64,000 bases of DNA from positions 1 to 64,000 of the forward strand of contig JAUHQD010000014.1 of assembly GCA_030418115.1 (NCBI GenBank). Reading direction: 5' to 3'. This document shows positions 1-64,000 of the stretch, piece by piece (position 1 is the stretch's first letter; every line of letters begins with the position of its first letter). A program made the translations under genes and the position numbers. The notes beneath the pieces are model-generated. The model did no database searches and was not told the origin of the DNA. It saw nothing but the letters and a program-made list of their open reading frames with translations. This DNA is from Alteromonadaceae bacterium BrNp21-10. Its GTDB lineage: Bacteria > Pseudomonadota > Gammaproteobacteria > Enterobacterales > Alteromonadaceae.

Positions 1-60
1 TTGACACTCAAACATCGAGTGCCCACACAGATATGTCTTGTTGCAAATTGTTAAAGAACG
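1..60 (-). other. 16S rRNA operon leader with boxA (rRNA gene lies off the left edge)
   Basis: Read on the minus strand this is the conserved gammaproteobacterial pre-16S leader. A boxA-like element (GTTCTTTAACAAT, rc of 47-59) is followed by the conserved stretch TCTGTGTGGGCACTCG. In E. coli the equivalent leader sits between the rrn promoters and the 16S gene and loads the NusB/S10 antitermination complex. The 16S gene itself should begin beyond position 1. Confidence 0.85.
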
Positions 61-103
61 TTGCTTCAAATGAGCTCTAAGTCTCCCCTGAAGCGGGACG
101 CGC

Positions 104-131
104 ATTCTACGCAACCCTGTTTCTATGTCAA
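104..131 (-). promoter_or_regulatory. rRNA operon promoter P2 (proximal)
   Basis: On the minus strand a perfect -35 TTGACA (126-131), a 16-bp spacer and a -10 TAGAAT (104-109) are followed by a GC-rich discriminator (GCGCGTCCCGC). AT-rich UP-element-like sequence lies upstream (132-170). A 16-bp spacer plus GC discriminator is typical of stringently controlled rrn promoters. Confidence 0.85.
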
Positions 132-217
132 GAATTTATTCTAAATTATCTTCAAAATATTTTCTGTTTTCATCTCACTTCAAGTCGGCCAACTGGCTCT
201 CCCCGAAGCGAGGGCGC

Positions 218-245
218 ATTCTACATCCCACCCCAAAATCGTCAA
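218..245 (-). promoter_or_regulatory. rRNA operon promoter P1 (distal)
   Basis: This is a second copy of the same layout: -35 TTGACG (240-245), 16-bp spacer, -10 TAGAAT (218-223), then a GC-rich discriminator (GCGCCCTCGCTTCGGGG). AT-rich sequence upstream (246-270) could be an UP element. Together with the proximal promoter it forms the tandem pair typical of rrn operons. Confidence 0.8.
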
Positions 246-305
246 CTACTATTTTACCTTTTCTGTCCGTTTGCTCGCTTTATAAACGTTTTATGGTTAA
301 AGCGG

Positions 306-1115
306 CTATTTATCCGACTTATCTTGCTTTGATTTCTCTGTAGACGTCGATTCAACGTCTGCGAAGTCAATATCTTCCTCGGGATCACCGACAACATCTT
401 CAAGTTTTAATTTCTGCACACTTCTTATGGTATTCACCGGCCCAGCCAATGCATATAAGGTAAAGACTAAAAATAAAACTAAAGCGGGTTCAGTAGCAAC
501 AACAACAAAAATGAGTAGAACGACTAATATAGCGACGAAAGGAACCTTTCCATGCCAATTCACTTCTTTAAAGGAATTGTACTTAAAGTTACTCACCATT
601 AATAAGCCGGCGATACCTGTAACGAAAGCAACAATAACGGCATAGTCTTTACCATCGACATCATAATCGACACCCACCCAAACAAGTCCAGCAACTAAAG
701 CTGCCGCAGCAGGACTTGCCAGCCCTTGGAAAAAGCGATTATCTGCAACGCCTAATTGTGTGTTAAATCGAGCAAGCCTTAATGCCCCACCGGCAACGTA
801 TACAAAAGAAGCTAACCAACCAAGCTTCCCCATATCAGTAAGGCCCCAATTATAAGCAACAATAGCTGGAGCTATGCCGAAAGAAACCATGTCAGCCATA
901 GAGTCGTATTCCGCGCCAAACTCGCTTTGAGTATTGGTAATGCGTGCAACTCGACCATCAAGGCCATCAAAAATCATTGCAATGAAGATGGCAACAGCCG
1001 CCGCCTCAAACTGACCATTCATTGAAGAAACAATGGCATAGAAACCTGAAAACAGACCTGCCGTTGTTAATAAATTAGGTAATAAGTAAATACCTTTACG
1101 CTTGCCGTCAGTCAT
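306..1115 (-). CDS. pssA: CDP-diacylglycerol--serine O-phosphatidyltransferase
   Basis: Makes phosphatidylserine from CDP-diacylglycerol and serine, the committed step to phosphatidylethanolamine, in the inner membrane. The CDP-alcohol phosphatidyltransferase signature is complete near residues 50-75: DGLDGRVAR, eight residues, then GAEYDSMAD, giving the DG-AR-G-D-D pattern. Several hydrophobic segments follow. The longer frame to 1190 is rejected. The ATG at 1115 gives the usual N-terminus MTDGKRKGIYLLPN and has a GAGG-type ribosome site upstream. The C-terminal tail is acidic and charged, as in related proteins. The gene is transcribed towards the rRNA promoters. Confidence 0.9.
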   Translation of the reverse strand: MTDGKRKGIYLLPNLLTTAGLFSGFYAIVSSMNGQFEAAAVAIFIAMIFDGLDGRVARITNTQSEFGAEYDSMADMVSFGIAPAIVAYNWGLTDMGKLGWLASFVYVAGGALRLARFNTQLGVADNRFFQGLASPAAAALVAGLVWVGVDYDVDGKDYAVIVAFVTGIAGLLMVSNFKYNSFKEVNWHGKVPFVAILVVLLIFVVVATEPALVLFLVFTLYALAGPVNTIRSVQKLKLEDVVGDPEEDIDFADVESTSTEKSKQDKSDK

Positions 1116-1325
1116 TAAAATAGATTCCTCAATATTGGGAGCGAGATAATAACATAAGATAATGTTGATTCTCACCCCTGAAAATGACAATACAACGGCC
1201 GCTATGTTAAACTTTGAGTCTATTTGAAAATTGACAATTAAATGTGTCGGTTTTTTTTACACAAACACGAATAGCCGATCAGTAAAAAAAACATAACCAA
1301 TTGTATTATATGAAAAAAAATAAAA

Positions 1326-1341
1326 TGGAATGCTTTTTGCT
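1326..1341 (+). promoter_or_regulatory. sigma-54 (RpoN) promoter of the PEP-CTERM gene
   Basis: TGGAATGCTTTTTGCT matches the -24/-12 consensus TGGCACGNNNNTTGCW, with the invariant GG and GC exactly 10 bp apart and only two mismatches (C to A, C to T). Transcription would start near 1352, downstream of the first possible start codon at 1347, so this also supports the ATG at 1386. Established knowledge: PEP-CTERM genes are often controlled by the PrsK/PrsR two-component system acting through RpoN. Confidence 0.75.
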
Positions 1342-1385
1342 TTATATTGGGTAATATTAGATATATTGATTTAGGAAATGTAGTT

Positions 1386-2207
1386 ATGCTGAGAAATTCC
1401 TTAATAGTAATAGTAAGCTTACTAGCCGCACAGGCTTATGCCGGAACAGAAACTCAAAATTGGACATTTAATGGTTCAAATATTTCCGGTAATGGAAATG
1501 GGAACTCTATCAATTTAGCGAGCGGTGATGTTACGTTAACTATAACGGGCTGGTCGAATACTGGCCGCTATAACACGTTAGAGACTGGGACTTTAGGTTA
1601 CGATAATGGGTATGGCCTAACTTTAAAAAACCGAGATGAAGGGACTTGGTCTCCTGATCATTCAATTGATAGTTTCTATAACTCTAATGTTGATGCCATT
1701 TTATTGGAATTTAATAAAGCAGTAAATTTAGATCATTTAGGCATAGGTTGGGCTACGGATGGTTCTGGTGGAGGCTCTGGTGCTGTTGATATTTCAATTG
1801 CGGCCTATACTGGTTCTAACGCCGACTATACTAACTTTTACAATACAAACACGAATACTTGGGGTGAACTACTAAGTAATGGTTGGAAAGGTGTGAACAC
1901 GGTTAATAACAATAGCGATGACGATTTTTTAGACATGGAAGATTATACTTACCATGCAATTGATACTGGTACTGTTACATCTAAATATTGGTTAGTGAGT
2001 GCATATAATCCACTCTTTGGTGATTATTCGTCATATGCAGGTTCAGAAAATGATGGTTTCAAATTAACCGGATTGAGCTCTGAATATACAAAGAAAGAAG
2101 AACAAGAAAAACCACCGGGTATACCCGAACCAAGTACAATTGCAATGTTTGCCTTCGGACTGTTTTCATTGGTACGTATGCGCAAAGAGAAACACATTAG
2201 CCTTTGA
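1386..2207 (+). CDS. PEP-CTERM sorting domain-containing secreted protein
   Basis: A 273-residue exported protein. The start at 1386 gives an N-terminal signal peptide (MLRNSLIVIVSLLAAQAYA, then G) and has AGGA nine bases upstream. The middle is rich in Gly, Asn, Thr and aromatic residues and looks like a beta-sandwich, with no domain I can name. The last ~26 residues are a PEP-CTERM tag: PEPST, a hydrophobic helix, then a basic end (RMRKEK). In this family the tag is recognised by an exosortase and the proteins go to the surface or the exopolysaccharide matrix. No exosortase lies in the window. The gene is AT-rich compared with the housekeeping genes beside it. Confidence 0.85.
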   Translation: MLRNSLIVIVSLLAAQAYAGTETQNWTFNGSNISGNGNGNSINLASGDVTLTITGWSNTGRYNTLETGTLGYDNGYGLTLKNRDEGTWSPDHSIDSFYNSNVDAILLEFNKAVNLDHLGIGWATDGSGGGSGAVDISIAAYTGSNADYTNFYNTNTNTWGELLSNGWKGVNTVNNNSDDDFLDMEDYTYHAIDTGTVTSKYWLVSAYNPLFGDYSSYAGSENDGFKLTGLSSEYTKKEEQEKPPGIPEPSTIAMFAFGLFSLVRMRKEKHISL

Positions 2208-2261
2208 TTATTTTATGATATAAGTACATGATATGTGTACTTAACCCTCGTTAAATTATTG

Positions 2262-5063
2262 ATGTTAATGAAACTAAGAATCTTATTTTTCGGCCTGACA
2301 ATATTAATATGTGGTCAGGCCTTTTCAATTGAAGCCGTTAGTCATTATGAACTCGCAATCAAGTCACATTCAGCGGGTAAAAATGATGAAGCCTATATCT
2401 ATTTAAAAAATGCCATACAGCTTAATCCCGCCCACCTCCCCTCTAAGTTATTATTAGGTAAAATATTTTTTGAAGTTGGTAATATTCCCGCAGCCGAAAA
2501 AGAGTTACAGGAAGCTTATAAACTAGGAGCTGATATCAATTTGATTCTACCTTTATTAGGCACTAGTTTAATATTACAGAAAAAAGTTGATGAACTTTTA
2601 CAATTTGAAGATAAATACTACCAATTAGACCAAGATAATAAATTCGAATGGCATTTATTACGAGGGCAAGCTTACTTAATCGAATCTAAAGCTGACTTAG
2701 CTGATTTTGAATTCCGTGAGGCTATTAATTTATTTCCTAACAAACCACGTGCTTTAAATACTTTAAGTTCGCTTTATATTAAGTTGAATCAGTTTGATAA
2801 AGCAGAACTCTTAGTTAAAAAATCATTAGCATTGAATAGCCAAAATGAAAAAACATGGCAACTTCAAGGGGAATTATTCTTAACGCAGAAGAACCCAAAT
2901 GATGCACTAGAAAGTTTTTTAAATGGTTATAATTTAGCCCCTGATGATCCAAAAATATTGCGCAACTTAACATCTCTCTACTTAAGTAATAATGACGTTG
3001 AAAAAGCTAATATTTATAACGAAAAAATTATAGAACAATCCCCCAATGATCTTACCGCAAATTTAATTAAAGCTTGGTTCTTAAAAAATCAAAGTAAATC
3101 TAAAGAAGCAGAGGCAATATTAACCGAACTAAGTCAAAATCTTACTTTAATCGACTCATCAGACACATCGCTAATTGGAAATCATAATTATGTGCAAGGT
3201 GTTACCGAATATATGCTGGGTAATTTCAAAGTTGCTGAAAATGCATTACTCAAACATTTGGGGAAATTTGAACAAGATGTAAAATCAATACAAGTACTAG
3301 CCAATATTTATATCGAATCAGAGCAATTAGATGAAGCTTTAAAACTATTAGAATCACATGATCTAGCAGTTATGCGTAATCTAAATTTAGGTATATTACT
3401 AATTAATCTCTATATACAGCAAGACAATATATTTAGGGCTGAAAAAACTTTTAATGAATTAGACCAACACTTTCCAGACACTCCCTATCTGAATGTTATT
3501 AGAGCTAAGATTTATGATTTACGGGGTGACTCGGCTGCAGCATTAGCTATGTTAAATGGTATTAAACTAACTAAACCTAATCTTCAATATTCTTTATTGA
3601 AGGGAAAACTACTAATCCAATCAGGAAAAATAGACCAAGCTAAATTAATTGCCCAAAGTTTATATAATACAAATAAAGCTAATACGGATGTAGTGAATTT
3701 AATGTCAGCCATTTGGATCGCTGAAAAAGATTTTCCAAAAGCTCAAAAATATATTCAACAAGTACTAGATCTGTCTCCTGAAAACTTAACAGCAAATTAT
3801 AATGCGGCGTTAATTTTATTAAAACAAACTGACTTCAAAGGTGCAAAAGACATTTTAGAAAAGTCATTAGAGACAGCGCCATCACATTCCCCTACTTTAT
3901 TACAGTTAGCCAATATAGATTTGAATAACGGAGATATTAAAAATGCAGAAAATTGGCTAAATAAATTATTGGCTTACAACCCTTCTCATAGAGTCGCTAA
4001 TCAAGAGTTGTTCAAGATTTATGTGTCACAAAAACGATGGGATGAAGCCTTAAATATTAATTCTTTTTTGCTTACAAACGATAGACTCGACGCCAGTCTA
4101 TTAATTCAAAAAGCATTACTTCTACACGAAACACGAGATCAACAAGGCGCCGTTAGAAACTTTAATTTGGTCTATGAGCTATGGTTAGACGATGCCAATA
4201 AACTCAAAACTCTAGCACAATACCAATTATCTGCTGATGATAAATCTGGAGCTGAAAAAAGTATTTTAAAAGCATTAGAGATAACACAGGATAACAACGC
4301 CTTAAAAATTGAATTAGCTAAAGTAAAGCTGAGTTTAAACCAGTTTGATTTTGTAAAAAAAGTGATAAAAGAACTAAAGAAAAAGGATGTGAATACAGAA
4401 GAGTTCTATTTATTACAAGGGCAGTTAGCTAAACAAATGGGGCAACTTGTTACTGCTGCTAAATTATTTCACAAAACACTCGCACTTTATCCAAAGTCAC
4501 CCATAGCAATTCTCGAATCTTATGGTTTAGCGCAACAAAATATAGCGACCAATAAATTCATAACACATATTGAAGAATTACTAGAATTAGAACCCGACTT
4601 GCACTGGTGCAGGAAACTACTTGCTGATTTATATTTAGATTCAGGTAATTGGGCTGAAGCAGAAAAGCACTACCAGCTATTACTAACCACTTCTGAACAA
4701 TACGCACAATCACCCTCTATTCTTAATAACTTGGCGAATATCTATGCAAAAACAGATCTGGTCAAAGCTCGCAATACCGCGCTAACAGCTATTGAAAATG
4801 GTGGCAACAAAAGCGCAGCCATATTGGATACCATGGGCTGGATTTTGGCGAAAGAGAAAAATTATTCTGAGGCATTAGGCTATTTACGTGAAGCTTACTC
4901 ACTAAATTCCAAAAACGCTGAAACTCGCTACCATTTAGGTTATGTACTATTTCATTTGGATCGCACTACTGAAGCTGTAGAACAATTAAAAGCGGCAGTA
5001 AAAGTGGATAACTTTACCGAATACGAAGATGCCGTAATACTGTTAAACAATCTACAACAATAA
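2262..5063 (+). CDS. prsT: PrsT-like PEP-CTERM system TPR-repeat protein
   Basis: A 933-residue exported protein made almost entirely of tetratricopeptide repeats, with many A-x2-Y/F-x-K/E-A-L units spaced about 34 residues apart. Its length and N-terminal region (LKNAIQLNPAHLPSKLLLGK, then ELGADINLILPLLG-like spacing) fit the PEP-CTERM-associated TPR family PrsT. A signal peptide is present. The usual lipoprotein cysteine is not convincing, since the residue before Cys in LTILICGQ is Ile. The start is uncertain: GTG 2235, ATG 2262 or ATG 2268, none with a clear ribosome site. It follows the PEP-CTERM gene after a short gap and is probably cotranscribed from the sigma-54 promoter. It is strongly AT-rich. 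Confidence 0.75.
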   Translation: MLMKLRILFFGLTILICGQAFSIEAVSHYELAIKSHSAGKNDEAYIYLKNAIQLNPAHLPSKLLLGKIFFEVGNIPAAEKELQEAYKLGADINLILPLLGTSLILQKKVDELLQFEDKYYQLDQDNKFEWHLLRGQAYLIESKADLADFEFREAINLFPNKPRALNTLSSLYIKLNQFDKAELLVKKSLALNSQNEKTWQLQGELFLTQKNPNDALESFLNGYNLAPDDPKILRNLTSLYLSNNDVEKANIYNEKIIEQSPNDLTANLIKAWFLKNQSKSKEAEAILTELSQNLTLIDSSDTSLIGNHNYVQGVTEYMLGNFKVAENALLKHLGKFEQDVKSIQVLANIYIESEQLDEALKLLESHDLAVMRNLNLGILLINLYIQQDNIFRAEKTFNELDQHFPDTPYLNVIRAKIYDLRGDSAAALAMLNGIKLTKPNLQYSLLKGKLLIQSGKIDQAKLIAQSLYNTNKANTDVVNLMSAIWIAEKDFPKAQKYIQQVLDLSPENLTANYNAALILLKQTDFKGAKDILEKSLETAPSHSPTLLQLANIDLNNGDIKNAENWLNKLLAYNPSHRVANQELFKIYVSQKRWDEALNINSFLLTNDRLDASLLIQKALLLHETRDQQGAVRNFNLVYELWLDDANKLKTLAQYQLSADDKSGAEKSILKALEITQDNNALKIELAKVKLSLNQFDFVKKVIKELKKKDVNTEEFYLLQGQLAKQMGQLVTAAKLFHKTLALYPKSPIAILESYGLAQQNIATNKFITHIEELLELEPDLHWCRKLLADLYLDSGNWAEAEKHYQLLLTTSEQYAQSPSILNNLANIYAKTDLVKARNTALTAIENGGNKSAAILDTMGWILAKEKNYSEALGYLREAYSLNSKNAETRYHLGYVLFHLDRTTEAVEQLKAAVKVDNFTEYEDAVILLNNLQQ

Positions 5064-5068
5064 TTATA

Positions 5069-5090
5069 CCTGCGCTCTTAAAAACGCAGG
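5069..5090. terminator. Possible terminator hairpin between prsT and clpB
   Basis: A 6-bp GC-rich stem (CCTGCG/CGCAGG) with a 10-nt loop lies between two convergent genes. There is no real T-run on the plus side, and only a T-rich stretch on the minus side, so its function as an intrinsic terminator is uncertain. Confidence 0.4.
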
Positions 5091-5100
5091 CACATTTGAC

Positions 5101-7671
5101 TCAACTAATAATCAAACCACTTTCATCTGCATCTAGCGAGATAGTGCTGTTAGGCAATATTTTCCCTGACAGAATTTGTTGTGCCAATGGGTTTTCAATT
5201 TGATTTTGAATGGCACGTCTAAGTGGACGAGCACCATATACAGGGTCAAACCCCGCTTCAGCGATTCTTGTCAACGCGTCGTCTGTCACTTCCATTTGAT
5301 AACCTTTAGTATTTAATCTTGCCATTAACGACTGTAATTGAATTTTGGCTATTTGTTTAATCTGCCCCGCATTTAATGGATGGAAAACTACCGTATCATC
5401 AATACGATTGATAAATTCAGGCCTAAAGTTATGTGCAACCACATCCATGACTCTTTGCTTCATTTGCGCATACTGTGACTCGGTATTCAATTCTTGAATC
5501 ACATCCGACCCTAGATTCGAAGTCATAATCACTACGGTATTTTTAAAATCAACGGTACGCCCCTGCCCATCTGTTAAGCGGCCATCATCCAACACTTGTA
5601 ATAAGATATTAAACACATCGGGATGAGCCTTTTCCACTTCATCTAACAAAATGACCGAGTAGGGTTTTCTACGCACCGCTTCGGTTAGATAGCCACCTTC
5701 CTCATAGCCGACATAACCGGGAGGCGCCCCCACTAAACGGGAGACTGAGTGTTTTTCCATAAACTCCGACATATCAATACGCACCATCGCATCTTCAGTG
5801 TCAAACATGAAACCCGCCAAGGCTTTACAGAGCTCAGTTTTACCCACCCCCGTCGGCCCAAGGAAGAGAAATGAGCCAATAGGACGATTCGGATCGGCTA
5901 AGCCTGCGCGAGTACGTCGTATCGCATTCGATACCGCGTTTACCGCTTCAGCTTGACCGACGACTCGGTCATGTAGAGCCTCCTCCATACGCAGTAGCTT
6001 ATCGACTTCGCCTTCGAGCATTTTAGAAACAGGGATGCCCGTCCAACGGGATAACACATCAGCAATTTCATTCTCTGTCACTTTATTTTTAAGCAACTGC
6101 AAGTCATGATTCTGCGCTTCAGAAGCGTGTTCTAACTTCATTTCTAGCTCAGGAATTCGCCCATATTGCAGTTCCGACATACGGCTTAAATCGCTAGCAC
6201 GGCGAGCAATTTCAAGGTCTAGCTTAGCCTGCTCAAGTTCAGACTTAATATGTTGTGTGCCTTGCATTGCTGATTTCTCAGCTAGCCAGATTTTTTCTAA
6301 ATCGGCGAATTTAAATTCTAATTGCTCACGCTCATGTTCGATGACTTCCAAACGTTTGTGACTGGCTTCATCGGTTTCTTTGGCTAAGGCTTGCTCTTCC
6401 AACTTAAGCTGAATAATACGGCGCTCATAGCGGTCCATTTCCTCAGGCTTAGAGTCAATTTGTATACGGATACTGGATGCAGCTTCATCAATCAAATCGA
6501 TGGCTTTATCCGGTAATTGGCGGTCACTAATATAACGATGAGACAACGTGGCGGCGGCAACTATGGCCGGATCGGTAATATTCACCGAATGATGTAATTC
6601 ATAACGCTCTTTCAGGCCACGCAAGATGGCAATGGTATCTTCAACATTTGGCTCATCAACCTGCACTTTTTGGAAACGGCGCTCTAACGCCGCGTCTTTT
6701 TCAATGTACTGTCGGTATTCATCTAAGGTAGTTGCACCGACACAATGCAATTCACCTCGCGCAAGTGCTGGTTTGAGCATGTTACCGGCATCCATCGCGC
6801 CTTCACCTTTACCCGCGCCGACCATAGTATGCAGCTCATCAATGAAGAGGATAACCTTGCCCTCTTCCTTGGATAATTCATTTAATACAGCTTTTAGCCG
6901 TTCTTCAAATTCACCCCGATATTTAGCACCCGCCACTAATGAGCCCATATCCAACGATAGAACCCGTTTATTTTTTAAACCCTCAGGCACTTCACCATTA
7001 ATAATCCGTTGTGCAAGCCCTTCTACGATGGCTGTTTTACCCACACCAGGCTCACCAATTAATACAGGGTTATTTTTAGTACGGCGTTGTAATACTTGTA
7101 TAGTGCGACGAATTTCTTCATCTCTACCGATAACGGGGTCCAACTTACCTTGCTCAGCACGCTCGGTTAAATCCATGGTAAATTTTTCTAATGCTTGGCG
7201 TACATCCTCAGCATTGGGGTCTGTCACATTTTGGCCACCACGCATATCGTCGATGGCTTTAGTCATATTCGTTGAGGTTGCTCCCGCTTGGCGTAAAATA
7301 TCGCCCAGTTTTCCTTTGTCTTCGGTAGCCGCCAGTACGAAAATTTCTGAACTAACGTAAACATCTTTACGTTTTTGCGCCAATTTATCGGTTAAATTAA
7401 TCAGCACCACAGTCTCTTTGCCAAACTGCACGTCCCCACCAGTGCCGTCAACACGAGGCAATCGTTCAATTGCTTCGGATAATGCTGAACGCAACCCGTT
7501 AACATTGACACCGGCTTTATCCATTAAACTGCGGATAGAGCCGCCTTCCTGATTCATCATGGCCATCATCAAATGAACGGGCTCAATATATTGATGATCA
7601 CGACCAAGCGCTAAAGACTGAGCTTCAGAAATTGCCATTTGAAATTTACTGGTTAATTTATCGGAACGCAT
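5101..7671 (-). CDS. clpB: ATP-dependent disaggregase ClpB
   Basis: A Hsp104/ClpB-type chaperone that works with DnaK to pull proteins out of aggregates in the cytoplasm. The 856 residues are almost the same length as E. coli ClpB (857). Order of domains: Clp N-domain (1-145), AAA+ module 1 with Walker A GEPGVGKT at 206-213, the long coiled-coil middle domain characteristic of ClpB (about 400-520), AAA+ module 2 with Walker A GPTGVGKT near 605, and the C-terminal D2-small domain ([10 protein letters not shown]). The start [10 protein letters not shown] aligns with the E. coli N-terminus. A sigma-32 promoter lies directly upstream. Confidence 0.97.
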
Positions 7672-7703
7672 AATTTTTACCTATTAACACTAACTTAAGA
7701 ATG

Positions 7704-7732
7704 AAATGGGTGCAGTAACAGCATTATTCAAG
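7704..7732 (-). promoter_or_regulatory. Sigma-32 heat-shock promoter of clpB
   Basis: On the minus strand CTTGAAT (7726-7732), a 15-bp spacer and CCCATTT (7704-7710) match the heat-shock consensus CTTGAAA-N(13-15)-CCCATNT almost perfectly. The predicted start, near 7697, leaves about 26 nt of leader before the clpB ATG at 7671. Confidence 0.85.
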
Positions 7733-7779
7733 TGGGTAACAAACAACCGTTCGTCTAACTAGAAAACAATAGCGAACTT

Positions 7780-8499
7780 TTAACATAAGCTAATGCAGGA
7801 CAACATTCGGCCAGTTTGACCATCACGACGATAAGAATAAAACAGCTCAGGCTGAGCATAAGTGCAGTATTCGCCACCAGATACTTGCTTAACTCCTATT
7901 GATATTAAGCGATGGCGAGCGATGGCATACAAGTCAGCCATAAATTTATGCTGGGTAGTAGCAACAAAACAAGCTTGCTCTTGTTGCTTAAAAAAGGGCA
8001 ATACTTCCGCTCCTACCTCAAATGCTTTTGCACTGATAGCAGGCCCTAACCACACATAAAGCTGTTCGGGATTTGCATTCATTTGGCTAATGGTTTTTTC
8101 AATAATACCCGCCGCTAAGCCCCGCCAACCAGCATGCACGGCGGCCACCACTTTTTCTTTTGGTGCAGCGATTAATACCGGTAAACAATCGGCGGTCATT
8201 ACTGCGCAAGCAACATGCGCTTCACGACTAATACTAGCATCGGTTGGTGATTCTATTTGTAGCGGTGTTTGACTATTTATCTCAATAACGTTGGAGCTAT
8301 GGGTCTGATTTAACCACCGAATATCACTAGCATTGGGGAGTTGTTGGCGATTATATTGCACATGTAATGGATTATCACCAACGTGAGCACCCAAATTTAA
8401 ACCAGCATAGGGTGGTAGGCTTACACCATTCACACGTGTGGTTGTGTAAGCCTTTACGAGATCTGCAATGGGCCAATCTGGCTTAATAAATTGGATGAT
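7780..8499 (-). CDS. pgeF: Peptidoglycan editing factor / YfiH-LACC1 family protein, apparently without a canonical start codon
   Basis: YfiH family, a cytoplasmic Zn/Cu-binding enzyme described as a peptidoglycan-editing factor with purine-nucleoside and laccase-like activities in homologues. The metal-site motifs are present: QTHSSNV, ADCLPV and HAGWRG. The first ordinary in-frame start is GTG at 8433, but that drops a conserved N-terminal strand (PDWP about ten residues in, then TTTRVNGVSLPPY). The frame stays open back to the rluD stop codon, and the residue aligned with the E. coli initiator Met is the ATC codon at 8497-8499, touching that stop. From there the protein would be 239 residues (E. 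coli 243). I give the full homologous span; the true start could be ATC, ATT 8487 or GTG 8433. Confidence 0.85.
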   Translation of the reverse strand: MIQFIKPDWPIADLVKAYTTTRVNGVSLPPYAGLNLGAHVGDNPLHVQYNRQQLPNASDIRWLNQTHSSNVIEINSQTPLQIESPTDASISREAHVACAVMTADCLPVLIAAPKEKVVAAVHAGWRGLAAGIIEKTISQMNANPEQLYVWLGPAISAKAFEVGAEVLPFFKQQEQACFVATTQHKFMADLYAIARHRLISIGVKQVSGGEYCTYAQPELFYSYRRDGQTGRMLSCISLC

Positions 8500-9468
8500 T
8501 TAGCCGTTAAAATGTAATTTATTATCCGCACGCATCGCTGCTAATAACTCTACAAAATCGGCAGGTAATGGAGATTTCCACGATAACCACTCCCCAGTAA
8601 TAGGATGAGTTAGCTCCAGTTGCACAGCATGTAATGCCTGACGACGAAAACCTCTGAGCAATTCAATAAATTCAGCACTAGCCGCTTTGGGCGGACGCGG
8701 ACGACCACCGTATAGCGGGTCACCCACCAGAGGGTAAGTCAAATGCGACATATGTACACGAATTTGATGAGTACGACCGGATTCCAACTTCAAACGTAAA
8801 TAGGTGTGAGCACGAAACTTTTCTTTAACTCGATAATGAGTCGTCGCAGGTTTACCCGTTTCACGGACAGCCATGCTAGTGCGCTTTGTTGCATGTCGAC
8901 CAATTGGCGCATCGACAGTGCCACCCGCCACCATAGTTCCGCAAACAACCGCTTCATATTCTCGGCTAATTTCCCGAGCCTGTAATTGTTCTACCAAATG
9001 AGTTTGCGCCGCAATGGTTTTGGCCACCACCATCAAGCCGGTAGTGTCTTTATCTAAGCGATGTACGATCCCCGCTCTGGGCACTAAGTCTATTTCCGGG
9101 GCATGGGCTAACAATGCGTTAAGTACCGTACCTTGGCTATTACCGGCACCGGGGTGCACAACTAAGCCAGCGGGCTTATCAATCACCAAAATAAATTCAT
9201 CTTCATATATCACATTAAGATCAATATCTTCGGCTTGATGGCGTTGAAGTTTTTCAAAAAAAGTGACAACGTCTATTACTTCGCCACCGTTGATTTTTTC
9301 ACGGGGTTTATCAACAACCACGCCGTCAACACTCACTTGGCCAGCGGTGATCCACTCTTTTATGCGCGATCGCGAATAATCGGGGAACATTTCCGCTAAT
9401 CCCTGATCTAATCGTTTACCGAACAAGTGTTCAGGTACAATTGCGCTCAATTCAATTTTTTCTTGCAT
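8500..9468 (-). CDS. rluD: 23S rRNA pseudouridine(1911/1915/1917) synthase RluD
   Basis: Converts three uridines in helix 69 of 23S rRNA to pseudouridine. An S4 RNA-binding domain occupies about residues 15-75 (KRLDQGLAEMFPDYSRSRI). The RluA/RluD catalytic motif HRLDKDTTGL follows, with the catalytic Asp at residue 139, the same number as in E. coli RluD. The C-terminal RTHQIRVH motif is present. Length is 322 (E. coli 326). It is the first gene of rluD-pgeF and diverges from bamD, an arrangement common in gammaproteobacteria. Confidence 0.95.
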   Translation of the reverse strand: MQEKIELSAIVPEHLFGKRLDQGLAEMFPDYSRSRIKEWITAGQVSVDGVVVDKPREKINGGEVIDVVTFFEKLQRHQAEDIDLNVIYEDEFILVIDKPAGLVVHPGAGNSQGTVLNALLAHAPEIDLVPRAGIVHRLDKDTTGLMVVAKTIAAQTHLVEQLQAREISREYEAVVCGTMVAGGTVDAPIGRHATKRTSMAVRETGKPATTHYRVKEKFRAHTYLRLKLESGRTHQIRVHMSHLTYPLVGDPLYGGRPRPPKAASAEFIELLRGFRRQALHAVQLELTHPITGEWLSWKSPLPADFVELLAAMRADNKLHFNG

Positions 9469-9599
9469 GTATTATGTCACCAATTGGTGGATTAAAATGT
9501 GCATAGGCCCATACACTGGGGTAGAATGCGAAGCATTATTCTGTATATTCTAACGGAATTTTACGGCGCACCCTAACTCGATAAACAATAAGAGTCACA

Positions 9600-10364
9600 A
9601 TGAGTAAAAAATTTAACCTTTATTTCCTGACAGCTGCCTTTAGCGCGCTAGTGTTATCAGCTTGTTCAAGCTCACCAGATGCAGAAAAATTGGTCGATGA
9701 ACGAGGGCCACAAACAATTTACCTTGATGCCAAGCAACGATTGGAAAATGGCAATTTCAATGGCGCAGCCGAAATACTCAGTTCGCTGGATTCCCGCTAC
9801 CCCTTCGGTCCGTTATCACATCAGGTGCAACTTGATTTGATTTATGCCTATTACAAATCAGGTAAGGCCGACCAAGCGATGGCTACCATTGACCGTTTTG
9901 TTCGCTTAAACCCCAATCATTCTGATGTAGATTATGCTTTTTACATGCGTGGTTTGGTGAATTTAGATTCCAATAAAAACTTATTTCAAGAAGCGGTGGG
10001 GATTAATCGATCGGATCGTGATCCTACTCCTGCTCGTAAAGCGTTTGAAGATTTTCGCACTCTGATTGAAAAATTTCCCGAAAGTAAATACGCCGATGAC
10101 GCCAAGCAGCGCATGGTGTATATCAAGTCACAGTTGGCTGACCACGAATTATCTATCGCTCGCTACTATATGAGCCGTCAGGCTTATGTCGCTGCAGCTA
10201 ACCGTGGCCAATATGTGTTGGAATATTTTTCAGATACACCACAGCTACAAGAAGCCTTAGAATTAATGGTCGAATGCTATGATCAGCTTGAATTACCTAA
10301 ACTTAAAGAGAATGTATTACAAACGCTGAAATTAAATTTCCCTAATTCAAACGTTGATAGCTAA
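9600..10364 (+). CDS. bamD: Outer membrane assembly lipoprotein BamD (ComL)
   Basis: An essential lipoprotein of the BAM complex that inserts beta-barrel proteins into the outer membrane. The signal peptide ends in the lipobox LSAC with Cys at residue 22, followed by SSSPD. The mature part has TPR-like pairs typical of BamD (QLDLIYAYYKSGKADQA, then DYAFYMRGLVNLD). Length is 254 (E. coli 245). It stands alone, transcribed away from rluD, and ends at a strong bidirectional terminator. Confidence 0.95.
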   Translation: MSKKFNLYFLTAAFSALVLSACSSSPDAEKLVDERGPQTIYLDAKQRLENGNFNGAAEILSSLDSRYPFGPLSHQVQLDLIYAYYKSGKADQAMATIDRFVRLNPNHSDVDYAFYMRGLVNLDSNKNLFQEAVGINRSDRDPTPARKAFEDFRTLIEKFPESKYADDAKQRMVYIKSQLADHELSIARYYMSRQAYVAAANRGQYVLEYFSDTPQLQEALELMVECYDQLELPKLKENVLQTLKLNFPNSNVDS

Positions 10365-10396
10365 ACTTTCATAGCCTGAAAAAAAATATTTGAATC

Positions 10397-10424
10397 AAAA
10401 AAAAGCGCCTTAGGCGCTTTTTTT
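10397..10424. terminator. Bidirectional intrinsic terminator (bamD / nadE)
   Basis: A-run, stem GCGCC, loop TTA, stem GGCGC, then a T-run. The A/T symmetry lets it serve both the plus-strand bamD and the minus-strand nadE, whose ends face each other. Confidence 0.9.
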
Positions 10425-10450
10425 ATAGTTACTATTCAGGTCTATTAACC

Positions 10451-11275
10451 CTAATCATAAATAGTCGGGATAGGTTGGCGCTTATGCTGAGTACGCAAAT
10501 AAATCCTGCAGAGCTTTTCACTTACAAAATCAGCTACCGGCTTACCTTCTAAAAAGTCATCTATTTGCTCATAACTTAAGCCTAACGCGTCCTCATCGGT
10601 CTTTTGCGGTGACAAACTTTCTAAATCTGCGGTGGGGGCTTTACTGATCACAATATCGGGAGCGCCTAAATACGCCGCAACTTCGCGCACTTGGCGTTTA
10701 TTCAAACCAAATAGTGGTGCTAAGTCACAAGCGCCGTCACCATACTTAGTATAAAAGCCGGTGATGTTTTCCGCAGAATGGTCGGTACCTAAGACTAAAC
10801 CATCCAGTAAGCCAGCAATTTCAAACTGGATCACCATACGGCTACGCGCCTTTACATTACCTTTTACAAAATCGATTTTATTATCATCCGTAGGTAATAA
10901 ATCCCCTAACGCTTGGCAAGTTTGCTGATGAATTGCATCGGCACCCGGCTGGATATTCACCGTTACGCTGTGAGTAGGCTGAATAAAATCAATTGATACC
11001 TGAGCATCGGCTTCATCGGCTTGAATATTATAAGGTAAGCGCACTGCAACAAATTGAAATTTCGACGAACCTTGCTGATTTAATTCATCTACAGCAAGCT
11101 GAGCCAAACGCCCTAATGTACAGGAATCGATGCCACCGCTAATCCCCAACACCAAGGTACGTAAGCCGGACGCGAGCAATTGTGCTTTAATAAATTCCAC
11201 TCGGCGGTGGATTTCAAACTCAACATCTATTGTGGCTAAAACCCGCATTTCATTAATAATCTGTTTGGCGTCCAT
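10451..11275 (-). CDS. nadE: NH3-dependent NAD+ synthetase
   Basis: Catalyses the last step of NAD synthesis, turning nicotinate adenine dinucleotide, ATP and ammonia into NAD+. The P-loop SGGIDS at residues 46-51 is the N-type ATP pyrophosphatase motif. [12 protein letters not shown] and KRQVREVA also match the family. The ATG at 11275 gives 274 residues, like E. coli NadE (275), and starts [10 protein letters not shown]. The extra N-terminus up to 11350 is not homologous and is rejected. There is no glutaminase domain, so it is the ammonia-dependent form. Confidence 0.93.
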
Positions 11276-11424
11276 TGTTTCTCTCAATTTATAATCTACT
11301 AGTCTTGAATTATCGGGTTCTAAATTTGGTATTAATAATACTACACACACCTATACTACAATACCCAACAGTTGCCAAATGGGTGTATGGTAAACTCTAT
11401 CACATTGGCTTAAAAGCAGGCGAC

Positions 11425-11976
11425 ATGCATATGATTAAACAACAAGGCGTCACGCTCATTGAAATGTTAATCACCATTTCCATTGTGGCCATTCTACTTA
11501 CTGTAGTTGCCCCGAATATGCGTGACATGGTTACCAGCAATCGCCTTATCTCACAACTCAATGAAATTAGCAGTATGATTCAATTTGCTCGTTCCAATTC
11601 TATTACCGAACAAACCACTACGGTCGTCTGCCCTACTGTAAATTTTACTGACTGCACTACAAATTGGAATAACGCCAAGATAGTTTTTATCGACGCCAAT
11701 AACGACAATACTCGCAATGCTAATGAAGACATACTGGCCGGTACCGAAATCGGTGAAAACTCATTAAATATTACCGGGCCCAATAATCTGATTAGTTTTT
11801 CTGCCACGGGCGTCACCGCGTCACCCTCAACAATTAAAATTTGCCACATTGATAATGAGGCCAAATTTGCACGGGCATTGACAATAAGCCTGCAAGGTCG
11901 CGTTAAAACTAGCCGTGATACTAACAATGATGGGGTTTATGAAACTAATACCGGCGTAGCCCTAAGCTGTCCCTAA
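11425..11976 (+). CDS. GspH/FimT family pseudopilin
   Basis: A minor type IV pilin or type II secretion pseudopilin. A short basic leader ends in Gly, followed by VTLIEMLITISIVAILL: the prepilin cleavage site with Glu at +5 and the hydrophobic assembly helix. A GspH/FimT-type beta domain follows (MIQFARSNSITEQTTVVC-like region, and LQGRVKTSRDTNNDG near the C-terminus). Candidate starts are ATG 11425 (AGG 4 nt away) and ATG 11431 (10 nt away). It stands alone, with no other pilus or secretion gene beside it, so which machine it serves cannot be told. Confidence 0.85.
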   Translation: MHMIKQQGVTLIEMLITISIVAILLTVVAPNMRDMVTSNRLISQLNEISSMIQFARSNSITEQTTTVVCPTVNFTDCTTNWNNAKIVFIDANNDNTRNANEDILAGTEIGENSLNITGPNNLISFSATGVTASPSTIKICHIDNEAKFARALTISLQGRVKTSRDTNNDGVYETNTGVALSCP

Positions 11977-12001
11977 ACGTTTACTCTCGCCTTTTGAACA
12001 T

Positions 12002-12035
12002 AAAAAAGCCAGTGAAGTCACTGGCTTTTGTTTTT
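12002..12035. terminator. Bidirectional intrinsic terminator (pseudopilin / secF)
   Basis: AAAAGCCAGTG at 12004-12014 pairs with CACTGGCTTTT around a tetraloop and is followed by GTTTTT. The A-run on the left gives the minus strand a T-run too, so it can end both the pseudopilin gene and secF. Confidence 0.9.
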
Positions 12036-12052
12036 ACTTAACATGGAGATGG

Positions 12053-12994
12053 CTACATCATTGGATCTTGATCCGCACCTTCTTTTTCCACTACAGCAGG
12101 CATTAAGTCTTCTTTACTAATACCGAGCATTAAGGCCACACTACTAGCAATATAAATCGACGAGTAAGTACCTATAAACACCCCAAATAATAACGCAGTA
12201 GCAAAACCATGGATCAACGCACCACCTTTATAAAACAACGCGAACAACACAAATATGGTCGTTAGTGACGTAATAATAGTACGGCTGAAGGTTTGCGTCA
12301 GTGAGGTATTGATAATGTCCTCTGGCTCACCTTTACGTAATTTACGGAAGTTTTCACGGATGCGGTCTGAAACAACAATAGTATCATTGAGTGAATAACC
12401 GATAACCGCCAATACTGCGGCTAATACCGTTAGGTCAAACTCCAGCTGTAATACCGAGAACAAACCCAAGGTAATAATGACATCATGGGCTAATGCTACT
12501 ACTGAACCCACAGCAAAGCGCCATTCAAAGCGCAGGGCTACATAGATAAGAATACATAACAACGCCGTTAGCATTGCTAAGCCACCCTGTTCGGCTAACT
12601 CATCACCTACGTTAGGACCAACGAATTCAATGCGGCGCATATCCACATTGTCACCACTGGCACGCAATACGGCTAAGACGTTATCGCCTAAGGTAGCGGC
12701 TTTTACACCTTCTCGTGGCGCTAAGCGAATCAATACATCTTCACTGGTACCAAAGTTTTGTACAATAGCATCACCAAAACCCGCATCATTCATCTGCTGA
12801 CGAATGTTATCGAGTTTAGCCGCGTGATCGTAACCCACTTCAATCAAAGTACCACCGGTAAAGTCGAGCCCGAAGTTCAATTTATTCACCGACAAAGACA
12901 CGATAGAGGCAACAACCAACAAGATTGAAAAAATCATTGCAGGTATGCGTACCGACATAAATGCCACATTTTCTTTCATTTTAAATATTTGCAT
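12053..12994 (-). CDS. secF: Protein translocase subunit SecF
   Basis: Works with SecD and YajC at the SecYEG channel and uses the proton gradient to help pull exported proteins into the periplasm. 313 residues (E. coli 323). The first membrane segment is near residues 15-35, followed by the periplasmic LNFGLDFTGGTLIEV motif and five membrane segments including the VIGYSLNDTIVVSDRIREN signature of SecD/SecF. It begins 14 bp after secD and ends the queA-tgt-yajC-secD-secF unit. Confidence 0.96.
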   Translation of the reverse strand: MQIFKMKENVAFMSVRIPAMIFSILLVVASIVSLSVNKLNFGLDFTGGTLIEVGYDHAAKLDNIRQQMNDAGFGDAIVQNFGTSEDVLIRLAPREGVKAATLGDNVLAVLRASGDNVDMRRIEFVGPNVGDELAEQGGLAMLTALLCILIYVALRFEWRFAVGSVVALAHDVIITLGLFSVLQLEFDLTVLAAVLAVIGYSLNDTIVVSDRIRENFRKLRKGEPEDIINTSLTQTFSRTIITSLTTIFVLFALFYKGGALIHGFATALLFGVFIGTYSSIYIASSVALMLGISKEDLMPAVVEKEGADQDPMM

Positions 12995-13008
12995 TATCTG
13001 TACTCCGC

Positions 13009-14868
13009 CTAAATCGACAATTTATCGATACGTTTACCACCCCAAACACCATTAACAATAGCGCGCGTTACTACAATGGCAGTAAACATCGAAGTGATAA
13101 TACCGATGGCTAAAGTAACCGAGAATCCTTTAATAGGACCAGTACCGATAGCGAACAGGATAATAGCGGCAATCAAAGTGGTGATATTGGCATCCATAAT
13201 GGTCGAGAACGCACTATCATAACCATGATGAATGGCTTGCTGTGGACTTCTTCCTTCACGCAGTTCTTCACGAATACGTTCAAAAATAAGTACATTAGCA
13301 TCTACCGCCATACCAACGGTTAACACGATACCGGCCATTCCTGGCAAAGTTAACGTCGCGCCCGGTATCAATGACATCACACCAACAATCATTACGAGGT
13401 TAGTTGCCAAAGCGAAGTTAGCGACTAGACCGAATTTTTTGTAGTAGATGGTCATGAAGATCAGTATCAGCCCGAAGCCCCATACAATGGCTTGAATGCC
13501 TAAATCGATATTTTCTTGACCTAAACTCGGCCCCACCGTACGTTCTTCTACAATCTGGATGGGCGCAATCAATGCACCAGCACGTAATAATAAGGCAAAC
13601 TTCTGGGCATCGGCCTGACTACCACTACCAGTAACACGGAAGTCACGACCCAAACGCGCTTGAATGGTAGCAACACTGATCACTTCCTCAATTTTTTCAA
13701 ATTGCGGTTTGTCATTTGCATCACGTTCTTCAAGTGGTTTGTATTCTATAAAGACGGTCGCCATTGGTTTACCAATATTACCCTTGGTACCGGCAGACAT
13801 TTTATTACCGCCTTCCGAGTCCAATGAAATATTAACTTGTGGACGTCCGTATTCATCTAAGCTGGTAGTAGCATCAATAATATGATTACCGGTCAGCATG
13901 ACTTTTTTAAGCAGTAACTGCGGTACGCCATTGTCATCATTGATCAATTGCGAACCCGGAGGCACGCGGCCATTAATTGCAGCACTGACATCATGCTCGG
14001 TATCCAACAAACGTAATTCTAAGGTTGCCGTCGCGTTTAGGATCTCTTTCGCACGGGCGGTATCTTGAATACCTGGCAATTGCACCACAATACGGTCGGC
14101 ACCTTGACGTTGAATTAACGGTTCGGCAACGCCCAATTGATTAACCCGATTACGCATAATAGTAATGTTTTGCTTAATCGCGTAATCACGGATTTCTAGT
14201 AATTTAGCTTCTGACAAAGTGGCAAACAGCACCATATTGTCTTTTTCGGTAAACACTAAATCGCCGTTGCGGCTCTTTAAGAAATTTTCAGCATCGGCTA
14301 GAGTTTGTTCGTCACGAAACTGCACTTCAACACCAGGGTCACCATTAGTATTCGTACCTTCACGAACCGTGCGATAACGAATTTTTTCACCACGTAAAGA
14401 GGTTTTGAAATCGCCAACTAAATCTTCAATAGATTTAGATATCGCTGAATTCATATCCACTTCCATTAGGAAGTGCACACCACCACGCAAGTCCAAGCCC
14501 AATTTCATGGGCGAGCCACCTAATGCAGATAACCACTCAGGTGTATCCGGAGCCAAATTCATGGCCACGAAATAGTCATCACCCATTTTCTCTTCGAGTA
14601 ATTCTTTGGCGAGCAGTTGGCTATCAGAATCGTTAAGACGAACTAATATTTGCCCATCTTCAAAGACAATCCGCTTAATATTGATGCCTGCGCTTTGCAA
14701 ATCAGCTTCAACCTGCGCCAATGTGGTGTTATCCACCAAGGCGTTACGACCAGCAGAGATTTGGATGGCATGGTCTTCACCGTATAAATTAGGTGAGGCA
14801 TATAAAGTACCAATGGCAATAATCACTATCACCATAAGGTACTTCCATAAAGGAGTATGATTTAACAC
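13009..14868 (-). CDS. secD: Protein translocase subunit SecD
   Basis: The larger SecDF partner. 619 residues (E. coli 615). TM1 is at about 7-24. The large periplasmic part includes [15 protein letters not shown], and six C-terminal segments carry the [17 protein letters not shown] motif. The start is GTG at 14868 with AAGGG upstream, giving [15 protein letters not shown]. It stands between yajC and secF in the standard order. Confidence 0.96.
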
Positions 14869-14933
14869 GAGTTAACCCTTCGTTGTCGAGGTAGAGTCAT
14901 TCTACTTGGTTGTATTTACCGGCAATGAAAAGA

Positions 14934-15272
14934 TTACAGGCTCTTCATCGTTCCTTTAGGCAACACTGCAGAAATGGCAGACTTTTGCACAACGATGTTA
15001 GTAGTGTCATTGAGAGCTAATTCAACAAAGTCTTTTTCTTCAGAAACTTTACTAATTTTGCCTACCATGCCGCCTTGCGTCAGCACTTCATCACCTTTAC
15101 CCAAAGATGAAACTAGGTTTTTATGCTCTTTAACACGCTTTGCTTGTGGACGATAAAGCATGAAATAGAAAATTAAACCAAAAATACCCAACATGATTAA
15201 CATTGAGAAACCGCTGTCTTGAGCACCACCTGGTGCAGCTTGCGCGTAGGCATTGGAAATAAACAAACTCAT
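14934..15272 (-). CDS. yajC: Preprotein translocase subunit YajC
   Basis: A small single-span inner-membrane protein of the SecDF-YajC complex, 112 residues. A short N-terminus (MSLFISNAYAQAA) precedes one transmembrane helix (about 22-42) and the conserved YFMLYRPQAKR motif. A cytoplasmic SH3-like part follows (GDEVLTQGGMVGKI). It sits between tgt and secD, as in E. coli. Confidence 0.95.
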   Translation of the reverse strand: MSLFISNAYAQAAPGGAQDSGFSMLIMLGIFGLIFYFMLYRPQAKRVKEHKNLVSSLGKGDEVLTQGGMVGKISKVSEEKDFVELALNDTTNIVVQKSAISAVLPKGTMKSL

Positions 15273-15400
15273 CTTACTTACCCCTAATTAGGTTATTGTT
15301 ATTGTGTTTTAAAGTTGACCCTTCATGATATTGACCACAAAAAGCCTGAATCTCATTGTTATGTACTAATCGTTATTTACGAATAGTCATTCACTCATTT

Positions 15401-16584
<1,184 letters not shown>

Positions 16585-16643
16585 CCGAAACTACTCAGAA
16601 ATACGAGCTTAGCCACGATTCAATTACACCATTATGAATAAGC

Positions 16644-17705
16644 TTAACTGCGAGCTAATGACTGTTGATTGGCTTGAATAAACATCGCATCACCATAACT
16701 AAAAAAGCGATATTGCTCATCAATCGCTTGCTGATAAGCCGCCATTACATTATCCCTACCGGCAAAAGCACTGATCAGCATTAACAATGTGGATTCTGGC
16801 AAGTGAAAATTGGTCAGCATGGCATCAACAACTTGGAATTCATATCCGGGATAAATGAATATTTCGGTATCCGCATAAAAGGGCTGCAATCCTTGATTAG
16901 CTTTTAACGACGTCTGCGCAGCAGATTCCAATGACCGTACCGATGTGGTACCCACTGCCACCACGCGCTTACCTGCGGCCTTGGTTTGCAAAATAGCATC
17001 TACTACCTCTTGGGGTACTTCGGCGTATTCGGCATGCATAGTATGTTCAAGAATATTCTCTACTCGCACCGGCTGAAAAGTTCCCGCGCCTACATGCAAG
17101 GTAACAAAGGCTTGTTGTACACCTTTATCTTTAAGTTGCTGCAGAATACCATCATCAAAATGTAAACCTGCCGTTGGTGCCGCCACTGCGCCCGGTTTTT
17201 GGTTATACACGGTTTGATAACGTTCTTTATCCGACTCTTCATCTGGGCGATCGATATAGGGTGGCAACGGCATATGGCCATATTGCTCTAATACGGTTAA
17301 TACCGGCTCTTCCGTTAAAAATTCTAATTCAAATAAAGCATCGTGGCGGCCGAGCATTTTGACTTCTACTGCATTTTCTAAAATAAGAATACTGTCTTCT
17401 TTGGGGGATTTACTGGAACGCACATGGGCTAGTACACGATGGTCATCAATAATTCGTTCGATCAACACTTCTATTTTACCGCCGGATGCTTTTTTTCCTA
17501 ATAAACGTGCGGGAATAACCCGTGTATTATTAAACACCAACAGGTCGCCGGGGTTGAGCAATGCCACAATATCGGTAAAATGAAGATGCTCAACCGCACC
17601 GGTTTTGCCATCTAGGCTAAGTAACCTGCTGCCTGAACGCTGTTCCATAGGGTAGCGTGCAATTAGCTCTTCAGGTAAATCAAAGTCGAAATCAGACAGT
17701 TTCAT
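16644..17705 (-). CDS. queA: S-adenosylmethionine:tRNA ribosyltransferase-isomerase
   Basis: Transfers and isomerises the ribosyl group of SAM onto preQ1 in tRNA to give epoxyqueuosine. 353 residues (E. coli 356). Family motifs are clear: [14 protein letters not shown] at the N-terminus, [36 protein letters not shown], and the C-terminal [18 protein letters not shown]. First gene of the five-gene minus-strand unit, with a good sigma-70 promoter just upstream. Confidence 0.97.
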
Positions 17706-17731
17706 AGCATCACCAACTAAAAAGGAAGCGC

Positions 17732-17760
17732 ATTTTACGTATATTTTTTTATACCTGCAA
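17732..17760 (-). promoter_or_regulatory. Sigma-70 promoter of queA-tgt-yajC-secDF
   Basis: On the minus strand TTGCAG (17755-17760), a 17-bp spacer and TAAAAT (17732-17737) precede queA. The predicted start, near 17725, leaves about 20 nt of leader containing a GGTGAT ribosome site. Confidence 0.65.
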
Positions 17761-17858
17761 TGCAGATTTGATACCGATCACAATGAATTTATCGGCTATT
17801 ATTTATTCAGTTTCTTCCATTGAACTTTGTACAGGTTATGTCCCTGTCCTAAACTTTT

Positions 17859-17884
17859 AACCCGGCGCTTGCCGGGTTTTTTTT
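17859..17884 (+). terminator. Strong plus-strand intrinsic terminator with no plus-strand gene before it
   Basis: AACCCGGC, loop GCTT, GCCGGGTT and eight T in all: a textbook terminator oriented to the plus strand. Both flanking genes (queA, DUF6471) are on the minus strand. On the minus strand the stem is followed only by TTAAAAG, so it is a poor terminator for the DUF6471 gene. It may end a small plus-strand RNA or stop antisense transcription. Confidence 0.8.
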
Positions 17885-17900
17885 ATCTATTGCTTAAGGT

Positions 17901-18179
17901 CTATTCCTGTAGATCCACACCCATATCCGCAAAAATATCCAACATATCTTCGCGGGCAATATGCCGCACATTCAGCACAAACATAATTTGTAACAATAAG
18001 TCCGCCCCTAAAATACCCTTATTCACTTTATTTCTAAGGTTGTCTGCGCTTTGATTTACCCCGATACTGCATAAGCGAGTACTAAGGTCTTGATACTTAA
18101 CGCCACGTTTAGACATTTCTGCCTTTAATAAACGTTGCACTAACTGTCGCCATTCTGGGGCATTTTGACTTGCTTGCAT
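17901..18179 (-). CDS. DUF6471 domain-containing small protein
   Basis: A 92-residue protein that looks like a compact helical DNA-binding-type fold. Its middle (LKAEMSKRGVKYQDLSTRL, then VNQSADNLRNKVNKG) is the pattern of DUF6471 proteins, which resemble helix-turn-helix domains. Its function is not known. It is transcribed away from the yjfI-type operon, sharing a 145-bp intergenic region, so a regulatory role there is possible but only suggested by position. Confidence 0.75.
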   Translation of the reverse strand: MQASQNAPEWRQLVQRLLKAEMSKRGVKYQDLSTRLCSIGVNQSADNLRNKVNKGILGADLLLQIMFVLNVRHIAREDMLDIFADMGVDLQE

Positions 18180-18255
18180 ATTATATTCTCAACACTCAAA
18201 CGTGACGTATAAGTTACATTTGCTTGTTATTTTATTCAATTAAATAAAAAACTAT

Positions 18256-18285
18256 TTGACTATTTTGTTTTTGCTTGGCTATTAT
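18256..18285 (+). promoter_or_regulatory. Sigma-70 promoter of the yjfI-type operon
   Basis: TTGACT (18256-18261), 18-bp spacer, TATTAT (18280-18285). The hexamers overlap the start of the longest reading frame of yjfI, which supports the later ATG at 18325 as the real start. Confidence 0.6.
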
Positions 18286-18324
18286 ACGCAGCAACAAGGT
18301 CAGATGCATAACAGGAGAGTTACC

Positions 18325-18714
18325 ATGACTTGGGATCTTAATCAGCTTGAGACCCTTATTAGTAAACATGATGATTATGTTGTCACCCGTGAAGACAACT
18401 GTTTACTCATTGCTAATACTGATGGAATAGATGCGTGGTTGGCCATTAGTGGCGAACAAATCTTGGTGGAATCATTATTGTTTTCCACTAAAGAAGTGAA
18501 AGACACTGCCGCATTAAATGCTGAAATATTAAAAACCCATATGCTGTTTCCACTTAGCACCGTGGGTATTTCGACCATAGTCGATGAAGAGTATTACACC
18601 GCTTTCGGAGCCTTAAGCTCACAATCGAAAGAACAAAGTATTTTAATTGAAGTCGAGACATTGTTTCAAAATGTCGAAGGCTTTTTAGATGCTTACCAAG
18701 TTCATTTAAAGTAA
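18325..18714 (+). CDS. yjfI: YjfI family protein (DUF2170)
   Basis: A 129-residue cytoplasmic protein of the DUF2170 family, found beside PspA-like genes in many proteobacteria. ATG 18325 is preceded by GGAGAG and gives MTWDLNQLETLISKHDDYVV. The fold is probably alpha/beta; no catalytic residues can be named. It is the first gene of an operon matching E. coli yjfIJKLMC with an ion channel inserted. In E. coli the role of the operon is not settled. Partnership with the next gene, a PspA homologue, is the best clue. Confidence 0.8.
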   Translation: MTWDLNQLETLISKHDDYVVTREDNCLLIANTDGIDAWLAISGEQILVESLLFSTKEVKDTAALNAEILKTHMLFPLSTVGISTIVDEEYYTAFGALSSQSKEQSILIEVETLFQNVEGFLDAYQVHLK

Positions 18715-18758
18715 GACTGCGTAAATACGCATAAGCATAAGTTCATAGGAGAACGAAT

Positions 18759-19439
18759 ATGTCTGTTTGGAGAAAATTAGTGACCGCCGTTAAAGGTGGT
18801 GTTACCGAAGCGGCAGAAGCAGTTGCCGATAGTCAGGCCATCCGTATTCTTGAACAAGAAATCCGCGATGCCAAAGACGAATTGCGTAAATCAGACCATG
18901 CACGCACACAGATTTTGGCGAAATGTAAACTAGCCAAACAAAAAGTCGACAGTCTGCAAGGTTCTATTAGCCAATACGAAGAGCATGCTCGCAAGGCGAT
19001 AGATACCGATCGTCAATTAGCGTTAGATTGTGCTCAGAAAGTCGCCGACTTACGTGCTGAACAAGATTCAGAACAGCAAATTTTGGATCAGTTTAAGCAA
19101 TCCGAGCAACAGCTAGCGGTAAATATTACTCAAGCTAAAGCCAATCTACGTCGCCTTGAGCAACAAGTAGATATGGTCAAAGCAACCGAATCAGTGCAAA
19201 AAGCGCAGGTTGCAGTGTCATCCAGACATATGGGTGCCAACAGCAAAATGAAAACCGCCACCGAATCATTGCAACGCATTCAAGACAAACAAAATATGCG
19301 TTCCGCTGAATTACAAGCAGCACAAGAGTTAGCTGCCGATGAATCCACCGATGATTTGGAAAAACGCTTGGCCAGTGCTGGCATTAAGGGTGGCAACGCC
19401 TCAGCGGATGACGAGTTAAGCCGAATCCTAGGGAAGTAA
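18759..19439 (+). CDS. yjfJ: PspA/IM30 family protein (YjfJ-like)
   Basis: A 226-residue, mostly helical PspA/IM30 (ESCRT-III superfamily) protein. It has a short amphipathic N-terminus (MSVWRKLVTAVKGG), then a long coiled coil from about residue 30 to 200 rich in K, E, Q and A, matching helices 1-5 of PspA. PspA relatives bind stressed membranes from the cytoplasmic side and form oligomers. A good ribosome site (AGGAG) precedes the ATG. There is no pspF or pspBC nearby, so it is the YjfJ type rather than the classical Psp system. Confidence 0.88.
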   Translation: MSVWRKLVTAVKGGVTEAAEAVADSQAIRILEQEIRDAKDELRKSDHARTQILAKCKLAKQKVDSLQGSISQYEEHARKAIDTDRQLALDCAQKVADLRAEQDSEQQILDQFKQSEQQLAVNITQAKANLRRLEQQVDMVKATESVQKAQVAVSSRHMGANSKMKTATESLQRIQDKQNMRSAELQAAQELAADESTDDLEKRLASAGIKGGNASADDELSRILGK

Positions 19440-19446
19440 TCTCATT

Positions 19447-20499
19447 ATGCAAATGATTCAGAAAATCAGAGTGCTGGTTCTGAAACATTTTATCCATATG
19501 CGCTGGTACTCTATAGTACTGGCGCTTGTTATTTATGCGGCATTAAGTTGGATAATGCTGCATTTCAGTAATGAAGTAGCACTCACCCAATGGCCAGACT
19601 TTCTGTACTGGATCATGGTCACCGGCTCCACAGTCGGTTACGGCGATATGTCGCCCAGCACCGATGCTGGTAAATACATTACTAGTATTTTTGTAATTCC
19701 CTTCGGCCTGAGTATCTTTGCCCTTATCGTCGGACGAGTAGCGGCTTGGATTTCACAACAATGGCAAAAAGGAGTGAAAGGTTTGAAAGCAATTCAGGTT
19801 TCTCAACATATTTTAGTCATTGGCTGGCATGGTGATCGCACTATGCATCTGCTCAAATTATTAATACGTGAACGTAATGACGCCAATAAACAACAACCCA
19901 TAGTGCTATGCGTCAGGGCGGATATTGACAACCCTCTCCCCGGACAGATTGAGTTTGTAAGAGTGAGTTCCTTCAATCGTGACGTGGATATGGACAGAGC
20001 CTGCATCGCCGATGCAGCTGTAATCATTGTTGATAACCCCCGTGATGATGAGACCATGACCACGGCGTTATATTGCCACCAACGCAATACCACTAATCAT
20101 CTACTAGTATATTTTGAAGATGAAAGCTTAAGTAAATTACTCAAACAACATTGCGCTAATGTGGAGTGCACTCCTAGTGTTGCCGTCGAAATGTTAGCAA
20201 AATCGGCCTTCGACCCCGGTTCCAGTATGCTGCATCACGACTTACTCAATGTAGAAGATGATGGTCAAGCCCAATACTCAGCCAATGTACCAGCACTGGA
20301 ACAGCCATTAACCGTAGAACAGTTGTTCATCGGCTTAAAAAAACAACACGACGCCACTTTTATCGGCTTAGGCAATCAGCGCAAAGAAATTGAACTCAAT
20401 CCAACATTATCCACCTTGGTAGCGACTGGCGATAAAATTTACTACATTGCGCCGGTGCGCTTGAAGCACATCGACTGGGAGACCTTCCATGTTCAGTAA
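19447..20499 (+). CDS. Potassium channel with RCK/TrkA-N domain
   Basis: A 350-residue two-segment K+ channel. TM1 (about 20-40) is followed by a pore loop with the selectivity filter TVGYGD (near 58-63) and TM2 (about 78-98), then a cytoplasmic RCK domain starting HILVIGWHGD. The nucleotide-binding loop is Gly-x-His-Gly rather than the standard GxGxxG, so ligand use may differ. Eleven bases overlap the next gene, and the gene sits inside the PspA operon, so it is translated with it. It has no counterpart in the E. coli yjf operon. Confidence 0.88.
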   Translation: MQMIQKIRVLVLKHFIHMRWYSIVLALVIYAALSWIMLHFSNEVALTQWPDFLYWIMVTGSTVGYGDMSPSTDAGKYITSIFVIPFGLSIFALIVGRVAAWISQQWQKGVKGLKAIQVSQHILVIGWHGDRTMHLLKLLIRERNDANKQQPIVLCVRADIDNPLPGQIEFVRVSSFNRDVDMDRACIADAAVIIVDNPRDDETMTTALYCHQRNTTNHLLVYFEDESLSKLLKQHCANVECTPSVAVEMLAKSAFDPGSSMLHHDLLNVEDDGQAQYSANVPALEQPLTVEQLFIGLKKQHDATFIGLGNQRKEIELNPTLSTLVATGDKIYYIAPVRLKHIDWETFHVQ

Positions 20500-21136
20500 G
20501 TTATTTGGTCGCAAAGAAGAACCTAAAAAACCCAGTGCCCCCGAAGTAATGGGATTACATTTGGGTGGCTCTTTTGAAATCGATGCCCTTAAATTACGTT
20601 TAATAGAGCCTAAATTACTCATTGAAAAAGCAGCAACCACCCACCTTATTCAAGCCGTGGGTGAAGCACATTTGGATTCAGGCGGCAAGATTCTGCGTTT
20701 TTACACCGATGATGATGCCTTCTTACAAGTGGTGCTCGATGGCGGCGATACTGAAAACCATATTACCGACGTCAAACTCTGGTACTTTTTTGATACTCAA
20801 ACCATCGGCAATGACAGTCAGTGGCAACAAACCCTAAAACAGCAAGTATCTCAACCCGAATATACACTGGCTGGAGAAACCTTTAGCCGGGTATGGAATG
20901 CGGTGGGTGATGAATCACCACCAGTCGCCATGACCGAAAAAACCATCGAAGAAGACAATGATATTAGCGAAACTGATCAGTTTGTGATGTTATATGAGCG
21001 CGCCATTGGCGAGGACGAATTTGAATCATTAATGATCAGTGCCGAAGAGAAACTAATAGGCAATAATTTTGACCGTTGCTTGGTGATCAGCACCGGCTTT
21101 AATTTGCAAGCAGCAGATATAAGAATTAACGGTTAA
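20489..21136 (+). CDS. yjfK: YjfK family protein (DUF2491)
   Basis: A 215-residue soluble protein of the DUF2491 family (E. coli YjfK). It starts MFSKLFGRKEEPKKPSAPEV; the first residues are basic and hydrophobic and could touch the membrane. GLHLGGSFEIDALKLRL and FSRVWNAVGDESPPVAMTE are family-type segments. Biochemical function is unknown. The ATG overlaps the end of the channel gene by 11 bp, pointing to coupled translation. Genes of this family travel with yjfJ-like PspA genes. Confidence 0.8.
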   Translation: MFSKLFGRKEEPKKPSAPEVMGLHLGGSFEIDALKLRLIEPKLLIEKAATTHLIQAVGEAHLDSGGKILRFYTDDDAFLQVVLDGGDTENHITDVKLWYFFDTQTIGNDSQWQQTLKQQVSQPEYTLAGETFSRVWNAVGDESPPVAMTEKTIEEDNDISETDQFVMLYERAIGEDEFESLMISAEEKLIGNNFDRCLVISTGFNLQAADIRING

Positions 21137-21164
21137 CTTAAAATAATTAAATAAGAGGAACATC

Positions 21165-21581
21165 ATGGAATCGATAATGAGCTCAATCAGCGGTTTAGGC
21201 AATTTCGCCATGTATTTTGCGGTATCCATCATTCTACTATTTGTTTTCAAAGTGCTTTACGCCTTTGTTACCCCGCATGACGAATGGAAACTGGTTAAAG
21301 AAGAAAAAAGTGATGCGGCCGCCATTGGCTTTGCTGGCGCGATTATTGGTTTCGCCATTGCCTTAGCTGGCGCAGCAACCAACTCAGCATCATTGATTGA
21401 TTTTGCTATTTGGGGCTTAGTAGCATTAATTGCCCAGCTATTTGCCTTTGCTATTTTGCGCTTTACCTTTATGCCGAAAATTGCCGAGCGTATCAATAAC
21501 AATGAAACGTCAGCCGGTATTATGTTAGCGGGAATGTCAGTTGCAGTCGGTTTGTTAAACGCCGCCTGTATGAGCTACTAG
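21165..21581 (+). CDS. yjfL: DUF350 membrane protein YjfL
   Basis: A 138-residue inner-membrane protein with four hydrophobic helices (about 14-34, 50-72, 80-103, 115-136), a duplicated two-helix arrangement typical of DUF350. A perfect GAGGA ribosome site precedes the ATG. The GFAGAIIGFAIALAGA stretch is rich in small residues. Its function is unknown, but the family is one of the fixed partners of YjfJ-type PspA proteins. Confidence 0.85.
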   Translation: MESIMSSISGLGNFAMYFAVSIILLFVFKVLYAFVTPHDEWKLVKEEKSDAAAIGFAGAIIGFAIALAGAATNSASLIDFAIWGLVALIAQLFAFAILRFTFMPKIAERINNNETSAGIMLAGMSVAVGLLNAACMSY

Positions 21582-21592
21582 CGGGAGCTGTG

Positions 21593-22204
21593 ATGACTAT
21601 TCAGAGAAAGCGTAGCAGCAATATTAACCTACACAGCATGCGTAAACATTTCACCCTCAAGCCTTTAGTTATTGGCATGGCTGGTGTGTTACTCAGCGCC
21701 TGTGGGGCTGAAAAACAACAAGCGACAGTTTATACCAACGAAAATGACTGTGTCAGCGCTAACCCTGGCCATGAGCAAGAATGCCGTGCGGCCTATAAAG
21801 ATGCCGTAGCAGAAGCCGAGCGTACCGGCCCTAAATACAACAGTCAGCGCGATTGTGAATACGAGTTCGGTGCCAGCCAATGTCGTCAATATAATAGTAG
21901 CGGTGGCTCATTCTTTATGCCGTTTATGGCGGGTTACATGCTCAGCAGCTTTTTAAGCCCGGGGCCATACCATACCCAACCCATGTACACCTCCTATTCT
22001 CGTAATTCCCCTTACAATAGCCGTTGGATCACTGCCGATGGTCGTGATTATGGTGATTTACGCAATCGTAATTTACGGGTTGGGCAAAATGCTTATAAAC
22101 CTAAACCAGCAGTGACTAAAACCATGCAACGCGGTGGCTTTGGTTCATCAGTGCGAGCGAAGTCCAGTTGGGGCAGTTCAAGCAAAAGCAGTTGGGGCGG
22201 TTAG
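21593..22204 (+). CDS. yjfM: DUF1190 lipoprotein YjfM
   Basis: A DUF1190 protein, probably a lipoprotein. A hydrophobic segment ends with LLSACG, a usable lipobox. The part after it carries four further Cys (NDC, QEC, RDC, SQC) in a pattern that could form two disulphides in the periplasm. The last ~60 residues are low-complexity Ser/Gly/Trp (SSWGSSSKSSWGG). ATG 21593 has GGGAG five bases upstream; GTG 21590 is possible but worse, and an internal ATG could give a shorter leader. It is followed by yjfC after a structured gap. Confidence 0.8.
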   Translation: MTIQRKRSSNINLHSMRKHFTLKPLVIGMAGVLLSACGAEKQQATVYTNENDCVSANPGHEQECRAAYKDAVAEAERTGPKYNSQRDCEYEFGASQCRQYNSSGGSFFMPFMAGYMLSSFLSPGPYHTQPMYTSYSRNSPYNSRWITADGRDYGDLRNRNLRVGQNAYKPKPAVTKTMQRGGFGSSVRAKSSWGSSSKSSWGG

Positions 22205-22221
22205 AATTTTTCATTAATTTA

Positions 22222-22252
22222 TTTAATTATTTATGTCCTTTAAATAATTAAA
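22222..22252 (+). repeat. AT-rich 12-bp inverted repeat upstream of yjfC
   Basis: TTTAATTATTTA at 22222-22233 and its exact complement at 22241-22252 flank a 7-bp centre (TGTCCTT). It is not followed by a T-run. It could be an operator or a weak transcript hairpin between yjfM and yjfC. Confidence 0.6.
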
Positions 22253-22256
22253 ATTT

Positions 22257-22296
22257 GTAAGAGTAAAAGTAGCAACATGACTGCTTTTTCTCTTAC
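22257..22296 (+). repeat. 13-bp inverted repeat with a 10-codon mini-ORF starting in its loop
   Basis: GTAAGAGTAAAAG (22257-22269) pairs with CTTTTTCTCTTAC (22284-22296) with one mismatch around a 14-nt loop. An ATG at 22277 in the loop opens a 10-codon frame ([10 protein letters not shown]) ending at 22309, without a clear ribosome site. It directly follows the first inverted repeat. Confidence 0.55.
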
Positions 22297-22337
22297 TCCC
22301 ATTGCCTAACGCCAACCTCAATTGTAGTGAGCCAACT

Positions 22338-23501
22338 ATGCTAAGACAGCTGTCCACGCCAAGACCCGATTGGCAAACTCGTGCCCATGAATTTGGTTTT
22401 AATTTCCATACCATGCATGGCGAGCCCTATTGGGATGAGTCGGCCTACTATCAATTTAGCCTTAAACAAATTGAACAAGACTTAGAAGACCCCACCGCTG
22501 AATTGCATCAAATGTGTTTGCAGGTTGTCGATGCCGTGGTCAGCGATGATGAGTTACTAAAACGCTTTTCAATCCCCGAAAGTTTCTGGCAACCCATTGC
22601 AGACTCTTGGCAGCACCGTGACCCAAGCCTTTATTCACGTTTAGACTTGGCCTACAACGGTAATGGCCCCGCCAAACTTTACGAGAATAACGCCGATACT
22701 CCCACCAGTTTGTATGAATCCGGGTTTTGGCAGTGGCTATGGTTGGAAGAGTTAGTGGATAACGGTCAGTTGCCGCGACAATCTGACCAATTTAACTCGC
22801 TGCAAGAAAAACTCGTACACCGCTTCACCGCCATTGCTGAACATTATCAGATTAATAATATGCACTTCGCCTGTTGCAAAGATACCGATGAAGATCGGGG
22901 CACCGTACAATATCTGCAAGATTGCGCCCGTGAAGCCGGCTTACTGGATAAGTTTGTGTTCATCGAAGATATTGGTTTAGGGGAATCCGGCGATTTTACT
23001 GATCTAGTCGACCAGCCTATTCAAAGCTTGTTTAAGCTCTATCCGTGGGAGTTTATGCAACGTGAAGACTTTGCCCCACATATTCAAGCCGCCGAGGTCA
23101 ATTGGCTTGAGCCATTGTGGAAGTCCATCTTATCCAACAAAGCACTAATGCCAATGCTGTGGAAGCTTTTCCCCCAGCATCCTAATTTACTGCCATCTTG
23201 GTTTGAAGATGAATTACATTTGGCAGATGAATCAAAGCTGGTAAAAAAGCCGATATTTTCTCGCGAAGGCGCGAATATTAGTGTGCTAGAAAAAGGTAAA
23301 ACCATACTACATGCTGACGGCCCCTATGGTGAAGAAGGCTTTATTTATCAAGCTTGGTATCCGTTACCCCAGTTTGGCGATAACCATACCTTGATTGGCT
23401 CTTGGCTGGTGGACGACCAACCTGCAGGAATATCCATTCGTGAAGATAAGCACGCCATAACGCAAGATATGTCGCGCTATTTACCGCATATTATTTTGTA
23501 A
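22338..23501 (+). CDS. yjfC: Glutathionylspermidine synthase-like ATP-grasp ligase YjfC
   Basis: A 387-residue member of the glutathionylspermidine synthetase/YjfC-YgiC family (C-N ligase, ATP-grasp fold). The start [12 protein letters not shown] at 22338 gives the same length as E. coli YjfC (387). The 12 residues before it are not homologous. Conserved blocks are [41 protein letters not shown], and near the end [11 protein letters not shown] and [14 protein letters not shown]. The amidase half of bifunctional Gss is absent. The real substrate of this sub-family is unsettled; a peptide-amine ligase role is likely. Last gene of the PspA-type operon. Confidence 0.88.
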
Positions 23502-23528
23502 GAGGTGATTAACCAGTATTCGAGATGA

Positions 23529-25013
23529 TCAATACACATCTCGACGATAACCATCGTTTTCGATTAGCTTGTCATAACCTGTCTGTCCGAGGATCTCTCG
23601 AAGTACCTGATCCACGCCTTGTGCCATGCCTTGACGATTACCACACACAAAGATCACTGCGTCATTTGCAAGCCAACGCCTTACTTCTTCTGCGTTATCA
23701 AGTAATAAGTCCTGCACATAGCGAATGGCTTCTGGCTCCCGTGAAAAAGCTAAATCGACACGGGCGAGCACCTTCGATTGCTGCCATGCCTTTATTTCTT
23801 CCGCAAAAAAACCATCATGCTGACGACTGCGCTCACCAAAAAGTAACCAATTCTGTGAGCCTTTTTGTAAAGCTCTCGCTTTAATATGAGCACGCAAACC
23901 GGCCATGCCCGTGCCACTGCCAATTAAGATCATCGGCTGTGATGTAGCAATACCGTGGAAGCTTGGGTTATCACACAGTCGTAGGCGGATTTCGCTTTGA
24001 ATATCAGCCCCTTTAGTCAACCAACCAGAGCCTAGACCCAAATGCCCGGCTGCATTGCGATGCTGCCGCACCACAAGATCAATGCTGCCATCTTCCGGAA
24101 TAGAGGCAATGCTGTATTTGCGTTTCACTATTTCAGGTTGTGATTCATGATGGATTGCAGCGACTTCTTCAGGTATCGTAATTTCGACAATATCACCGGC
24201 TTGCCAACGCTTGTGATTAATATCTGGATGACAAAGACGTAGATGATAGGCTGGGGCACCGGGGCTAAGTGGGTTTAAACAATCACGACTCATTAGCTGC
24301 CATTGTTCTAGTTCTGTGTCTTGCCACAGCGCATTTAACTGCTCGTCACTTTGCTCATCCAATTCAAACAAGCCTAGCTGATTACGCCACTGGTTAATCA
24401 ACAAATCCTGACTATAGCCCTCAGTGGCACAGGCCTCCATGGGATCAAATAACGGGATTGCCCCAAGCTGACAAAGACCTACATGCAATTGATGACCAAA
24501 GGCACAAAACTGCTGATAGAGCTTATCGCCCAAGGCCAAAACAGAAAACTGCAGATGTGACAAGTCAATCCCACCGGCAGCATGCAGATAACGCTTGGCA
24601 AAAGCGACGCCATTATCTGGCGCCTCACCTTCGCCATAGGTACTCACCACAAACAATGCTTGATGACTGTGCTTTAACACATCCTCAGTCACTTTATTCA
24701 AGGGTAGTAACTGGTAATCATGGTGACCCGCTAACGAAGCGGCACTGCGTTTTGCAATCGTAGCGGCGGTGCCACTTTGGCTAGCATAGGCCACCAGAAA
24801 AGTCCCAGCTTCACTTTTACTACTAAGCCCCTGATCGACAGCATCCTGGGCGAAAGTCCCCTGAACGAGAGTCCCCTGAGTAAGAGTACCCTGAGTGAGA
24901 GTACCCTGTTCGAGTATTTGCTTACGCCGATATCGCCATCCGCAATAGAGACATAGCAGCGAATAACCCACTAACACCGCGACAACTAAAGCAATACGTT
25001 CAAACAACGACAT
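23529..25013 (-). CDS. Membrane-anchored flavodoxin/ferredoxin-NADP reductase-type flavoreductase (CysJ-like)
   Basis: A 494-residue diflavin reductase. One N-terminal membrane helix (about 8-27) is followed by a repeat-rich linker (about 35-65), a flavodoxin FMN domain (AYASQSGTAATIAKR, STYGEGEAPDNG), and an FAD/NADPH half ending in the family-typical aromatic, here Tyr (RRDVY). RKYSIAS binds FAD and GSGTGMAGLRAHI is the NADP loop. It resembles the CysJ alpha subunit of sulfite reductase but stands at the end of a TonB/PepSY/DUF2271/DUF4198 block. A role as electron source for periplasmic or membrane iron reduction is likely; this is inferred from context. Confidence 0.85.
   Translation of the reverse strand: MSLFERIALVVAVLVGYSLLCLYCGWRYRRKQILEQGTLTQGTLTQGTLVQGTFAQDAVDQGLSSKSEAGTFLVAYASQSGTAATIAKRSAASLAGHHDYQLLPLNKVTEDVLKHSHQALFVVSTYGEGEAPDNGVAFAKRYLHAAGGIDLSHLQFSVLALGDKLYQQFCAFGHQLHVGLCQLGAIPLFDPMEACATEGYSQDLLINQWRNQLGLFELDEQSDEQLNALWQDTELEQWQLMSRDCLNPLSPGAPAYHLRLCHPDINHKRWQAGDIVEITIPEEVAAIHHESQPEIVKRKYSIASIPEDGSIDLVVRQHRNAAGHLGLGSGWLTKGADIQSEIRLRLCDNPSFHGIATSQPMILIGSGTGMAGLRAHIKARALQKGSQNWLLFGERSRQHDGFFAEEIKAWQQSKVLARVDLAFSREPEAIRYVQDLLLDNAEEVRRWLANDAVIFVCGNRQGMAQGVDQVLREILGQTGYDKLIENDGYRRDVY
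24846..24920 (-). repeat. In-frame 15-bp tandem repeat (minisatellite) in the flavoreductase linker
   Basis: Four clear 15-bp units start at 24846, 24861, 24876 and 24891, with a degenerate fifth at 24906 (plus-strand consensus CTGAGTGAGAGTACC). They encode the five-residue repeat QGTL[TV] just after the membrane helix. Because the unit is a multiple of three, copy-number change would lengthen or shorten the linker without breaking the frame. Confidence 0.9.
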
Positions 25014-25050
25014 AAAACCTAACCCATTAACTCAGCGTTTCAACAACACT

Positions 25051-25878
25051 TTACTGAGGTAAGACTTCAAAAGAAGCCGTGTAACTACCTGTTCGCTCCG
25101 TTGCTGGGGCGTTGGCTTTATTATCTTTATAGCTCGCGCTCAACCAATACATACCCGCTTTTGGCCAGGAGATAGTAAATAGGCCTTGGTCATCAGTAGT
25201 GGTTTCAATTTCATCCTGACTATTGCGATAGCGCATACCACCGGCTAATACCATCACCTTGGCAGCAACCGCCGCTTCACCATCAATCAACAACTTAAAC
25301 TGCGCGGTTTCGCCAGCAAATAAATCATTAGGATGGGTAACAGGGACTAATTCCAAACCTTGGTTAGTCGGTGCAAACACTTCTGTTGTTGGCGAGCCTG
25401 CGGTAACAAAGGTTTCAATACGGCGCGAACCTTGGCTTACGGATAAATCTTTAGCGTCTTTAGGTACCGCAGTAGCAAAATCGTTAACATCGGCCTGTTG
25501 ACCACGCTTTGGCCAACCCTGACGTTTACCTTCGGCATCCACCCAACGGGCACGTAAGCCACTACTAGCACTAAATACTTTATAAGTACCTTGTTGGCTT
25601 AATTGTAAATCGAAGGTACTACGGTATTTGCCAGTACTTTCATTTTGTAATTTCACTTCTCCACCTTGAGGCGCCAATACTTCCACCATATTCAATCGAT
25701 AAGGGGCATGGTCGGCATGAAAAATATCATTGGATACCGCTGCATCAAAAGTCACCCATGGATCTTCAGCAGAAAGTACCGTGGCCGCAGGAACAATCCA
25801 CGCTCGGTGAGCTTGTGAAGTAAAAGGTAATGTCAGTGCCAGTGAAGTTAAAAGCAAAGTTGATAATGTAAATTTCAT
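25051..25878 (-). CDS. DUF4198 domain-containing periplasmic protein
   Basis: A 275-residue exported protein with a clear signal peptide (ending TSQAHRAW, cleavage after Ala) and two beta-rich parts. The N-terminal HRAWIVPAATVLSAEDPWV and C-terminal DDQGLFTISWPKAGMYWLSASY are typical of DUF4198, a family near metal-uptake and TonB genes and related to NikK/CbiK-type periplasmic proteins. His residues near the mature N-terminus (HRAW, FHADHAPY) could bind metal. It lies in the same minus-strand block as the DUF2271 and PepSY genes. Confidence 0.82.
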   Translation of the reverse strand: MKFTLSTLLLTSLALTLPFTSQAHRAWIVPAATVLSAEDPWVTFDAAVSNDIFHADHAPYRLNMVEVLAPQGGEVKLQNESTGKYRSTFDLQLSQQGTYKVFSASSGLRARWVDAEGKRQGWPKRGQQADVNDFATAVPKDAKDLSVSQGSRRIETFVTAGSPTTEVFAPTNQGLELVPVTHPNDLFAGETAQFKLLIDGEAAVAAKVMVLAGGMRYRNSQDEIETTTDDQGLFTISWPKAGMYWLSASYKDNKANAPATERTGSYTASFEVLPQ

Positions 25879-25921
25879 ATTATTCTCTCTATTAATTAAT
25901 CTATTAAAAATCAGTAACGCA

Positions 25922-26449
25922 CTAAGGCATAACCACTAATTGAACTTGACCTAATTCGTTGTTACCTGAGGCTTTAAAAGTTTGCGCTTTTTCGAAGGGC
26001 AAGGTTACCGGAATGCTTAATAATTCCCGGCCACCGACTTCGCGTACCGCTTCAATAAAAAACTGATACTCGCCAGCAGGCAGCGACGAAAAGGCAAATT
26101 GCTTATCATCAAACTGCAAAGTGTGATGACCCGCAGTACGTGTAGCACCAGTAATACCATCAACTGGCAACGATAAACTGCGGCCGCTACGACGCCACCA
26201 TTGACGAATATCCTTCAACCATTGCTGGCCTTCGTCATTCTTCATTTCATGGTCGTACCATAACGCCAAATTAGTCAGTTGACGCTTATCTTGGCCCTGC
26301 AACCACATAGCCACATAAGGTGCATGATATTCCGCCACTTTCATTTGTGGCAGCTCCATCTGTACTTCCAAGGTTAACGCTTGCACCGACGCCATTGGCA
26401 AGGTGCACAACAGCAGTGGCAGTAACTTTTTTATTCCAGTCTTTCTCAT
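25922..26449 (-). CDS. DUF2271 domain-containing periplasmic protein
   Basis: A 175-residue protein. ATG 26449 gives a signal peptide (MRKTGIKKLLPLLLCTLPMA, then SVQA cleavage); the longer frame to 26599 overlaps the upstream gene and is rejected. WYDHEMKNDEGQQWLKDIRQWWRRSGR and the Asp-Gly-IxGATR motif (DGITGATRTAGHH) mark DUF2271. In other genomes this family regularly sits beside PepSY-TM proteins and siderophore receptors. It follows the PepSY gene by 17 bp. Function unknown; an iron-related role is inferred from neighbours. Confidence 0.8.
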   Translation of the reverse strand: MRKTGIKKLLPLLLCTLPMASVQALTLEVQMELPQMKVAEYHAPYVAMWLQGQDKRQLTNLALWYDHEMKNDEGQQWLKDIRQWWRRSGRSLSLPVDGITGATRTAGHHTLQFDDKQFAFSSLPAGEYQFFIEAVREVGGRELLSIPVTLPFEKAQTFKASGNNELGQVQLVVMP

Positions 26450-26466
26450 TTCTATATTTCCATTAT

Positions 26467-27069
26467 TTACGGATGTACAAATACAATCACTAACAACACC
26501 GGGAGAATAACTCCCAACCCTACCAGCGGCCACGTAGTTGGCCTTGGGTTGGCATAGCGATAAAGCAACACCAAGCCCGTTATACAAAAAACCACACATG
26601 CCACGGCAAACACATCAATAAACCAAAACCAGGTTTTGCCGGTATTGCGGCCTTTATGTAAATCGTTGATATAAGACACCACCCCACGCTCTGTTCGCTC
26701 GTAAAGTAAGTCGCCACTTTCAAGATCTAGACTTAACCATGCATCACCACCGGGACGGGGTAAGGAGATATACACTTCACCATCAGCCCATTCGCCAGTA
26801 TCGTCAGCACTGATATAAAGTTGTTTTTCATCAGCAAGCCATTGGCGCAATCGCTCGGGTAAAGGCGCTTTGGTTTGTGCCGGCGTTTCATTGAACAAAT
26901 GACTCGGTACCACTAATTCAATGGTGGTTACCGTCACAGTAGCTGGAATATCTGCCGCATGATTTAAAGTAATACCAGTAATCGCAAACATCAGCATGCC
27001 GAATAAACTCACTGCCGAGCTGATCCAGTGCCATTGACGAATACTGCCTATCGACCATTTACGACGCAT
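26467..27069 (-). CDS. PepSY-associated transmembrane protein
   Basis: A 200-residue inner-membrane protein of the PepSY-TM-like family. TM1 at about 13-38 (RQWHWISSAVSLFGMLMF) is followed by a periplasmic PepSY-like domain and two C-terminal helices (about 150-170 and 180-198) with NDLHKGRNTGKTWFW between, a stretch conserved in the family and holding a His that could bind haem. It overlaps the TPR gene by 11 bp. Families like this are thought to pass electrons or reduce ferric siderophores next to TonB receptors, which fits this block. Confidence 0.85.
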   Translation of the reverse strand: MRRKWSIGSIRQWHWISSAVSLFGMLMFAITGITLNHAADIPATVTVTTIELVVPSHLFNETPAQTKAPLPERLRQWLADEKQLYISADDTGEWADGEVYISLPRPGGDAWLSLDLESGDLLYERTERGVVSYINDLHKGRNTGKTWFWFIDVFAVACVVFCITGLVLLYRYANPRPTTWPLVGLGVILPVLLVIVFVHP

Positions 27070-28426
27070 ATTGGTCCTGCCTCACTAACTGTTGTAACTC
27101 ACGAATATTGTGCTGAATGTCCCGGCGATTAGGATCATCACGTAATACTTTGTGTAATAAACCTAAGGCTTGAGAATAGTTTTTTTGATCGATTTGTAAT
27201 TGCGCATGGGCTAACAAGGCACGTTGTTTTACTTCACTCAGCGCACTGGCGCGAACAAAATACAACTGTGCTTGCTGAACTTTATTTTGCTGCTGATAAA
27301 GTTTAGCTAGCGCCAATAACGCCTCGCCTAGCACTGGATTTTGCTCAATCGCTTGGGTTAAATACGTCATCGCATCTTTATTATGGTTTTGCTGCACCGC
27401 CAACTGCCCACGATACAAATTCAATTTCGCCTGTTGCGCCTCCACAGGTTTAAGGGATTCAGTGACTTTAAGTAATCGAGCAGCCCCCTGCTCTTTGCCC
27501 TGACTAAGTAGCCACGGCAAAATTTGATCTAAGGCTGCAAACACTTGATCTGAATGAGTTGTGGTAACCGTTGTTAAACTACTTTCAAGTAAGCTAATCG
27601 CTCGCGGCACACTGCCATGGCGTAAATGTAATCGGGCGGCAGTTAACAAGTTGGCAGTATCGTCATCGCCTAAACGAATAGCAGTTTCAAGGCTGGCTAA
27701 TGCGGATCCTTCATGTTGCTGTTGCAACGCTATTTGACTACGCATTAACCACAACTGCGCATCTTTAGGACGAGCAAAAAGTTGCTGTTCCAATAACGCC
27801 CCCGCTTGATCCCAAGCGCGAGATTGCATCAAAGCGTATAACATTCCTTGCTGCCATTGCTGATTGTCTGGGGCTAAAAATAACGCTTGTTGATAGCCAG
27901 CAACAGCACTGAAAGGCTGATCACTTTGCAGATTAATATAGGCTAACTGCCCATATAACTGATCATCCGCCACGCCTAGTTCAATACTGCGCACTAAATG
28001 AGGACGGGCGTTTTTATATTGCTTTTGCAACATATACACCATGCTTAAAGTACGATGAGCTAAGGCTAAATCGGGCATTTTTTGTAAGGCGGCCGTTAAT
28101 GCATCAGCGGCGTTGGCATAATCCTTTTCGCTCAATAACACTTGCCCACGTAATAACTGCAACGCTGCACTGTCTTCAGCTAAGGGCCGGTTTGCAAAAG
28201 CCTTCAGCACGCCGGCATAGTCTTTATTTTCCAGCAATGGTTGAATTGAACGAGCAAAACTACTTTCATTGGTTTGCAATTGTGCAGTGGTATTACCTAA
28301 AGGCTGATTGGCAATTAAGAATTGCCATTTCGGCTCACCAAAGTGAATAGCAACCTCAGCGGCGCTCACCTTAGTGGCAGTCAAAAGTAGCAACAGGCTG
28401 CAGGCCTTGATTAACGATTTTTTCAT
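27059..28426 (-). CDS. TPR protein of the TonB cluster 1
   Basis: A 455-residue exported TPR protein. The signal peptide MKKSLIKACSLLLLLTATKVSAA is followed by about ten 34-residue helical repeats. It holds the same place (after tonB) as the TPR protein of V. cholerae TonB2-type clusters and as the gene at 51479-52783. It probably sits in the periplasm and helps the TonB complex, but its exact role is not known. Confidence 0.8.
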   Translation of the reverse strand: MKKSLIKACSLLLLLTATKVSAAEVAIHFGEPKWQFLIANQPLGNTTAQLQTNESSFARSIQPLLENKDYAGVLKAFANRPLAEDSAALQLLRGQVLLSEKDYANAADALTAALQKMPDLALAHRTLSMVYMLQKQYKNARPHLVRSIELGVADDQLYGQLAYINLQSDQPFSAVAGYQQALFLAPDNQQWQQGMLYALMQSRAWDQAGALLEQQLFARPKDAQLWLMRSQIALQQQHEGSALASLETAIRLGDDDTANLLTAARLHLRHGSVPRAISLLESSLTTVTTTHSDQVFAALDQILPWLLSQGKEQGAARLLKVTESLKPVEAQQAKLNLYRGQLAVQQNHNKDAMTYLTQAIEQNPVLGEALLALAKLYQQQNKVQQAQLYFVRASALSEVKQRALLAHAQLQIDQKNYSQALGLLHKVLRDDPNRRDIQHNIRELQQLVRQDQYAS

Positions 28427-28435
28427 TTACTTAAC

Positions 28436-29074
28436 TCACGATTTAATTTCTATCGGCCAGATAAAACGTGCCCGTACTGGGGCTCCATCTTTCTGAGGGG
28501 CGCTAAAACGACTATCCCGTACCATTTTATTTATTGCTAATACCAGTTCTGGATAAGGGTTTTCAATAATATCCAGCAAGCTAATTTTGCCATCCACATC
28601 GATCACCACATCCAGCTTAATTAATACTTTGTCGATACCACGGCGGGATAAACTCGCCGGTAACTTGACTCGCAATGGCGTTAATAAGCTCGGAAAACTA
28701 TCCAAATCATTGAGTTCAAACGCTTGCCAATCAACATTTAGCGTCTGCCATTGTGGTTGACTCGAGGTAATTTGTGGCTCATCGGGCAATTCAATATCGA
28801 TATCAGGTTGTGGCACATCAATCACCTGCAATTGCGCTCCCAAACCTTGCACCTGCAAAGTCATATTTTGATTTGTCTGAGCTTGCTGCACTTGCGGCGG
28901 TGGCGGAGGTGGCGGCGGAGGTGAGGAAATGGACACTTCACGGATAGTCAGTGAATCATCTGGCATTTCGATTAATCCTCGACCTAGCCACATCACGCAT
29001 AATGCCAAACTCAACAACACAATACTGAATAGCATCGCCAGCCCTTGCAGCCTCATGGGGTGTTTTTGACTCAT
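28436..29074 (-). CDS. tonB: TonB-family energy transducer (cluster 1)
   Basis: A 212-residue TonB2-type protein. It has one N-terminal membrane helix (about 10-32), a short Pro run (SSPPPPPPPPPQVQQ), then a C-terminal TonB domain with IDKVLIKLDVVIDVDGKISL and the ARFIWPIEI end. The Pro-rich spacer is much shorter than in E. coli TonB, as is usual for TonB2. It overlaps exbD by 4 bp (ATGA). It should link the ExbBD motor to the TonB-dependent receptor encoded divergently. Confidence 0.85.
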   Translation of the reverse strand: MSQKHPMRLQGLAMLFSIVLLSLALCVMWLGRGLIEMPDDSLTIREVSISSPPPPPPPPPQVQQAQTNQNMTLQVQGLGAQLQVIDVPQPDIDIELPDEPQITSSQPQWQTLNVDWQAFELNDLDSFPSLLTPLRVKLPASLSRRGIDKVLIKLDVVIDVDGKISLLDIIENPYPELVLAINKMVRDSRFSAPQKDGAPVRARFIWPIEIKS

Positions 29075-29478
29075 CCGTTTTTAGTCGCCAAGTTGACGGT
29101 TTTAGCACCGGCTAATTTTGCTTCATCGATAACTTCAATAAGCTGTTGTGCCGACACATTTTTATCGGCTTGCACCACCACAGGACGCTCATCATTACGC
29201 AATAACTGCTCTAGGGTGCCACGTACACCGGCAACACCAATTTGGTTACCATCGAAAAACACTTGTCCGTCATCGGTTATCGCCAATAAAATTACGGTCT
29301 GCTCTAACTGTTGGGCGGTAATGGATTGCGGTTTATCTACCTCTACGCCGGTTTCTCGCACAAATACCGTGGTCACAATAAAGAAAATCAACAGAATAAA
29401 TACCACATCCAGCAACGGTGACATGTCGATGCCGCTTTGCTGGCTCTGCTCAATTTTTTGTTGCAAGCGATTCTGCAT
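29071..29478 (-). CDS. exbD: ExbD (biopolymer transport protein, cluster 1)
   Basis: A 135-residue ExbD/TolR protein. Its single membrane helix carries the proton-path Asp in MSPLLDVVFILLIFFIV. The periplasmic domain (VVVQADKNVSAQQLIEVIDEAK) is typical. It starts one base after exbB and overlaps tonB. Part of the ExbBD-TonB motor that energises outer membrane receptors. Confidence 0.92.
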   Translation of the reverse strand: MQNRLQQKIEQSQQSGIDMSPLLDVVFILLIFFIVTTVFVRETGVEVDKPQSITAQQLEQTVILLAITDDGQVFFDGNQIGVAGVRGTLEQLLRNDERPVVVQADKNVSAQQLIEVIDEAKLAGAKTVNLATKNG

Positions 29479-29479
29479 G

Positions 29480-29869
29480 TCAGCTATTCCGGTCTTGCAA
29501 TGGGTTGCAGTTGTCTAATTGATTACGATAGCCACGCAGTAAATTGTGTAATAACCAAGCAGGTACTGCGCACACTAATCCCATCTGGGTGGTGAGTAAT
29601 GCATCGGATATACCGCCACTAAGTAATGCGCCGCTGGCACCTTGTGTAGCAATACCAGCAAAACAAGCCAGTAAACCAATAATAGTGCCGAGTAACCCCA
29701 ATAATGGCAGTGCACCAATCAGTATTAGAATGAAATCCTCTTGGCTAGCATCGTCAGTATAAACATCCGTTTTAAGTTGTAAGAACTTAACAAACAATTG
29801 CTGATAACAAGCGATGGTCAGTAGCGCAATCGCCCAACACACCCAATTTGCAAGTAACTCGTTGATCAT
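29480..29869 (-). CDS. exbB: ExbB (MotA/TolQ/ExbB proton channel, cluster 1)
   Basis: A short 129-residue ExbB2-type protein with the core motif LPLLGLLGTIIGLLACFAGI and a second helix GLVCAVPAWLLHNLL, so it has the proton-channel part of the family but no large cytoplasmic loop. It overlaps the long ExbB-like gene by 4 bp. It is noticeably shorter than its paralogue at 53897-54418 (173 residues). Confidence 0.88.
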   Translation of the reverse strand: MINELLANWVCWAIALLTIACYQQLFVKFLQLKTDVYTDDASQEDFILILIGALPLLGLLGTIIGLLACFAGIATQGASGALLSGGISDALLTTQMGLVCAVPAWLLHNLLRGYRNQLDNCNPLQDRNS

Positions 29870-31194
29870 GCTGAGGCCCTCTGGGTTGTGTCGGTAACAG
29901 GCGCAGCAATAGGCTGGATATTTTTCGCACTTAATTGGCTAATTTGCAGGGCAAAACTTTCTAATTGTTGATAATAAGATTTAGCTCGTCTAGACAACAA
30001 AGCGTTCAAAATCAGCGCAGGAATAGCCACCACTAAACCTAATTCGGTAGTGATCAGTGCTTGCGCAATACCACCAGAAACCACTTCTGGATCCCCAGAA
30101 CCAAATAAGGTCATCATTTTGAAGGTTTCGATCATGCCACTCACCGTGCCAAGTAGACCTAACAAGGGTGAAATAGACGCCACCACGGCAATCGCGCCAA
30201 GCCAACGTTCCAAGGTAAACTTATTACTTTGCAAGCAATTGAAGAGTAAATCATCACGATGAGACACATTATCTTCGCCATGAGCAATCTGGATTAATGA
30301 CTTTTGCACACCAGTGATACCCGCAACCGCGGCTGCACTCGTCTTTTGCGTGAGTAACTGTTGTAATTTAAGGCTGGAAAGTGCCTGTATTCTAGGCAAA
30401 CGGAATAACTGCCAAGACTTAGCAATGGCGATCACCAAGGCAAATAACGCGAAGAACAAAATCGGCACCGCCCACAAGCCGCCTTTACTCACATGCTCAA
30501 GGGCAGACTCTTGATGTTGCGCCATGGCAATGGCTTTACTGTTACTGGGATCAAAGGTCACGCTACCGTGTGCTGATTGCTTTAACGTTTCTAAGCCTTG
30601 CTGTTGTGCACCATCAAACTCCAGCACGACTTTTAAGCCGTTGGCGGTTTTTTCTAATACGCCAGCGCTGTTATCGTCGACATACCAACTCAATGGCCCA
30701 AGTTGTAGCACACTGACTGGTTGAATAATGCCAGAGGGTAAGATCACCGATTGTGATTGCCACTGAGGGGACAGAGTGCTTTGCACACTTGCAACTAACT
30801 GCAAAATTTCGCTGGCAGCTGCTGCGCTATTTTCTGACAGATGCTGTTGTCGGACGAATCGCGTGAGTAAATTTTGTTGGTAATTGTGCTGCTGACGCCA
30901 ACCATCTAAACGCTTTTCTAATTGGCTCAAACCTAAGGTATTTTCATCTGCCAAGCGACGAGTAACTGCAGTTTTCTCGCGCAGTGCCAGCACTTTATCT
31001 TGCATTGCTCTGAGTTTTTTAGCTAACTGACTCCGCTCATTAGCCACACTTTTTTGCGTGCGCTGCAAGTTCAGCTGTGCGGTTTTGATGTCGGCCAATA
31101 ACGAGGCTTGAATATTCTCTTGGGCTGCAATAGGTGCACTGCCAATAATACCCACCACACCTACCAACAAAATGAAGACTGCCGTTAATTTCAT
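29866..31194 (-). CDS. TtpC-type long ExbB-like protein (cluster 1)
   Basis: A 442-residue MotA/TolQ/ExbB protein with a long exported N-terminal part: signal peptide, coiled coil (about 30-130), then a beta-rich domain. TM segments lie near 240-260, 330-360 and 380-400, with SPLLGLLGTVSGMIETF and GLVVAIPALILNALL. This is the layout of TtpC, a fourth subunit needed by Vibrio TonB2 systems. It overlaps both neighbours by 4 bp. Confidence 0.85.
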   Translation of the reverse strand: MKLTAVFILLVGVVGIIGSAPIAAQENIQASLLADIKTAQLNLQRTQKSVANERSQLAKKLRAMQDKVLALREKTAVTRRLADENTLGLSQLEKRLDGWRQQHNYQQNLLTRFVRQQHLSENSAAAASEILQLVASVQSTLSPQWQSQSVILPSGIIQPVSVLQLGPLSWYVDDNSAGVLEKTANGLKVVLEFDGAQQQGLETLKQSAHGSVTFDPSNSKAIAMAQHQESALEHVSKGGLWAVPILFFALFALVIAIAKSWQLFRLPRIQALSSLKLQQLLTQKTSAAAVAGITGVQKSLIQIAHGEDNVSHRDDLLFNCLQSNKFTLERWLGAIAVVASISPLLGLLGTVSGMIETFKMMTLFGSGDPEVVSGGIAQALITTELGLVVAIPALILNALLSRRAKSYYQQLESFALQISQLSAKNIQPIAAPVTDTTQRASA

Positions 31195-31973
31195 TGACCT
31201 GCTCCATTTCGATTAAGCGGTAATGACAATTGCACAAACTCCGCTTGCTGTTGTTTTTCATAAATGGCGATAGCTTTAGCAATCTGCGCTTTATCCACAT
31301 CCGGCTTAAATTGCCATTGCCAGCCGTTATCAGTAGCAAAACCAACACCGGCATAGGACTGATCCGCACTGGCAAACCATGCCATGGATACGCCCAAATA
31401 AAGTTGTTTAACCATTATTTGCTGGCCTTCTGGGCTTGTAATCGATGCTTCGTTAAGGACGATGCGTTGACTAAATTCCATTAACTTAGATAATTTTGCC
31501 AGCGCCACTTGCAGCTGATTTGAAGTGTCGGCAGTGGCATCAACAGCCATACTTTGCTGTTGCCAACTGCTTAATAATACTGGCGGTAACTGCGCTTCCA
31601 ATACCTGAAGTTGAATCGTTAGCTTATCGAGAAAACTCTCTGTTTGCTGCTGCTCTACTTCCAATGTGGTTTGCTCTGCCAGCAATTTGGCCCGTTGCTG
31701 GTCAACCTCTGAGTTATTGCCCTGACTTTTATTCAACACCGACTGTAACTGCTCATTTTCAGCTGCGAGCAAGTCTAAACGCTGAAGTAATAACGGTTGC
31801 TGTTGCTGCCACTCATCTTGCAACGCCGCTGTTTGACGTTCGATATTAATCCACTGAGTAACCAGTTTTTCGGTTTCATTAGCTGTTTGAGCCTGAGTCG
31901 GACTAATTAACAAACAAAAGAGTAAACCGCCTATTTGAGGAATAACGGAATATTTCTGCAATAACACTATCAC
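31191..31973 (-). CDS. DUF3450 family periplasmic protein (cluster 1)
   Basis: A 260-residue exported coiled-coil protein; DUF3450 is the usual first gene of TonB2-type clusters. GTG 31973 is chosen because AGGA lies 7 nt upstream. ATG 31979 would be only one base from AGGA. The signal peptide ends SPTQAQ; heptad repeats cover about 30-130 and a C-terminal alpha/beta part follows (EASITSPEGQQIMVKQLYLG). A Fur-like site covers its start region. Confidence 0.78.
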   Translation of the reverse strand: MIVLLQKYSVIPQIGGLLFCLLISPTQAQTANETEKLVTQWINIERQTAALQDEWQQQQPLLLQRLDLLAAENEQLQSVLNKSQGNNSEVDQQRAKLLAEQTTLEVEQQQTESFLDKLTIQLQVLEAQLPPVLLSSWQQQSMAVDATADTSNQLQVALAKLSKLMEFSQRIVLNEASITSPEGQQIMVKQLYLGVSMAWFASADQSYAGVGFATDNGWQWQFKPDVDKAQIAKAIAIYEKQQQAEFVQLSLPLNRNGAGQ

Positions 31974-31981
31974 TATCATTT
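31960..31981 (-). promoter_or_regulatory. Fur-like box over the start of TonB cluster 1
   Basis: On the minus strand two GATAGT hexamers in tandem, then G and TTATTG, resemble the 6-6-1-6 Fur pattern GATAAT-GATAAT-C-ATTATC. The site covers the start codon and lies beside the ribosome site, so binding here would overlap the translation start region rather than the promoter core. Confidence 0.45.
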
Positions 31982-32064
31982 CCTGTGCAATGAGCGCTCT
32001 TGGAACAAAGAGCGAATGCCAACCATATCAGGCCGTAAATATCGCACAAACAAAACTGAATTAC

Positions 32065-32085
32065 AAATGATAACTGTTTGCATTT
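32065..32085 (+). promoter_or_regulatory. Fur box upstream of the TonB-dependent receptor
   Basis: The 21-bp palindrome has left arm AAATGATAA and right arm TTTGCATTT and matches 16 of 20 defined positions of the Fur palindrome AAATGATAA-T-N-A-TTATCATTT. A TATAAT at 32096-32101 follows 11 bp later, so the box covers the expected -35 region of the receptor gene. It lies in the 246-bp divergent region between TonB cluster 1 and the receptor. Confidence 0.65.
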
Positions 32086-32219
32086 AGATTATTTTTATAA
32101 TAGCCTTTCAACCACTCAAATACGGGTTCGTTTGGCACAAAGGTGATATGAAAGCGACATAAGTACGCTATCAACTCCCCCACCAAATAACACACAACAC
32201 TTTAATTATGGAGAAAATA

Positions 32220-34388
32220 ATGAGGCATTTCAGCCGTTTAACTAACTTCCAAAAATCCGCTTTAGCATTAGCAGTAACGGCATCTATACCGTCATTTGTT
32301 TATGCCGCTGAAGATGTCAGGGAATTACCCGTTGCCCAAGCTCAGGCACAAACAGAACAAGATTACAAAGTGGATCAATCCACTTCCCATAAAAATCCCC
32401 TTGCGCTCGTTGATACTGCCAAAACCATTAACATCGTGCCGCAATCGGTGATGAAAGATCGCAACGTCGATAACCTTCGTGATGCATTACGCAGTGTGCC
32501 AGGCATTTCAATGGCAGCTGGTGAAGGCGGTGCTCCTCCAGGGGATAGCATGACTATTCGAGGTTTTGATGCCAGTAACGATATTTTTATCGATGGTATT
32601 CGTGATTTGGCCGGTTACAGCCGTGATATGTTTAATACCGAAGCCGTCGAAGTGAGCAAAGGCCCTGGCTCAACCAGTACAGGACGCGGAAGCGCCGGTG
32701 GTAGCATCAACCTACAAACGAAAACGGCTAAATTAGAAGAATTTGCTGATATCACTGCTCGCATAGGTTCAGAAGGTGATTATCGCGCCACCTTAGACTT
32801 CAATACCCAAATCAGCGCAAGCACCGCGCTACGTATTAATGCACTCACTGAAGATGGTGACGTTCCCGGACGTAATGATGTGAATAACGGCAGCAATGCC
32901 ATTGCCGCATCTTTATCCAGCCAATTATCAGCGGAAACCTTATTAACGGTTAATGCAGACATGATTAAACAAGATAATACCCCCGATTATGGTATTCCTT
33001 GGGTGAGTGCCAGCGTTACCGAAGGGCCATTAGCGGATTACGCAGGCACCGCGCCACCCGCTGATTTTGATAACTTCTATGGAAACTTACACCGTGACTT
33101 TGAAGATGTGGACGCAAAATCCGTCACTGTAAAAGTGGAACATCAACTGAGTGAATCGACTAAACTTCGAGCCCAAGCGAGAAGCGCATCGGTTGACCGT
33201 TTAAATCTCGTTACCGCACCGCGCTTTATCGATGTCAGTAGCTCGACGGATATTCGTATGAGTGATGAAAAAACCCGTGATACCAGCAACAGTATCAACA
33301 TCGTTCAGCTTGATCTTGAAGGCACCTATCAAACTGGCTCAGTAATCCACAATGTGGTTGCTGGTGTCGAAATTTCTCAGGAAAAATTTGAGCGTTGGGG
33401 TTATGTAGCCTTAGTCCCTGATAACCTCAATGATGAGCCAGGTTTAAATGATTTGTATAATCCAGATCCCTATATGGATTTCACTGGCGAATATGGCCGT
33501 GACGGCAGTATGACCTACGCCGACGGTGATACTAAAGCGGTTTTTGTACTGGATAATATTCAACTCAATAGCCAATGGATAGTGGGATTAGGACTACGTT
33601 GGGATGACTTTGAAACCCAATATCATAACGATGACGAAGACTTATCCTCCTTCGTAGAAATATCTAGCAGTGATATCAGTTGGAACGCCAGCGTCAATTA
33701 TAAACCTGCAGAAAATGGCAGTATTTATCTTGCTCATGGTACCTCCTTTACCCCAGCTTCCACTAATCTTACTGGTGGTTCGGGTGGCAATCAAAGTACT
33801 TTAGATCCAGAGAAAAATGAAAGCCTTGAGTTAGGTACTAAGTGGGAATTACTCAACAAAATGCTATTGGTTAACGCTGCTATTTTTCGCACGGTTAAAA
33901 CCGATGGCCAATACAGAGATCCAGACGACCGCAACCTTTATCACTTTGATGGTGAAGAAAAAGTCACTGGTTGGGAACTAGGTGCAACCGGACGTTTATC
34001 TGAAGCGCTATCAATTACCGCTGGTTATACCTATCAAGACAGCGAAATTGTTGCAGGTGCCGAAAACACCATTGGCTTCGCCTTTGCCAGAGCGCCTAAA
34101 CATTCCGCTAGCTTATGGGGCCGTTATGACTTCAACAAAGAATTGTCTGCTGGTTTAGGTTTGGAATATGTGGGTGAACGTTACAACGGTAATAGTGACA
34201 CCCGCCGTTACGCAGATTCTTACACTATTTTCGACATGATGGTGACTTATCAGGCCACAGAAAAGTTAGCCCTTCGCGTGAATGGTAGCAACCTTACCGA
34301 TGAAGATTACATTGACCAACTCGGTGGTGGACACTTTATTCCGGGTGTAGGCCGTCATTTATCTCTAAGTGCTAACTACAGTTTCTAA
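32220..34388 (+). CDS. TonB-dependent catecholate-type siderophore receptor (Fiu/PiuA-like)
   Basis: A 722-residue outer-membrane receptor. ATG 32220 is favoured over 32208 because GGAG lies 7 nt before it. Signal peptide, then the plug (DTAKTINIVPQSVMKDRNVDNLRDAL, DSMTIRGFDASNDIFIDGIR), then a 22-strand barrel ending in the aromatic SLSANYSF. No classical TonB box is obvious near the mature N-terminus. The plug and the neighbouring piuC place it with Fiu/PiuA receptors for monomeric or catechol ferric siderophores. A Fur box precedes it. Confidence 0.9.
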   Translation: MRHFSRLTNFQKSALALAVTASIPSFVYAAEDVRELPVAQAQAQTEQDYKVDQSTSHKNPLALVDTAKTINIVPQSVMKDRNVDNLRDALRSVPGISMAAGEGGAPPGDSMTIRGFDASNDIFIDGIRDLAGYSRDMFNTEAVEVSKGPGSTSTGRGSAGGSINLQTKTAKLEEFADITARIGSEGDYRATLDFNTQISASTALRINALTEDGDVPGRNDVNNGSNAIAASLSSQLSAETLLTVNADMIKQDNTPDYGIPWVSASVTEGPLADYAGTAPPADFDNFYGNLHRDFEDVDAKSVTVKVEHQLSESTKLRAQARSASVDRLNLVTAPRFIDVSSSTDIRMSDEKTRDTSNSINIVQLDLEGTYQTGSVIHNVVAGVEISQEKFERWGYVALVPDNLNDEPGLNDLYNPDPYMDFTGEYGRDGSMTYADGDTKAVFVLDNIQLNSQWIVGLGLRWDDFETQYHNDDEDLSSFVEISSSDISWNASVNYKPAENGSIYLAHGTSFTPASTNLTGGSGGNQSTLDPEKNESLELGTKWELLNKMLLVNAAIFRTVKTDGQYRDPDDRNLYHFDGEEKVTGWELGATGRLSEALSITAGYTYQDSEIVAGAENTIGFAFARAPKHSASLWGRYDFNKELSAGLGLEYVGERYNGNSDTRRYADSYTIFDMMVTYQATEKLALRVNGSNLTDEDYIDQLGGGHFIPGVGRHLSLSANYSF

Positions 34389-34417
34389 ATCGTTACTGTT
34401 TTAACATTGAGTCATAT

Positions 34418-34441
34418 TGCCTCACACCACGGTGTGAGGCA
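34418..34441 (+). terminator. Hairpin between the receptor gene and piuC
   Basis: TGCCTCACACC (34418-34428) and its exact complement (34431-34441) are separated by 2 bp, giving a stem of about 9 bp once a loop is allowed, followed by TATTTGTTT. The weak T-run suggests partial termination, which would lower piuC expression relative to the receptor. Confidence 0.6.
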
Positions 34442-34474
34442 TATTTGTTTCATCAAACCGAAAAGATAAAAATT

Positions 34475-35155
34475 ATGCTGTTAAAAATTCCAGAAATACT
34501 CAATCAGGATCAAATAGCGCAAGCCAAGGATCTACTGCTAAAAGCAGACTGGATGGACGGTAATATTACTGCTGGTTATCAATCATCGCAAACTAAAAAC
34601 AATCTGCAACTACCAGACAATAGTGAAGCCGGGCGGCTACTGGGCGATATGATTTTACAAGCATTGGCTCAGTCCAATTTATTTATGTCTGCGGCACTAC
34701 CCTTAAAAATATTTCCCCCCTTGTTTAACTGTTATCAAGGCGGGCAAGCCTTTGGAACACACATCGATAACGCCATTCGCCAAGTACCGGGCACGCCAGT
34801 AAAAGTGCGCACGGATATTTCCATGACGTTATTTATTTCCGAACCGGATGAATATGAAGGTGGCGAACTGATTATGGAAGATACTTATGGTTCCCATAAG
34901 GTAAAACTACCTGCTGGTGATTTAGTGATCTATCCCTCTACCAGTTTGCACAGAGTGACTCCGGTAACCAAAGGCCGGCGCATGGCTTCGTTTTTCTGGT
35001 TGCAAAGCATGGTTGCCAGTGATGAAAAGCGTGCATTATTGTTTGATATGGATATGGCGATTCAGGCCCTTAGGGAAAAAGTACAAGATAGCCCAGAAAT
35101 TGTGCAATTGACTGGGGTTTACCACAATCTATTGCGCCAATGGGCACAAACCTGA
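34475..35155 (+). CDS. piuC: Fe(II)/2-oxoglutarate dioxygenase PiuC/YbiX
   Basis: A 226-residue PKHD-type hydroxylase, matching E. coli YbiX (225). The start at ATG 34475 gives the homologous MLLKIPEIL. The Fe ligands are H96 and D98 (FGTHIDNA) and H159 (SLHRVTP), with Arg in RMASFFW for 2-oxoglutarate. The family is found beside Fiu/PiuA receptors and is Fur-controlled in other bacteria. Its exact substrate is unknown; processing of imported catechol siderophores is a common guess. No strong ribosome site is seen. Confidence 0.92.
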   Translation: MLLKIPEILNQDQIAQAKDLLLKADWMDGNITAGYQSSQTKNNLQLPDNSEAGRLLGDMILQALAQSNLFMSAALPLKIFPPLFNCYQGGQAFGTHIDNAIRQVPGTPVKVRTDISMTLFISEPDEYEGGELIMEDTYGSHKVKLPAGDLVIYPSTSLHRVTPVTKGRRMASFFWLQSMVASDEKRALLFDMDMAIQALREKVQDSPEIVQLTGVYHNLLRQWAQT

Positions 35156-35203
35156 AGCCCGTAATTTACTAATTAAGCCGCGAAAACATGGCCTTCCCCA
35201 AGC

Positions 35204-36073
35204 CTATTTGGCAGAGTTAAGATACAAACCACGAATAGATAAACCGGTTTCCTTAAAAAATTCAGGTTGGTCTGGATCAAAAGCATCCAACTGGTAATGG
35301 CGTAAGGTTTTACCATTGGCCGTTTCTGGATTAATTCTGACCCCAGTAATTTTCTTGGCTTTTAATTCTGCCCATTCAATAGGTGTACGCTGATAGTGTT
35401 GCTCACGGTACAAAGTGAGTTTACGGGCATCAATACGCAGGTGTAACCATTGATCAAAATACTGAGTTGGCAAGTTCAAAATGCTACCTGCCGCAAAACT
35501 AATGCCGTCATCTTGTAAGCTAAATAAGGTCAATTCAACGTTAATCTGGCCTCTATCCCATTGCTGAATTTGCCCGTCGCTAAGCCATGGCCCAAAGTGG
35601 GTGATCAGTTCTTTAGGTGATAATAAATGACTATCACTAGCATTAAAGCGCACTAACATATCGATGTAAGGAAAATCTTCAAAAGTGGCATTTTCGCTAT
35701 TAACTAGGGGTTCAATACCATTGGCATGTTGTTGGCTCCAATCACGATAACGCTTAACCAGCACCGCTTGATAATGGCGTTGCCCCTCACATTCGGCAGA
35801 ACTATGAATATTCTGTGGAGTTATTTGATAATAATCGGCAGCGTGTTGTAGTGGTTTATATAACGGCATATTAGGTTGGATATGACTCCATCCCTGCATA
35901 CGGTTTTGCTGCTGATTAAATAATGCCAATGAACTGTCATGGCTTTTAAGTACATAGCAAGGTTCAACCACTTCCAGCGATAATCCTTGTTGCAGCGACA
36001 CCGCTAACAACGGCATTGAAATTGTGCCTAACGTCAGGCTAAGCATTAATTGTCTATACCACTTAAACTTCAT
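35204..36073 (-). CDS. Exported protein of unknown function
   Basis: A 289-residue protein with a signal peptide (MKFKWYRQLMLSLTLG, hydrophobic, cleavage near LLAVS). Two Cys (EPCYVL and SAECEG) could pair. The second half (LHLRIDARKLTLYRE, ITGVRINPETANGKT, then HYQLDAFDPDQPEFF) alternates polar and hydrophobic residues and reads like a beta-sandwich, possibly a carbohydrate- or lectin-like fold. I do not recognise the family. Its stop faces the end of piuC and it is transcribed away from the rhomboid gene; nothing links it to iron beyond position. Confidence 0.7.
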   Translation of the reverse strand: MKFKWYRQLMLSLTLGTISMPLLAVSLQQGLSLEVVEPCYVLKSHDSSLALFNQQQNRMQGWSHIQPNMPLYKPLQHAADYYQITPQNIHSSAECEGQRHYQAVLVKRYRDWSQQHANGIEPLVNSENATFEDFPYIDMLVRFNASDSHLLSPKELITHFGPWLSDGQIQQWDRGQINVELTLFSLQDDGISFAAGSILNLPTQYFDQWLHLRIDARKLTLYREQHYQRTPIEWAELKAKKITGVRINPETANGKTLRHYQLDAFDPDQPEFFKETGLSIRGLYLNSAK

Positions 36074-36191
36074 TCTACTCCCACCAATCCCTACTCATTT
36101 TAAATGCCCGACGTAATTTGTCACATTTAGATGATGCATTGAAACATTATTTACGCCATATTGCTCATTAACTCAAGCACAACCCAATCCG

Positions 36192-36773
36192 GTGAGCATG
36201 CCCATAAACAATCCAATGTCTTTGAAACAGCAAATTAAAATCGTTATTAGTATGATGCTTGTCATCAGCATTATTGAACTCCTTAATCTACTCAGTGGTC
36301 GCTGGCTGAACCAGTTTGGCCTATTACCACGAAATGTGTCACATCTAAGCGGTATTGTTATTTCACCATTACTGCATGCTAACTTTTGGCATTTTTTATC
36401 GAATATCGTTCCCTTTGGGGTGTTTAGTTTTTTAATGCTGCAATACGGCACTAAAAAGTTTGTATTAGTTAGTTTGTGGATTGTATTAGTGTCGGGTATT
36501 GCGGTGTGGTTTTTCGGCAGAAGTGCTGTGCATGTAGGAGCGAGTGGATTACTTTATGGCTATTTCGGATTCTTAATTTTAGCGGGATTTATCACTAAAC
36601 AAATTAAACTCATCGCCATTTCCATTTTTATCGCGGTAATTTACGGTGGTTTGATTATTGGTGTACTACCCAGCTTACGTACCTATGTTTCTTGGGAGTT
36701 TCATCTATTTGGTTTTATTGCAGGAATAGTGGCGGCTAAGTTTTGGGCTAGCTCATCGCCAAAAACAGAATAA
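36192..36773 (+). CDS. Rhomboid family intramembrane protease
   Basis: A 193-residue membrane protein with six hydrophobic helices. HVGASGLLYGYFGF contains the GxSG motif with the nucleophilic Ser. The catalytic His is in FHLFGFIAGI, and HANFWHFLSN matches the conserved HxxxxHxxxN stretch of helix 2. The start is unclear (GTG 36192, ATG 36198 or 36216; none has a good ribosome site). The substrate cannot be inferred. Confidence 0.85.
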   Translation: MSMPINNPMSLKQQIKIVISMMLVISIIELLNLLSGRWLNQFGLLPRNVSHLSGIVISPLLHANFWHFLSNIVPFGVFSFLMLQYGTKKFVLVSLWIVLVSGIAVWFFGRSAVHVGASGLLYGYFGFLILAGFITKQIKLIAISIFIAVIYGGLIIGVLPSLRTYVSWEFHLFGFIAGIVAAKFWASSSPKTE

Positions 36774-36780
36774 GTCTAGT

Positions 36781-37731
36781 TTAAGGCTTACTTTCCAAAA
36801 GCTGCGCCATACGTTGTAACACAACTTCAACCAATAAGTCTGGCTGAAATTTAGAAATGAAACGATCACAACCCACCTTTTCCACCATGGCATCATTGAA
36901 ACTACCGCTCAGTGACGTATTCAAAGCAATGAATAAGTCACTCATACGCGGATCACTACGCACTTCCGAGGTTAAACTATAGCCATCCATTTCCGGCATT
37001 TCAGCATCGGTGAACATCATCAAGATCTCATCCGTGACTTTTTTGCCTTCATCAGCCCAGCGTTTTAAGCGTTTAAGTGCCCGTAAACCATCTTGCTCTT
37101 CAATAATAACCAACCCAAGCTGCTCTAATGTCGCCCTTATTTGTGCCCGTGCAGTATTCGAGTCGTCGACAATCAACACCTTTTGGCCTTTTAATTGCGG
37201 GGTAATATCTTGATCAAGTAACTCTTTGGAAATTTCAATATCGTAAGAAATAATCTCAGCCAGTACTTTCTCCACATCAATAATTTCAACTAAGGTATTC
37301 TTGTCTTCAATATCCGCCTGAGTTATTGCAGTTAAATAAGCGGCTTTACCTACATTAGAGGGCGGTGGTTGAATCTGCGCCCATGAGGTATTGACGATGT
37401 TCAGTACACTACCAATTAAAAACCCCTGCACCGTACGATTGTATTCGGTAATGATCACATTCGAACTTTCAGAGGGATCTTTGCGGGTCATTTTAATTGC
37501 AGAACGTAAATCAATGATGGGAATAGATGAACCACGATAATTGGTCACGCCACATATATGCGGATGGGATCCAGGCATGCTGCTGAGCTTAGGTAAGGTG
37601 ATGACCTCTTTGACTTTAAACACGTTAATAGCAAACACTTGCTGCGAGTTTAATCGAAACAACAGTAGCTCTAAGCGATTCTCACCAACGAGTTTAGTAC
37701 GCTGATCAACAGCGGCTAGAATTCCTGACAT
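36781..37731 (-). CDS. cheV: Chemotaxis coupling protein CheV
   Basis: A 316-residue protein with an N-terminal CheW-like domain (LLFRLNSQQVFAINVFKVKEV, HPHICGVTNYRGSSIPIIDL) and a C-terminal receiver domain (VLIVDDSNTARAQIRATL). The phospho-acceptor Asp is expected in MMFTDAEMPEMDGYSL and the conserved Lys in FISKFQP. CheV couples receptors to CheA and is thought to help adaptation. It stands alone here, away from the main chemotaxis genes. Confidence 0.93.
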   Translation of the reverse strand: MSGILAAVDQRTKLVGENRLELLLFRLNSQQVFAINVFKVKEVITLPKLSSMPGSHPHICGVTNYRGSSIPIIDLRSAIKMTRKDPSESSNVIITEYNRTVQGFLIGSVLNIVNTSWAQIQPPPSNVGKAAYLTAITQADIEDKNTLVEIIDVEKVLAEIISYDIEISKELLDQDITPQLKGQKVLIVDDSNTARAQIRATLEQLGLVIIEEQDGLRALKRLKRWADEGKKVTDEILMMFTDAEMPEMDGYSLTSEVRSDPRMSDLFIALNTSLSGSFNDAMVEKVGCDRFISKFQPDLLVEVVLQRMAQLLESKP

Positions 37732-37947
37732 GCTTAATCCAATTCCTAAGCAAATAATTTAAGAATAGCTACAATCCGACGACTTTAAATTTGCTTTGCC
37801 CACAAAGGATTAACCAGCTAGTCACTATAATGATCGAGTATCCCCTGTTATAAATAAAAAATATAGTTAATTTACTTATATTTCAGTTTGTTAACCGATA
37901 CTGATACAATTCATATAGTTTATGATTTTTTAAATAGTATTTGTTTA

Positions 37948-38883
37948 ATGAATATAGCCAAGGTCGATTTAAATCTCTTAGTGTACTTTGATGTACTACT
38001 CCGTGAACGCAGTGTCACTCGCGCTGCCAACCACTTAAATATTACCCAACCGGCTATGAGTAATGGCCTAAAACGTCTACGCAACCTATTTAATGACCCC
38101 CTATTGGTACGTACAACCGATGGCATGACACCAACCCAACGAGCATTAGAATTACAGCCCGTGGTGCGCGATGTGCTGTCCCGTTTGGAATCGGTTATGC
38201 AACCAGAGATTGATTTCAATCCGGTCACCAGTGAGCGTACGTTTCGGATTATGGCCAGTGACTATGCGGAATCAACATTATTATTAAAAGTAATTGAACG
38301 GTTGGCGAGTATTGCGCCCAATATTGTGCTGGATGTGATGACCCCCAGCGACGTCAGTTTTCATGATGTGGAACAAGGCAAGGTCGATATGGCCATCAAT
38401 CGCTTTGATGATTTGCCACAGTCCTTCCATCAAAAACTACTCTGGCGAGATGCTTTTTCTTGTGTAATGTCTCATACAAACCCAATTTGTCGCGACTTTA
38501 CCCTCGATAGCTACCTCAGTGCACAACACATTTGGGTGAGTAAAACCGGCTTCGGTATCGGTGTCGGAGTGGATCCGCAAGCCGTACAAAAATTAGGCTG
38601 GGTAGATACCGAACTCAATAAGGTGGGGCAAAAACGTCATATTCGGGTATTTACCCGCCATTACCACGTGGCATTACAATTAGCCAAAGCGCAAAACCTG
38701 GTCGCAACGCTGCCAAGTCGAGCAGCCAAAATATACGCAGATGATCCAGCGGTAGTTATTTTGCCACCGCCCTTTGCTGTGCCTGAAATTGAATTAAAAA
38801 TGGCCTGGAGTGCTTTATTGCAACATGATGCTGGGCATATTTGGTTACGCCGCGTGATGTCTGATATTGCAGAGCAATTATAA
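37948..38883 (+). CDS. LysR-family transcriptional regulator (LeuO/NodD-like)
   Basis: A 311-residue LysR regulator. ATG 37948 gives MNIAKVDLNLLVYFDVLL; the 20 residues upstream are not family-like. The helix-turn-helix is at about 20-45 (RSVTRAANHLNITQPAMSNGLKRLR). The C-terminal substrate-binding domain reads RTFRIMASDYAE onward. VDLNLLVYFDVLLRERSVTRAA and RTTDGMTPTQRA are typical of the LeuO/NodD subgroup. No target gene is evident; cheV is divergent, so control of cheV or of itself is possible. Confidence 0.88.
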   Translation: MNIAKVDLNLLVYFDVLLRERSVTRAANHLNITQPAMSNGLKRLRNLFNDPLLVRTTDGMTPTQRALELQPVVRDVLSRLESVMQPEIDFNPVTSERTFRIMASDYAESTLLLKVIERLASIAPNIVLDVMTPSDVSFHDVEQGKVDMAINRFDDLPQSFHQKLLWRDAFSCVMSHTNPICRDFTLDSYLSAQHIWVSKTGFGIGVGVDPQAVQKLGWVDTELNKVGQKRHIRVFTRHYHVALQLAKAQNLVATLPSRAAKIYADDPAVVILPPPFAVPEIELKMAWSALLQHDAGHIWLRRVMSDIAEQL

Positions 38884-38948
38884 GTCACCTGAACTCGGGA
38901 TAAGTAAGCTAAAACCGGTGACAGATTGCTCTATCACCGGCGTAAAAC

Positions 38949-39881
38949 TTAAAACAAATAGGTATTGGCGTTCGACAACAATTTATTAGTGTCGATTTTC
39001 TCCGCAACACAGGCCTTAATATCTTTATTCTTGAAGACATAAACCTTATCTTTTTTCGATTCTTGATTCTCATCACCAAAATCACTTAAGACAAAACTGA
39101 CGTGTTCACTATCGGGCATCGACTTAATCCCGGCGCCATACTTACACAGAACATCGGCGATGCTGTCCTCAAAATGAATGAGAAACGCTTTAGTTTGTTG
39201 ACTACGGGCTTCACGCTGTGCTTTAAGTTGCGTTCTTTGCTTTTCTTCAAGAGTATTCACATACTTTTCAATTTCGGCGCGCTTGGCTTCTAATTTTAAC
39301 TTTTCTTTTTCAAGCTCTTTCAGTTCTTGCGCCATTTCCTTTTTGTCATCATCAGAAGCATGACGCTTTTCAAACTCAATATCACGGAATCGACGCTCGT
39401 ATTCGCGCTGCTCCCAACTGATTTCACGTTCCTGTTCACGCAATGAACGTAGATGATCGCGGGATTCACTCATGGCTTCTTGCATTTTTTCCATGGCATG
39501 GCGTACGTGCTGTTCGACTTCTCCGTCCTCCATATCAAAGTCCATAACCACTTGGGTATTTACATCATGTACTGGAGGCACTGGCGGAACACTTGGCACT
39601 TGGCCAATAAATTCCCTTAAGTTAAAGTCACCGAAACTAAAGTCAAAATTAAAACCCCGCTGACGGGTATCGATTTTAAACACTACACCTTGGTCGGCTA
39701 AATAACTCACATCAAGATTACGGAAACGGATACCTTTCTTATCACCATTTTGGCTAAGTACTGTCTGCATAATATTCGACATAATGTCTAAGTCTTTACT
39801 CAATTCCGTCATGTTGGTCGCGGCATTGGCCGCACTCAATGTCATTGCCCCTAAGGCAATTGCTAATAACGATTTTCTCAT
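38949..39881 (-). CDS. Exported coiled-coil protein of the ECF sigma unit
   Basis: A 310-residue exported protein with signal peptide MRKSLLAIALGAMTLSAANA. The N-terminal half (about 20-110) is beta-like and ends with a Pro/Val run (VPSVPPVPPV). A long, highly charged coiled coil follows (about 130-230, rich in E, R, K). The C-terminal part has two Cys (VLCKYG and KACVAE), perhaps a disulphide. No family recognised. It follows the sigma/anti-sigma pair after a 25-bp gap and is probably in the same transcript. Confidence 0.7.
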   Translation of the reverse strand: MRKSLLAIALGAMTLSAANAATNMTELSKDLDIMSNIMQTVLSQNGDKKGIRFRNLDVSYLADQGVVFKIDTRQRGFNFDFSFGDFNLREFIGQVPSVPPVPPVHDVNTQVVMDFDMEDGEVEQHVRHAMEKMQEAMSESRDHLRSLREQEREISWEQREYERRFRDIEFEKRHASDDDKKEMAQELKELEKEKLKLEAKRAEIEKYVNTLEEKQRTQLKAQREARSQQTKAFLIHFEDSIADVLCKYGAGIKSMPDSEHVSFVLSDFGDENQESKKDKVYVFKNKDIKACVAEKIDTNKLLSNANTYLF

Positions 39882-39906
39882 GATTTATCCTCTATAAATT
39901 CCACTA

Positions 39907-40566
39907 CTAACCACCATTACTCAGCTGTGCAGGCTGCCACTGCGTCTTCACTGGGGTGGTATACATCTCTTCCTGTAACTTGCCTAGCTGGCGGGTGTAG
40001 AACATTTGATCATCACTCCGCTGTTGATTAACAAACTTAATCAACTCGCCGAAATCTTCTTTGCGCTCTTGTCTGCTGGAACTCAATAAATAAGTAGATA
40101 ACTGCGCATTATTCAGTTGCTGTTGCTGTTGCACATTCTCGGCAAAACTGGCTAACACCAGCTGTTGGTCCTGTTTAAACGCCAACAACTGCTCATCGAC
40201 AATTTTCTGAATATTATGTTGTTGCTGTTTACCGGCAAAACTCAATGTCATAGAGCCATCGTCGATTTGCACTTCTACCTTAAACAGCACCATTAATATG
40301 GCAGCCACCGACATCGCCATGGATAACGACCCTGACCAATTAAACCAGCCAGAGTTTGTCACCGACGATGAAAATGTGGCAGCAGCATTCCATTGTGGCA
40401 CTTGCCGCGGCTCAAAAGAGCTAGCGCTACGTTGTGCTTGTTTGGCCACAGTTAACCGTTCACGCATTTGCGGATCGCTTTGACATTGTTGTTCAAATTG
40501 CTGTTGTTGCTCTGGACTTAACTTACCATCAAGCCACTGTGCCATTTGTTGTTCGAGATCAGACAT
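39907..40566 (-). CDS. Putative membrane anti-sigma factor
   Basis: A 219-residue single-span protein overlapping the sigma gene by 8 bp. The N-terminal cytoplasmic part (MSDLEQQMAQWLDGKLSPEQ, QQFEQQCQSDPQMRERL) looks like an anti-sigma domain but lacks the zinc HxxxCxxC motif. The membrane helix is at about 76-96. The rest is Gln-rich coiled coil, presumably periplasmic. Anti-sigma activity is inferred from translational coupling and topology, not from a recognised family. Confidence 0.7.
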   Translation of the reverse strand: MSDLEQQMAQWLDGKLSPEQQQQFEQQCQSDPQMRERLTVAKQAQRSASSFEPRQVPQWNAAATFSSSVTNSGWFNWSGSLSMAMSVAAILMVLFKVEVQIDDGSMTLSFAGKQQQHNIQKIVDEQLLAFKQDQQLVLASFAENVQQQQQLNNAQLSTYLLSSSRQERKEDFGELIKFVNQQRSDDQMFYTRQLGKLQEEMYTTPVKTQWQPAQLSNGG

Positions 40567-41104
40567 AATCCATCTCCATTACTACTTTCAATTTATCTAA
40601 ACCGCTATAAAGGCGGGATTTCGCGGTGTTACTGGAAATACCCAATTGCTCGGCTATTTCATCAAAGGTAAATTCACCAAAAAACTTTAACTCCACCACC
40701 GATTTTTGCGCTAATGGCAGAGACTGCATTGCCATAGCTAACTGCTGTCCTTGCTGGCTATATTGCAAATTATTTTCTGGGCAAAAATGCGGTTCACTGA
40801 CTTGTTCCGGCGTATCATCAAGACTTTGCATTGGCCGTTTACGTCGATAAAACTCGATGACCCGAAAATGCGCAATACGATACAACCAACTTTTAAACGC
40901 CCCTTCACCACGATAACTAGCCAAATTACGAAACACTGAAATAAACACTTCTTGCATCACATCCAAGGCATCGTCAGCATTGCCCACCATACGCAAGGCA
41001 TAGTTGTACATTTGCTTTTCATAGCGTTTAATCAGCTTCAGCCAGGCACTTTTATTTCCCTTCACGGCTTTTTGGATCAGCTTCTCATCCGTTTGTTCAA
41101 ACAC
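40559..41104 (-). CDS. ECF RNA polymerase sigma factor (RpoE-like)
   Basis: A 181-residue sigma-70 family ECF factor. Region 2 covers about 10-80 (RMVGNADDALDVMQEVFISVFRN); region 4 covers about 120-175 (LPLAQKSVVELKFFGEFTFD, EIAEQLGISSNTAKSRL). It has no region 3 or N-terminal sigma domain. The start is GTG at 41104; there is no clear ribosome site. A candidate ECF-type promoter lies at 41150-41175 on the minus strand, suggesting autocontrol. Confidence 0.88.
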   Translation of the reverse strand: MFEQTDEKLIQKAVKGNKSAWLKLIKRYEKQMYNYALRMVGNADDALDVMQEVFISVFRNLASYRGEGAFKSWLYRIAHFRVIEFYRRKRPMQSLDDTPEQVSEPHFCPENNLQYSQQGQQLAMAMQSLPLAQKSVVELKFFGEFTFDEIAEQLGISSNTAKSRLYSGLDKLKVVMEMDYV

Positions 41105-41268
41105 TAATAGGTGTTCCCATATTTGTTTTTGTCATTTCTTGTTGTTTAAGTCGACCGGGGTTTAAAAATAGTTTGCCTGAAAATAAATATTTTTAATTTT
41201 ATTTTTCAAGCAGCGTAAAAACGTATAATCACCACACCTATTGTTAAGGCGAAGCTGAGACCTTAATC

Positions 41269-41775
41269 ATGACACAAAAAAGAGCCGCTATTGGCCTAAT
41301 GAATCCCAAAAGCCCGACTAATGTTGGTAGTGTATTACGTGCCGCAGGCTGCATGAATGCCCAGCAGATATTCTATAGTGGCGAGCGTTACGATCGCGCT
41401 AAAGCCTTTTATACCGACACCCAAAATAGTAATAAAGCGGTTACCTTGACGCATGTTGATGAACTATTCAGCCATGCCCCTAAGGGAGCTAAAATTGTGG
41501 GTGTGGAACTGGTAGAAGGTGCACAATCTCTTATAGAATTTCAACATCCCGATAATGCCTATTATATTTTTGGCCCAGAAGATGGTTCGCTCACTCAAAA
41601 ACAAGTTAATCAATGTCATGCGGTGGTGTACATCCCCACCAAGGGTTGCTTGAATTTGGCTGCCACTGTAAACGTTGTGTTATATGACCGCTTGAGTAAA
41701 TCTGCAGATATTGTCAGCGGCGATGAACTAATACGTAAAAGCCGCGATACTAATAATACTGCGCAGGTGAAGTAA
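41269..41775 (+). CDS. SpoU/TrmH family RNA methyltransferase
   Basis: A 168-residue SPOUT methyltransferase with a knotted SAM-binding fold. It has motif 1 NVGSVLRAAGC, motif 2 YIFGPEDGSL and motif 3 CLNLAATVNVVLYDR. There is no N-terminal RNA-binding extension, as in short TrmL/TrmH-like members, but the sequence differs from TrmL, so the target RNA is not assigned. The start is preceded by a small inverted repeat (TTAAGG/CCTTAA) that frames the ribosome site. Confidence 0.88.
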   Translation: MTQKRAAIGLMNPKSPTNVGSVLRAAGCMNAQQIFYSGERYDRAKAFYTDTQNSNKAVTLTHVDELFSHAPKGAKIVGVELVEGAQSLIEFQHPDNAYYIFGPEDGSLTQKQVNQCHAVVYIPTKGCLNLAATVNVVLYDRLSKSADIVSGDELIRKSRDTNNTAQVK

Positions 41776-41812
41776 AAATAGGAATAAGCCTGACTTAAAG
41801 TCGGGGTAATAG

Positions 41813-41841
41813 AAAAAGGTGTTAGCCCCTAGGCTAACACC
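41813..41841 (-). terminator. Intrinsic terminator of rsgA
   Basis: On the minus strand a perfect 10-bp stem (GGTGTTAGCC/GGCTAACACC) with a 4-nt loop is followed by TTTTT. On the plus strand the same stem could also end the SpoU methyltransferase transcript, but only CACGTTTTA follows it there. Confidence 0.85.
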
Positions 41842-41847
41842 CACGTT

Positions 41848-42894
41848 TTAATCGCCTTTTTTATGATGCGTGGTCTGTTTGATCACCGAACGATAATAAC
41901 GATGTAGTTGTTTCTCCTGCTGCCGTCGTTCTGCCAAACTCGCCGAATTACGACTTTGCTCGCGCAATAATTTCTGATAATTCTGCAACCGCCTTAACGG
42001 TAAATCATCATTAGCTATCGCCGCTTGCACAGCGCATCCTGGCTCTGATTGATGCTGGCAATCAGCAAAGCGACATTGCTGCGCTAGTGTTTCCACATCG
42101 GCGAACGTTGCCACCACACCGCTTTCACAATCAGCTAACTGCAGTTCACGCATGCCCGGCGTATCAAGTAACAACGCGCCTTGAGCCATTAAATGCATAG
42201 AGCGCGAAGTGGTAGTATGACGGCCGCGACTGTCTTGCTCTCTGGCCGACCCCGTATGTTGAATATCATCACCGATTAAACTATTAATCAAAGTGGATTT
42301 ACCCACTCCAGATGATCCCAATACCGCCACGGTTTTACCTACTCCGCACCATGGTAATAACCGCGCTACACTGTCGGCATCCAAACCATTAACGGCTTCC
42401 ACCATTAACATGGAATCCAGTTGTTGCACCTCACTGACTTTTTCAGCCACATCAGCACAGCAATCGGCTTTGGTTAACACTATTACGGGATCAACCTCGG
42501 CTTCATGAGCTAAGGCCAAATAACGTTCAATCCGGCTAAGATTAAAGTTGTTATCCAACGAGCACACCACAAACACAGTATTAATATTGGCCGCAATTAG
42601 CTGCCGTTCGACTTTGCTACCCGCTGCTTTGCGGGAAAATAATGACGAGCGGGATAAAAGCCGAACAAAAGCAAATTTTTGATCAAGTAGCAACCAATCA
42701 CCGACTGTCGCTTCCGTTAAAGCAGACGTTACAGCTAAAGTGAATAAGGGCTTAGCATCACAGGCCAGAGTAATATGCGAACGTTGTACCGCCATTACCC
42801 GCGCTGCGGTAACCCCTTGCCATTCGTCAAAATTAACTTGTTGTTGAAAAAATGCAGACCATCCCAATTGAGATAATGAAAAAGTACTAGACAT
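41848..42894 (-). CDS. rsgA: Ribosome small-subunit maturation GTPase RsgA
   Basis: A circularly permuted GTPase that acts late in 30S assembly. ATG 42894 gives 348 residues (E. coli 350); the 21 residues upstream are not homologous. The OB-fold domain is at about 10-90. The GTPase motifs come in permuted order: G4 LTKAD, then G1 GSSGVGKST, then G3 DTPGM. The zinc motif C-x5-C-x-H-x5-C is present (CRFADCQH, EPGC). The basic His/Lys tail is usual. Confidence 0.93.
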   Translation of the reverse strand: MSSTFSLSQLGWSAFFQQQVNFDEWQGVTAARVMAVQRSHITLACDAKPLFTLAVTSALTEATVGDWLLLDQKFAFVRLLSRSSLFSRKAAGSKVERQLIAANINTVFVVCSLDNNFNLSRIERYLALAHEAEVDPVIVLTKADCCADVAEKVSEVQQLDSMLMVEAVNGLDADSVARLLPWCGVGKTVAVLGSSGVGKSTLINSLIGDDIQHTGSAREQDSRGRHTTTSRSMHLMAQGALLLDTPGMRELQLADCESGVVATFADVETLAQQCRFADCQHQSEPGCAVQAAIANDDLPLRRLQNYQKLLREQSRNSASLAERRQQEKQLHRYYRSVIKQTTHHKKGD

Positions 42895-43147
42895 AATAGC
42901 CCCCTGACACCAAAGCGGCGTCAAAACTGAGTAAAAGCTAGGGCTGAATAACTTCACGCCCCGATTGAAAAACCGGGCACGCTTAAAAACGCTATACGTT
43001 TTTAGTAACGGCGCGCCCGTAGGGTGGTCATTACAATCATCAAAAATCTCCTTATTGCTGTTAAACGTAACTAATAAACATAAATTGAGCTGTGAGGCTT
43101 AGCCTAACAAATGCTGTCAGCAACAACAATGCTCATAGCCCATATAC
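42895..43147 (-). other. Structured intergenic region upstream of rsgA
   Basis: About 250 bp without a gene. At 42974-43019 lies an imperfect inverted repeat with outer stem CGGGC/GCCCG, inner stem TAAAAACG/CGTTTTTA and loop CTATA. The CGGG arm at 42974-42977 can pair either with GCCCG at 43015-43019 or with CCCG at 42960-42963, so two exclusive hairpins are possible in the rsgA leader. The rest shows no gene. Confidence 0.5.
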
Positions 43148-43167
43148 AAAAACCGGCTCAAGGCCGG
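43148..43167 (-). terminator. Intrinsic terminator of the porin gene
   Basis: On the minus strand CCGGC, loop CTTGA, GCCGG, then TTTTT, about 30 nt after the porin stop codon. Confidence 0.75.
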
Positions 43168-43196
43168 CTTTGTTTACAATACAAAAGCAGTAAAGT

Positions 43197-44105
43197 TTAA
43201 AATTTGTGCTCTAAACCAACCGCTAACCAACTCTTATCGTTGGCGTTGTCCAAGTCTTGTGAGGTATACCACGCCAAGGCTTTAGTATTTTTACCTAGCT
43301 TGTAATCGACACCGATGGATGCGGTGCTGTCATCTTCTAGGGTTTGATACTGACCTTTCAATGTGATCTTGCCCATGGCATAAGCAGCGCTCACTAGTAC
43401 ACCATCTTCACTCACTCCACTAGCCACTGCTTCTTGCTTATGAATAACCGCACCAACGGTTAAGTCATCAAATTTGGCCTGGGCTGACACTCGAGTGGAA
43501 TCGTAACCTTTCATATCCATCTCTGTGGCGAGCGCAACATAAAACTGGCTTTTCTTTAAATTGCTATCACCATAGGATACCGAAATTGATTGAGCGTCTT
43601 CGCCGCCTTTTTCATCTTCAGCAACATAGGTGATACCAACACTAAAACCATTAAACGACGGTGATATATAGGTCACGCTATCACTCATGCGGTTCTCACC
43701 TGCCCACAAGTTTTTAAAATCAGCTTCATAATCATTAAATTGATCAATCTTGCCTTGTGACCTTTTCAACATGGTGTCGTTGCGGCCAATCATGATGCTA
43801 CCGGCATTGCCTTTTAAACCAATGTACTGATTACGAGATTTAACGTTATCGCCATCAGAGCTGTCAGCCAAGTCAACGCCAAATTCAAAAACGTAGAATG
43901 CTGTTAAGCCATCTTCAAGATCGTAATCCCCTTTAAAGCCAAGTCGGGAATTATTGCTTTTTACCTCAGAAAAGGATCCTTCGCCATCATCAGTGCTTTG
44001 CAAAGTAACATTACCTTTACCGTAAACCGTAAGCGGATCCGCAGTAGCATTGGCAGAAACAAAAGCCAGCATAATGGCAGAAAGTAGTAAGCGTTGATTT
44101 TGCAT
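43197..44105 (-). CDS. Phosphate-starvation-type outer membrane porin
   Basis: A 302-residue general porin (Gram-negative porin family). ATG 44105 has GAGGA upstream and yields a signal peptide ending ANATADPLTVYGK. The barrel repeats (LTVYGKGNVTLQ, LTAFYVFEFGVDL, GSIMIGRNDTMLK) end with Phe in KSWLAVGLEHKF. No constriction-zone residues of PhoE/OprP can be assigned by eye. Five Pho half-sites upstream point to PhoB control, so uptake of phosphate or phosphorylated compounds is likely. A role as a general porin cannot be excluded. Confidence 0.88.
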   Translation of the reverse strand: MQNQRLLLSAIMLAFVSANATADPLTVYGKGNVTLQSTDDGEGSFSEVKSNNSRLGFKGDYDLEDGLTAFYVFEFGVDLADSSDGDNVKSRNQYIGLKGNAGSIMIGRNDTMLKRSQGKIDQFNDYEADFKNLWAGENRMSDSVTYISPSFNGFSVGITYVAEDEKGGEDAQSISVSYGDSNLKKSQFYVALATEMDMKGYDSTRVSAQAKFDDLTVGAVIHKQEAVASGVSEDGVLVSAAYAMGKITLKGQYQTLEDDSTASIGVDYKLGKNTKALAWYTSQDLDNANDKSWLAVGLEHKF

Positions 44106-44159
44106 AAGGAATTTCCTCAGATCTCTGTTGTGAAGAATAATAGTTCGTTGATGCATGGC

Positions 44160-44245
44160 ACTATGCATTCTTTTTATGACAGTTTTATTACATTGTGACA
44201 GTTATTTGTTATTTTTTTGACAGTTTAATGACTTTATTGTGACAG
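44160..44245 (-). promoter_or_regulatory. Pho box array and -10 of the porin promoter
   Basis: Minus strand: proximal box ATGTAAT-AAAA-CTGTCAT (44176-44193), then exactly 10 bp to a -10 CATAGT (44160-44165). Upstream, half-sites start at 44195, 44206, 44217, 44228 and 44239 (plus-strand GTGACAG, TTGTTAT, TTGACAG, ATGACTT, GTGACAG), all 11 bp apart. This is PhoB's 7+4 repeat. The start would be near 44153. Confidence 0.85.
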
Positions 44246-44296
44246 TGACGATATTTCACGCTGTTTGAATAATAGCTGAGGTCACATAAAAGGCAT

Positions 44297-44321
44297 AAAA
44301 AAGCCGGCTACTTTAACCGGC
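44297..44321 (-). terminator. Intrinsic terminator of the DUF47-pitA unit
   Basis: On the minus strand GCCGG, 9-nt loop, CCGGC, then six T, about 30 nt after the pitA stop. Confidence 0.75.
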
Positions 44322-44352
44322 AATTCAACTTTCTATTTAATTTTTCAGATGT

Positions 44353-45621
44353 TTAGGCTGATAATAAGCCTTTAAACATATAGAAAAATACAATCGATAA
44401 TCCGGCGCCCACCGGTAATGTGATCACCCAAGACACAACGATATTGCGCACCACACCTAAATTCAATGCAGCGATACCACGCGCCATACCTACACCTAAT
44501 ACGCCACCGACTAGGGTTTGTGTGGTCGATATAGGTAAACCGGTACCAGAGGCAATAACCACCGTACAGGCAGCGGCTAATTCAGCAGCAAACCCTCGAC
44601 TTGGCGTTAAGTGGGTAATACCTTTACCTATGGTTTGGATCACACGATGACCGAATAAGGCTAAACCAGCAACAATACCTAAGCCGCCTAGAGGTAAAAT
44701 CCACCACACTAAAGTGGCTTTAGCTGTGATAATGCCTCCACTATCCACTACGCTAACCACGGCTGCCAGCGGTCCAATAGCATTAGCTACATCATTTGAA
44801 CCATGAGCAAAGGCCATACAACAGGCGGTGACGACCATAAGCACTGCAAACACTTTCTCTACGCTGGCAAAGTGCATCTTTTTATTACTTTTAGGGTCAA
44901 ACTGAATGCGGCTAATAAACAAACGACCGACTACACCAACCACTACCGCTAAACCAATGGCGATGTAATAACCGCTATCTGCAGGAATATCCACACCCAC
45001 ATGCTTCAAGCCCTTTTTAATGGTTACCAAACTTAAAACGAAACCAGCAATACCCATGTAAAACGGCGCGTAACGCTTAGCATTATCAAAGGGTTTATCG
45101 GTATCAAAAATTAGTTTTTGCGCGCTCATAAAAATCAGATAAGCAATAAAACCAGAAATAGCGGGAGTGACAATCCAACTACCGACAATGCCACCAACCT
45201 TACTCCACTCAACCGCATCAGCACTGACGCCAACAGCAGCAAAGCCAACAATCGCACCAATAATAGAATGAGTAGTGGATACCGGCCAACCAAGGTAGGA
45301 CGCTACCGCCAGCCAAATGCCTGCGGATAACAACGCCGACAGCATGCCGTATACCAACAATTCAGGCTGGTCGACAAAATAGGCGCTATCAATAATGCCT
45401 TTGCGAATGGTTGAGGTAACCTCACCACCGGCCAAATAAGCGCCAGCAAATTCAAAGATCATGGCAATAAAAATAGCCTGCTTAATAGTAAGCGCTTTAG
45501 ACCCTACAGATGTACCCATTGCATTGGCAACATCATTTGCACCAATACCCCACGCCATTAAAAAGCCCACAAATGCGGCGATAACAATTAACATCGTGCC
45601 GTAAGTAGATATTATATCCAT
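44353..45621 (-). CDS. pitA: Low-affinity inorganic phosphate transporter (PiT family)
   Basis: A 422-residue PiT permease with the duplicated signature GANDVANAMGTSVGSKALT near the N-terminus and GSNDVANAIGPLAAVV in the second half. About ten membrane helices surround a cytoplasmic loop (~205-255). PiT carriers move metal-phosphate with protons. It follows a DUF47 gene by 15 bp, the usual partner of pit. Compared with the Pst system encoded in this window it is the low-affinity route. Confidence 0.93.
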   Translation of the reverse strand: MDIISTYGTMLIVIAAFVGFLMAWGIGANDVANAMGTSVGSKALTIKQAIFIAMIFEFAGAYLAGGEVTSTIRKGIIDSAYFVDQPELLVYGMLSALLSAGIWLAVASYLGWPVSTTHSIIGAIVGFAAVGVSADAVEWSKVGGIVGSWIVTPAISGFIAYLIFMSAQKLIFDTDKPFDNAKRYAPFYMGIAGFVLSLVTIKKGLKHVGVDIPADSGYYIAIGLAVVVGVVGRLFISRIQFDPKSNKKMHFASVEKVFAVLMVVTACCMAFAHGSNDVANAIGPLAAVVSVVDSGGIITAKATLVWWILPLGGLGIVAGLALFGHRVIQTIGKGITHLTPSRGFAAELAAACTVVIASGTGLPISTTQTLVGGVLGVGMARGIAALNLGVVRNIVVSWVITLPVGAGLSIVFFYMFKGLLSA

Positions 45622-45636
45622 TGCTTAAAACGCCCC

Positions 45637-46314
45637 TTAATTGGCTAACATTAATTCGAGTCGAGCACCGACGCGCTCAGAGATATCGGCTAAGTCACCC
45701 ACCCATTCAATAATGTTATACAAAAACATGACATCAACTGGATTAAGCTCAGATTCCAATTCGCGCAATTGCCTGCGCATTTTGACTTGCATGACGTCCG
45801 TATCATCTTCAATTTTATCTAACTCTTTGAGCATGCCTTCAACCAAACGCACTTCACGTCCTTTAAAACCGGTTTCCAACAATTCATCAAGTTCATTTAT
45901 CACCAGTTTGGCTTGCATAGTGGCATCCAAACAACGTCCTAAATAAGCCATAAATTGATCCTGCATTTTTACAGGTATCTCCAATTCACGACCTAAAATA
46001 CGCCCCGAAATATCTTTGGATTTATTAGCAATTTTGTCTTGCTGAGTCAGCAAATCGAGTAAATCTTGGCGATTGATAGGCATGAAAATGCCACCAGGCA
46101 AATTAATGCGTAGTTCGCGTTTGATGGTATCGGCTTTTTTCTCGAGCATGGAAATAGACTTTTGTTGCTTTTGCGCCTCTTTCCAATCATTTTGAAATAC
46201 AGCTTCGAAGAAGGGAACTAACCCCTGACTGCACTTGTGAACGGTATTGATGTGCTTTTCTAAGGGTTTAAGGGGTGATTTAGCAAACACCCCAAGAAAC
46301 GAATTGCTCGGCAT
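45637..46314 (-). CDS. DUF47/PhoU-like protein, Pit accessory (TIGR00153 family)
   Basis: A 225-residue all-helical protein related to PhoU, encoded just before pitA. ATG 46314 with a perfect GGAGG is preferred to the frame from 46338. MPSNSFLGVFAKSPLKPLEKH is the standard start. GGIFMPINRQDLLDLLTQQDK and the conserved DIEDDTD-like C-terminal half (ELDKIEDDTDVMQVK) fit the family. It is thought to regulate or assist Pit. A single CTGTCAT lies at 46328-46334 in the leader. Confidence 0.88.
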   Translation of the reverse strand: MPSNSFLGVFAKSPLKPLEKHINTVHKCSQGLVPFFEAVFQNDWKEAQKQQKSISMLEKKADTIKRELRINLPGGIFMPINRQDLLDLLTQQDKIANKSKDISGRILGRELEIPVKMQDQFMAYLGRCLDATMQAKLVINELDELLETGFKGREVRLVEGMLKELDKIEDDTDVMQVKMRRQLRELESELNPVDVMFLYNIIEWVGDLADISERVGARLELMLAN

Positions 46315-46464
46315 AATAGCCTCCGAAATGACAGTCACTTTTGGCGCGAATGATACAGCATTGACCTAATAAACGAAGTGATTAATCAAAAAATGTGAAA
46401 ATATGGACTTTTACCAACACAGTTGCTAAAGATAGTTCAACGAATAACATTAGGTAAATTTTCA

Positions 46465-46971
46465 ATGAAACATATTGTAATCACACTAGTCGGCGCCGAC
46501 AGAACCGGCATAGTAGAAAACGTCTCATCACTGATTTTTAAATTTAACGGCAACTGGTTAGCCTCCAATTTAAGTAAAATGGCGGGGCAATTTGCCGGCA
46601 TTATAGAAATAATGATCCCCGATGAAAACCTAGAAGGCTTCGAAACTGAATTAACCAAACTCAAAGGTTTACGCTGTATTGTTAATGAAGAAGCTAATAT
46701 TAAAAACGACGCCGAAGACCGTCGAGTATCAATTAGTATCGTCGGCAACGATAAACCCGGCATTATCCAAGAAGTGACCAGTGCCATTAACCACGCAGGT
46801 GCCAATGTGGTTAAATTGCAGTCCGTGTGTGAGAGCGCGCCTAACTGGGGCGGTGAATTATTTAAGGCGGATATACTAATTAGCTTACCGGCTGAATTGG
46901 ATATAGATGATGTAACGGATAACCTTGAAGCCATTGCCAACGACCTCGTGGTCGAAATCAATTTAAAGTAA
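46465..46971 (+). CDS. GcvR-like tandem ACT domain protein
   Basis: A 168-residue protein of two ACT domains: MKHIVITLVGADRTGIVENV, then VSISIVGNDKPGIIQEVTSA near residue 90. It resembles the glycine-cleavage regulator GcvR, but marine gammaproteobacteria carry several such proteins, so the name is not certain. ATG 46465 has AGG upstream; the frame from 46423 lacks a good start. Probably a cytoplasmic amino-acid sensor. Divergent from DUF47-pitA. Confidence 0.8.
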   Translation: MKHIVITLVGADRTGIVENVSSLIFKFNGNWLASNLSKMAGQFAGIIEIMIPDENLEGFETELTKLKGLRCIVNEEANIKNDAEDRRVSISIVGNDKPGIIQEVTSAINHAGANVVKLQSVCESAPNWGGELFKADILISLPAELDIDDVTDNLEAIANDLVVEINLK

Positions 46972-47006
46972 TCCAAACTCAGCCCAAAACCTTTTTTAAA
47001 CCCAAT

Positions 47007-47045
47007 AAAAAAGCAGAATGGTTCATCAACCAATTCTGCCTTTTT
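47007..47045. terminator. Bidirectional intrinsic terminator (ACT protein / phoB)
   Basis: A-run, GCAGAATGGTT, 4-nt loop, AACCAATTCTGC with one bulged base, then a T-run. It lies between the convergent ACT-domain gene and phoB and can serve both. Confidence 0.85.
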
Positions 47046-47082
47046 ATAAATCAATAAATAAAAATTTATTCAGTGCAAATTC

Positions 47083-47769
47083 TTACTTTACCGAAAAGCG
47101 GTATCCTGAACCGCGCACGGTTTGAATTAACTTGTCATGACCGTGCAGTGAAATGGCTTTGCGCAGACGACGAATATGCACATCGACGGTGCGGTCTTCC
47201 ACATACACATTGGTGCCCCACACATAATCTAACAAACGCTCACGGCTATAAACCCGCTCTGGGTGAGTCATGAAAAAATGTAGCAGCTTAAATTCCGTTG
47301 GCCCCATGTCTAATGATTCCTCATTCGCGCTCACGCGATGAGATACCGGATCCAATTTCAAACCATTAAATTCTACTTCATCATCCAAACTGGTGGGTGA
47401 AACTCGGCGTAACACCGCCTTGATTCTGGCCATCAACTCTTTAGGTGAAAACGGCTTAGTAATATAATCATCGGCGCCCACTTCCAGCCCTTTGATTTTA
47501 TCGTCTTCTTCACCACGAGCGGTCAACATGATCACAGGGATATTACGGGTAAACTCATTACTTTTAAGTTTTTTAGCAAACTGGATGCCATTACCACCGG
47601 GTAACATCCAATCTAATAGAATAAGATCAGGCAACGGATCGACGACCTTTTCTAAGCCGCTCTCATAGTCTTCCGCTTCGATAGCTTCAAAGCCATGTTG
47701 CTCCACAATAAAACCGAGCATTTCTCGAATAGGTGCTTCGTCTTCGACGACTAGAATGCGCGTTGACAT
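47083..47769 (-). CDS. phoB: Phosphate regulon response regulator PhoB
   Basis: A 228-residue OmpR-family regulator. The receiver domain has acidic ED at 10-11, phospho-acceptor D53 in [11 protein letters not shown] and Lys in YITKPF. A winged-helix domain (about 130-225) has the recognition-helix region [17 protein letters not shown]. 229 residues in E. coli. Its partner phoR is 9 kb away on the other strand rather than next to it. A Pho box promoter upstream indicates autocontrol. Confidence 0.95.
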
Positions 47770-47799
47770 AATACTTCCTAAGGTTACAAATCTGTGTAA

Positions 47800-47833
47800 A
47801 TTATCATGACTTTTTATGACACTAATATGACAG
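47800..47833 (-). promoter_or_regulatory. Pho box and -10 of phoB
   Basis: Minus strand: CTGTCAT-ATTA-GTGTCAT (47816-47833), exactly 10 bp, then GATAAT (47800-47805). The start would be near 47793, leaving about 24 nt of leader. Same layout as the pstS and pstC promoters. Confidence 0.85.
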
Positions 47834-48022
47834 CAAGTGTTAAAACCTTAATCTAAGGTAAGTTTTTTAGCTAATACTATGATTTTATCTACTACTCAAA
47901 AATGTCATTTTAACCCAAACAAGCAACACAGGTCGCGCTATCCATTACAATAATCGACCGGATTATTGACATCTTCGTCAATCAATTGCAGATTAGGATT
48001 TTAAACACTAATAAGGATATTT

Positions 48023-48313
48023 ATGTTAAAAAAACTACTGATCATCGCCTTAATTTTTATTGGCGGATGGCATTACTATCAAAAATCAACACAACCATTG
48101 GTAGTTTCCACACCAACTTACAGCGCTCCCCAGTCTCTGCCAACCCCCAAAGTAGAACCAATTGTCCCTTACAACTTCAGCTGTGACGGTCGCCAACATT
48201 GCAGCCAAATGACATCAAGGGCGGAAGCAGAGTATTTTATCAAGCATTGTCCAGATACTAAGATGGATGGGGACAATGATGGGATACCTTGTGAGAATGA
48301 CAGCCGTTTTTAG
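48023..48313 (+). CDS. Excalibur calcium-binding domain protein
   Basis: A 96-residue exported or membrane-anchored protein: N-terminal helix (about 4-16), a Pro/Ser-rich linker, then an excalibur domain with CDGRQHCSQM, a conserved HCPD and the Ca2+ loop DGDNDGIPCE. AAGGA is 7 nt upstream. These small domains occur on diverse exported proteins; a calcium-linked surface function is inferred. Separate from the phosphate genes around it as far as can be seen. Confidence 0.85.
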   Translation: MLKKLLIIALIFIGGWHYYQKSTQPLVVSTPTYSAPQSLPTPKVEPIVPYNFSCDGRQHCSQMTSRAEAEYFIKHCPDTKMDGDNDGIPCENDSRF

Positions 48314-48618
48314 CGTTATGATGGTGCCAACTAGCATCCGTGCTTTTATTCTCGCTGCATAAGTAATGCGAGGTATATGCAAGATAAGGAAGTTTCCCAT
48401 ATTTTAGCCAAACAATTTTTCAGAATTGAGAACTGATATTGCTAATCAACAAGTTAGGAAATGAGCTAACATTAAAGGACTCACGGAATACAGTAAAAAT
48501 GCACCTAGCAAACAAATGATGTCAGTAACGCGCAAACAACCCAATCTCCATTAGTGCAGCGTTATATCGAAAGTCTAGTCATGGCTACTGAATTATTTAT
48601 ACATCAAAGGATATACAA
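48314..48618. other. Intergenic region without a gene
   Basis: About 305 bp between the excalibur and DUF481 genes. AGCGTTAT occurs at both ends, about 230 bp apart, but no other repeat, RNA or convincing open frame is seen. A promoter for the DUF481 gene is expected near the right end and not identified with confidence. Confidence 0.4.
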
Positions 48619-49341
48619 ATGAAGAAATCTTTAATTTTACTTGGGCTGTGTGCCGCAGGAAATGTATTCGCAGCAGACGAAGTAAAACCTTTCTCAATGG
48701 ACGGCGAATTTGGATTTATTGCAACCACAGGTAATACTGAAACCACCTCTATTAAAGGTAAGTTGTCTGCCCATCAGGAACTGACTCAGTGGAGCAATGA
48801 CTTCGCCATAGAAGCCTTGTACAAAAAAGACGAAATCAATGGAGAAGACAAAACCACAGCGCAAAAATTCTTTCTATCCGGTCAAGGTAACTACAAATTA
48901 GCAAATCCTGATCATCGCTTATTCGGCTTCGCTTCCTATGCAGATGACAAATTTAGTAGCTACAACTACCAAGCAACATTAGCAGCGGGTTGGTCGCAAA
49001 AATTATGGCAAGACAATACCAGTAAATTTAATTACAGCATCGGTCCTGGTTATTCTTTTTCTGAAACCGCTGAAGGTGTAGAACAAAACGGCTTTATTGT
49101 TAGGGCTGCCCTAGACTACCAATGGAAAATTTCTGATACTGCCAACTTCAAACAATTACTCAGTACTGAGGTCGGTAGCGATAATACCAAATCTAAATCA
49201 GAGACATCTGTATCTGCCCAACTCAGCGGCGGTTTATCCCTTAAAGTGTCTCTTATCCTCGATCATAACTCCGATGTAGCTGAAGATATCGACAACCTAG
49301 ATACCCAGACGGCAGTGACGTTGGTGTATAGTTTTTTTTAG
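48619..49341 (+). CDS. DUF481 family outer membrane beta-barrel protein
   Basis: A 240-residue protein with signal peptide (MKKSLILLGLCAAGNVFAA) and a DUF481/YdiY-type barrel. The N-terminal FGFIATTGNTETTSIKGKLS repeat is the hallmark. Alternating strands follow, ending in the terminal TAVTLVYSFF with Phe. Its job is unknown; E. coli YdiY has been linked to acid response. A good AAGGA site precedes the ATG. Confidence 0.88.
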   Translation: MKKSLILLGLCAAGNVFAADEVKPFSMDGEFGFIATTGNTETTSIKGKLSAHQELTQWSNDFAIEALYKKDEINGEDKTTAQKFFLSGQGNYKLANPDHRLFGFASYADDKFSSYNYQATLAAGWSQKLWQDNTSKFNYSIGPGYSFSETAEGVEQNGFIVRAALDYQWKISDTANFKQLLSTEVGSDNTKSKSETSVSAQLSGGLSLKVSLILDHNSDVAEDIDNLDTQTAVTLVYSFF

Positions 49342-49424
49342 AGTCTTTATGTATTGACGTTACATAGGTTTAGACGTGTGACGTTCGGGATATTCAGGGG
49401 AACGTATATTTAAAAGAAATACTC

Positions 49425-49447
49425 GGGGTCAATGTCTGACCCCTTTT
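49425..49447 (+). terminator. Terminator after the DUF481 gene
   Basis: GGGGTCA, loop ATGTC, TGACCCC, then TTTT. Similar GGGGTCA/TGACCCC hairpins recur as intergenic repeats in many gammaproteobacteria, so it may also be such a repeat. Confidence 0.6.
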
Positions 49448-49468
49448 AACTTTATATACTTACAATTA

Positions 49469-50887
49469 TTAATTAAAATTGATGTAGATTTCTGCAGGTT
49501 GGCTAGATACGGTAAATTCACCGTCAGACACAATTATATATGCTTTTATTCTGTCTCCAGCAGTCGCAAAAACTGCAGGCAAAATACTTTCATTTTGGTC
49601 AGGAATAACCTCATTCCCTTTTGTCCATTGGTAAGAAACTGTTAATTCATTTTCGGGGGTATCTGGATCATTGTAACGAATGCCATAAATTTCTAATTGG
49701 TCCCCTTCAAATGCAAAATCAGGGGCTATATAGGGCTTTAAAACTTGAGGGGGTTGATTCATTTCCGCAATCTGAACTAAAGGTGTGAGCGTAAAATCAG
49801 TATCAAGGAAATGATCTAGTGAAATAAAATACTTGCCAGAATCAGGTTCACCATCGGAATTTTGATCAATTAATAACTTAACCGCTCTTTCAAATTCTAA
49901 AGATGCAATAGCACCATTTTTCAAGGAAAAAACCAGCTTGGCATATAGCGGATTATTGTCGCTGGAGAATTTACTTTCTGTGGTAAATTGAACTGAGCCA
50001 AGTGACTCAATAGCTATTTCACCTGAGTAACTTGTGCCATCTTCTTCACCGCGATTACCATCTGCACGCCAATCTAAATGTACCAATTGTTGAATACCGG
50101 TTGATTGCGCTTCAAATAATAAGTATTCAGATGAAAAATAAATGTCAAATGAGCCTTCATTACTTTCTTCTGTACCATATAGATAATGGCCAGTTATTGT
50201 CCACTCTTCATTATATTCTGACAAACTAACTTCTTTAAAGAAAAGTACCCCTTGGAATACTGAGTTGCTCGATTCATGCAGACTAGCTGCGCCGGTACCT
50301 GTGAGTGTGCCATATCCTTGATTACATTGATTATAATTTACATCAAGGATGCCAACACCATTTTGGTCCAATTCACCAATGAGATCTATACTGCCAGACA
50401 CCTGACATTCCTCAGAAAGATTAACAGCTGATAAAATCCTTTTTGTAACGACAGCAGATTTATTCGCTTTATTTTCAGATTTTGTTTGATGTTGTAACAA
50501 CCTAGTAATTCGAGTAAACAAACTCAAATTTCTTGGAGTTGGATTCGAATTTATATTTTCGAAAAATAGAGGTAAAGAATAAGGTATCGAGGGAGTTCCA
50601 GTCCCTAATAGTTGCCTTGTAACTTCTTGTATTGGCCTAGGTCCTAATGCCGCAGGCTCTGTCATTCCTTGGTAGAGGTGTTGCGCGTATCCCCAATAGT
50701 TTTCCTGAAGTTCAGCTTCATCTAACGTGAGTGGGTCTTGGCTAATAACTTCAATCCAATCAATAGCGGGGGGAGGCGGGGGTGTAATCTGAATAGGAGG
50801 TTGATTTGTACTATTACCTCCATTTCCACCGCCGCAAGAGGACAACAACATGACTAACAAACATCCATGTATTAAATTACCACGCAT
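49469..50887 (-). CDS. Lipoprotein of unknown function with C-terminal Ig-like domain
   Basis: A 472-residue lipoprotein. The signal peptide ends in LLSSCGGG, then a Pro run. No catalytic motif is visible. The middle has a pair of Cys around 160-190 and repeated polar beta strands. The last ~90 residues (FEGDQLEIYGIRYNDPDTPEN, VSYQWTKGNEVI, YIIVSDGEFTVSSQPAEI) are a PKD/Ig-like cadherin-style domain. No known family assigned. It faces the DUF481 gene. Confidence 0.75.
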   Translation of the reverse strand: MRGNLIHGCLLVMLLSSCGGGNGGNSTNQPPIQITPPPPPAIDWIEVISQDPLTLDEAELQENYWGYAQHLYQGMTEPAALGPRPIQEVTRQLLGTGTPSIPYSLPLFFENINSNPTPRNLSLFTRITRLLQHQTKSENKANKSAVVTKRILSAVNLSEECQVSGSIDLIGELDQNGVGILDVNYNQCNQGYGTLTGTGAASLHESSNSVFQGVLFFKEVSLSEYNEEWTITGHYLYGTEESNEGSFDIYFSSEYLLFEAQSTGIQQLVHLDWRADGNRGEEDGTSYSGEIAIESLGSVQFTTESKFSSDNNPLYAKLVFSLKNGAIASLEFERAVKLLIDQNSDGEPDSGKYFISLDHFLDTDFTLTPLVQIAEMNQPPQVLKPYIAPDFAFEGDQLEIYGIRYNDPDTPENELTVSYQWTKGNEVIPDQNESILPAVFATAGDRIKAYIIVSDGEFTVSSQPAEIYINFN

Positions 50888-51453
50888 AACAACTACTCTT
50901 TAGAATCCATATTTGTTGATAAAAAGATTCTACACTTCATAATCACTTCTTCAAATATATTATCAGCCAATTGCAAAATTTGACCTTTGATACATCCATA
51001 TAAGACCACTTCGGCGCAGACTAGTACCCCTTATTTTCCCAAGGTATTCGGAATATATGTAGAATAACCGCCGAACTAATTTACCTATATTCAAGCCGCT
51101 GTATGGTTTTATTCCCTATACAGTTAGCAATATTAAAAGCGGATCAAGATTGGAAAAATCACAGGTCGACATTGGCAGAATAATTTAAAAATGGATTAAG
51201 CAAGTTGCCGGAGTGAGGATTCTTGGGTTACTTTCTTATCCCTAAGAAAGTAACTCGGGCCCTTGGGAGGGGATCGAAAAAAAGCCATGGAATGGCGGTT
51301 AGCGAAGCCAATAAAAAATGTCGGCGTAAACACCGACCTACATTCCACGCCCATATGATTGCCTACAGCAATCATCGTCCATCCTTCGATAAACTCAGGA
51401 CGAACGCTTTAGTGGATGTCCCGAGGTAAAATGAATGACGTTGGCGCTGCCAA
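50888..51453. repeat. Intergenic region with palindromic repeat-like elements
   Basis: A 566-bp gap. It contains a perfect 12-bp hairpin (GTTACTTTCTTA, loop TCCC, complement) near 51229-51256, a GTCGG/CCGAC hairpin near 51320-51335, and TCGATAAACTCAGGACGAAC near 51379-51405. The last resembles palindromic sequences common across bacterial genomes. No gene seen; a short frame at 51223 is not convincing. Confidence 0.5.
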
Positions 51454-51475
51454 TAAAAACAGCGCCGCAAGGCGC
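51454..51475 (-). terminator. Intrinsic terminator of TonB cluster 2
   Basis: Minus strand: GCGCC, loop TTGC, GGCGC, then TGTTTTTA, directly after the TPR gene stop. Confidence 0.75.
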
Positions 51476-51478
51476 AAC

Positions 51479-52783
51479 TTAACTACCTACCCCATTCAAC
51501 AACAATGCATTTTGCTGCTCAGTATTCACGTACTTCTTCCATTGCTTAGCCATGCGCTCGCTTTGTTTGTAGCTTTCAGCTAAGGCTAGCGCATCGATGG
51601 AATCTTTGTAACGTTCTTGATTAAACAGCGCTAAACCTAAAACCAAATAAGCATTACCGGGGTTGGCTAACTCGCCTTTTTCTAAAGCTTGTTCGGTGGC
51701 TTGAATCGCTGCTGTCCAGTTTTCTAGATTAAGATGTAATTGCCCTAACTGCGCATGCAGTTCGCCGTTGTCGGCTAGTGAAGCAGCGGCCATGAGTACC
51801 GGAATGGCTTTTTCGTTTTCTTGTGCCAATGTCCATGATTGCGCTAAAAACTTCAAGTTACGTAAATTACGCTCTAACACACCTTCGTCCATTGCCTGGG
51901 TGATCAGGCTAGCACCTTTAAACGGCGCACCATGGTAGTAATACAATTGGGCTAAGTTATAGATATCGCTGGCACTTTTAATATAACCCTGTTGATAGGC
52001 ACTTTCTAAAATGGCCAGCTGTTTTTTCTCTTCACCTAACTCGCCATACATGCCGGCCAGCTGTGTCCAATATTGTGGTTGGTCATAGTGCTTGAGCATT
52101 TTCACCAATACATCTTTGACTTTTTCCGGTTGTTTTAACTCGTAATAAACTGCACGTTGCAATATATACCAATTTTCATCGGCAACACCATCAGGCTGTT
52201 GCTCCATCAGTGCAATGGCTTTGCTAATGTAACCCTCGGCTTTAGCGTAGCTTTTTTGTTGATACATGGCCTGAGCTTTTAAATAGTAATTGCTGGCGGG
52301 TATTTCGCCGGTATTCAGTTTTTCCCAACGATCTAAATAATCAATAGTTTTGTCGAAGTTGCCTTGCATCATGTGTAGTTGCGACAAACTAAACAAGGTA
52401 GTCAGTTCAAAGGGCTGCGGAATAGGGTCTTCTTCTACCACTTTTTCAAAAAAGTTCAGGGCTTGTGGGTAATTTTCTTGTTGATAGTAAATAAAGGCAT
52501 AGAAATTCCACAGCATGGCGCGCTCATAACTGTTCATGGAGCTTATCTTTGCCTGCACATTGTCCAGTGCCAAAATCGCTTCACCTACCTTGTCTTCATC
52601 GGCCAATGTTTGCGCTCGGGCAAATTGATCGTAGACCTTGGCACGAACAGCTGGTACCTGTTTGGTTTTAACGTTAGAAGCATCCGATTCTGCGGCATTA
52701 ACGCAAATTGGCAATAATATGGATAAGCCTGACATCAACATCAATACCGCAACGAAGTGACTTAATTGTTTTTTACTATTCAT
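51479..52783 (-). CDS. TPR protein of TonB cluster 2
   Basis: A 434-residue exported TPR protein with a signal peptide (ending VNAAES) and repeats such as ILALDNVQAKISSMNSYERA and YQQENYPQALNFFEKVVEE through to ALFNQERYKDSIDALAL. It occupies the same last place as the TPR protein of cluster 1 but is not closely similar by eye. Probably a periplasmic accessory of the TonB complex. Confidence 0.82.
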   Translation of the reverse strand: MNSKKQLSHFVAVLMLMSGLSILLPICVNAAESDASNVKTKQVPAVRAKVYDQFARAQTLADEDKVGEAILALDNVQAKISSMNSYERAMLWNFYAFIYYQQENYPQALNFFEKVVEEDPIPQPFELTTLFSLSQLHMMQGNFDKTIDYLDRWEKLNTGEIPASNYYLKAQAMYQQKSYAKAEGYISKAIALMEQQPDGVADENWYILQRAVYYELKQPEKVKDVLVKMLKHYDQPQYWTQLAGMYGELGEEKKQLAILESAYQQGYIKSASDIYNLAQLYYYHGAPFKGASLITQAMDEGVLERNLRNLKFLAQSWTLAQENEKAIPVLMAAASLADNGELHAQLGQLHLNLENWTAAIQATEQALEKGELANPGNAYLVLGLALFNQERYKDSIDALALAESYKQSERMAKQWKKYVNTEQQNALLLNGVGS

Positions 52784-52793
52784 GTTACGCCCC

Positions 52794-53399
52794 TTAATTC
52801 ATCTTGAAAGTGATGCGGTTCTGTACCCCGGCCACTTCCGCTTCTTCGCCATTAATCACCCGAGGTTTATATTTGAACTTCAATGCGGCTTCGACGGCTG
52901 CATCTTCAAACATGCCTTGAGGATCGGATTCAATTACCTGCGGGTCCTTGACAGTGCCTTGCTTAGTCACGGTAAATTCAACAATCACGTAACCTTCAAT
53001 ACCCCGTTGCTGTGCGCGGCGTGGATACACCGGTGCAACTTTAACAATAGGTAAATATTCACCATCAGAAGACTGCAACGACATGCCGCCTTCCAAGCCA
53101 GCGGCAATACTCATTTCTGCCGAGAACGACATACCAGTACCCGCACCATCCTCTGTAGGCGACTGCATCTGCGGTTGCTCCATCGGTGGTGGTGGCTCTT
53201 TTGGCTTAGGTGGTTTTTTCGGCTTACGGTCTTTGGTCATTGCTTCTTCGTCTTGCTTTAAACGAATAAAATCCAGTACGTTACCTTGGGCCGGCTCCAC
53301 AGATTCACCGCCACCACTTTGGATCAATGCCTGCATCAGGTAAAACAATCCAAGGGTGATGGCTGCCGCCAGTATTAGGGCTATCAGAATTCTTGACAT
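52794..53399 (-). CDS. tonB: TonB-family energy transducer (cluster 2)
   Basis: A 201-residue TonB2-type protein: one N-terminal helix (about 5-25), a Pro/Lys spacer (RKPKKPPKPKEPPPPME), then a TonB C-terminal domain (YPRRAQQRGIEGYVIVEFTV, VIESDPQGMFEDAAVEAALKF, with YKPRVI near the end). It follows exbD by 3 bp. Part of the phosphate-side cluster described in the findings. Confidence 0.9.
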   Translation of the reverse strand: MSRILIALILAAAITLGLFYLMQALIQSGGGESVEPAQGNVLDFIRLKQDEEAMTKDRKPKKPPKPKEPPPPMEQPQMQSPTEDGAGTGMSFSAEMSIAAGLEGGMSLQSSDGEYLPIVKVAPVYPRRAQQRGIEGYVIVEFTVTKQGTVKDPQVIESDPQGMFEDAAVEAALKFKYKPRVINGEEAEVAGVQNRITFKMN

Positions 53400-53402
53400 G
53401 AT

Positions 53403-53810
53403 TTACGGCTCTTGTGCAGCAATCGATACATCAAACACACCGGCCGCCCGCGCTGAATCCATCACTTTAATTAACACCTCAGTGGTGGCTTTTTTGTCAG
53501 CTTGGATCACCACAGTACCTTGCGGATTTTCCGCATGCAGGCGCTCGATATTCGCTTGTACCGCACGGGTATCAATGCGACGTTTGTTGATCCAAATTTC
53601 ACCTTTATCGCTAATCGCCACTAAAATATTGGCGCGCTCTTTTTTAACCGCGGTAGCGGCTTCTGGGCGATTGACGTCAATACCAGACTCTTTAACAAAA
53701 GAGGCGGTAACAATGAAGAAGATCAACATAATAAACACCACGTCGAGCATGGGCGTTAAATCGATGGTGGCTTCTTCTTCATCTACTAAATTCTGAAAAT
53801 GCTGTTTCAT
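53403..53810 (-). CDS. exbD: ExbD (biopolymer transport protein, cluster 2)
   Basis: A 135-residue ExbD with the membrane helix LTPMLDVVFIMLIFFIV holding the proton-path Asp, and a periplasmic domain ending VSIAAQEP. It has the same length as its paralogue at 29071-29478. An 86-bp gap separates it from exbB, unlike the 1-bp gap in cluster 1. Confidence 0.93.
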   Translation of the reverse strand: MKQHFQNLVDEEEATIDLTPMLDVVFIMLIFFIVTASFVKESGIDVNRPEAATAVKKERANILVAISDKGEIWINKRRIDTRAVQANIERLHAENPQGTVVIQADKKATTEVLIKVMDSARAAGVFDVSIAAQEP

Positions 53811-53896
53811 TTACTTATTCTCATTCAATCATGCTGTGTGAATTAACTGGCTCGGTCTAATTTAGTTGTTCATATTTTAAACGTAATGTTTCAGAC

Positions 53897-54418
53897 TTAA
53901 TGTTCCAAGCTCAGGGCATCTTCAATATGGGTTTTCTCGGTTTTCACGCGGCGGGCTAACCATGCCGAGGCAAACACCCCAGATAACGCACCCACCATGC
54001 CGGCCATAGTCGGGATAGTGGCTTTTGACACTCCCGATGCCATGGCTCTGGCATTGCCCGAACCTAAACTAGCCATACCATCAAAAACTTCGATCATGCC
54101 GGTTACTGTTCCCATCAACCCCAACAACGGACATAACGCCACTAATGCCTGAATCACCGGAATACTTTGATTCAAGCGGATGGTTAAACGCGAAATCAGC
54201 ATTTGCCGAATTTGCTCGGCATTCCATGAAGATTTGTCCGTTCTGGCCTGCCATAGCGCCAGTGTTTGCTGCTTCATCTGCCGATGACCAATAAACACAT
54301 ACAAAGCGCGTTCGAGGATCAGTAACCACATCACAAATATCAGTACTCCGATCACCAGCAGCACTTGGCCGCCGGTTTCGGTAAAGTCGCGAATGGCTTC
54401 TAAAAACTCAATCATCAC
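53897..54418 (-). CDS. exbB: ExbB (MotA/TolQ/ExbB proton channel, cluster 2)
   Basis: A 173-residue ExbB2-type protein with helices near 17-37 and the motif ALVALCPLLGLMGTVTGMIEVF, then GNARAMASGVSKATIPTMAGMV. It lies 2 bp after the ttpC-like gene. Longer than the cluster 1 copy (129 residues). Confidence 0.92.
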   Translation of the reverse strand: MMIEFLEAIRDFTETGGQVLLVIGVLIFVMWLLILERALYVFIGHRQMKQQTLALWQARTDKSSWNAEQIRQMLISRLTIRLNQSIPVIQALVALCPLLGLMGTVTGMIEVFDGMASLGSGNARAMASGVSKATIPTMAGMVGALSGVFASAWLARRVKTEKTHIEDALSLEH

Positions 54419-54420
54419 AA

Positions 54421-55788
54421 TTAGCCTTGCTCAGCACGCTCGGCAATGATGCCCGAGGCTTGTTCTTGCAAAATAAACACGATGTTTTTACTGCGGGTAT
54501 TTAACATCGCATAAAGTAACGTCGTTGGAATGGCCACAACCAAGCCCAGTACCGTAGTCACTAGTGCTGTTGAAATACCACCCGCCATGATTTTGGGGTC
54601 ACCGGTACCGTATAAGGTAATGTCTTGGAATACGCGGATCATGCCGGTTACTGTACCTAGTAAGCCCATTAACGGCGCTACAACAGAGATAATCTTAATC
54701 GCGGTTAAACTACGACCTAGCTTAGGCACTTCTCGCAATATCGCTTCGGTGAGTTTCAGCTCTAAGGTTTCGGTATCCGCTTGAGGGAATTCTTCCTTAA
54801 CCTTAATCACACGGCCTAGTGGGTTGTCACTTTGCGCCTTTGATTGTTTCAATTGACGATTTACTTTATTGCGGGCAATAGTCAGGCTGATTAAACGCTC
54901 TAGTGATAAAAACAAACCTACAGCACCAACGATTAGGATGATGTAACCCACTTCACCGCCTTGCTCAACACGCTCTTGATAAGAAGGCTCTTGCACTTTC
55001 AGACGTAAAATACTGCCACCCGTTGGGTCTAAACCAAATTCCACCAGCTCACCATTGGATTGTTGAATCGCTTCGGCGGTATCCACATAGCGAGTGGCTG
55101 GTTGGCGCACCAATTCAGCGACGTTTTGGCTATCGATTAGGTACTCTAAGTACTTACCATCGGCGACTAAAGCGAACGAACCAACACGTACCACTTCTTT
55201 ATTCACTTTACTGCCATCGGCTTCCACTACATCGGTAGTGAATTTAGTGACTTTGCCCGAGGCGGTCATTTCGCGCTGCATTTCAAACCACACACGTTCG
55301 ATCTCTTCAATAGACGCTAGCTTTGAGCTTTGCCCCATTTTTTGCGCCAAGTTATCTAAAAACTCGGCACGACCCGGAATTTGCGCCGAAATAACTGAGT
55401 TCTGAAATTTACTTTTGGTATCGCCAGCCACTTGTTGCAGCACACCAAATAGCTCTTTCAACGATCCTAAACGCTTACCTAGGGCTTCGTTTAAATCGGC
55501 TAATTTAAATTCATTTTCTTCAAACTGAGTTTCTAGTTTTTCACTGCTAGCCAGTTGACCATCACGACCGGCAATGGCTTGTTTTAATAAACGGTCTTGT
55601 TCGTTAACCTTGGCCGCGAATTCTTGCTCACGCTGTTGGTTTTGCTGACCCTGAAGGGTTTGACCATTTTCTAATTGCTTTAACAGCGCATCCAAATCTA
55701 ATGGTTTGCTTTGTGCCATCGCACTACTGCTTACTAGCAACGCCATCAGGGTGGTGATCATTTTGATTTTTTGAGTTATCTGTTTCAT
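54421..55788 (-). CDS. TtpC-type long ExbB-like protein (cluster 2)
   Basis: A 455-residue paralogue of the gene at 29866-31194: signal peptide, coiled coil (about 30-110), a periplasmic region, then the ExbB core (VAPLMGLLGTVTGMIRVFQ and GLVVAIPTTLLYAML). Same order and length class as TtpC of Vibrio TonB2 systems. Confidence 0.88.
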   Translation of the reverse strand: MKQITQKIKMITTLMALLVSSSAMAQSKPLDLDALLKQLENGQTLQGQQNQQREQEFAAKVNEQDRLLKQAIAGRDGQLASSEKLETQFEENEFKLADLNEALGKRLGSLKELFGVLQQVAGDTKSKFQNSVISAQIPGRAEFLDNLAQKMGQSSKLASIEEIERVWFEMQREMTASGKVTKFTTDVVEADGSKVNKEVVRVGSFALVADGKYLEYLIDSQNVAELVRQPATRYVDTAEAIQQSNGELVEFGLDPTGGSILRLKVQEPSYQERVEQGGEVGYIILIVGAVGLFLSLERLISLTIARNKVNRQLKQSKAQSDNPLGRVIKVKEEFPQADTETLELKLTEAILREVPKLGRSLTAIKIISVVAPLMGLLGTVTGMIRVFQDITLYGTGDPKIMAGGISTALVTTVLGLVVAIPTTLLYAMLNTRSKNIVFILQEQASGIIAERAEQG

Positions 55789-55794
55789 GCTGAA

Positions 55795-56565
55795 TTAATC
55801 CGTCAATGCGACTGGCAGGGTTAATAAATTAGGCGCGAGTTGCTTCTTAGCAATGCGCAGACCTTTAGTAACTTGAGTACGGTAGGAAGAATCTAGGGTT
55901 TCCCACTGATTGGATTTTTTATTCCAAATACCCTGCAACATAGCGTCGCGGGTTTGGTAAACCAGCGCGGTACGACCGATACGTAGAAAATCTACATCGC
56001 GCTCTTGACCTTCAATGCTGTGTAAACCGCTATAAGATTCAATAGTACGGCCGTAGTCCATTTCCACCTGATAGGCTTCCATCACGCGACGAAATTTTTC
56101 AGAAGGCTCAACGTCGGCTCTGTCCATCATTTCTCGTAAACCGGCAATCCGCTTTTGACGTTCTTCAGGTAAAAACGGCATATCCAGTTGTACAAACTGC
56201 TCTAAGCCATCAACCATGCGGATCATCAACGGCGTTATTTGACGTTCAATAACGCTGACTTCATCAATAGACTCATTAAGTGCGGCCATTTCATCTAATT
56301 GATTTTGAATTTGCTTACGTAGCTGGTTGTTATAAACCGTTAAGCCCGCCGTTTCTTTGTTGACGGTTTTGAACTGTTGTAACTTGGAATCGATAGTATT
56401 GCTTATACCATCAATTTTTTTTTGTGATTGGTTCGCTGACTGATTGATGTTGTCGGCCGCTTTAACAACCGGCTTTAAATACGCATCTTCCTGAGCATTG
56501 ACGCTTACCGCCACTGTTAAAGCAGACGCCAAGCAGGCAACGGAAAGTGTTTGCATTAACCTCAT
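55795..56565 (-). CDS. DUF3450 family periplasmic protein (cluster 2)
   Basis: A 256-residue exported protein, first gene of cluster 2. ATG 56565 has AGGG 8 nt upstream; the signal peptide ends SVNAQED. A coiled coil (about 35-100) is followed by the DUF3450 part (VQLDMPFLPEERQKRIAGLR, VEMDYGRTIESYSG). Function unknown, but the family is bound to TtpC/ExbBD/TonB clusters. Its promoter has a Pho box. Confidence 0.85.
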   Translation of the reverse strand: MRLMQTLSVACLASALTVAVSVNAQEDAYLKPVVKAADNINQSANQSQKKIDGISNTIDSKLQQFKTVNKETAGLTVYNNQLRKQIQNQLDEMAALNESIDEVSVIERQITPLMIRMVDGLEQFVQLDMPFLPEERQKRIAGLREMMDRADVEPSEKFRRVMEAYQVEMDYGRTIESYSGLHSIEGQERDVDFLRIGRTALVYQTRDAMLQGIWNKKSNQWETLDSSYRTQVTKGLRIAKKQLAPNLLTLPVALTD

Positions 56566-56619
56566 TATTCTTACCCTACATTGACAGACCAACGGGATGT
56601 CGGACTCAAAACGAAGGCT

Positions 56620-56653
56620 AGTCTAGGAGGAATTTGTGACAGTTTTATTAAAC
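56620..56653 (-). promoter_or_regulatory. Pho box and -10 of TonB cluster 2
   Basis: Minus strand: GTTTAAT-AAAA-CTGTCAC (56636-56653), exactly 10 bp, then a -10 TAGACT (56620-56625). Start near 56613, about 48 nt before ATG 56565. Spacing and the AAAA spacer match the pstS, pstC and porin promoters, though the distal half-site is weak. Confidence 0.7.
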
Positions 56654-56787
56654 CGATAACAAACCACTATTTTTAATTTATTTTTACGATAGAATTTTCA
56701 CTCACCACTTTCCTCAGGTAGAGTGTCGGCACTTTTAGTGCAGCTCTGGGGTATTCTGACCATGACTGCAGCACGGCTTTTCGAGAT

Positions 56788-58098
56788 ATGATTAATAACT
56801 ATTCTTGGCGCACCCCCATTAAGAATCTGATTTTATATTTGGCTTTCTGGATCATTTTTGGTTGGGTTATAGGCAAACTGCTGCTCAGTTTGGTTATTGG
56901 CTTATCGGCCTTAGTCGCCTGGCATTATTATTACCAACGCCAATTGTTTACTTGGTTATGGCGTACCCGGCAGCTTCATCCACCCAATGCCACTGGCGTC
57001 TGGAGTGCCATCTTCGATGGTATTTACAAGCAGCAAAAAGATAATCGCCGCCGTCGCCGGCAGTTAGGCGATTTAATTAAGCGCTTTCGCGAAGCGGCAC
57101 AAGCTATGCCTGATGCCACTGTCATTTTTGACCATGACAACACCATTATCTGGTGTAATAAACTCGCTAGACAATTACTCGGATTAAAATCATCGGATGT
57201 AGGTCAGCGTTTGAATAACCTGATCCGCAGTCCGGCATTTGAGGCCTATCAGCAACAAGGTGATTTTAAAGATCCGATTATTTTGCCGTCTCCGTTAAAT
57301 TCTCAATCGGTGTTAGAAATTCGCATCATTCCCTATGCAGAGCAAATGCTGTTTATTGCCAGAGATGTCACCAAACTCAAGCAATTAGAAAGTATGCGTC
57401 AAGACTTTGTGGCCAACGTATCCCATGAGCTACGCACACCGCTAACGGTCATGCTCGGTTATTTAGAAATGATGGAAGACCTACAACAAACACCGCCGAA
57501 GATGATTGAGAAAGCTTGCAAAGAAATGACTTCGCAAACCGAACGCATGCGTGATTTAGTTGAGCAGTTATTGGTATTATCGAAAATTGAATCCAGTGGC
57601 GATGATGTTTTTAAACATACCGTCAATATTGGTTCAATGTTGGCACAAGTAAAAGCAGAGGCCAGCTCTCTCAATCAAACCAAGCACCATCAAATCAGCT
57701 TTGATGTTGACCCCAGTCTTATTGTTTATGGTATTGAGCTCGAGCTAAGAAGTGCCATGTCTAACTTGGTGTTCAACGCCATTAACTATACGGCAGATAA
57801 AGGTGAAATTAACGTAGTGTGGAAAAAGACCACGAAAGGCGCTTTGTTTTCGGTCACCGATAATGGCGAAGGTATTTCACAGACTCATTTAAGCAGAATT
57901 ACCGAACGTTTTTACCGTGTAGATAAGGCTCGCTCCCGTAAAACCGGTGGTAGTGGTTTGGGCTTATCTATTGTTAAACATGTCTTAGCTCGCCATTATT
58001 CAGACTTAAAAATTACCAGTCAATTAAGTAAAGGCAGCACCTTTAGCTTTGTTCTTCCAGACAATATGATCCCCGAAGACAGCCCCAAAGAAGTGTAA
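56788..58098 (+). CDS. phoR: Phosphate regulon sensor kinase PhoR
   Basis: A 436-residue membrane histidine kinase (E. coli 431). Two N-terminal helices (about 13-47), a basic linker, a PAS domain (about 95-190), then HisKA with H213 in NVSHELRTPLTVMLG and a HATPase with NLVFNAINYT, DNGEGI and GGSGLGLSIVKH. It should phosphorylate PhoB in low phosphate and take its signal from the Pst transporter and, where present, PhoU. It leads towards pstS. No Pho box facing phoR is seen. Confidence 0.95.
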   Translation: MINNYSWRTPIKNLILYLAFWIIFGWVIGKLLLSLVIGLSALVAWHYYYQRQLFTWLWRTRQLHPPNATGVWSAIFDGIYKQQKDNRRRRRQLGDLIKRFREAAQAMPDATVIFDHDNTIIWCNKLARQLLGLKSSDVGQRLNNLIRSPAFEAYQQQGDFKDPIILPSPLNSQSVLEIRIIPYAEQMLFIARDVTKLKQLESMRQDFVANVSHELRTPLTVMLGYLEMMEDLQQTPPKMIEKACKEMTSQTERMRDLVEQLLVLSKIESSGDDVFKHTVNIGSMLAQVKAEASSLNQTKHHQISFDVDPSLIVYGIELELRSAMSNLVFNAINYTADKGEINVVWKKTTKGALFSVTDNGEGISQTHLSRITERFYRVDKARSRKTGGSGLGLSIVKHVLARHYSDLKITSQLSKGSTFSFVLPDNMIPEDSPKEV

Positions 58099-58160
58099 TT
58101 AAGGGCAATAAAACCGAAGTGTGACAAATTAATTTCTTTTTTATGACAGCTAAATTCGCA

Positions 58161-58194
58161 GTGTAATAAAAGTGTCATCTAAGCTCTGTATATT
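58161..58194 (+). promoter_or_regulatory. Pho box and -10 of pstS
   Basis: GTGTAAT-AAAA-GTGTCAT (58161-58178), exactly 10 bp, then TATATT (58189-58194); a third repeat-like GCTCTGT (58183-58189) follows in the 11-bp register. Start near 58201. Reverse-facing sites GTGACAA (58121) and ATGACAG (58143), 22 bp apart, lie further upstream. Confidence 0.85.
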
Positions 58195-58251
58195 GCTCCT
58201 AAAGAAGATGTGGCAGTACGCCAATACAGCAATATATCAATGGAGAAACCC

Positions 58252-59217
58252 ATGAAATTAAAGCAACTTATCACCGCATTAGGCTTAACGTTAACCACCA
58301 CGTTCGCTGCCAACTCATTTGCAGTGGACGCCGATGTACCGGAATACGAAAAAGTATCCGGCATTTCTGGCAGCTTATCATCAGTCGGCTCAGACACTTT
58401 GGCCAACATGATGACCTTTTGGGCGGAAGAATTTAAACGCACCTACCCTAATGTTAACTTCCAGATTCAAGCTGCGGGTTCTTCCACTGCGCCGCCGGCA
58501 TTAACTGAAGGCACGACCAACTTTGGTCCAATGAGCCGTAAAATGAAATCCAAAGAGATTGAATCTTTTGAAAAACATTTTGGCTATAAACCTACTGCGG
58601 TACGTGTTGCCATTGATGCGTTAGCAGTTTTTGCCCATAAAGATAACCCTATTGAAGGTCTGACAATTGCACAAGTTGATGCGATTTTCTCTTCAACCCT
58701 TAAATGTGGTGGTAACACCCCCGTTGAGCGTTGGAGCGATATTGGCTTAACCGGAGATTGGGCAAATAAAGACGTGCAATTGTTTGGTCGTAACTCGGTA
58801 TCCGGTACTTATGGTTACTTTAAACAAAAAGCTTTATGTAAAGGCGATTTCAAAAATAGTGTTAACGAACAACCCGGTTCTGCTTCTGTAGTGCAATCGG
58901 TATCTGCGTCACTTAACGCCATTGGTTATTCTGGTATTGGTTATATGACATCAGGCGTAAAAGCGGTGCCACTAGCCAAAAAAGGCACTGACTATATTGA
59001 CGCCAATATGGAAAATGCCGTTACCGGTAAGTATCCGCTTTCTCGCTTCTTGTACGTTTATGTCAACAAGCATCCTAACAATGCTTTAGCGCCAAAAGAT
59101 GCACAGTTCCTCAAAATGATACTGTCACAAACCGGTCAGCATGTGGTTGAAAAAGATGGCTATATTCCATTACCTGCTAAGGTTGTTAACGCTGAATTGG
59201 CAAAACTTGGCTTATAA
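58252..59217 (+). CDS. pstS: Periplasmic phosphate-binding protein PstS
   Basis: A 321-residue binding protein. ATG 58252 has GGAG upstream and opens a clear signal peptide (cleaved near NSFAVDA). Phosphate-site segments include [33 protein letters not shown] and [12 protein letters not shown]. High-affinity phosphate capture for the Pst ABC transporter. It has its own terminator, so pstCAB use a separate promoter. Confidence 0.95.
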
Positions 59218-59237
59218 TAAATACGACACGACATGTT

Positions 59238-59264
59238 AAAACGGGCCACTGAGTGGCCCGTTTT
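59238..59264 (+). terminator. Intrinsic terminator after pstS
   Basis: AAAACGGGCCA, loop CTGAG, TGGCCCGTTTT. The symmetric A/T ends could also work on the other strand. It separates pstS from pstC. Confidence 0.88.
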
Positions 59265-59325
59265 ATATTTAAGGTAAATAACTTAATCCATATTGTTCGT
59301 TGCTATCAATAGCTAAGCTTCTATA

Positions 59326-59359
59326 TTGTAATAAAAGTGTCACAATTAAACTCTATACT
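59326..59359 (+). promoter_or_regulatory. Pho box and -10 of pstCAB
   Basis: TTGTAAT-AAAA-GTGTCAC (59326-59343), exactly 10 bp, then TATACT (59354-59359); a third half-site-like AAACTCT (59348-59354) keeps the 11-bp register. Start near 59366, 35 nt before pstC. Confidence 0.85.
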
Positions 59360-59400
59360 GCGCCCCTATTGCGCCAGCACTGAATTTTAAGAGGTAATGA

Positions 59401-61641
59401 ATGTCGTCCGACTTCACACTGACTAGCGATACATCCAGAAAAGTGAAAGACCAATTGGCGCGCTACAGCGTGACTACTGGTGGTCTACTGGTGCTAGTCG
59501 CGCTACTGCTAATATTCTTCTACTTACTCTATGTCGTAGAGCCAATTTTCCACCCGGCAGAAGTGAAAGCCAAAGATCAATTCACGCTACCACAAACTGC
59601 CAATACCTTAGCCATTGGCATGGAAGAGCAAACCGAAATTGGTTATGCCTTCAGTGATGATATCGCCGTGACCTTTTTCAACTTGCGTCATATTGAACAA
59701 ACGTCGCAAACCCCAGGCAAGGTTTTACATCAACAACAATTTGAACACAGTGGTGAGCTAAGCAGCTTTGCCCAATCATCGTCGGTGCAGCGTCTATTTG
59801 CTTACGGCTTCGATAATGGTGAAGTGCTGATTGTTCGGCCGCAGTTTGCAGTCAGTTTCCCCAATGACATTCGCCAACTGGTACCAGAAATTAATTTCGT
59901 TGCCGGTGAACAAGCCATTGAAATTGATAGTGAAGGCGAAGCTTTATCACAATTGGCTATTGAGAAAAGCTCCGATACTATTGCCATTGCCGCCCACACT
60001 GCGGATGGTCGTTTACTGATCAGTCATTTGTTGGGTGAAGAAAACTTCATGACCGACGAGATTGAATGGAGCGCTCAAACCGCTGAGATCGACGATGCCC
60101 CTGAGCAAATCGATACCTTAAAAATATCCAGCAATTTAGCCTACTTATTTTTACAATCCGGCAATCAGTTATACATCTACAATATTCGTGACATTGACGA
60201 GGTTGAGCTAACTCAACAAATGGCCGTCAATGCTCAAGATGCCAATGTCACGACCATGAATTTGTTATCTGGCGGCAGCTCGGTCATGGTGGGTAATGAC
60301 AATGGCGTGATCAGTCAGTGGTTTGAAATTCGCGCTGATGGCGGTCGTACTTTTGTTAATGCCCGTGAATTTAAAAGTGGTCATGCCATAGAGCAAATCG
60401 TCCCCGAATTTTATCGTAAAAGCTTTTTCACTGTGAGTAAAAATGGCCACTTAGGTATTTATTTCACCACCAGTGATGCCACTCTATTTGATGAGAAGCT
60501 GAAATCAAAAAGCATCAGCCATATTGCTATTGCTCCTCGCTCTAATGCGGCGCTAGTGCAAACTGCGGAAGGCATGCAGCTTTACGAAGTAAAAAATGAA
60601 CATCCAGAAGTCACTTGGAAAGCCCTATGGCAGGAAGTCTGGTATGAAGGTTACCCAGAGCCAAGTTACACTTGGCAGTCCACTTCAGCAGATGATGATT
60701 TCGAGTCCAAATTCAGCTTAGTACCCATTGCATTTGGCACCATAAAAGCAGCATTTTATGCAATGTTATTCGCAGTGCCTATTGCCCTCGCTTCCGCAAT
60801 TTATACCGCCTATTTTATGTCGTCAGGATTACGTAAAACCGTTAAACCGACCATTGAAATTATGGAAGCATTACCCACGGTTATCTTGGGATTTTTAGCC
60901 GGCCTGTGGCTAGCACCGATAATTGAGGACAACTTGCCCGGTATTGTTCTGCTGTTAATTGTGTTACCTGTCACCATTATTACCACGGCTTTTGCATGGC
61001 ATAAAGCCCCCAAGCAATGGCGACAAAAAATCCCCGAAGGTTGGGATTCCATCGTACTTATCCCGATTATATTATTTGTTAGTTATTTGGCATTTAGCTT
61101 TAGTAACGAGCTGGAAATATTGTTGTTTGATGGTAACACCCGTGGTTTCTTAACCAATGAATTAGGTATTAGCTTTGACCAACGTAACTCCTTAGTCGTA
61201 GGTATTGCCATGGGTTTTGCGGTTATTCCTACTATTTTCTCGATTGCCGAAGACGCCATATTCAGTGTGCCGAAACACCTATCTAACGGCTCACTAGCCT
61301 TAGGAGCAACGTCTTGGCAGACCCTAGTCCGAGTGGTTTTACTTACCGCCAGCCCAGGAATTTTCTCTGCGGTGATGATGGGCTTAGGCCGCGCCGTCGG
61401 TGAAACCATGATTGTACTGATGGCTACCGGTAATACGCCGATTATGGATTGGAATATTTTTGAAGGCATGCGCACCTTGTCAGCCAATATTGCGGTGGAA
61501 ATGCCAGAATCGGAGGTGGGCAGTTCCCATTATCGCATTCTGTTTTTAGCTGCCTTTGTGTTGTTTATCTTTACTTTCATGTTTAACACGGTGGCCGAAT
61601 TTGTGCGTCAACGTCTACGTGAAAAATACAGTTCACTATAA
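59401..61641 (+). CDS. pstC: Phosphate ABC transporter permease PstC (large form)
   Basis: A 746-residue PstC, far longer than E. coli PstC (319). TM1 (about 28-50) is followed by about 390 residues of beta-rich soluble sequence outside the core (with NDNGVISQWFE, reminiscent of WD/propeller blades), then the usual permease core from about 440 (AFYAMLFAVPIALASAIYTA, GLGRAVGETMIVLMATG). Large PstC/PstA forms are known in Marinobacter/Shewanella-type bacteria. First gene of pstCAB; 9 bp before pstA. Confidence 0.92.
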   Translation: MSSDFTLTSDTSRKVKDQLARYSVTTGGLLVLVALLLIFFYLLYVVEPIFHPAEVKAKDQFTLPQTANTLAIGMEEQTEIGYAFSDDIAVTFFNLRHIEQTSQTPGKVLHQQQFEHSGELSSFAQSSSVQRLFAYGFDNGEVLIVRPQFAVSFPNDIRQLVPEINFVAGEQAIEIDSEGEALSQLAIEKSSDTIAIAAHTADGRLLISHLLGEENFMTDEIEWSAQTAEIDDAPEQIDTLKISSNLAYLFLQSGNQLYIYNIRDIDEVELTQQMAVNAQDANVTTMNLLSGGSSVMVGNDNGVISQWFEIRADGGRTFVNAREFKSGHAIEQIVPEFYRKSFFTVSKNGHLGIYFTTSDATLFDEKLKSKSISHIAIAPRSNAALVQTAEGMQLYEVKNEHPEVTWKALWQEVWYEGYPEPSYTWQSTSADDDFESKFSLVPIAFGTIKAAFYAMLFAVPIALASAIYTAYFMSSGLRKTVKPTIEIMEALPTVILGFLAGLWLAPIIEDNLPGIVLLLIVLPVTIITTAFAWHKAPKQWRQKIPEGWDSIVLIPIILFVSYLAFSFSNELEILLFDGNTRGFLTNELGISFDQRNSLVVGIAMGFAVIPTIFSIAEDAIFSVPKHLSNGSLALGATSWQTLVRVVLLTASPGIFSAVMMGLGRAVGETMIVLMATGNTPIMDWNIFEGMRTLSANIAVEMPESEVGSSHYRILFLAAFVLFIFTFMFNTVAEFVRQRLREKYSSL

Positions 61642-61650
61642 GGGTTAACG

Positions 61651-63300
61651 ATGAAGAATTGGTTTAAATCGGGTTCACCCTGGATTTGGATGACAGCCGG
61701 TGCAGTTAGCATCAGCTTAATCTCAGTACTCGGGCTGTTGTTGATGATCGCATGGAAGGGCTTGATCTATTTTTGGCCCTCCAGTATTTATGAATTTGAG
61801 ATCCATCAACCCGGTATCGGTAACAGCACCTTAATTGGTGAGATCTATGATAAAGAATCTATCCCCAGCAAACGCTTAACTGACCAAGGTATTATTCTTA
61901 CTGAGCATACCGGTGAGTTTGTTACTCGCTACTTAATTAAAACCGGTAATCGTGAGTTTGTTGATCTGGATTTTCGTTGGGTATTAGAAACCAACATTTT
62001 AAGCCGCACCGAGCCGGCCGAACTGGCGTTATTTGAACGCAGTAAAAACGGTAACTTTTACGGCTATGTCGAGTCAGTCAATGAAGATGGTAATCCAGTA
62101 AAAGGGGATAAAAATGCTGCTCTTGCTCGACTGATTGATCGCAGTAGTGAGTTGGCCGACGATGCCCTTAGTTTACAAAATTCAGAAATTGGCAGTATTA
62201 ACTATGAATTGGAACGTCAACGCCTAGCCCAGCGAGCACTCGTTCTGCAAGGTAATCTGACGGACGACAAAATTGCCCAGTTCAAACAGAGCAAGCTGAC
62301 TTTACAACAGGAATATCAGGTATTTGAAGATGAACTTTTCGGCATCCGCAAACAAGCACGCCGGGATCATGTTGTGGTCAGGGATATGCGCGGCGAAATG
62401 GTTAAATTGCCATTAAATCAAGTACTGGACGTAACCTTCCCTAATGACATGAACATTTTTAATAAAATGGCTCATTTCGTTAAGCAACTGTATAAATTTA
62501 TCAGTGATGACCCTCGTGAAGCCAATACCGAAGGCGGCGTGTTCCCTGCTATTTTTGGTACGGTATTTATGGTGATGTTGATGGCAGTAATCGTCACCCC
62601 CTTTGGTGTGGTCGCGGCGATTTACTTACATGAATATGCCAAAAAAGGACCGGTTACCAAAATGTTGCGCATTGCAGTTATCAATTTAGCGGGTGTGCCG
62701 TCCATTGTGTATGGCGTATTTGGTTTGGGCTTCTTTGTGTATATTTTGGGTGGTTCAATAGATTCTTTATTCTATCCAGAAGCGCTACCCGGCCCCACCT
62801 TTGGTACTCCAGGTGTATTATGGTCTGCCATTACTTTGGCCATTTTAACCTTGCCGGTAGTGATAGTATCCACGGAAGAAGGTTTATCACGTATTCCATC
62901 AACCGTTCGTCAAGGCAGTTTAGCCTTAGGTGCCACCAAAGCCGAAACCCTATGGCGCATTGTTATCCCCATGGCCAGCCCAGCTATTATGACTGGCTTA
63001 ATACTCGCCGTAGCTCGCGCCGCCGGTGAAGTTGCGCCATTAATGTTAGTGGGCGTGGTTAAATCGGCCCCCATGTTACCGCTAGATGGTAATTTCCCGT
63101 TCTTCCATTTAGAGCGTAAATTTATGCACTTAGGCTTTCATATTTATGATGTCGGCTTCCAAAGTCCTAATGTAGAAGCCGCACGACCGCTGGTGTTTGC
63201 CACCGCCTTTTTATTAGTAACTGTTATTATTGGATTGAACATCACTGCAATTGGTATTCGCAACCATTTACGTGAAAAATTCCGTTCGTTAGAGCATTAA
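61651..63300 (+). CDS. pstA: Phosphate ABC transporter permease PstA (large form)
   Basis: A 549-residue PstA (E. coli 296). TM1 (about 14-36), then about 250 extra residues with a coiled-coil-like section (about 165-245), then the permease core from about 295 (GGVFPAIFGTVFMVMLMAV, EEGLSRIPSTVRQGSLALGA, ARAAGEVAPLMLVG). It pairs with the large PstC, suggesting their soluble parts meet. pstB follows 23 bp later. Confidence 0.92.
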   Translation: MKNWFKSGSPWIWMTAGAVSISLISVLGLLLMIAWKGLIYFWPSSIYEFEIHQPGIGNSTLIGEIYDKESIPSKRLTDQGIILTEHTGEFVTRYLIKTGNREFVDLDFRWVLETNILSRTEPAELALFERSKNGNFYGYVESVNEDGNPVKGDKNAALARLIDRSSELADDALSLQNSEIGSINYELERQRLAQRALVLQGNLTDDKIAQFKQSKLTLQQEYQVFEDELFGIRKQARRDHVVVRDMRGEMVKLPLNQVLDVTFPNDMNIFNKMAHFVKQLYKFISDDPREANTEGGVFPAIFGTVFMVMLMAVIVTPFGVVAAIYLHEYAKKGPVTKMLRIAVINLAGVPSIVYGVFGLGFFVYILGGSIDSLFYPEALPGPTFGTPGVLWSAITLAILTLPVVIVSTEEGLSRIPSTVRQGSLALGATKAETLWRIVIPMASPAIMTGLILAVARAAGEVAPLMLVGVVKSAPMLPLDGNFPFFHLERKFMHLGFHIYDVGFQSPNVEAARPLVFATAFLLVTVIIGLNITAIGIRNHLREKFRSLEH

Positions 63301-63323
63301 CAGAGATCTGAGGTTTTAGAATA

Positions 63324-64000
63324 ATGATTTCGATAGAAACACAATTTAAAGATGTCAAAAGTCTGGATTTAGCGAACTTACCAGAAGAACAAACAGCACT
63401 GTCCATTAATAATCTTAGTTTATTTTATGGTGAGAAACAGGCGCTGCAAGACGTCACGATGCGCATACCTAAAAACCAGGTAACGGCCTTTATTGGTCCC
63501 AGTGGTTGTGGTAAGTCCACCTTATTACGCTGTATCAATCGTATGAATGACTTGGTTGACAACTGCCGTATCGAAGGTGAAATTTTACTTAACGGCTTGG
63601 ATATTTATCAAAAATCTGTGGATGTTGCCGCCTTGCGTCGCAACATTGGCATGGTGTTCCAGCGCCCGAATCCTTTTCCTAAGTCCATTTATGAAAACGT
63701 GGTTTACGGTCTGCGCTTACAAGGCAAAAATGACAAGCGAGTGCTGGACGAAGCGGTTGAAAAAGCCCTCAAAGGCGCGGCTTTATGGAATGAAGTCAAA
63801 GATCGCTTAAACGACAGCGCTTTTGGCTTATCCGGTGGTCAACAACAGCGTTTAGTTATTGCCCGTGCCATTGCCATTGAGCCTAAGGTGATGTTGCTGG
63901 ATGAGCCAACTTCGGCCCTTGATCCTATTTCAACATTGACGGTTGAAGAATTAATTTCTTCACTTAAAGAACAATACACCGTGGTGATAGTAACCCATAA
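63324..64000 (+). CDS. pstB: Phosphate ABC transporter ATPase PstB (partial, runs off the window)
   Basis: An ABC ATPase read from the sequence; it has no stop before the right edge, so it is cut here. ATG 63324 opens a short extension before the core. Walker [10 protein letters not shown] at about 58-66, signature LSGGQQQR, Walker [14 protein letters not shown], and the H-loop expected at the last codons (VIVTH). It closes the pstCAB set. phoU, often next, would lie beyond the edge. Confidence 0.95.

Follow-up and report, generated by a model that had tools for sequence, protein, structure and literature searches.

A six-gene TonB2-type operon in the genome of an Alteromonadaceae bacterium is preceded by a PHO box, and we consider it likely that this operon encodes a motor that is activated by PhoB and energizes a phosphorus-scavenging receptor. 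TonB motors are mostly linked to iron, B12 and sugars. TonB2-type clusters energize outer membrane receptors and are usually tied to iron; for phosphorus, porins are generally regarded as the way through the outer membrane. The combination of a PHO-boxed motor with a lipoprotein and a receptor reported here points to energized uptake of a source of phosphorus, not of iron. The DNA analysed, in the following called the window, comprises positions 1–64000 of contig C6 within a 4.2-Mb draft genome. The closest named relative of the window TtpB is that of Neptunicella marina (82%); the family, Alteromonadaceae, is a large group of marine bacteria.

Organization of the operon

Six open reading frames occupy positions 51479–56565 in the order ttpB (DUF3450)–ttpC–exbB–exbD–tonB–ttpD (TPR), and a hairpin follows the last gene:

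55795–56565, minus strand: ttpB-like, DUF3450 periplasmic protein, 256 aa, ATG at 56565 (PF11932, E=1.7e-89; tree)
54421–55788, minus strand: ttpC-like, long MotA/TolQ/ExbB protein, 455 aa (PF01618)
53897–54418, minus strand: exbB-like, 173 aa (PF01618)
53403–53810, minus strand: exbD-like, 135 aa (PF02472)
52794–53399, minus strand: tonB-like, 201 aa, proline-rich linker (PF03544; TIGR01352)
51479–52783, minus strand: ttpD-like TPR protein, 434 aa (TPR families)
51462–51475, minus strand: terminator-like hairpin 3′ of ttpD (sequence)

The genes are tightly packed, the exception being 86 bp upstream of exbD. A first-pass annotation of this DNA had described just such a minus-strand operon, and the Pfam domains found (DUF3450, MotA_ExbB twice, ExbD, TonB_C and TPR) agree with it. 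DUF3450 protein, long ExbB-like TtpC, ExbB, ExbD, TonB and TPR protein follow each other in the order required of a TonB2-type system. The annotation had also counted the operon as the second of its kind. It is indeed an additional copy, but the number does not hold, as the whole genome contains six TonB_C and four DUF3450 loci; another TonB_C/DUF3450 locus is situated inside the window at about 28.4–32 kb.

The TonB2 system of Vibrio vulnificus (TtpB2-TtpC2-ExbB2-ExbD2-TonB2-TtpD2; PMC6957404) shares the six genes, their order and their domains, with the DUF3450 protein first and the TPR protein last. It is iron-regulated and serves siderophores (PMC6957404), whereas the Alteromonadaceae copy is preceded by a PHO box and accompanied by genes for a lipoprotein and a receptor. 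The TonB3 system of V. vulnificus is likewise a TonB2-like operon of six genes; it begins with a receptor gene and has no tie to iron (PMC6957404). Its expression was seen in human serum or in medium with glycerol (PMC6957404), and its likeness to the present operon is one of gene layout.

The following genes of the window are used for comparison:

47083–47769, minus strand: phoB (Response_reg and Trans_reg_C)
56788–58098, plus strand: phoR, divergent from the operon (PF11808)
58246–59217, plus strand: pstS (TIGR02136)
43197–44168, minus strand: porin gene, likely a member of the Pho regulon (PF13609)

The position of the operon between phoB and phoR had been noted correctly, but phoR is divergent and three other open reading frames separate the operon from phoB. 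Adjacency to phoR was discarded as proof of Pho control, since the two are directly adjacent in just 2 of 80 named relatives.

PHO boxes in the window and in the genome

The promoter elements of the operon and the boxes that served as yardsticks are the following:

56636–56653, minus strand: PHO box GTTTAATAAAACTGTCAC of the TonB operon (matrix and pattern search; conserved in orthologs)
56620–56625, minus strand: −10 element TAGACT, 10 bp past the PHO box; TATCCT in most relatives (sequence, relatives)
47816–47833, minus strand: PHO box of phoB, yardstick (matrix; same geometry)
58161–58178, plus strand: PHO box of pstS, yardstick (pattern; same geometry)
59326–59343, plus strand: PHO box of the pstC gene, yardstick (pattern; same geometry)
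44176–44193, minus strand: PHO box of the porin gene, yardstick (pattern; same geometry)

The ttpB promoter reads as it had been given in the first pass, and the layout is the one claimed: the pstS, pstC, phoB and porin boxes share the 10-bp geometry. A 7-4-7 box with an 11-bp repeat occupies the −35 position, as in promoters of the Pho regulon; that the first repeat of the box is deviant (GTTTAAT) counts against our reading. Scored with a position matrix that was built from E. coli PHO boxes of the literature and applied to Alteromonadaceae promoters, the ttpB box shares third rank within the window, behind the phoB and porin boxes.

The genome was searched with the pattern DTGTMATAAAASTGTCAY, modelled on the local boxes, and the same pattern reversed was used as control. 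Only five sites match with at most one mismatch; these belong to pstS, pstC, the porin gene, the TonB operon and a lipoprotein gene (C6:82477). Among the matches with two mismatches are, as expected of a search for PHO boxes, the promoters of a gene similar to polyphosphate kinase (ppk; read from the sequence) and of a glycerophosphodiesterase gene (GDPD, glpQ). At three mismatches the number of matches equals that of the reversed control, so that such weak matches carry little meaning.

Conservation of the PHO box

The 300 bases upstream of ttpB were scored with the E. coli matrix at a cut-off of at least 13 bits. The TtpB homologs of the family comprise an ortholog group with about 50–82% identity to the window TtpB and the common TonB2 paralog with about 35–40%. 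Boxes reaching the cut-off precede ttpB in 29 of 30 near and 21 of 34 far orthologs (50 of 64 in total, the other 14 scoring below 13 bits), counts that are non-independent because the species are related and for which the paralog operons of the same genomes are the matched control. No box of at least 13 bits was found upstream of the 21 paralog TonB2 operons or of six intermediate homologs, and for block-shuffled upstream regions the rate at this cut-off is 0.4% per promoter. The repeat TGTMA-N6-TGTMA, which has the 11-bp period, is present in 18/30 near and 9/34 far ortholog promoters and in none of the 21 paralog promoters; spacings other than N6 occur in at most one promoter. Among named Alteromonadaceae loci from GTDB genomes, which overlap partly in species with the unnamed ortholog set, 79 of 80 have a box that reaches 13 bits; it usually lies near −93, with TATCCT 10 bp farther on. 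In a tree of the TtpB homologs of the family, the Pho-linked proteins form a distinct and well-supported side apart from the ordinary TonB2 paralogs of the family.

Phylogenetic footprinting with these internal controls supports the earlier proposal that the operon is under PhoB control. The alternative is that the site is a chance match and the operon stands outside the Pho regulon; in its favour, the three-mismatch pattern gives as many matches as the reversed control. We regard this alternative as exceedingly improbable: position, spacing and distance to the −10 element are conserved family-wide, and the paralog controls are clean.

A lipoprotein and receptor pair linked to the operon

The fifth strong site of the genome, TTGTAACAAAACTGTCAC, followed after 10 bp by TAATCT, is situated upstream of a large lipoprotein gene. 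This gene and the receptor gene behind it lie outside the 64-kb window:

C6:79619–82471, minus strand: lipoprotein, roughly 930 aa; PHO box upstream; 23 kb from the operon on the same contig
C6:76837–79521, minus strand: TonB-dependent receptor, 894 aa; 97 bp past the lipoprotein gene

A scan of the genome for TonB receptors with the Pho layout, as suggested in the first-pass annotation, thus yielded a PHO-boxed lipoprotein with a receptor, and the candidate receptor for a phosphorus ligand that had been proposed there is the upstream neighbour of the operon in most relatives. Lipoprotein and receptor are probably co-expressed. A terminator-like hairpin lies between their genes and the pair is located apart from the operon in this genome; expression of the receptor in low phosphate is therefore uncertain. 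A PDB sequence search with the lipoprotein gave no match.

A homolog of the lipoprotein is encoded in 36 of 39 family genomes with a Pho-type ttpB and in 2 of 15 without (p=5e-8, uncorrected for relatedness). We examined the loci of 20 relatives, in which a few exbD and tonB open reading frames were left unlabelled by the automatic choice of reading frames: in 18 of them the genes lipoprotein–receptor–ttpB–ttpC–exbB–exbD–tonB–ttpD are contiguous on one strand, with one or two open reading frames between receptor and ttpB in two loci. At the 13-bit cut-off, a PHO box was found before the lipoprotein gene in 13/20 and before ttpB in 16/18 cases; directly before the receptor gene there was none in the 20 loci. 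A pstS-like gene and phoR are situated just upstream in several loci of this set; phoR/pstS-like genes lie farther upstream in some relatives. In the larger set of named loci the receptor gene is directly upstream of ttpB in 58 of 80.

On Pseudoalteromonas chromids the same genes are found with the motor first. The Alteromonas macleodii plasmid pBGP9 has the order phoB, phoR, pstS-like, 2OG-Fe oxygenase, lipoprotein, receptor, ttpB, ttpC, exbB, exbD, tonB, with PHO boxes at phoB (18.3 bits), lipoprotein (13.9 bits) and ttpB (15.8 bits). In the species of the window the parts of the module are dispersed over about 40 kb around phoB-phoR-pst.

The linkage bears on the question whether the operon could be a spare general TonB motor, energizing any receptor under phosphate stress, iron receptors included. 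Its six-gene order is that of the iron-linked V. vulnificus TonB2 (PMC6957404), and with 40 TonB receptor barrels encoded in the genome there is no lack of possible clients. This explanation nevertheless appears very unlikely to us, as a separate TonB2 paralog operon without a PHO box is retained on contig C5 and the Pho copy forms a distinct clade locked to one lipoprotein–receptor pair.

Comparison with known systems

In Caulobacter crescentus the gene of the phosphate-starvation surface lipoprotein ElpS (CC0170) stands beside a TonB-dependent receptor gene, CC0171 (PMC2996285). In the same way, a lipoprotein gene whose phosphate control is read from PHO boxes is found here beside a receptor gene. 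In Caulobacter the neighbours of the pair are type II secretion system genes (PMC2996285), whereas the Alteromonadaceae pair adjoins dedicated TonB motor genes or others, and type II secretion genes beside it were not found in the Alteromonadaceae loci examined. Behind the gene of an alphaproteobacterial homolog of the lipoprotein (37% over 88%) lie receptor and type II secretion genes in a Caulobacter-like order. Judged by arrangement and by this homolog, our pair resembles ElpS/CC0171, and the lipoprotein is probably surface-exposed like ElpS. Caulobacter produces ElpS when starved of phosphate, and the protein raises the activity of extracellular phosphatase (PMC2996285). CC0171 is not phosphate-regulated (PMC2996285), which we count against control of the receptor in our preferred reading. 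Phosphate-regulated receptors are already known in Caulobacter (PMC11208175).

According to the part of the Flavobacterium report considered here (PMC8115612), the loci PUSIII and PUSIV comprise low-phosphate-induced FI/FII surface lipoproteins and TonB-dependent receptors, similar to the present pair; PUSIV is next to phoBR, and the FI/FII lipoproteins are distant relatives of ElpS. These systems differ in belonging to Bacteroidota and in having SusC-type receptors, and that part of the report does not mention a TonB/ExbBD motor (PMC8115612). The P. aeruginosa genes exbB2-exbD2-tonB4 (PUMA3/VreI locus; PMC7035377) are, like the operon studied here, a TonB-ExbB-ExbD set tied to phosphate starvation. 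They differ in being driven by the sigma factor VreI, in numbering three genes without TtpB, TtpC or TtpD, and in lying beside the Hxc type II secretion system and a TPS system; they are uncharacterized (PMC7035377).

These comparisons also raise the alternative that receptor and motor serve export or release, displaying or freeing the lipoprotein or a phosphatase. The precedent is the Oar receptor of Myxococcus, which together with the Ton system secretes the protease PopC (PMC6434023), and the genome encodes a receptor of this PF13620-containing subclass on contig C4 (see below). Moreover, ElpS is surface-anchored, later released and boosts extracellular phosphatase (PMC2996285), and a lipoprotein–receptor pair of Indioceanicola adjoins type II secretion genes. 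However, ElpS reaches the surface independently of type II secretion, and uptake was proposed for its paired receptor (PMC2996285). We consider export quite unlikely; the pstS-like genes beside the lipoprotein gene in several loci point to import.

Proposed mechanism

Low phosphate activates PhoR/PhoB, as is established for the regulon. In the mechanism that we propose on the basis of the sequence, PhoB would bind the box, which stands in for a −35 element, and switch on the motor and the lipoprotein–receptor pair. At the cell surface, the lipoprotein would most likely capture a ligand containing phosphorus or assist in its release. The proton motive force would drive the motor, which would pull the plug of the receptor, with TtpB, TtpC and TtpD as essential motor parts by analogy with V. 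vulnificus. Finally, the ligand or its phosphate would continue through the periplasm to PstSCAB. Transcription of the operon, coupling of its TonB to the receptor on C6, the direction of transport and the nature of the ligand are what we infer from gene content and arrangement. For the wider proposal, a self-contained and partly mobile phosphorus-uptake module consisting of phoBR, a PstS-like protein, the ElpS-type lipoprotein, the receptor and the six-part TonB motor, importing phosphate or organic phosphorus in abundant marine copiotrophs, we see an even chance.

If the mechanism is true, common marine bacteria would energize phosphorus uptake across the outer membrane with a system that is conserved across the Alteromonadaceae and also present on a plasmid. 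The ElpS/CC0171-type pair of Caulobacter and Flavobacterium would gain a testable transport role, and it would be apparent how a motor of the TonB2 type can be turned over to a different nutrient. In the open-access literature we found no report of a PhoB-controlled TonB2-type (DUF3450) motor or of such a motor combined with a receptor and a lipoprotein of the ElpS type, a silence that is weak evidence for novelty.

An Oar-like receptor with its own PHO box

When the direct upstream regions of 38 receptor loci were scored, just one receptor, an Oar-like one, had a strong PHO box of its own; the next score was 11.8 bits:

C4:22579–25590: Oar-like receptor with CarboxypepD_reg (PF13620), Plug and barrel; PHO box 17.2 bits

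The N-terminal PF13620 domain together with Plug and barrel assigns it to the Oar subclass. The receptor at C12:59152 was rejected, as its site has three mismatches and only 9.7 bits in the matrix. PDB sequence searches with the Oar receptor and with its nuclease-like neighbour gave no match.

The motor might thus be Pho-controlled and have the Oar-like receptor as its main client, importing nucleic-acid or other phosphodiester fragments. Besides the strong box, the neighbourhoods of 20 Oar genes are in line with this: 9 of 22 Oar promoters reach at least 13 bits versus 0 of 106 for eight neighbouring gene families. Against it stands that the Oar gene is unlinked to the ttpB operon, whereas the C6-type receptor is linked to it in most relatives, and that a clade-I Oar is present in only 38 of 64 operon-bearing genomes. 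The neighbours udk and nupC were dropped as strong evidence of nucleotide uptake and perhaps reflect plain synteny, because the conservation of mdh and argR at this place is just as high and all of these genes lack a PHO box. We therefore consider the Oar-like receptor unlikely as main client and prefer the receptor on C6; with its PHO box it could be a second client of the motor and may serve phosphodiester scavenging. An Exo_endo_phos (endonuclease/exonuclease/phosphatase-family) gene adjoins Oar in several relatives, even where the other synteny is gone.

Further receptor genes, TonB modules and PHO-box-like sites

A module resembling the Pho-linked TonB operon with its receptor gene and PHO-boxed lipoprotein gene was found on pBGP9, an Alteromonas macleodii plasmid:
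15166-30143 (fetched region L454), phoB-phoR-pstS-like-lipoprotein-receptor-TonB module
Because it is plasmid-borne and bears PHO boxes of its own, the sequence suggests that this module spreads horizontally.

In the draft genome itself, the second candidate client of the Pho-linked motor adjoins an Exo_endo_phos gene, udk and nupC:
C4:22579-25590 (L152, L381), Oar-like receptor gene with a strong PHO box, TTGTCACAAATTTGTCAT
PHO-like repeats are also present upstream of many Oar homologs in relatives.

Past phoU, contig C6 carries further features:
C6:65087-67315 (L077:2088-4316), 742-aa Tat-type exported protein, immediately after phoU, no Pfam match
C6:69406-75031 (L077), ECF-type sigma factor gene, short ORF, TonB-dependent receptor gene and sodium:sulfate-symporter-family gene
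C6:79519-79620, terminator-like hairpin separating the lipoprotein gene that has a PHO box from the receptor gene paired with it
The sigma factor group, a few kb past phoU and followed by a DUF4886 gene, is likely a cell-surface signalling cluster. The hairpin possibly sets lipoprotein amounts above those of the receptor.

Besides the Pho-linked copy, and distant from it, the window (28436-34388) contains an additional TonB/ExbB/TtpC/DUF3450-like operon, divergent from a receptor gene:
28436-31979, minus, operon from TonB to DUF3450
32208-34388, plus, TonB-dependent receptor gene

Elsewhere, PHO-box-like sites with two mismatches precede genes for an EAL/GGDEF protein (C12:158878) and a methyl-accepting chemotaxis protein (C7:19858), so that c-di-GMP and chemotaxis may be under phosphate control.
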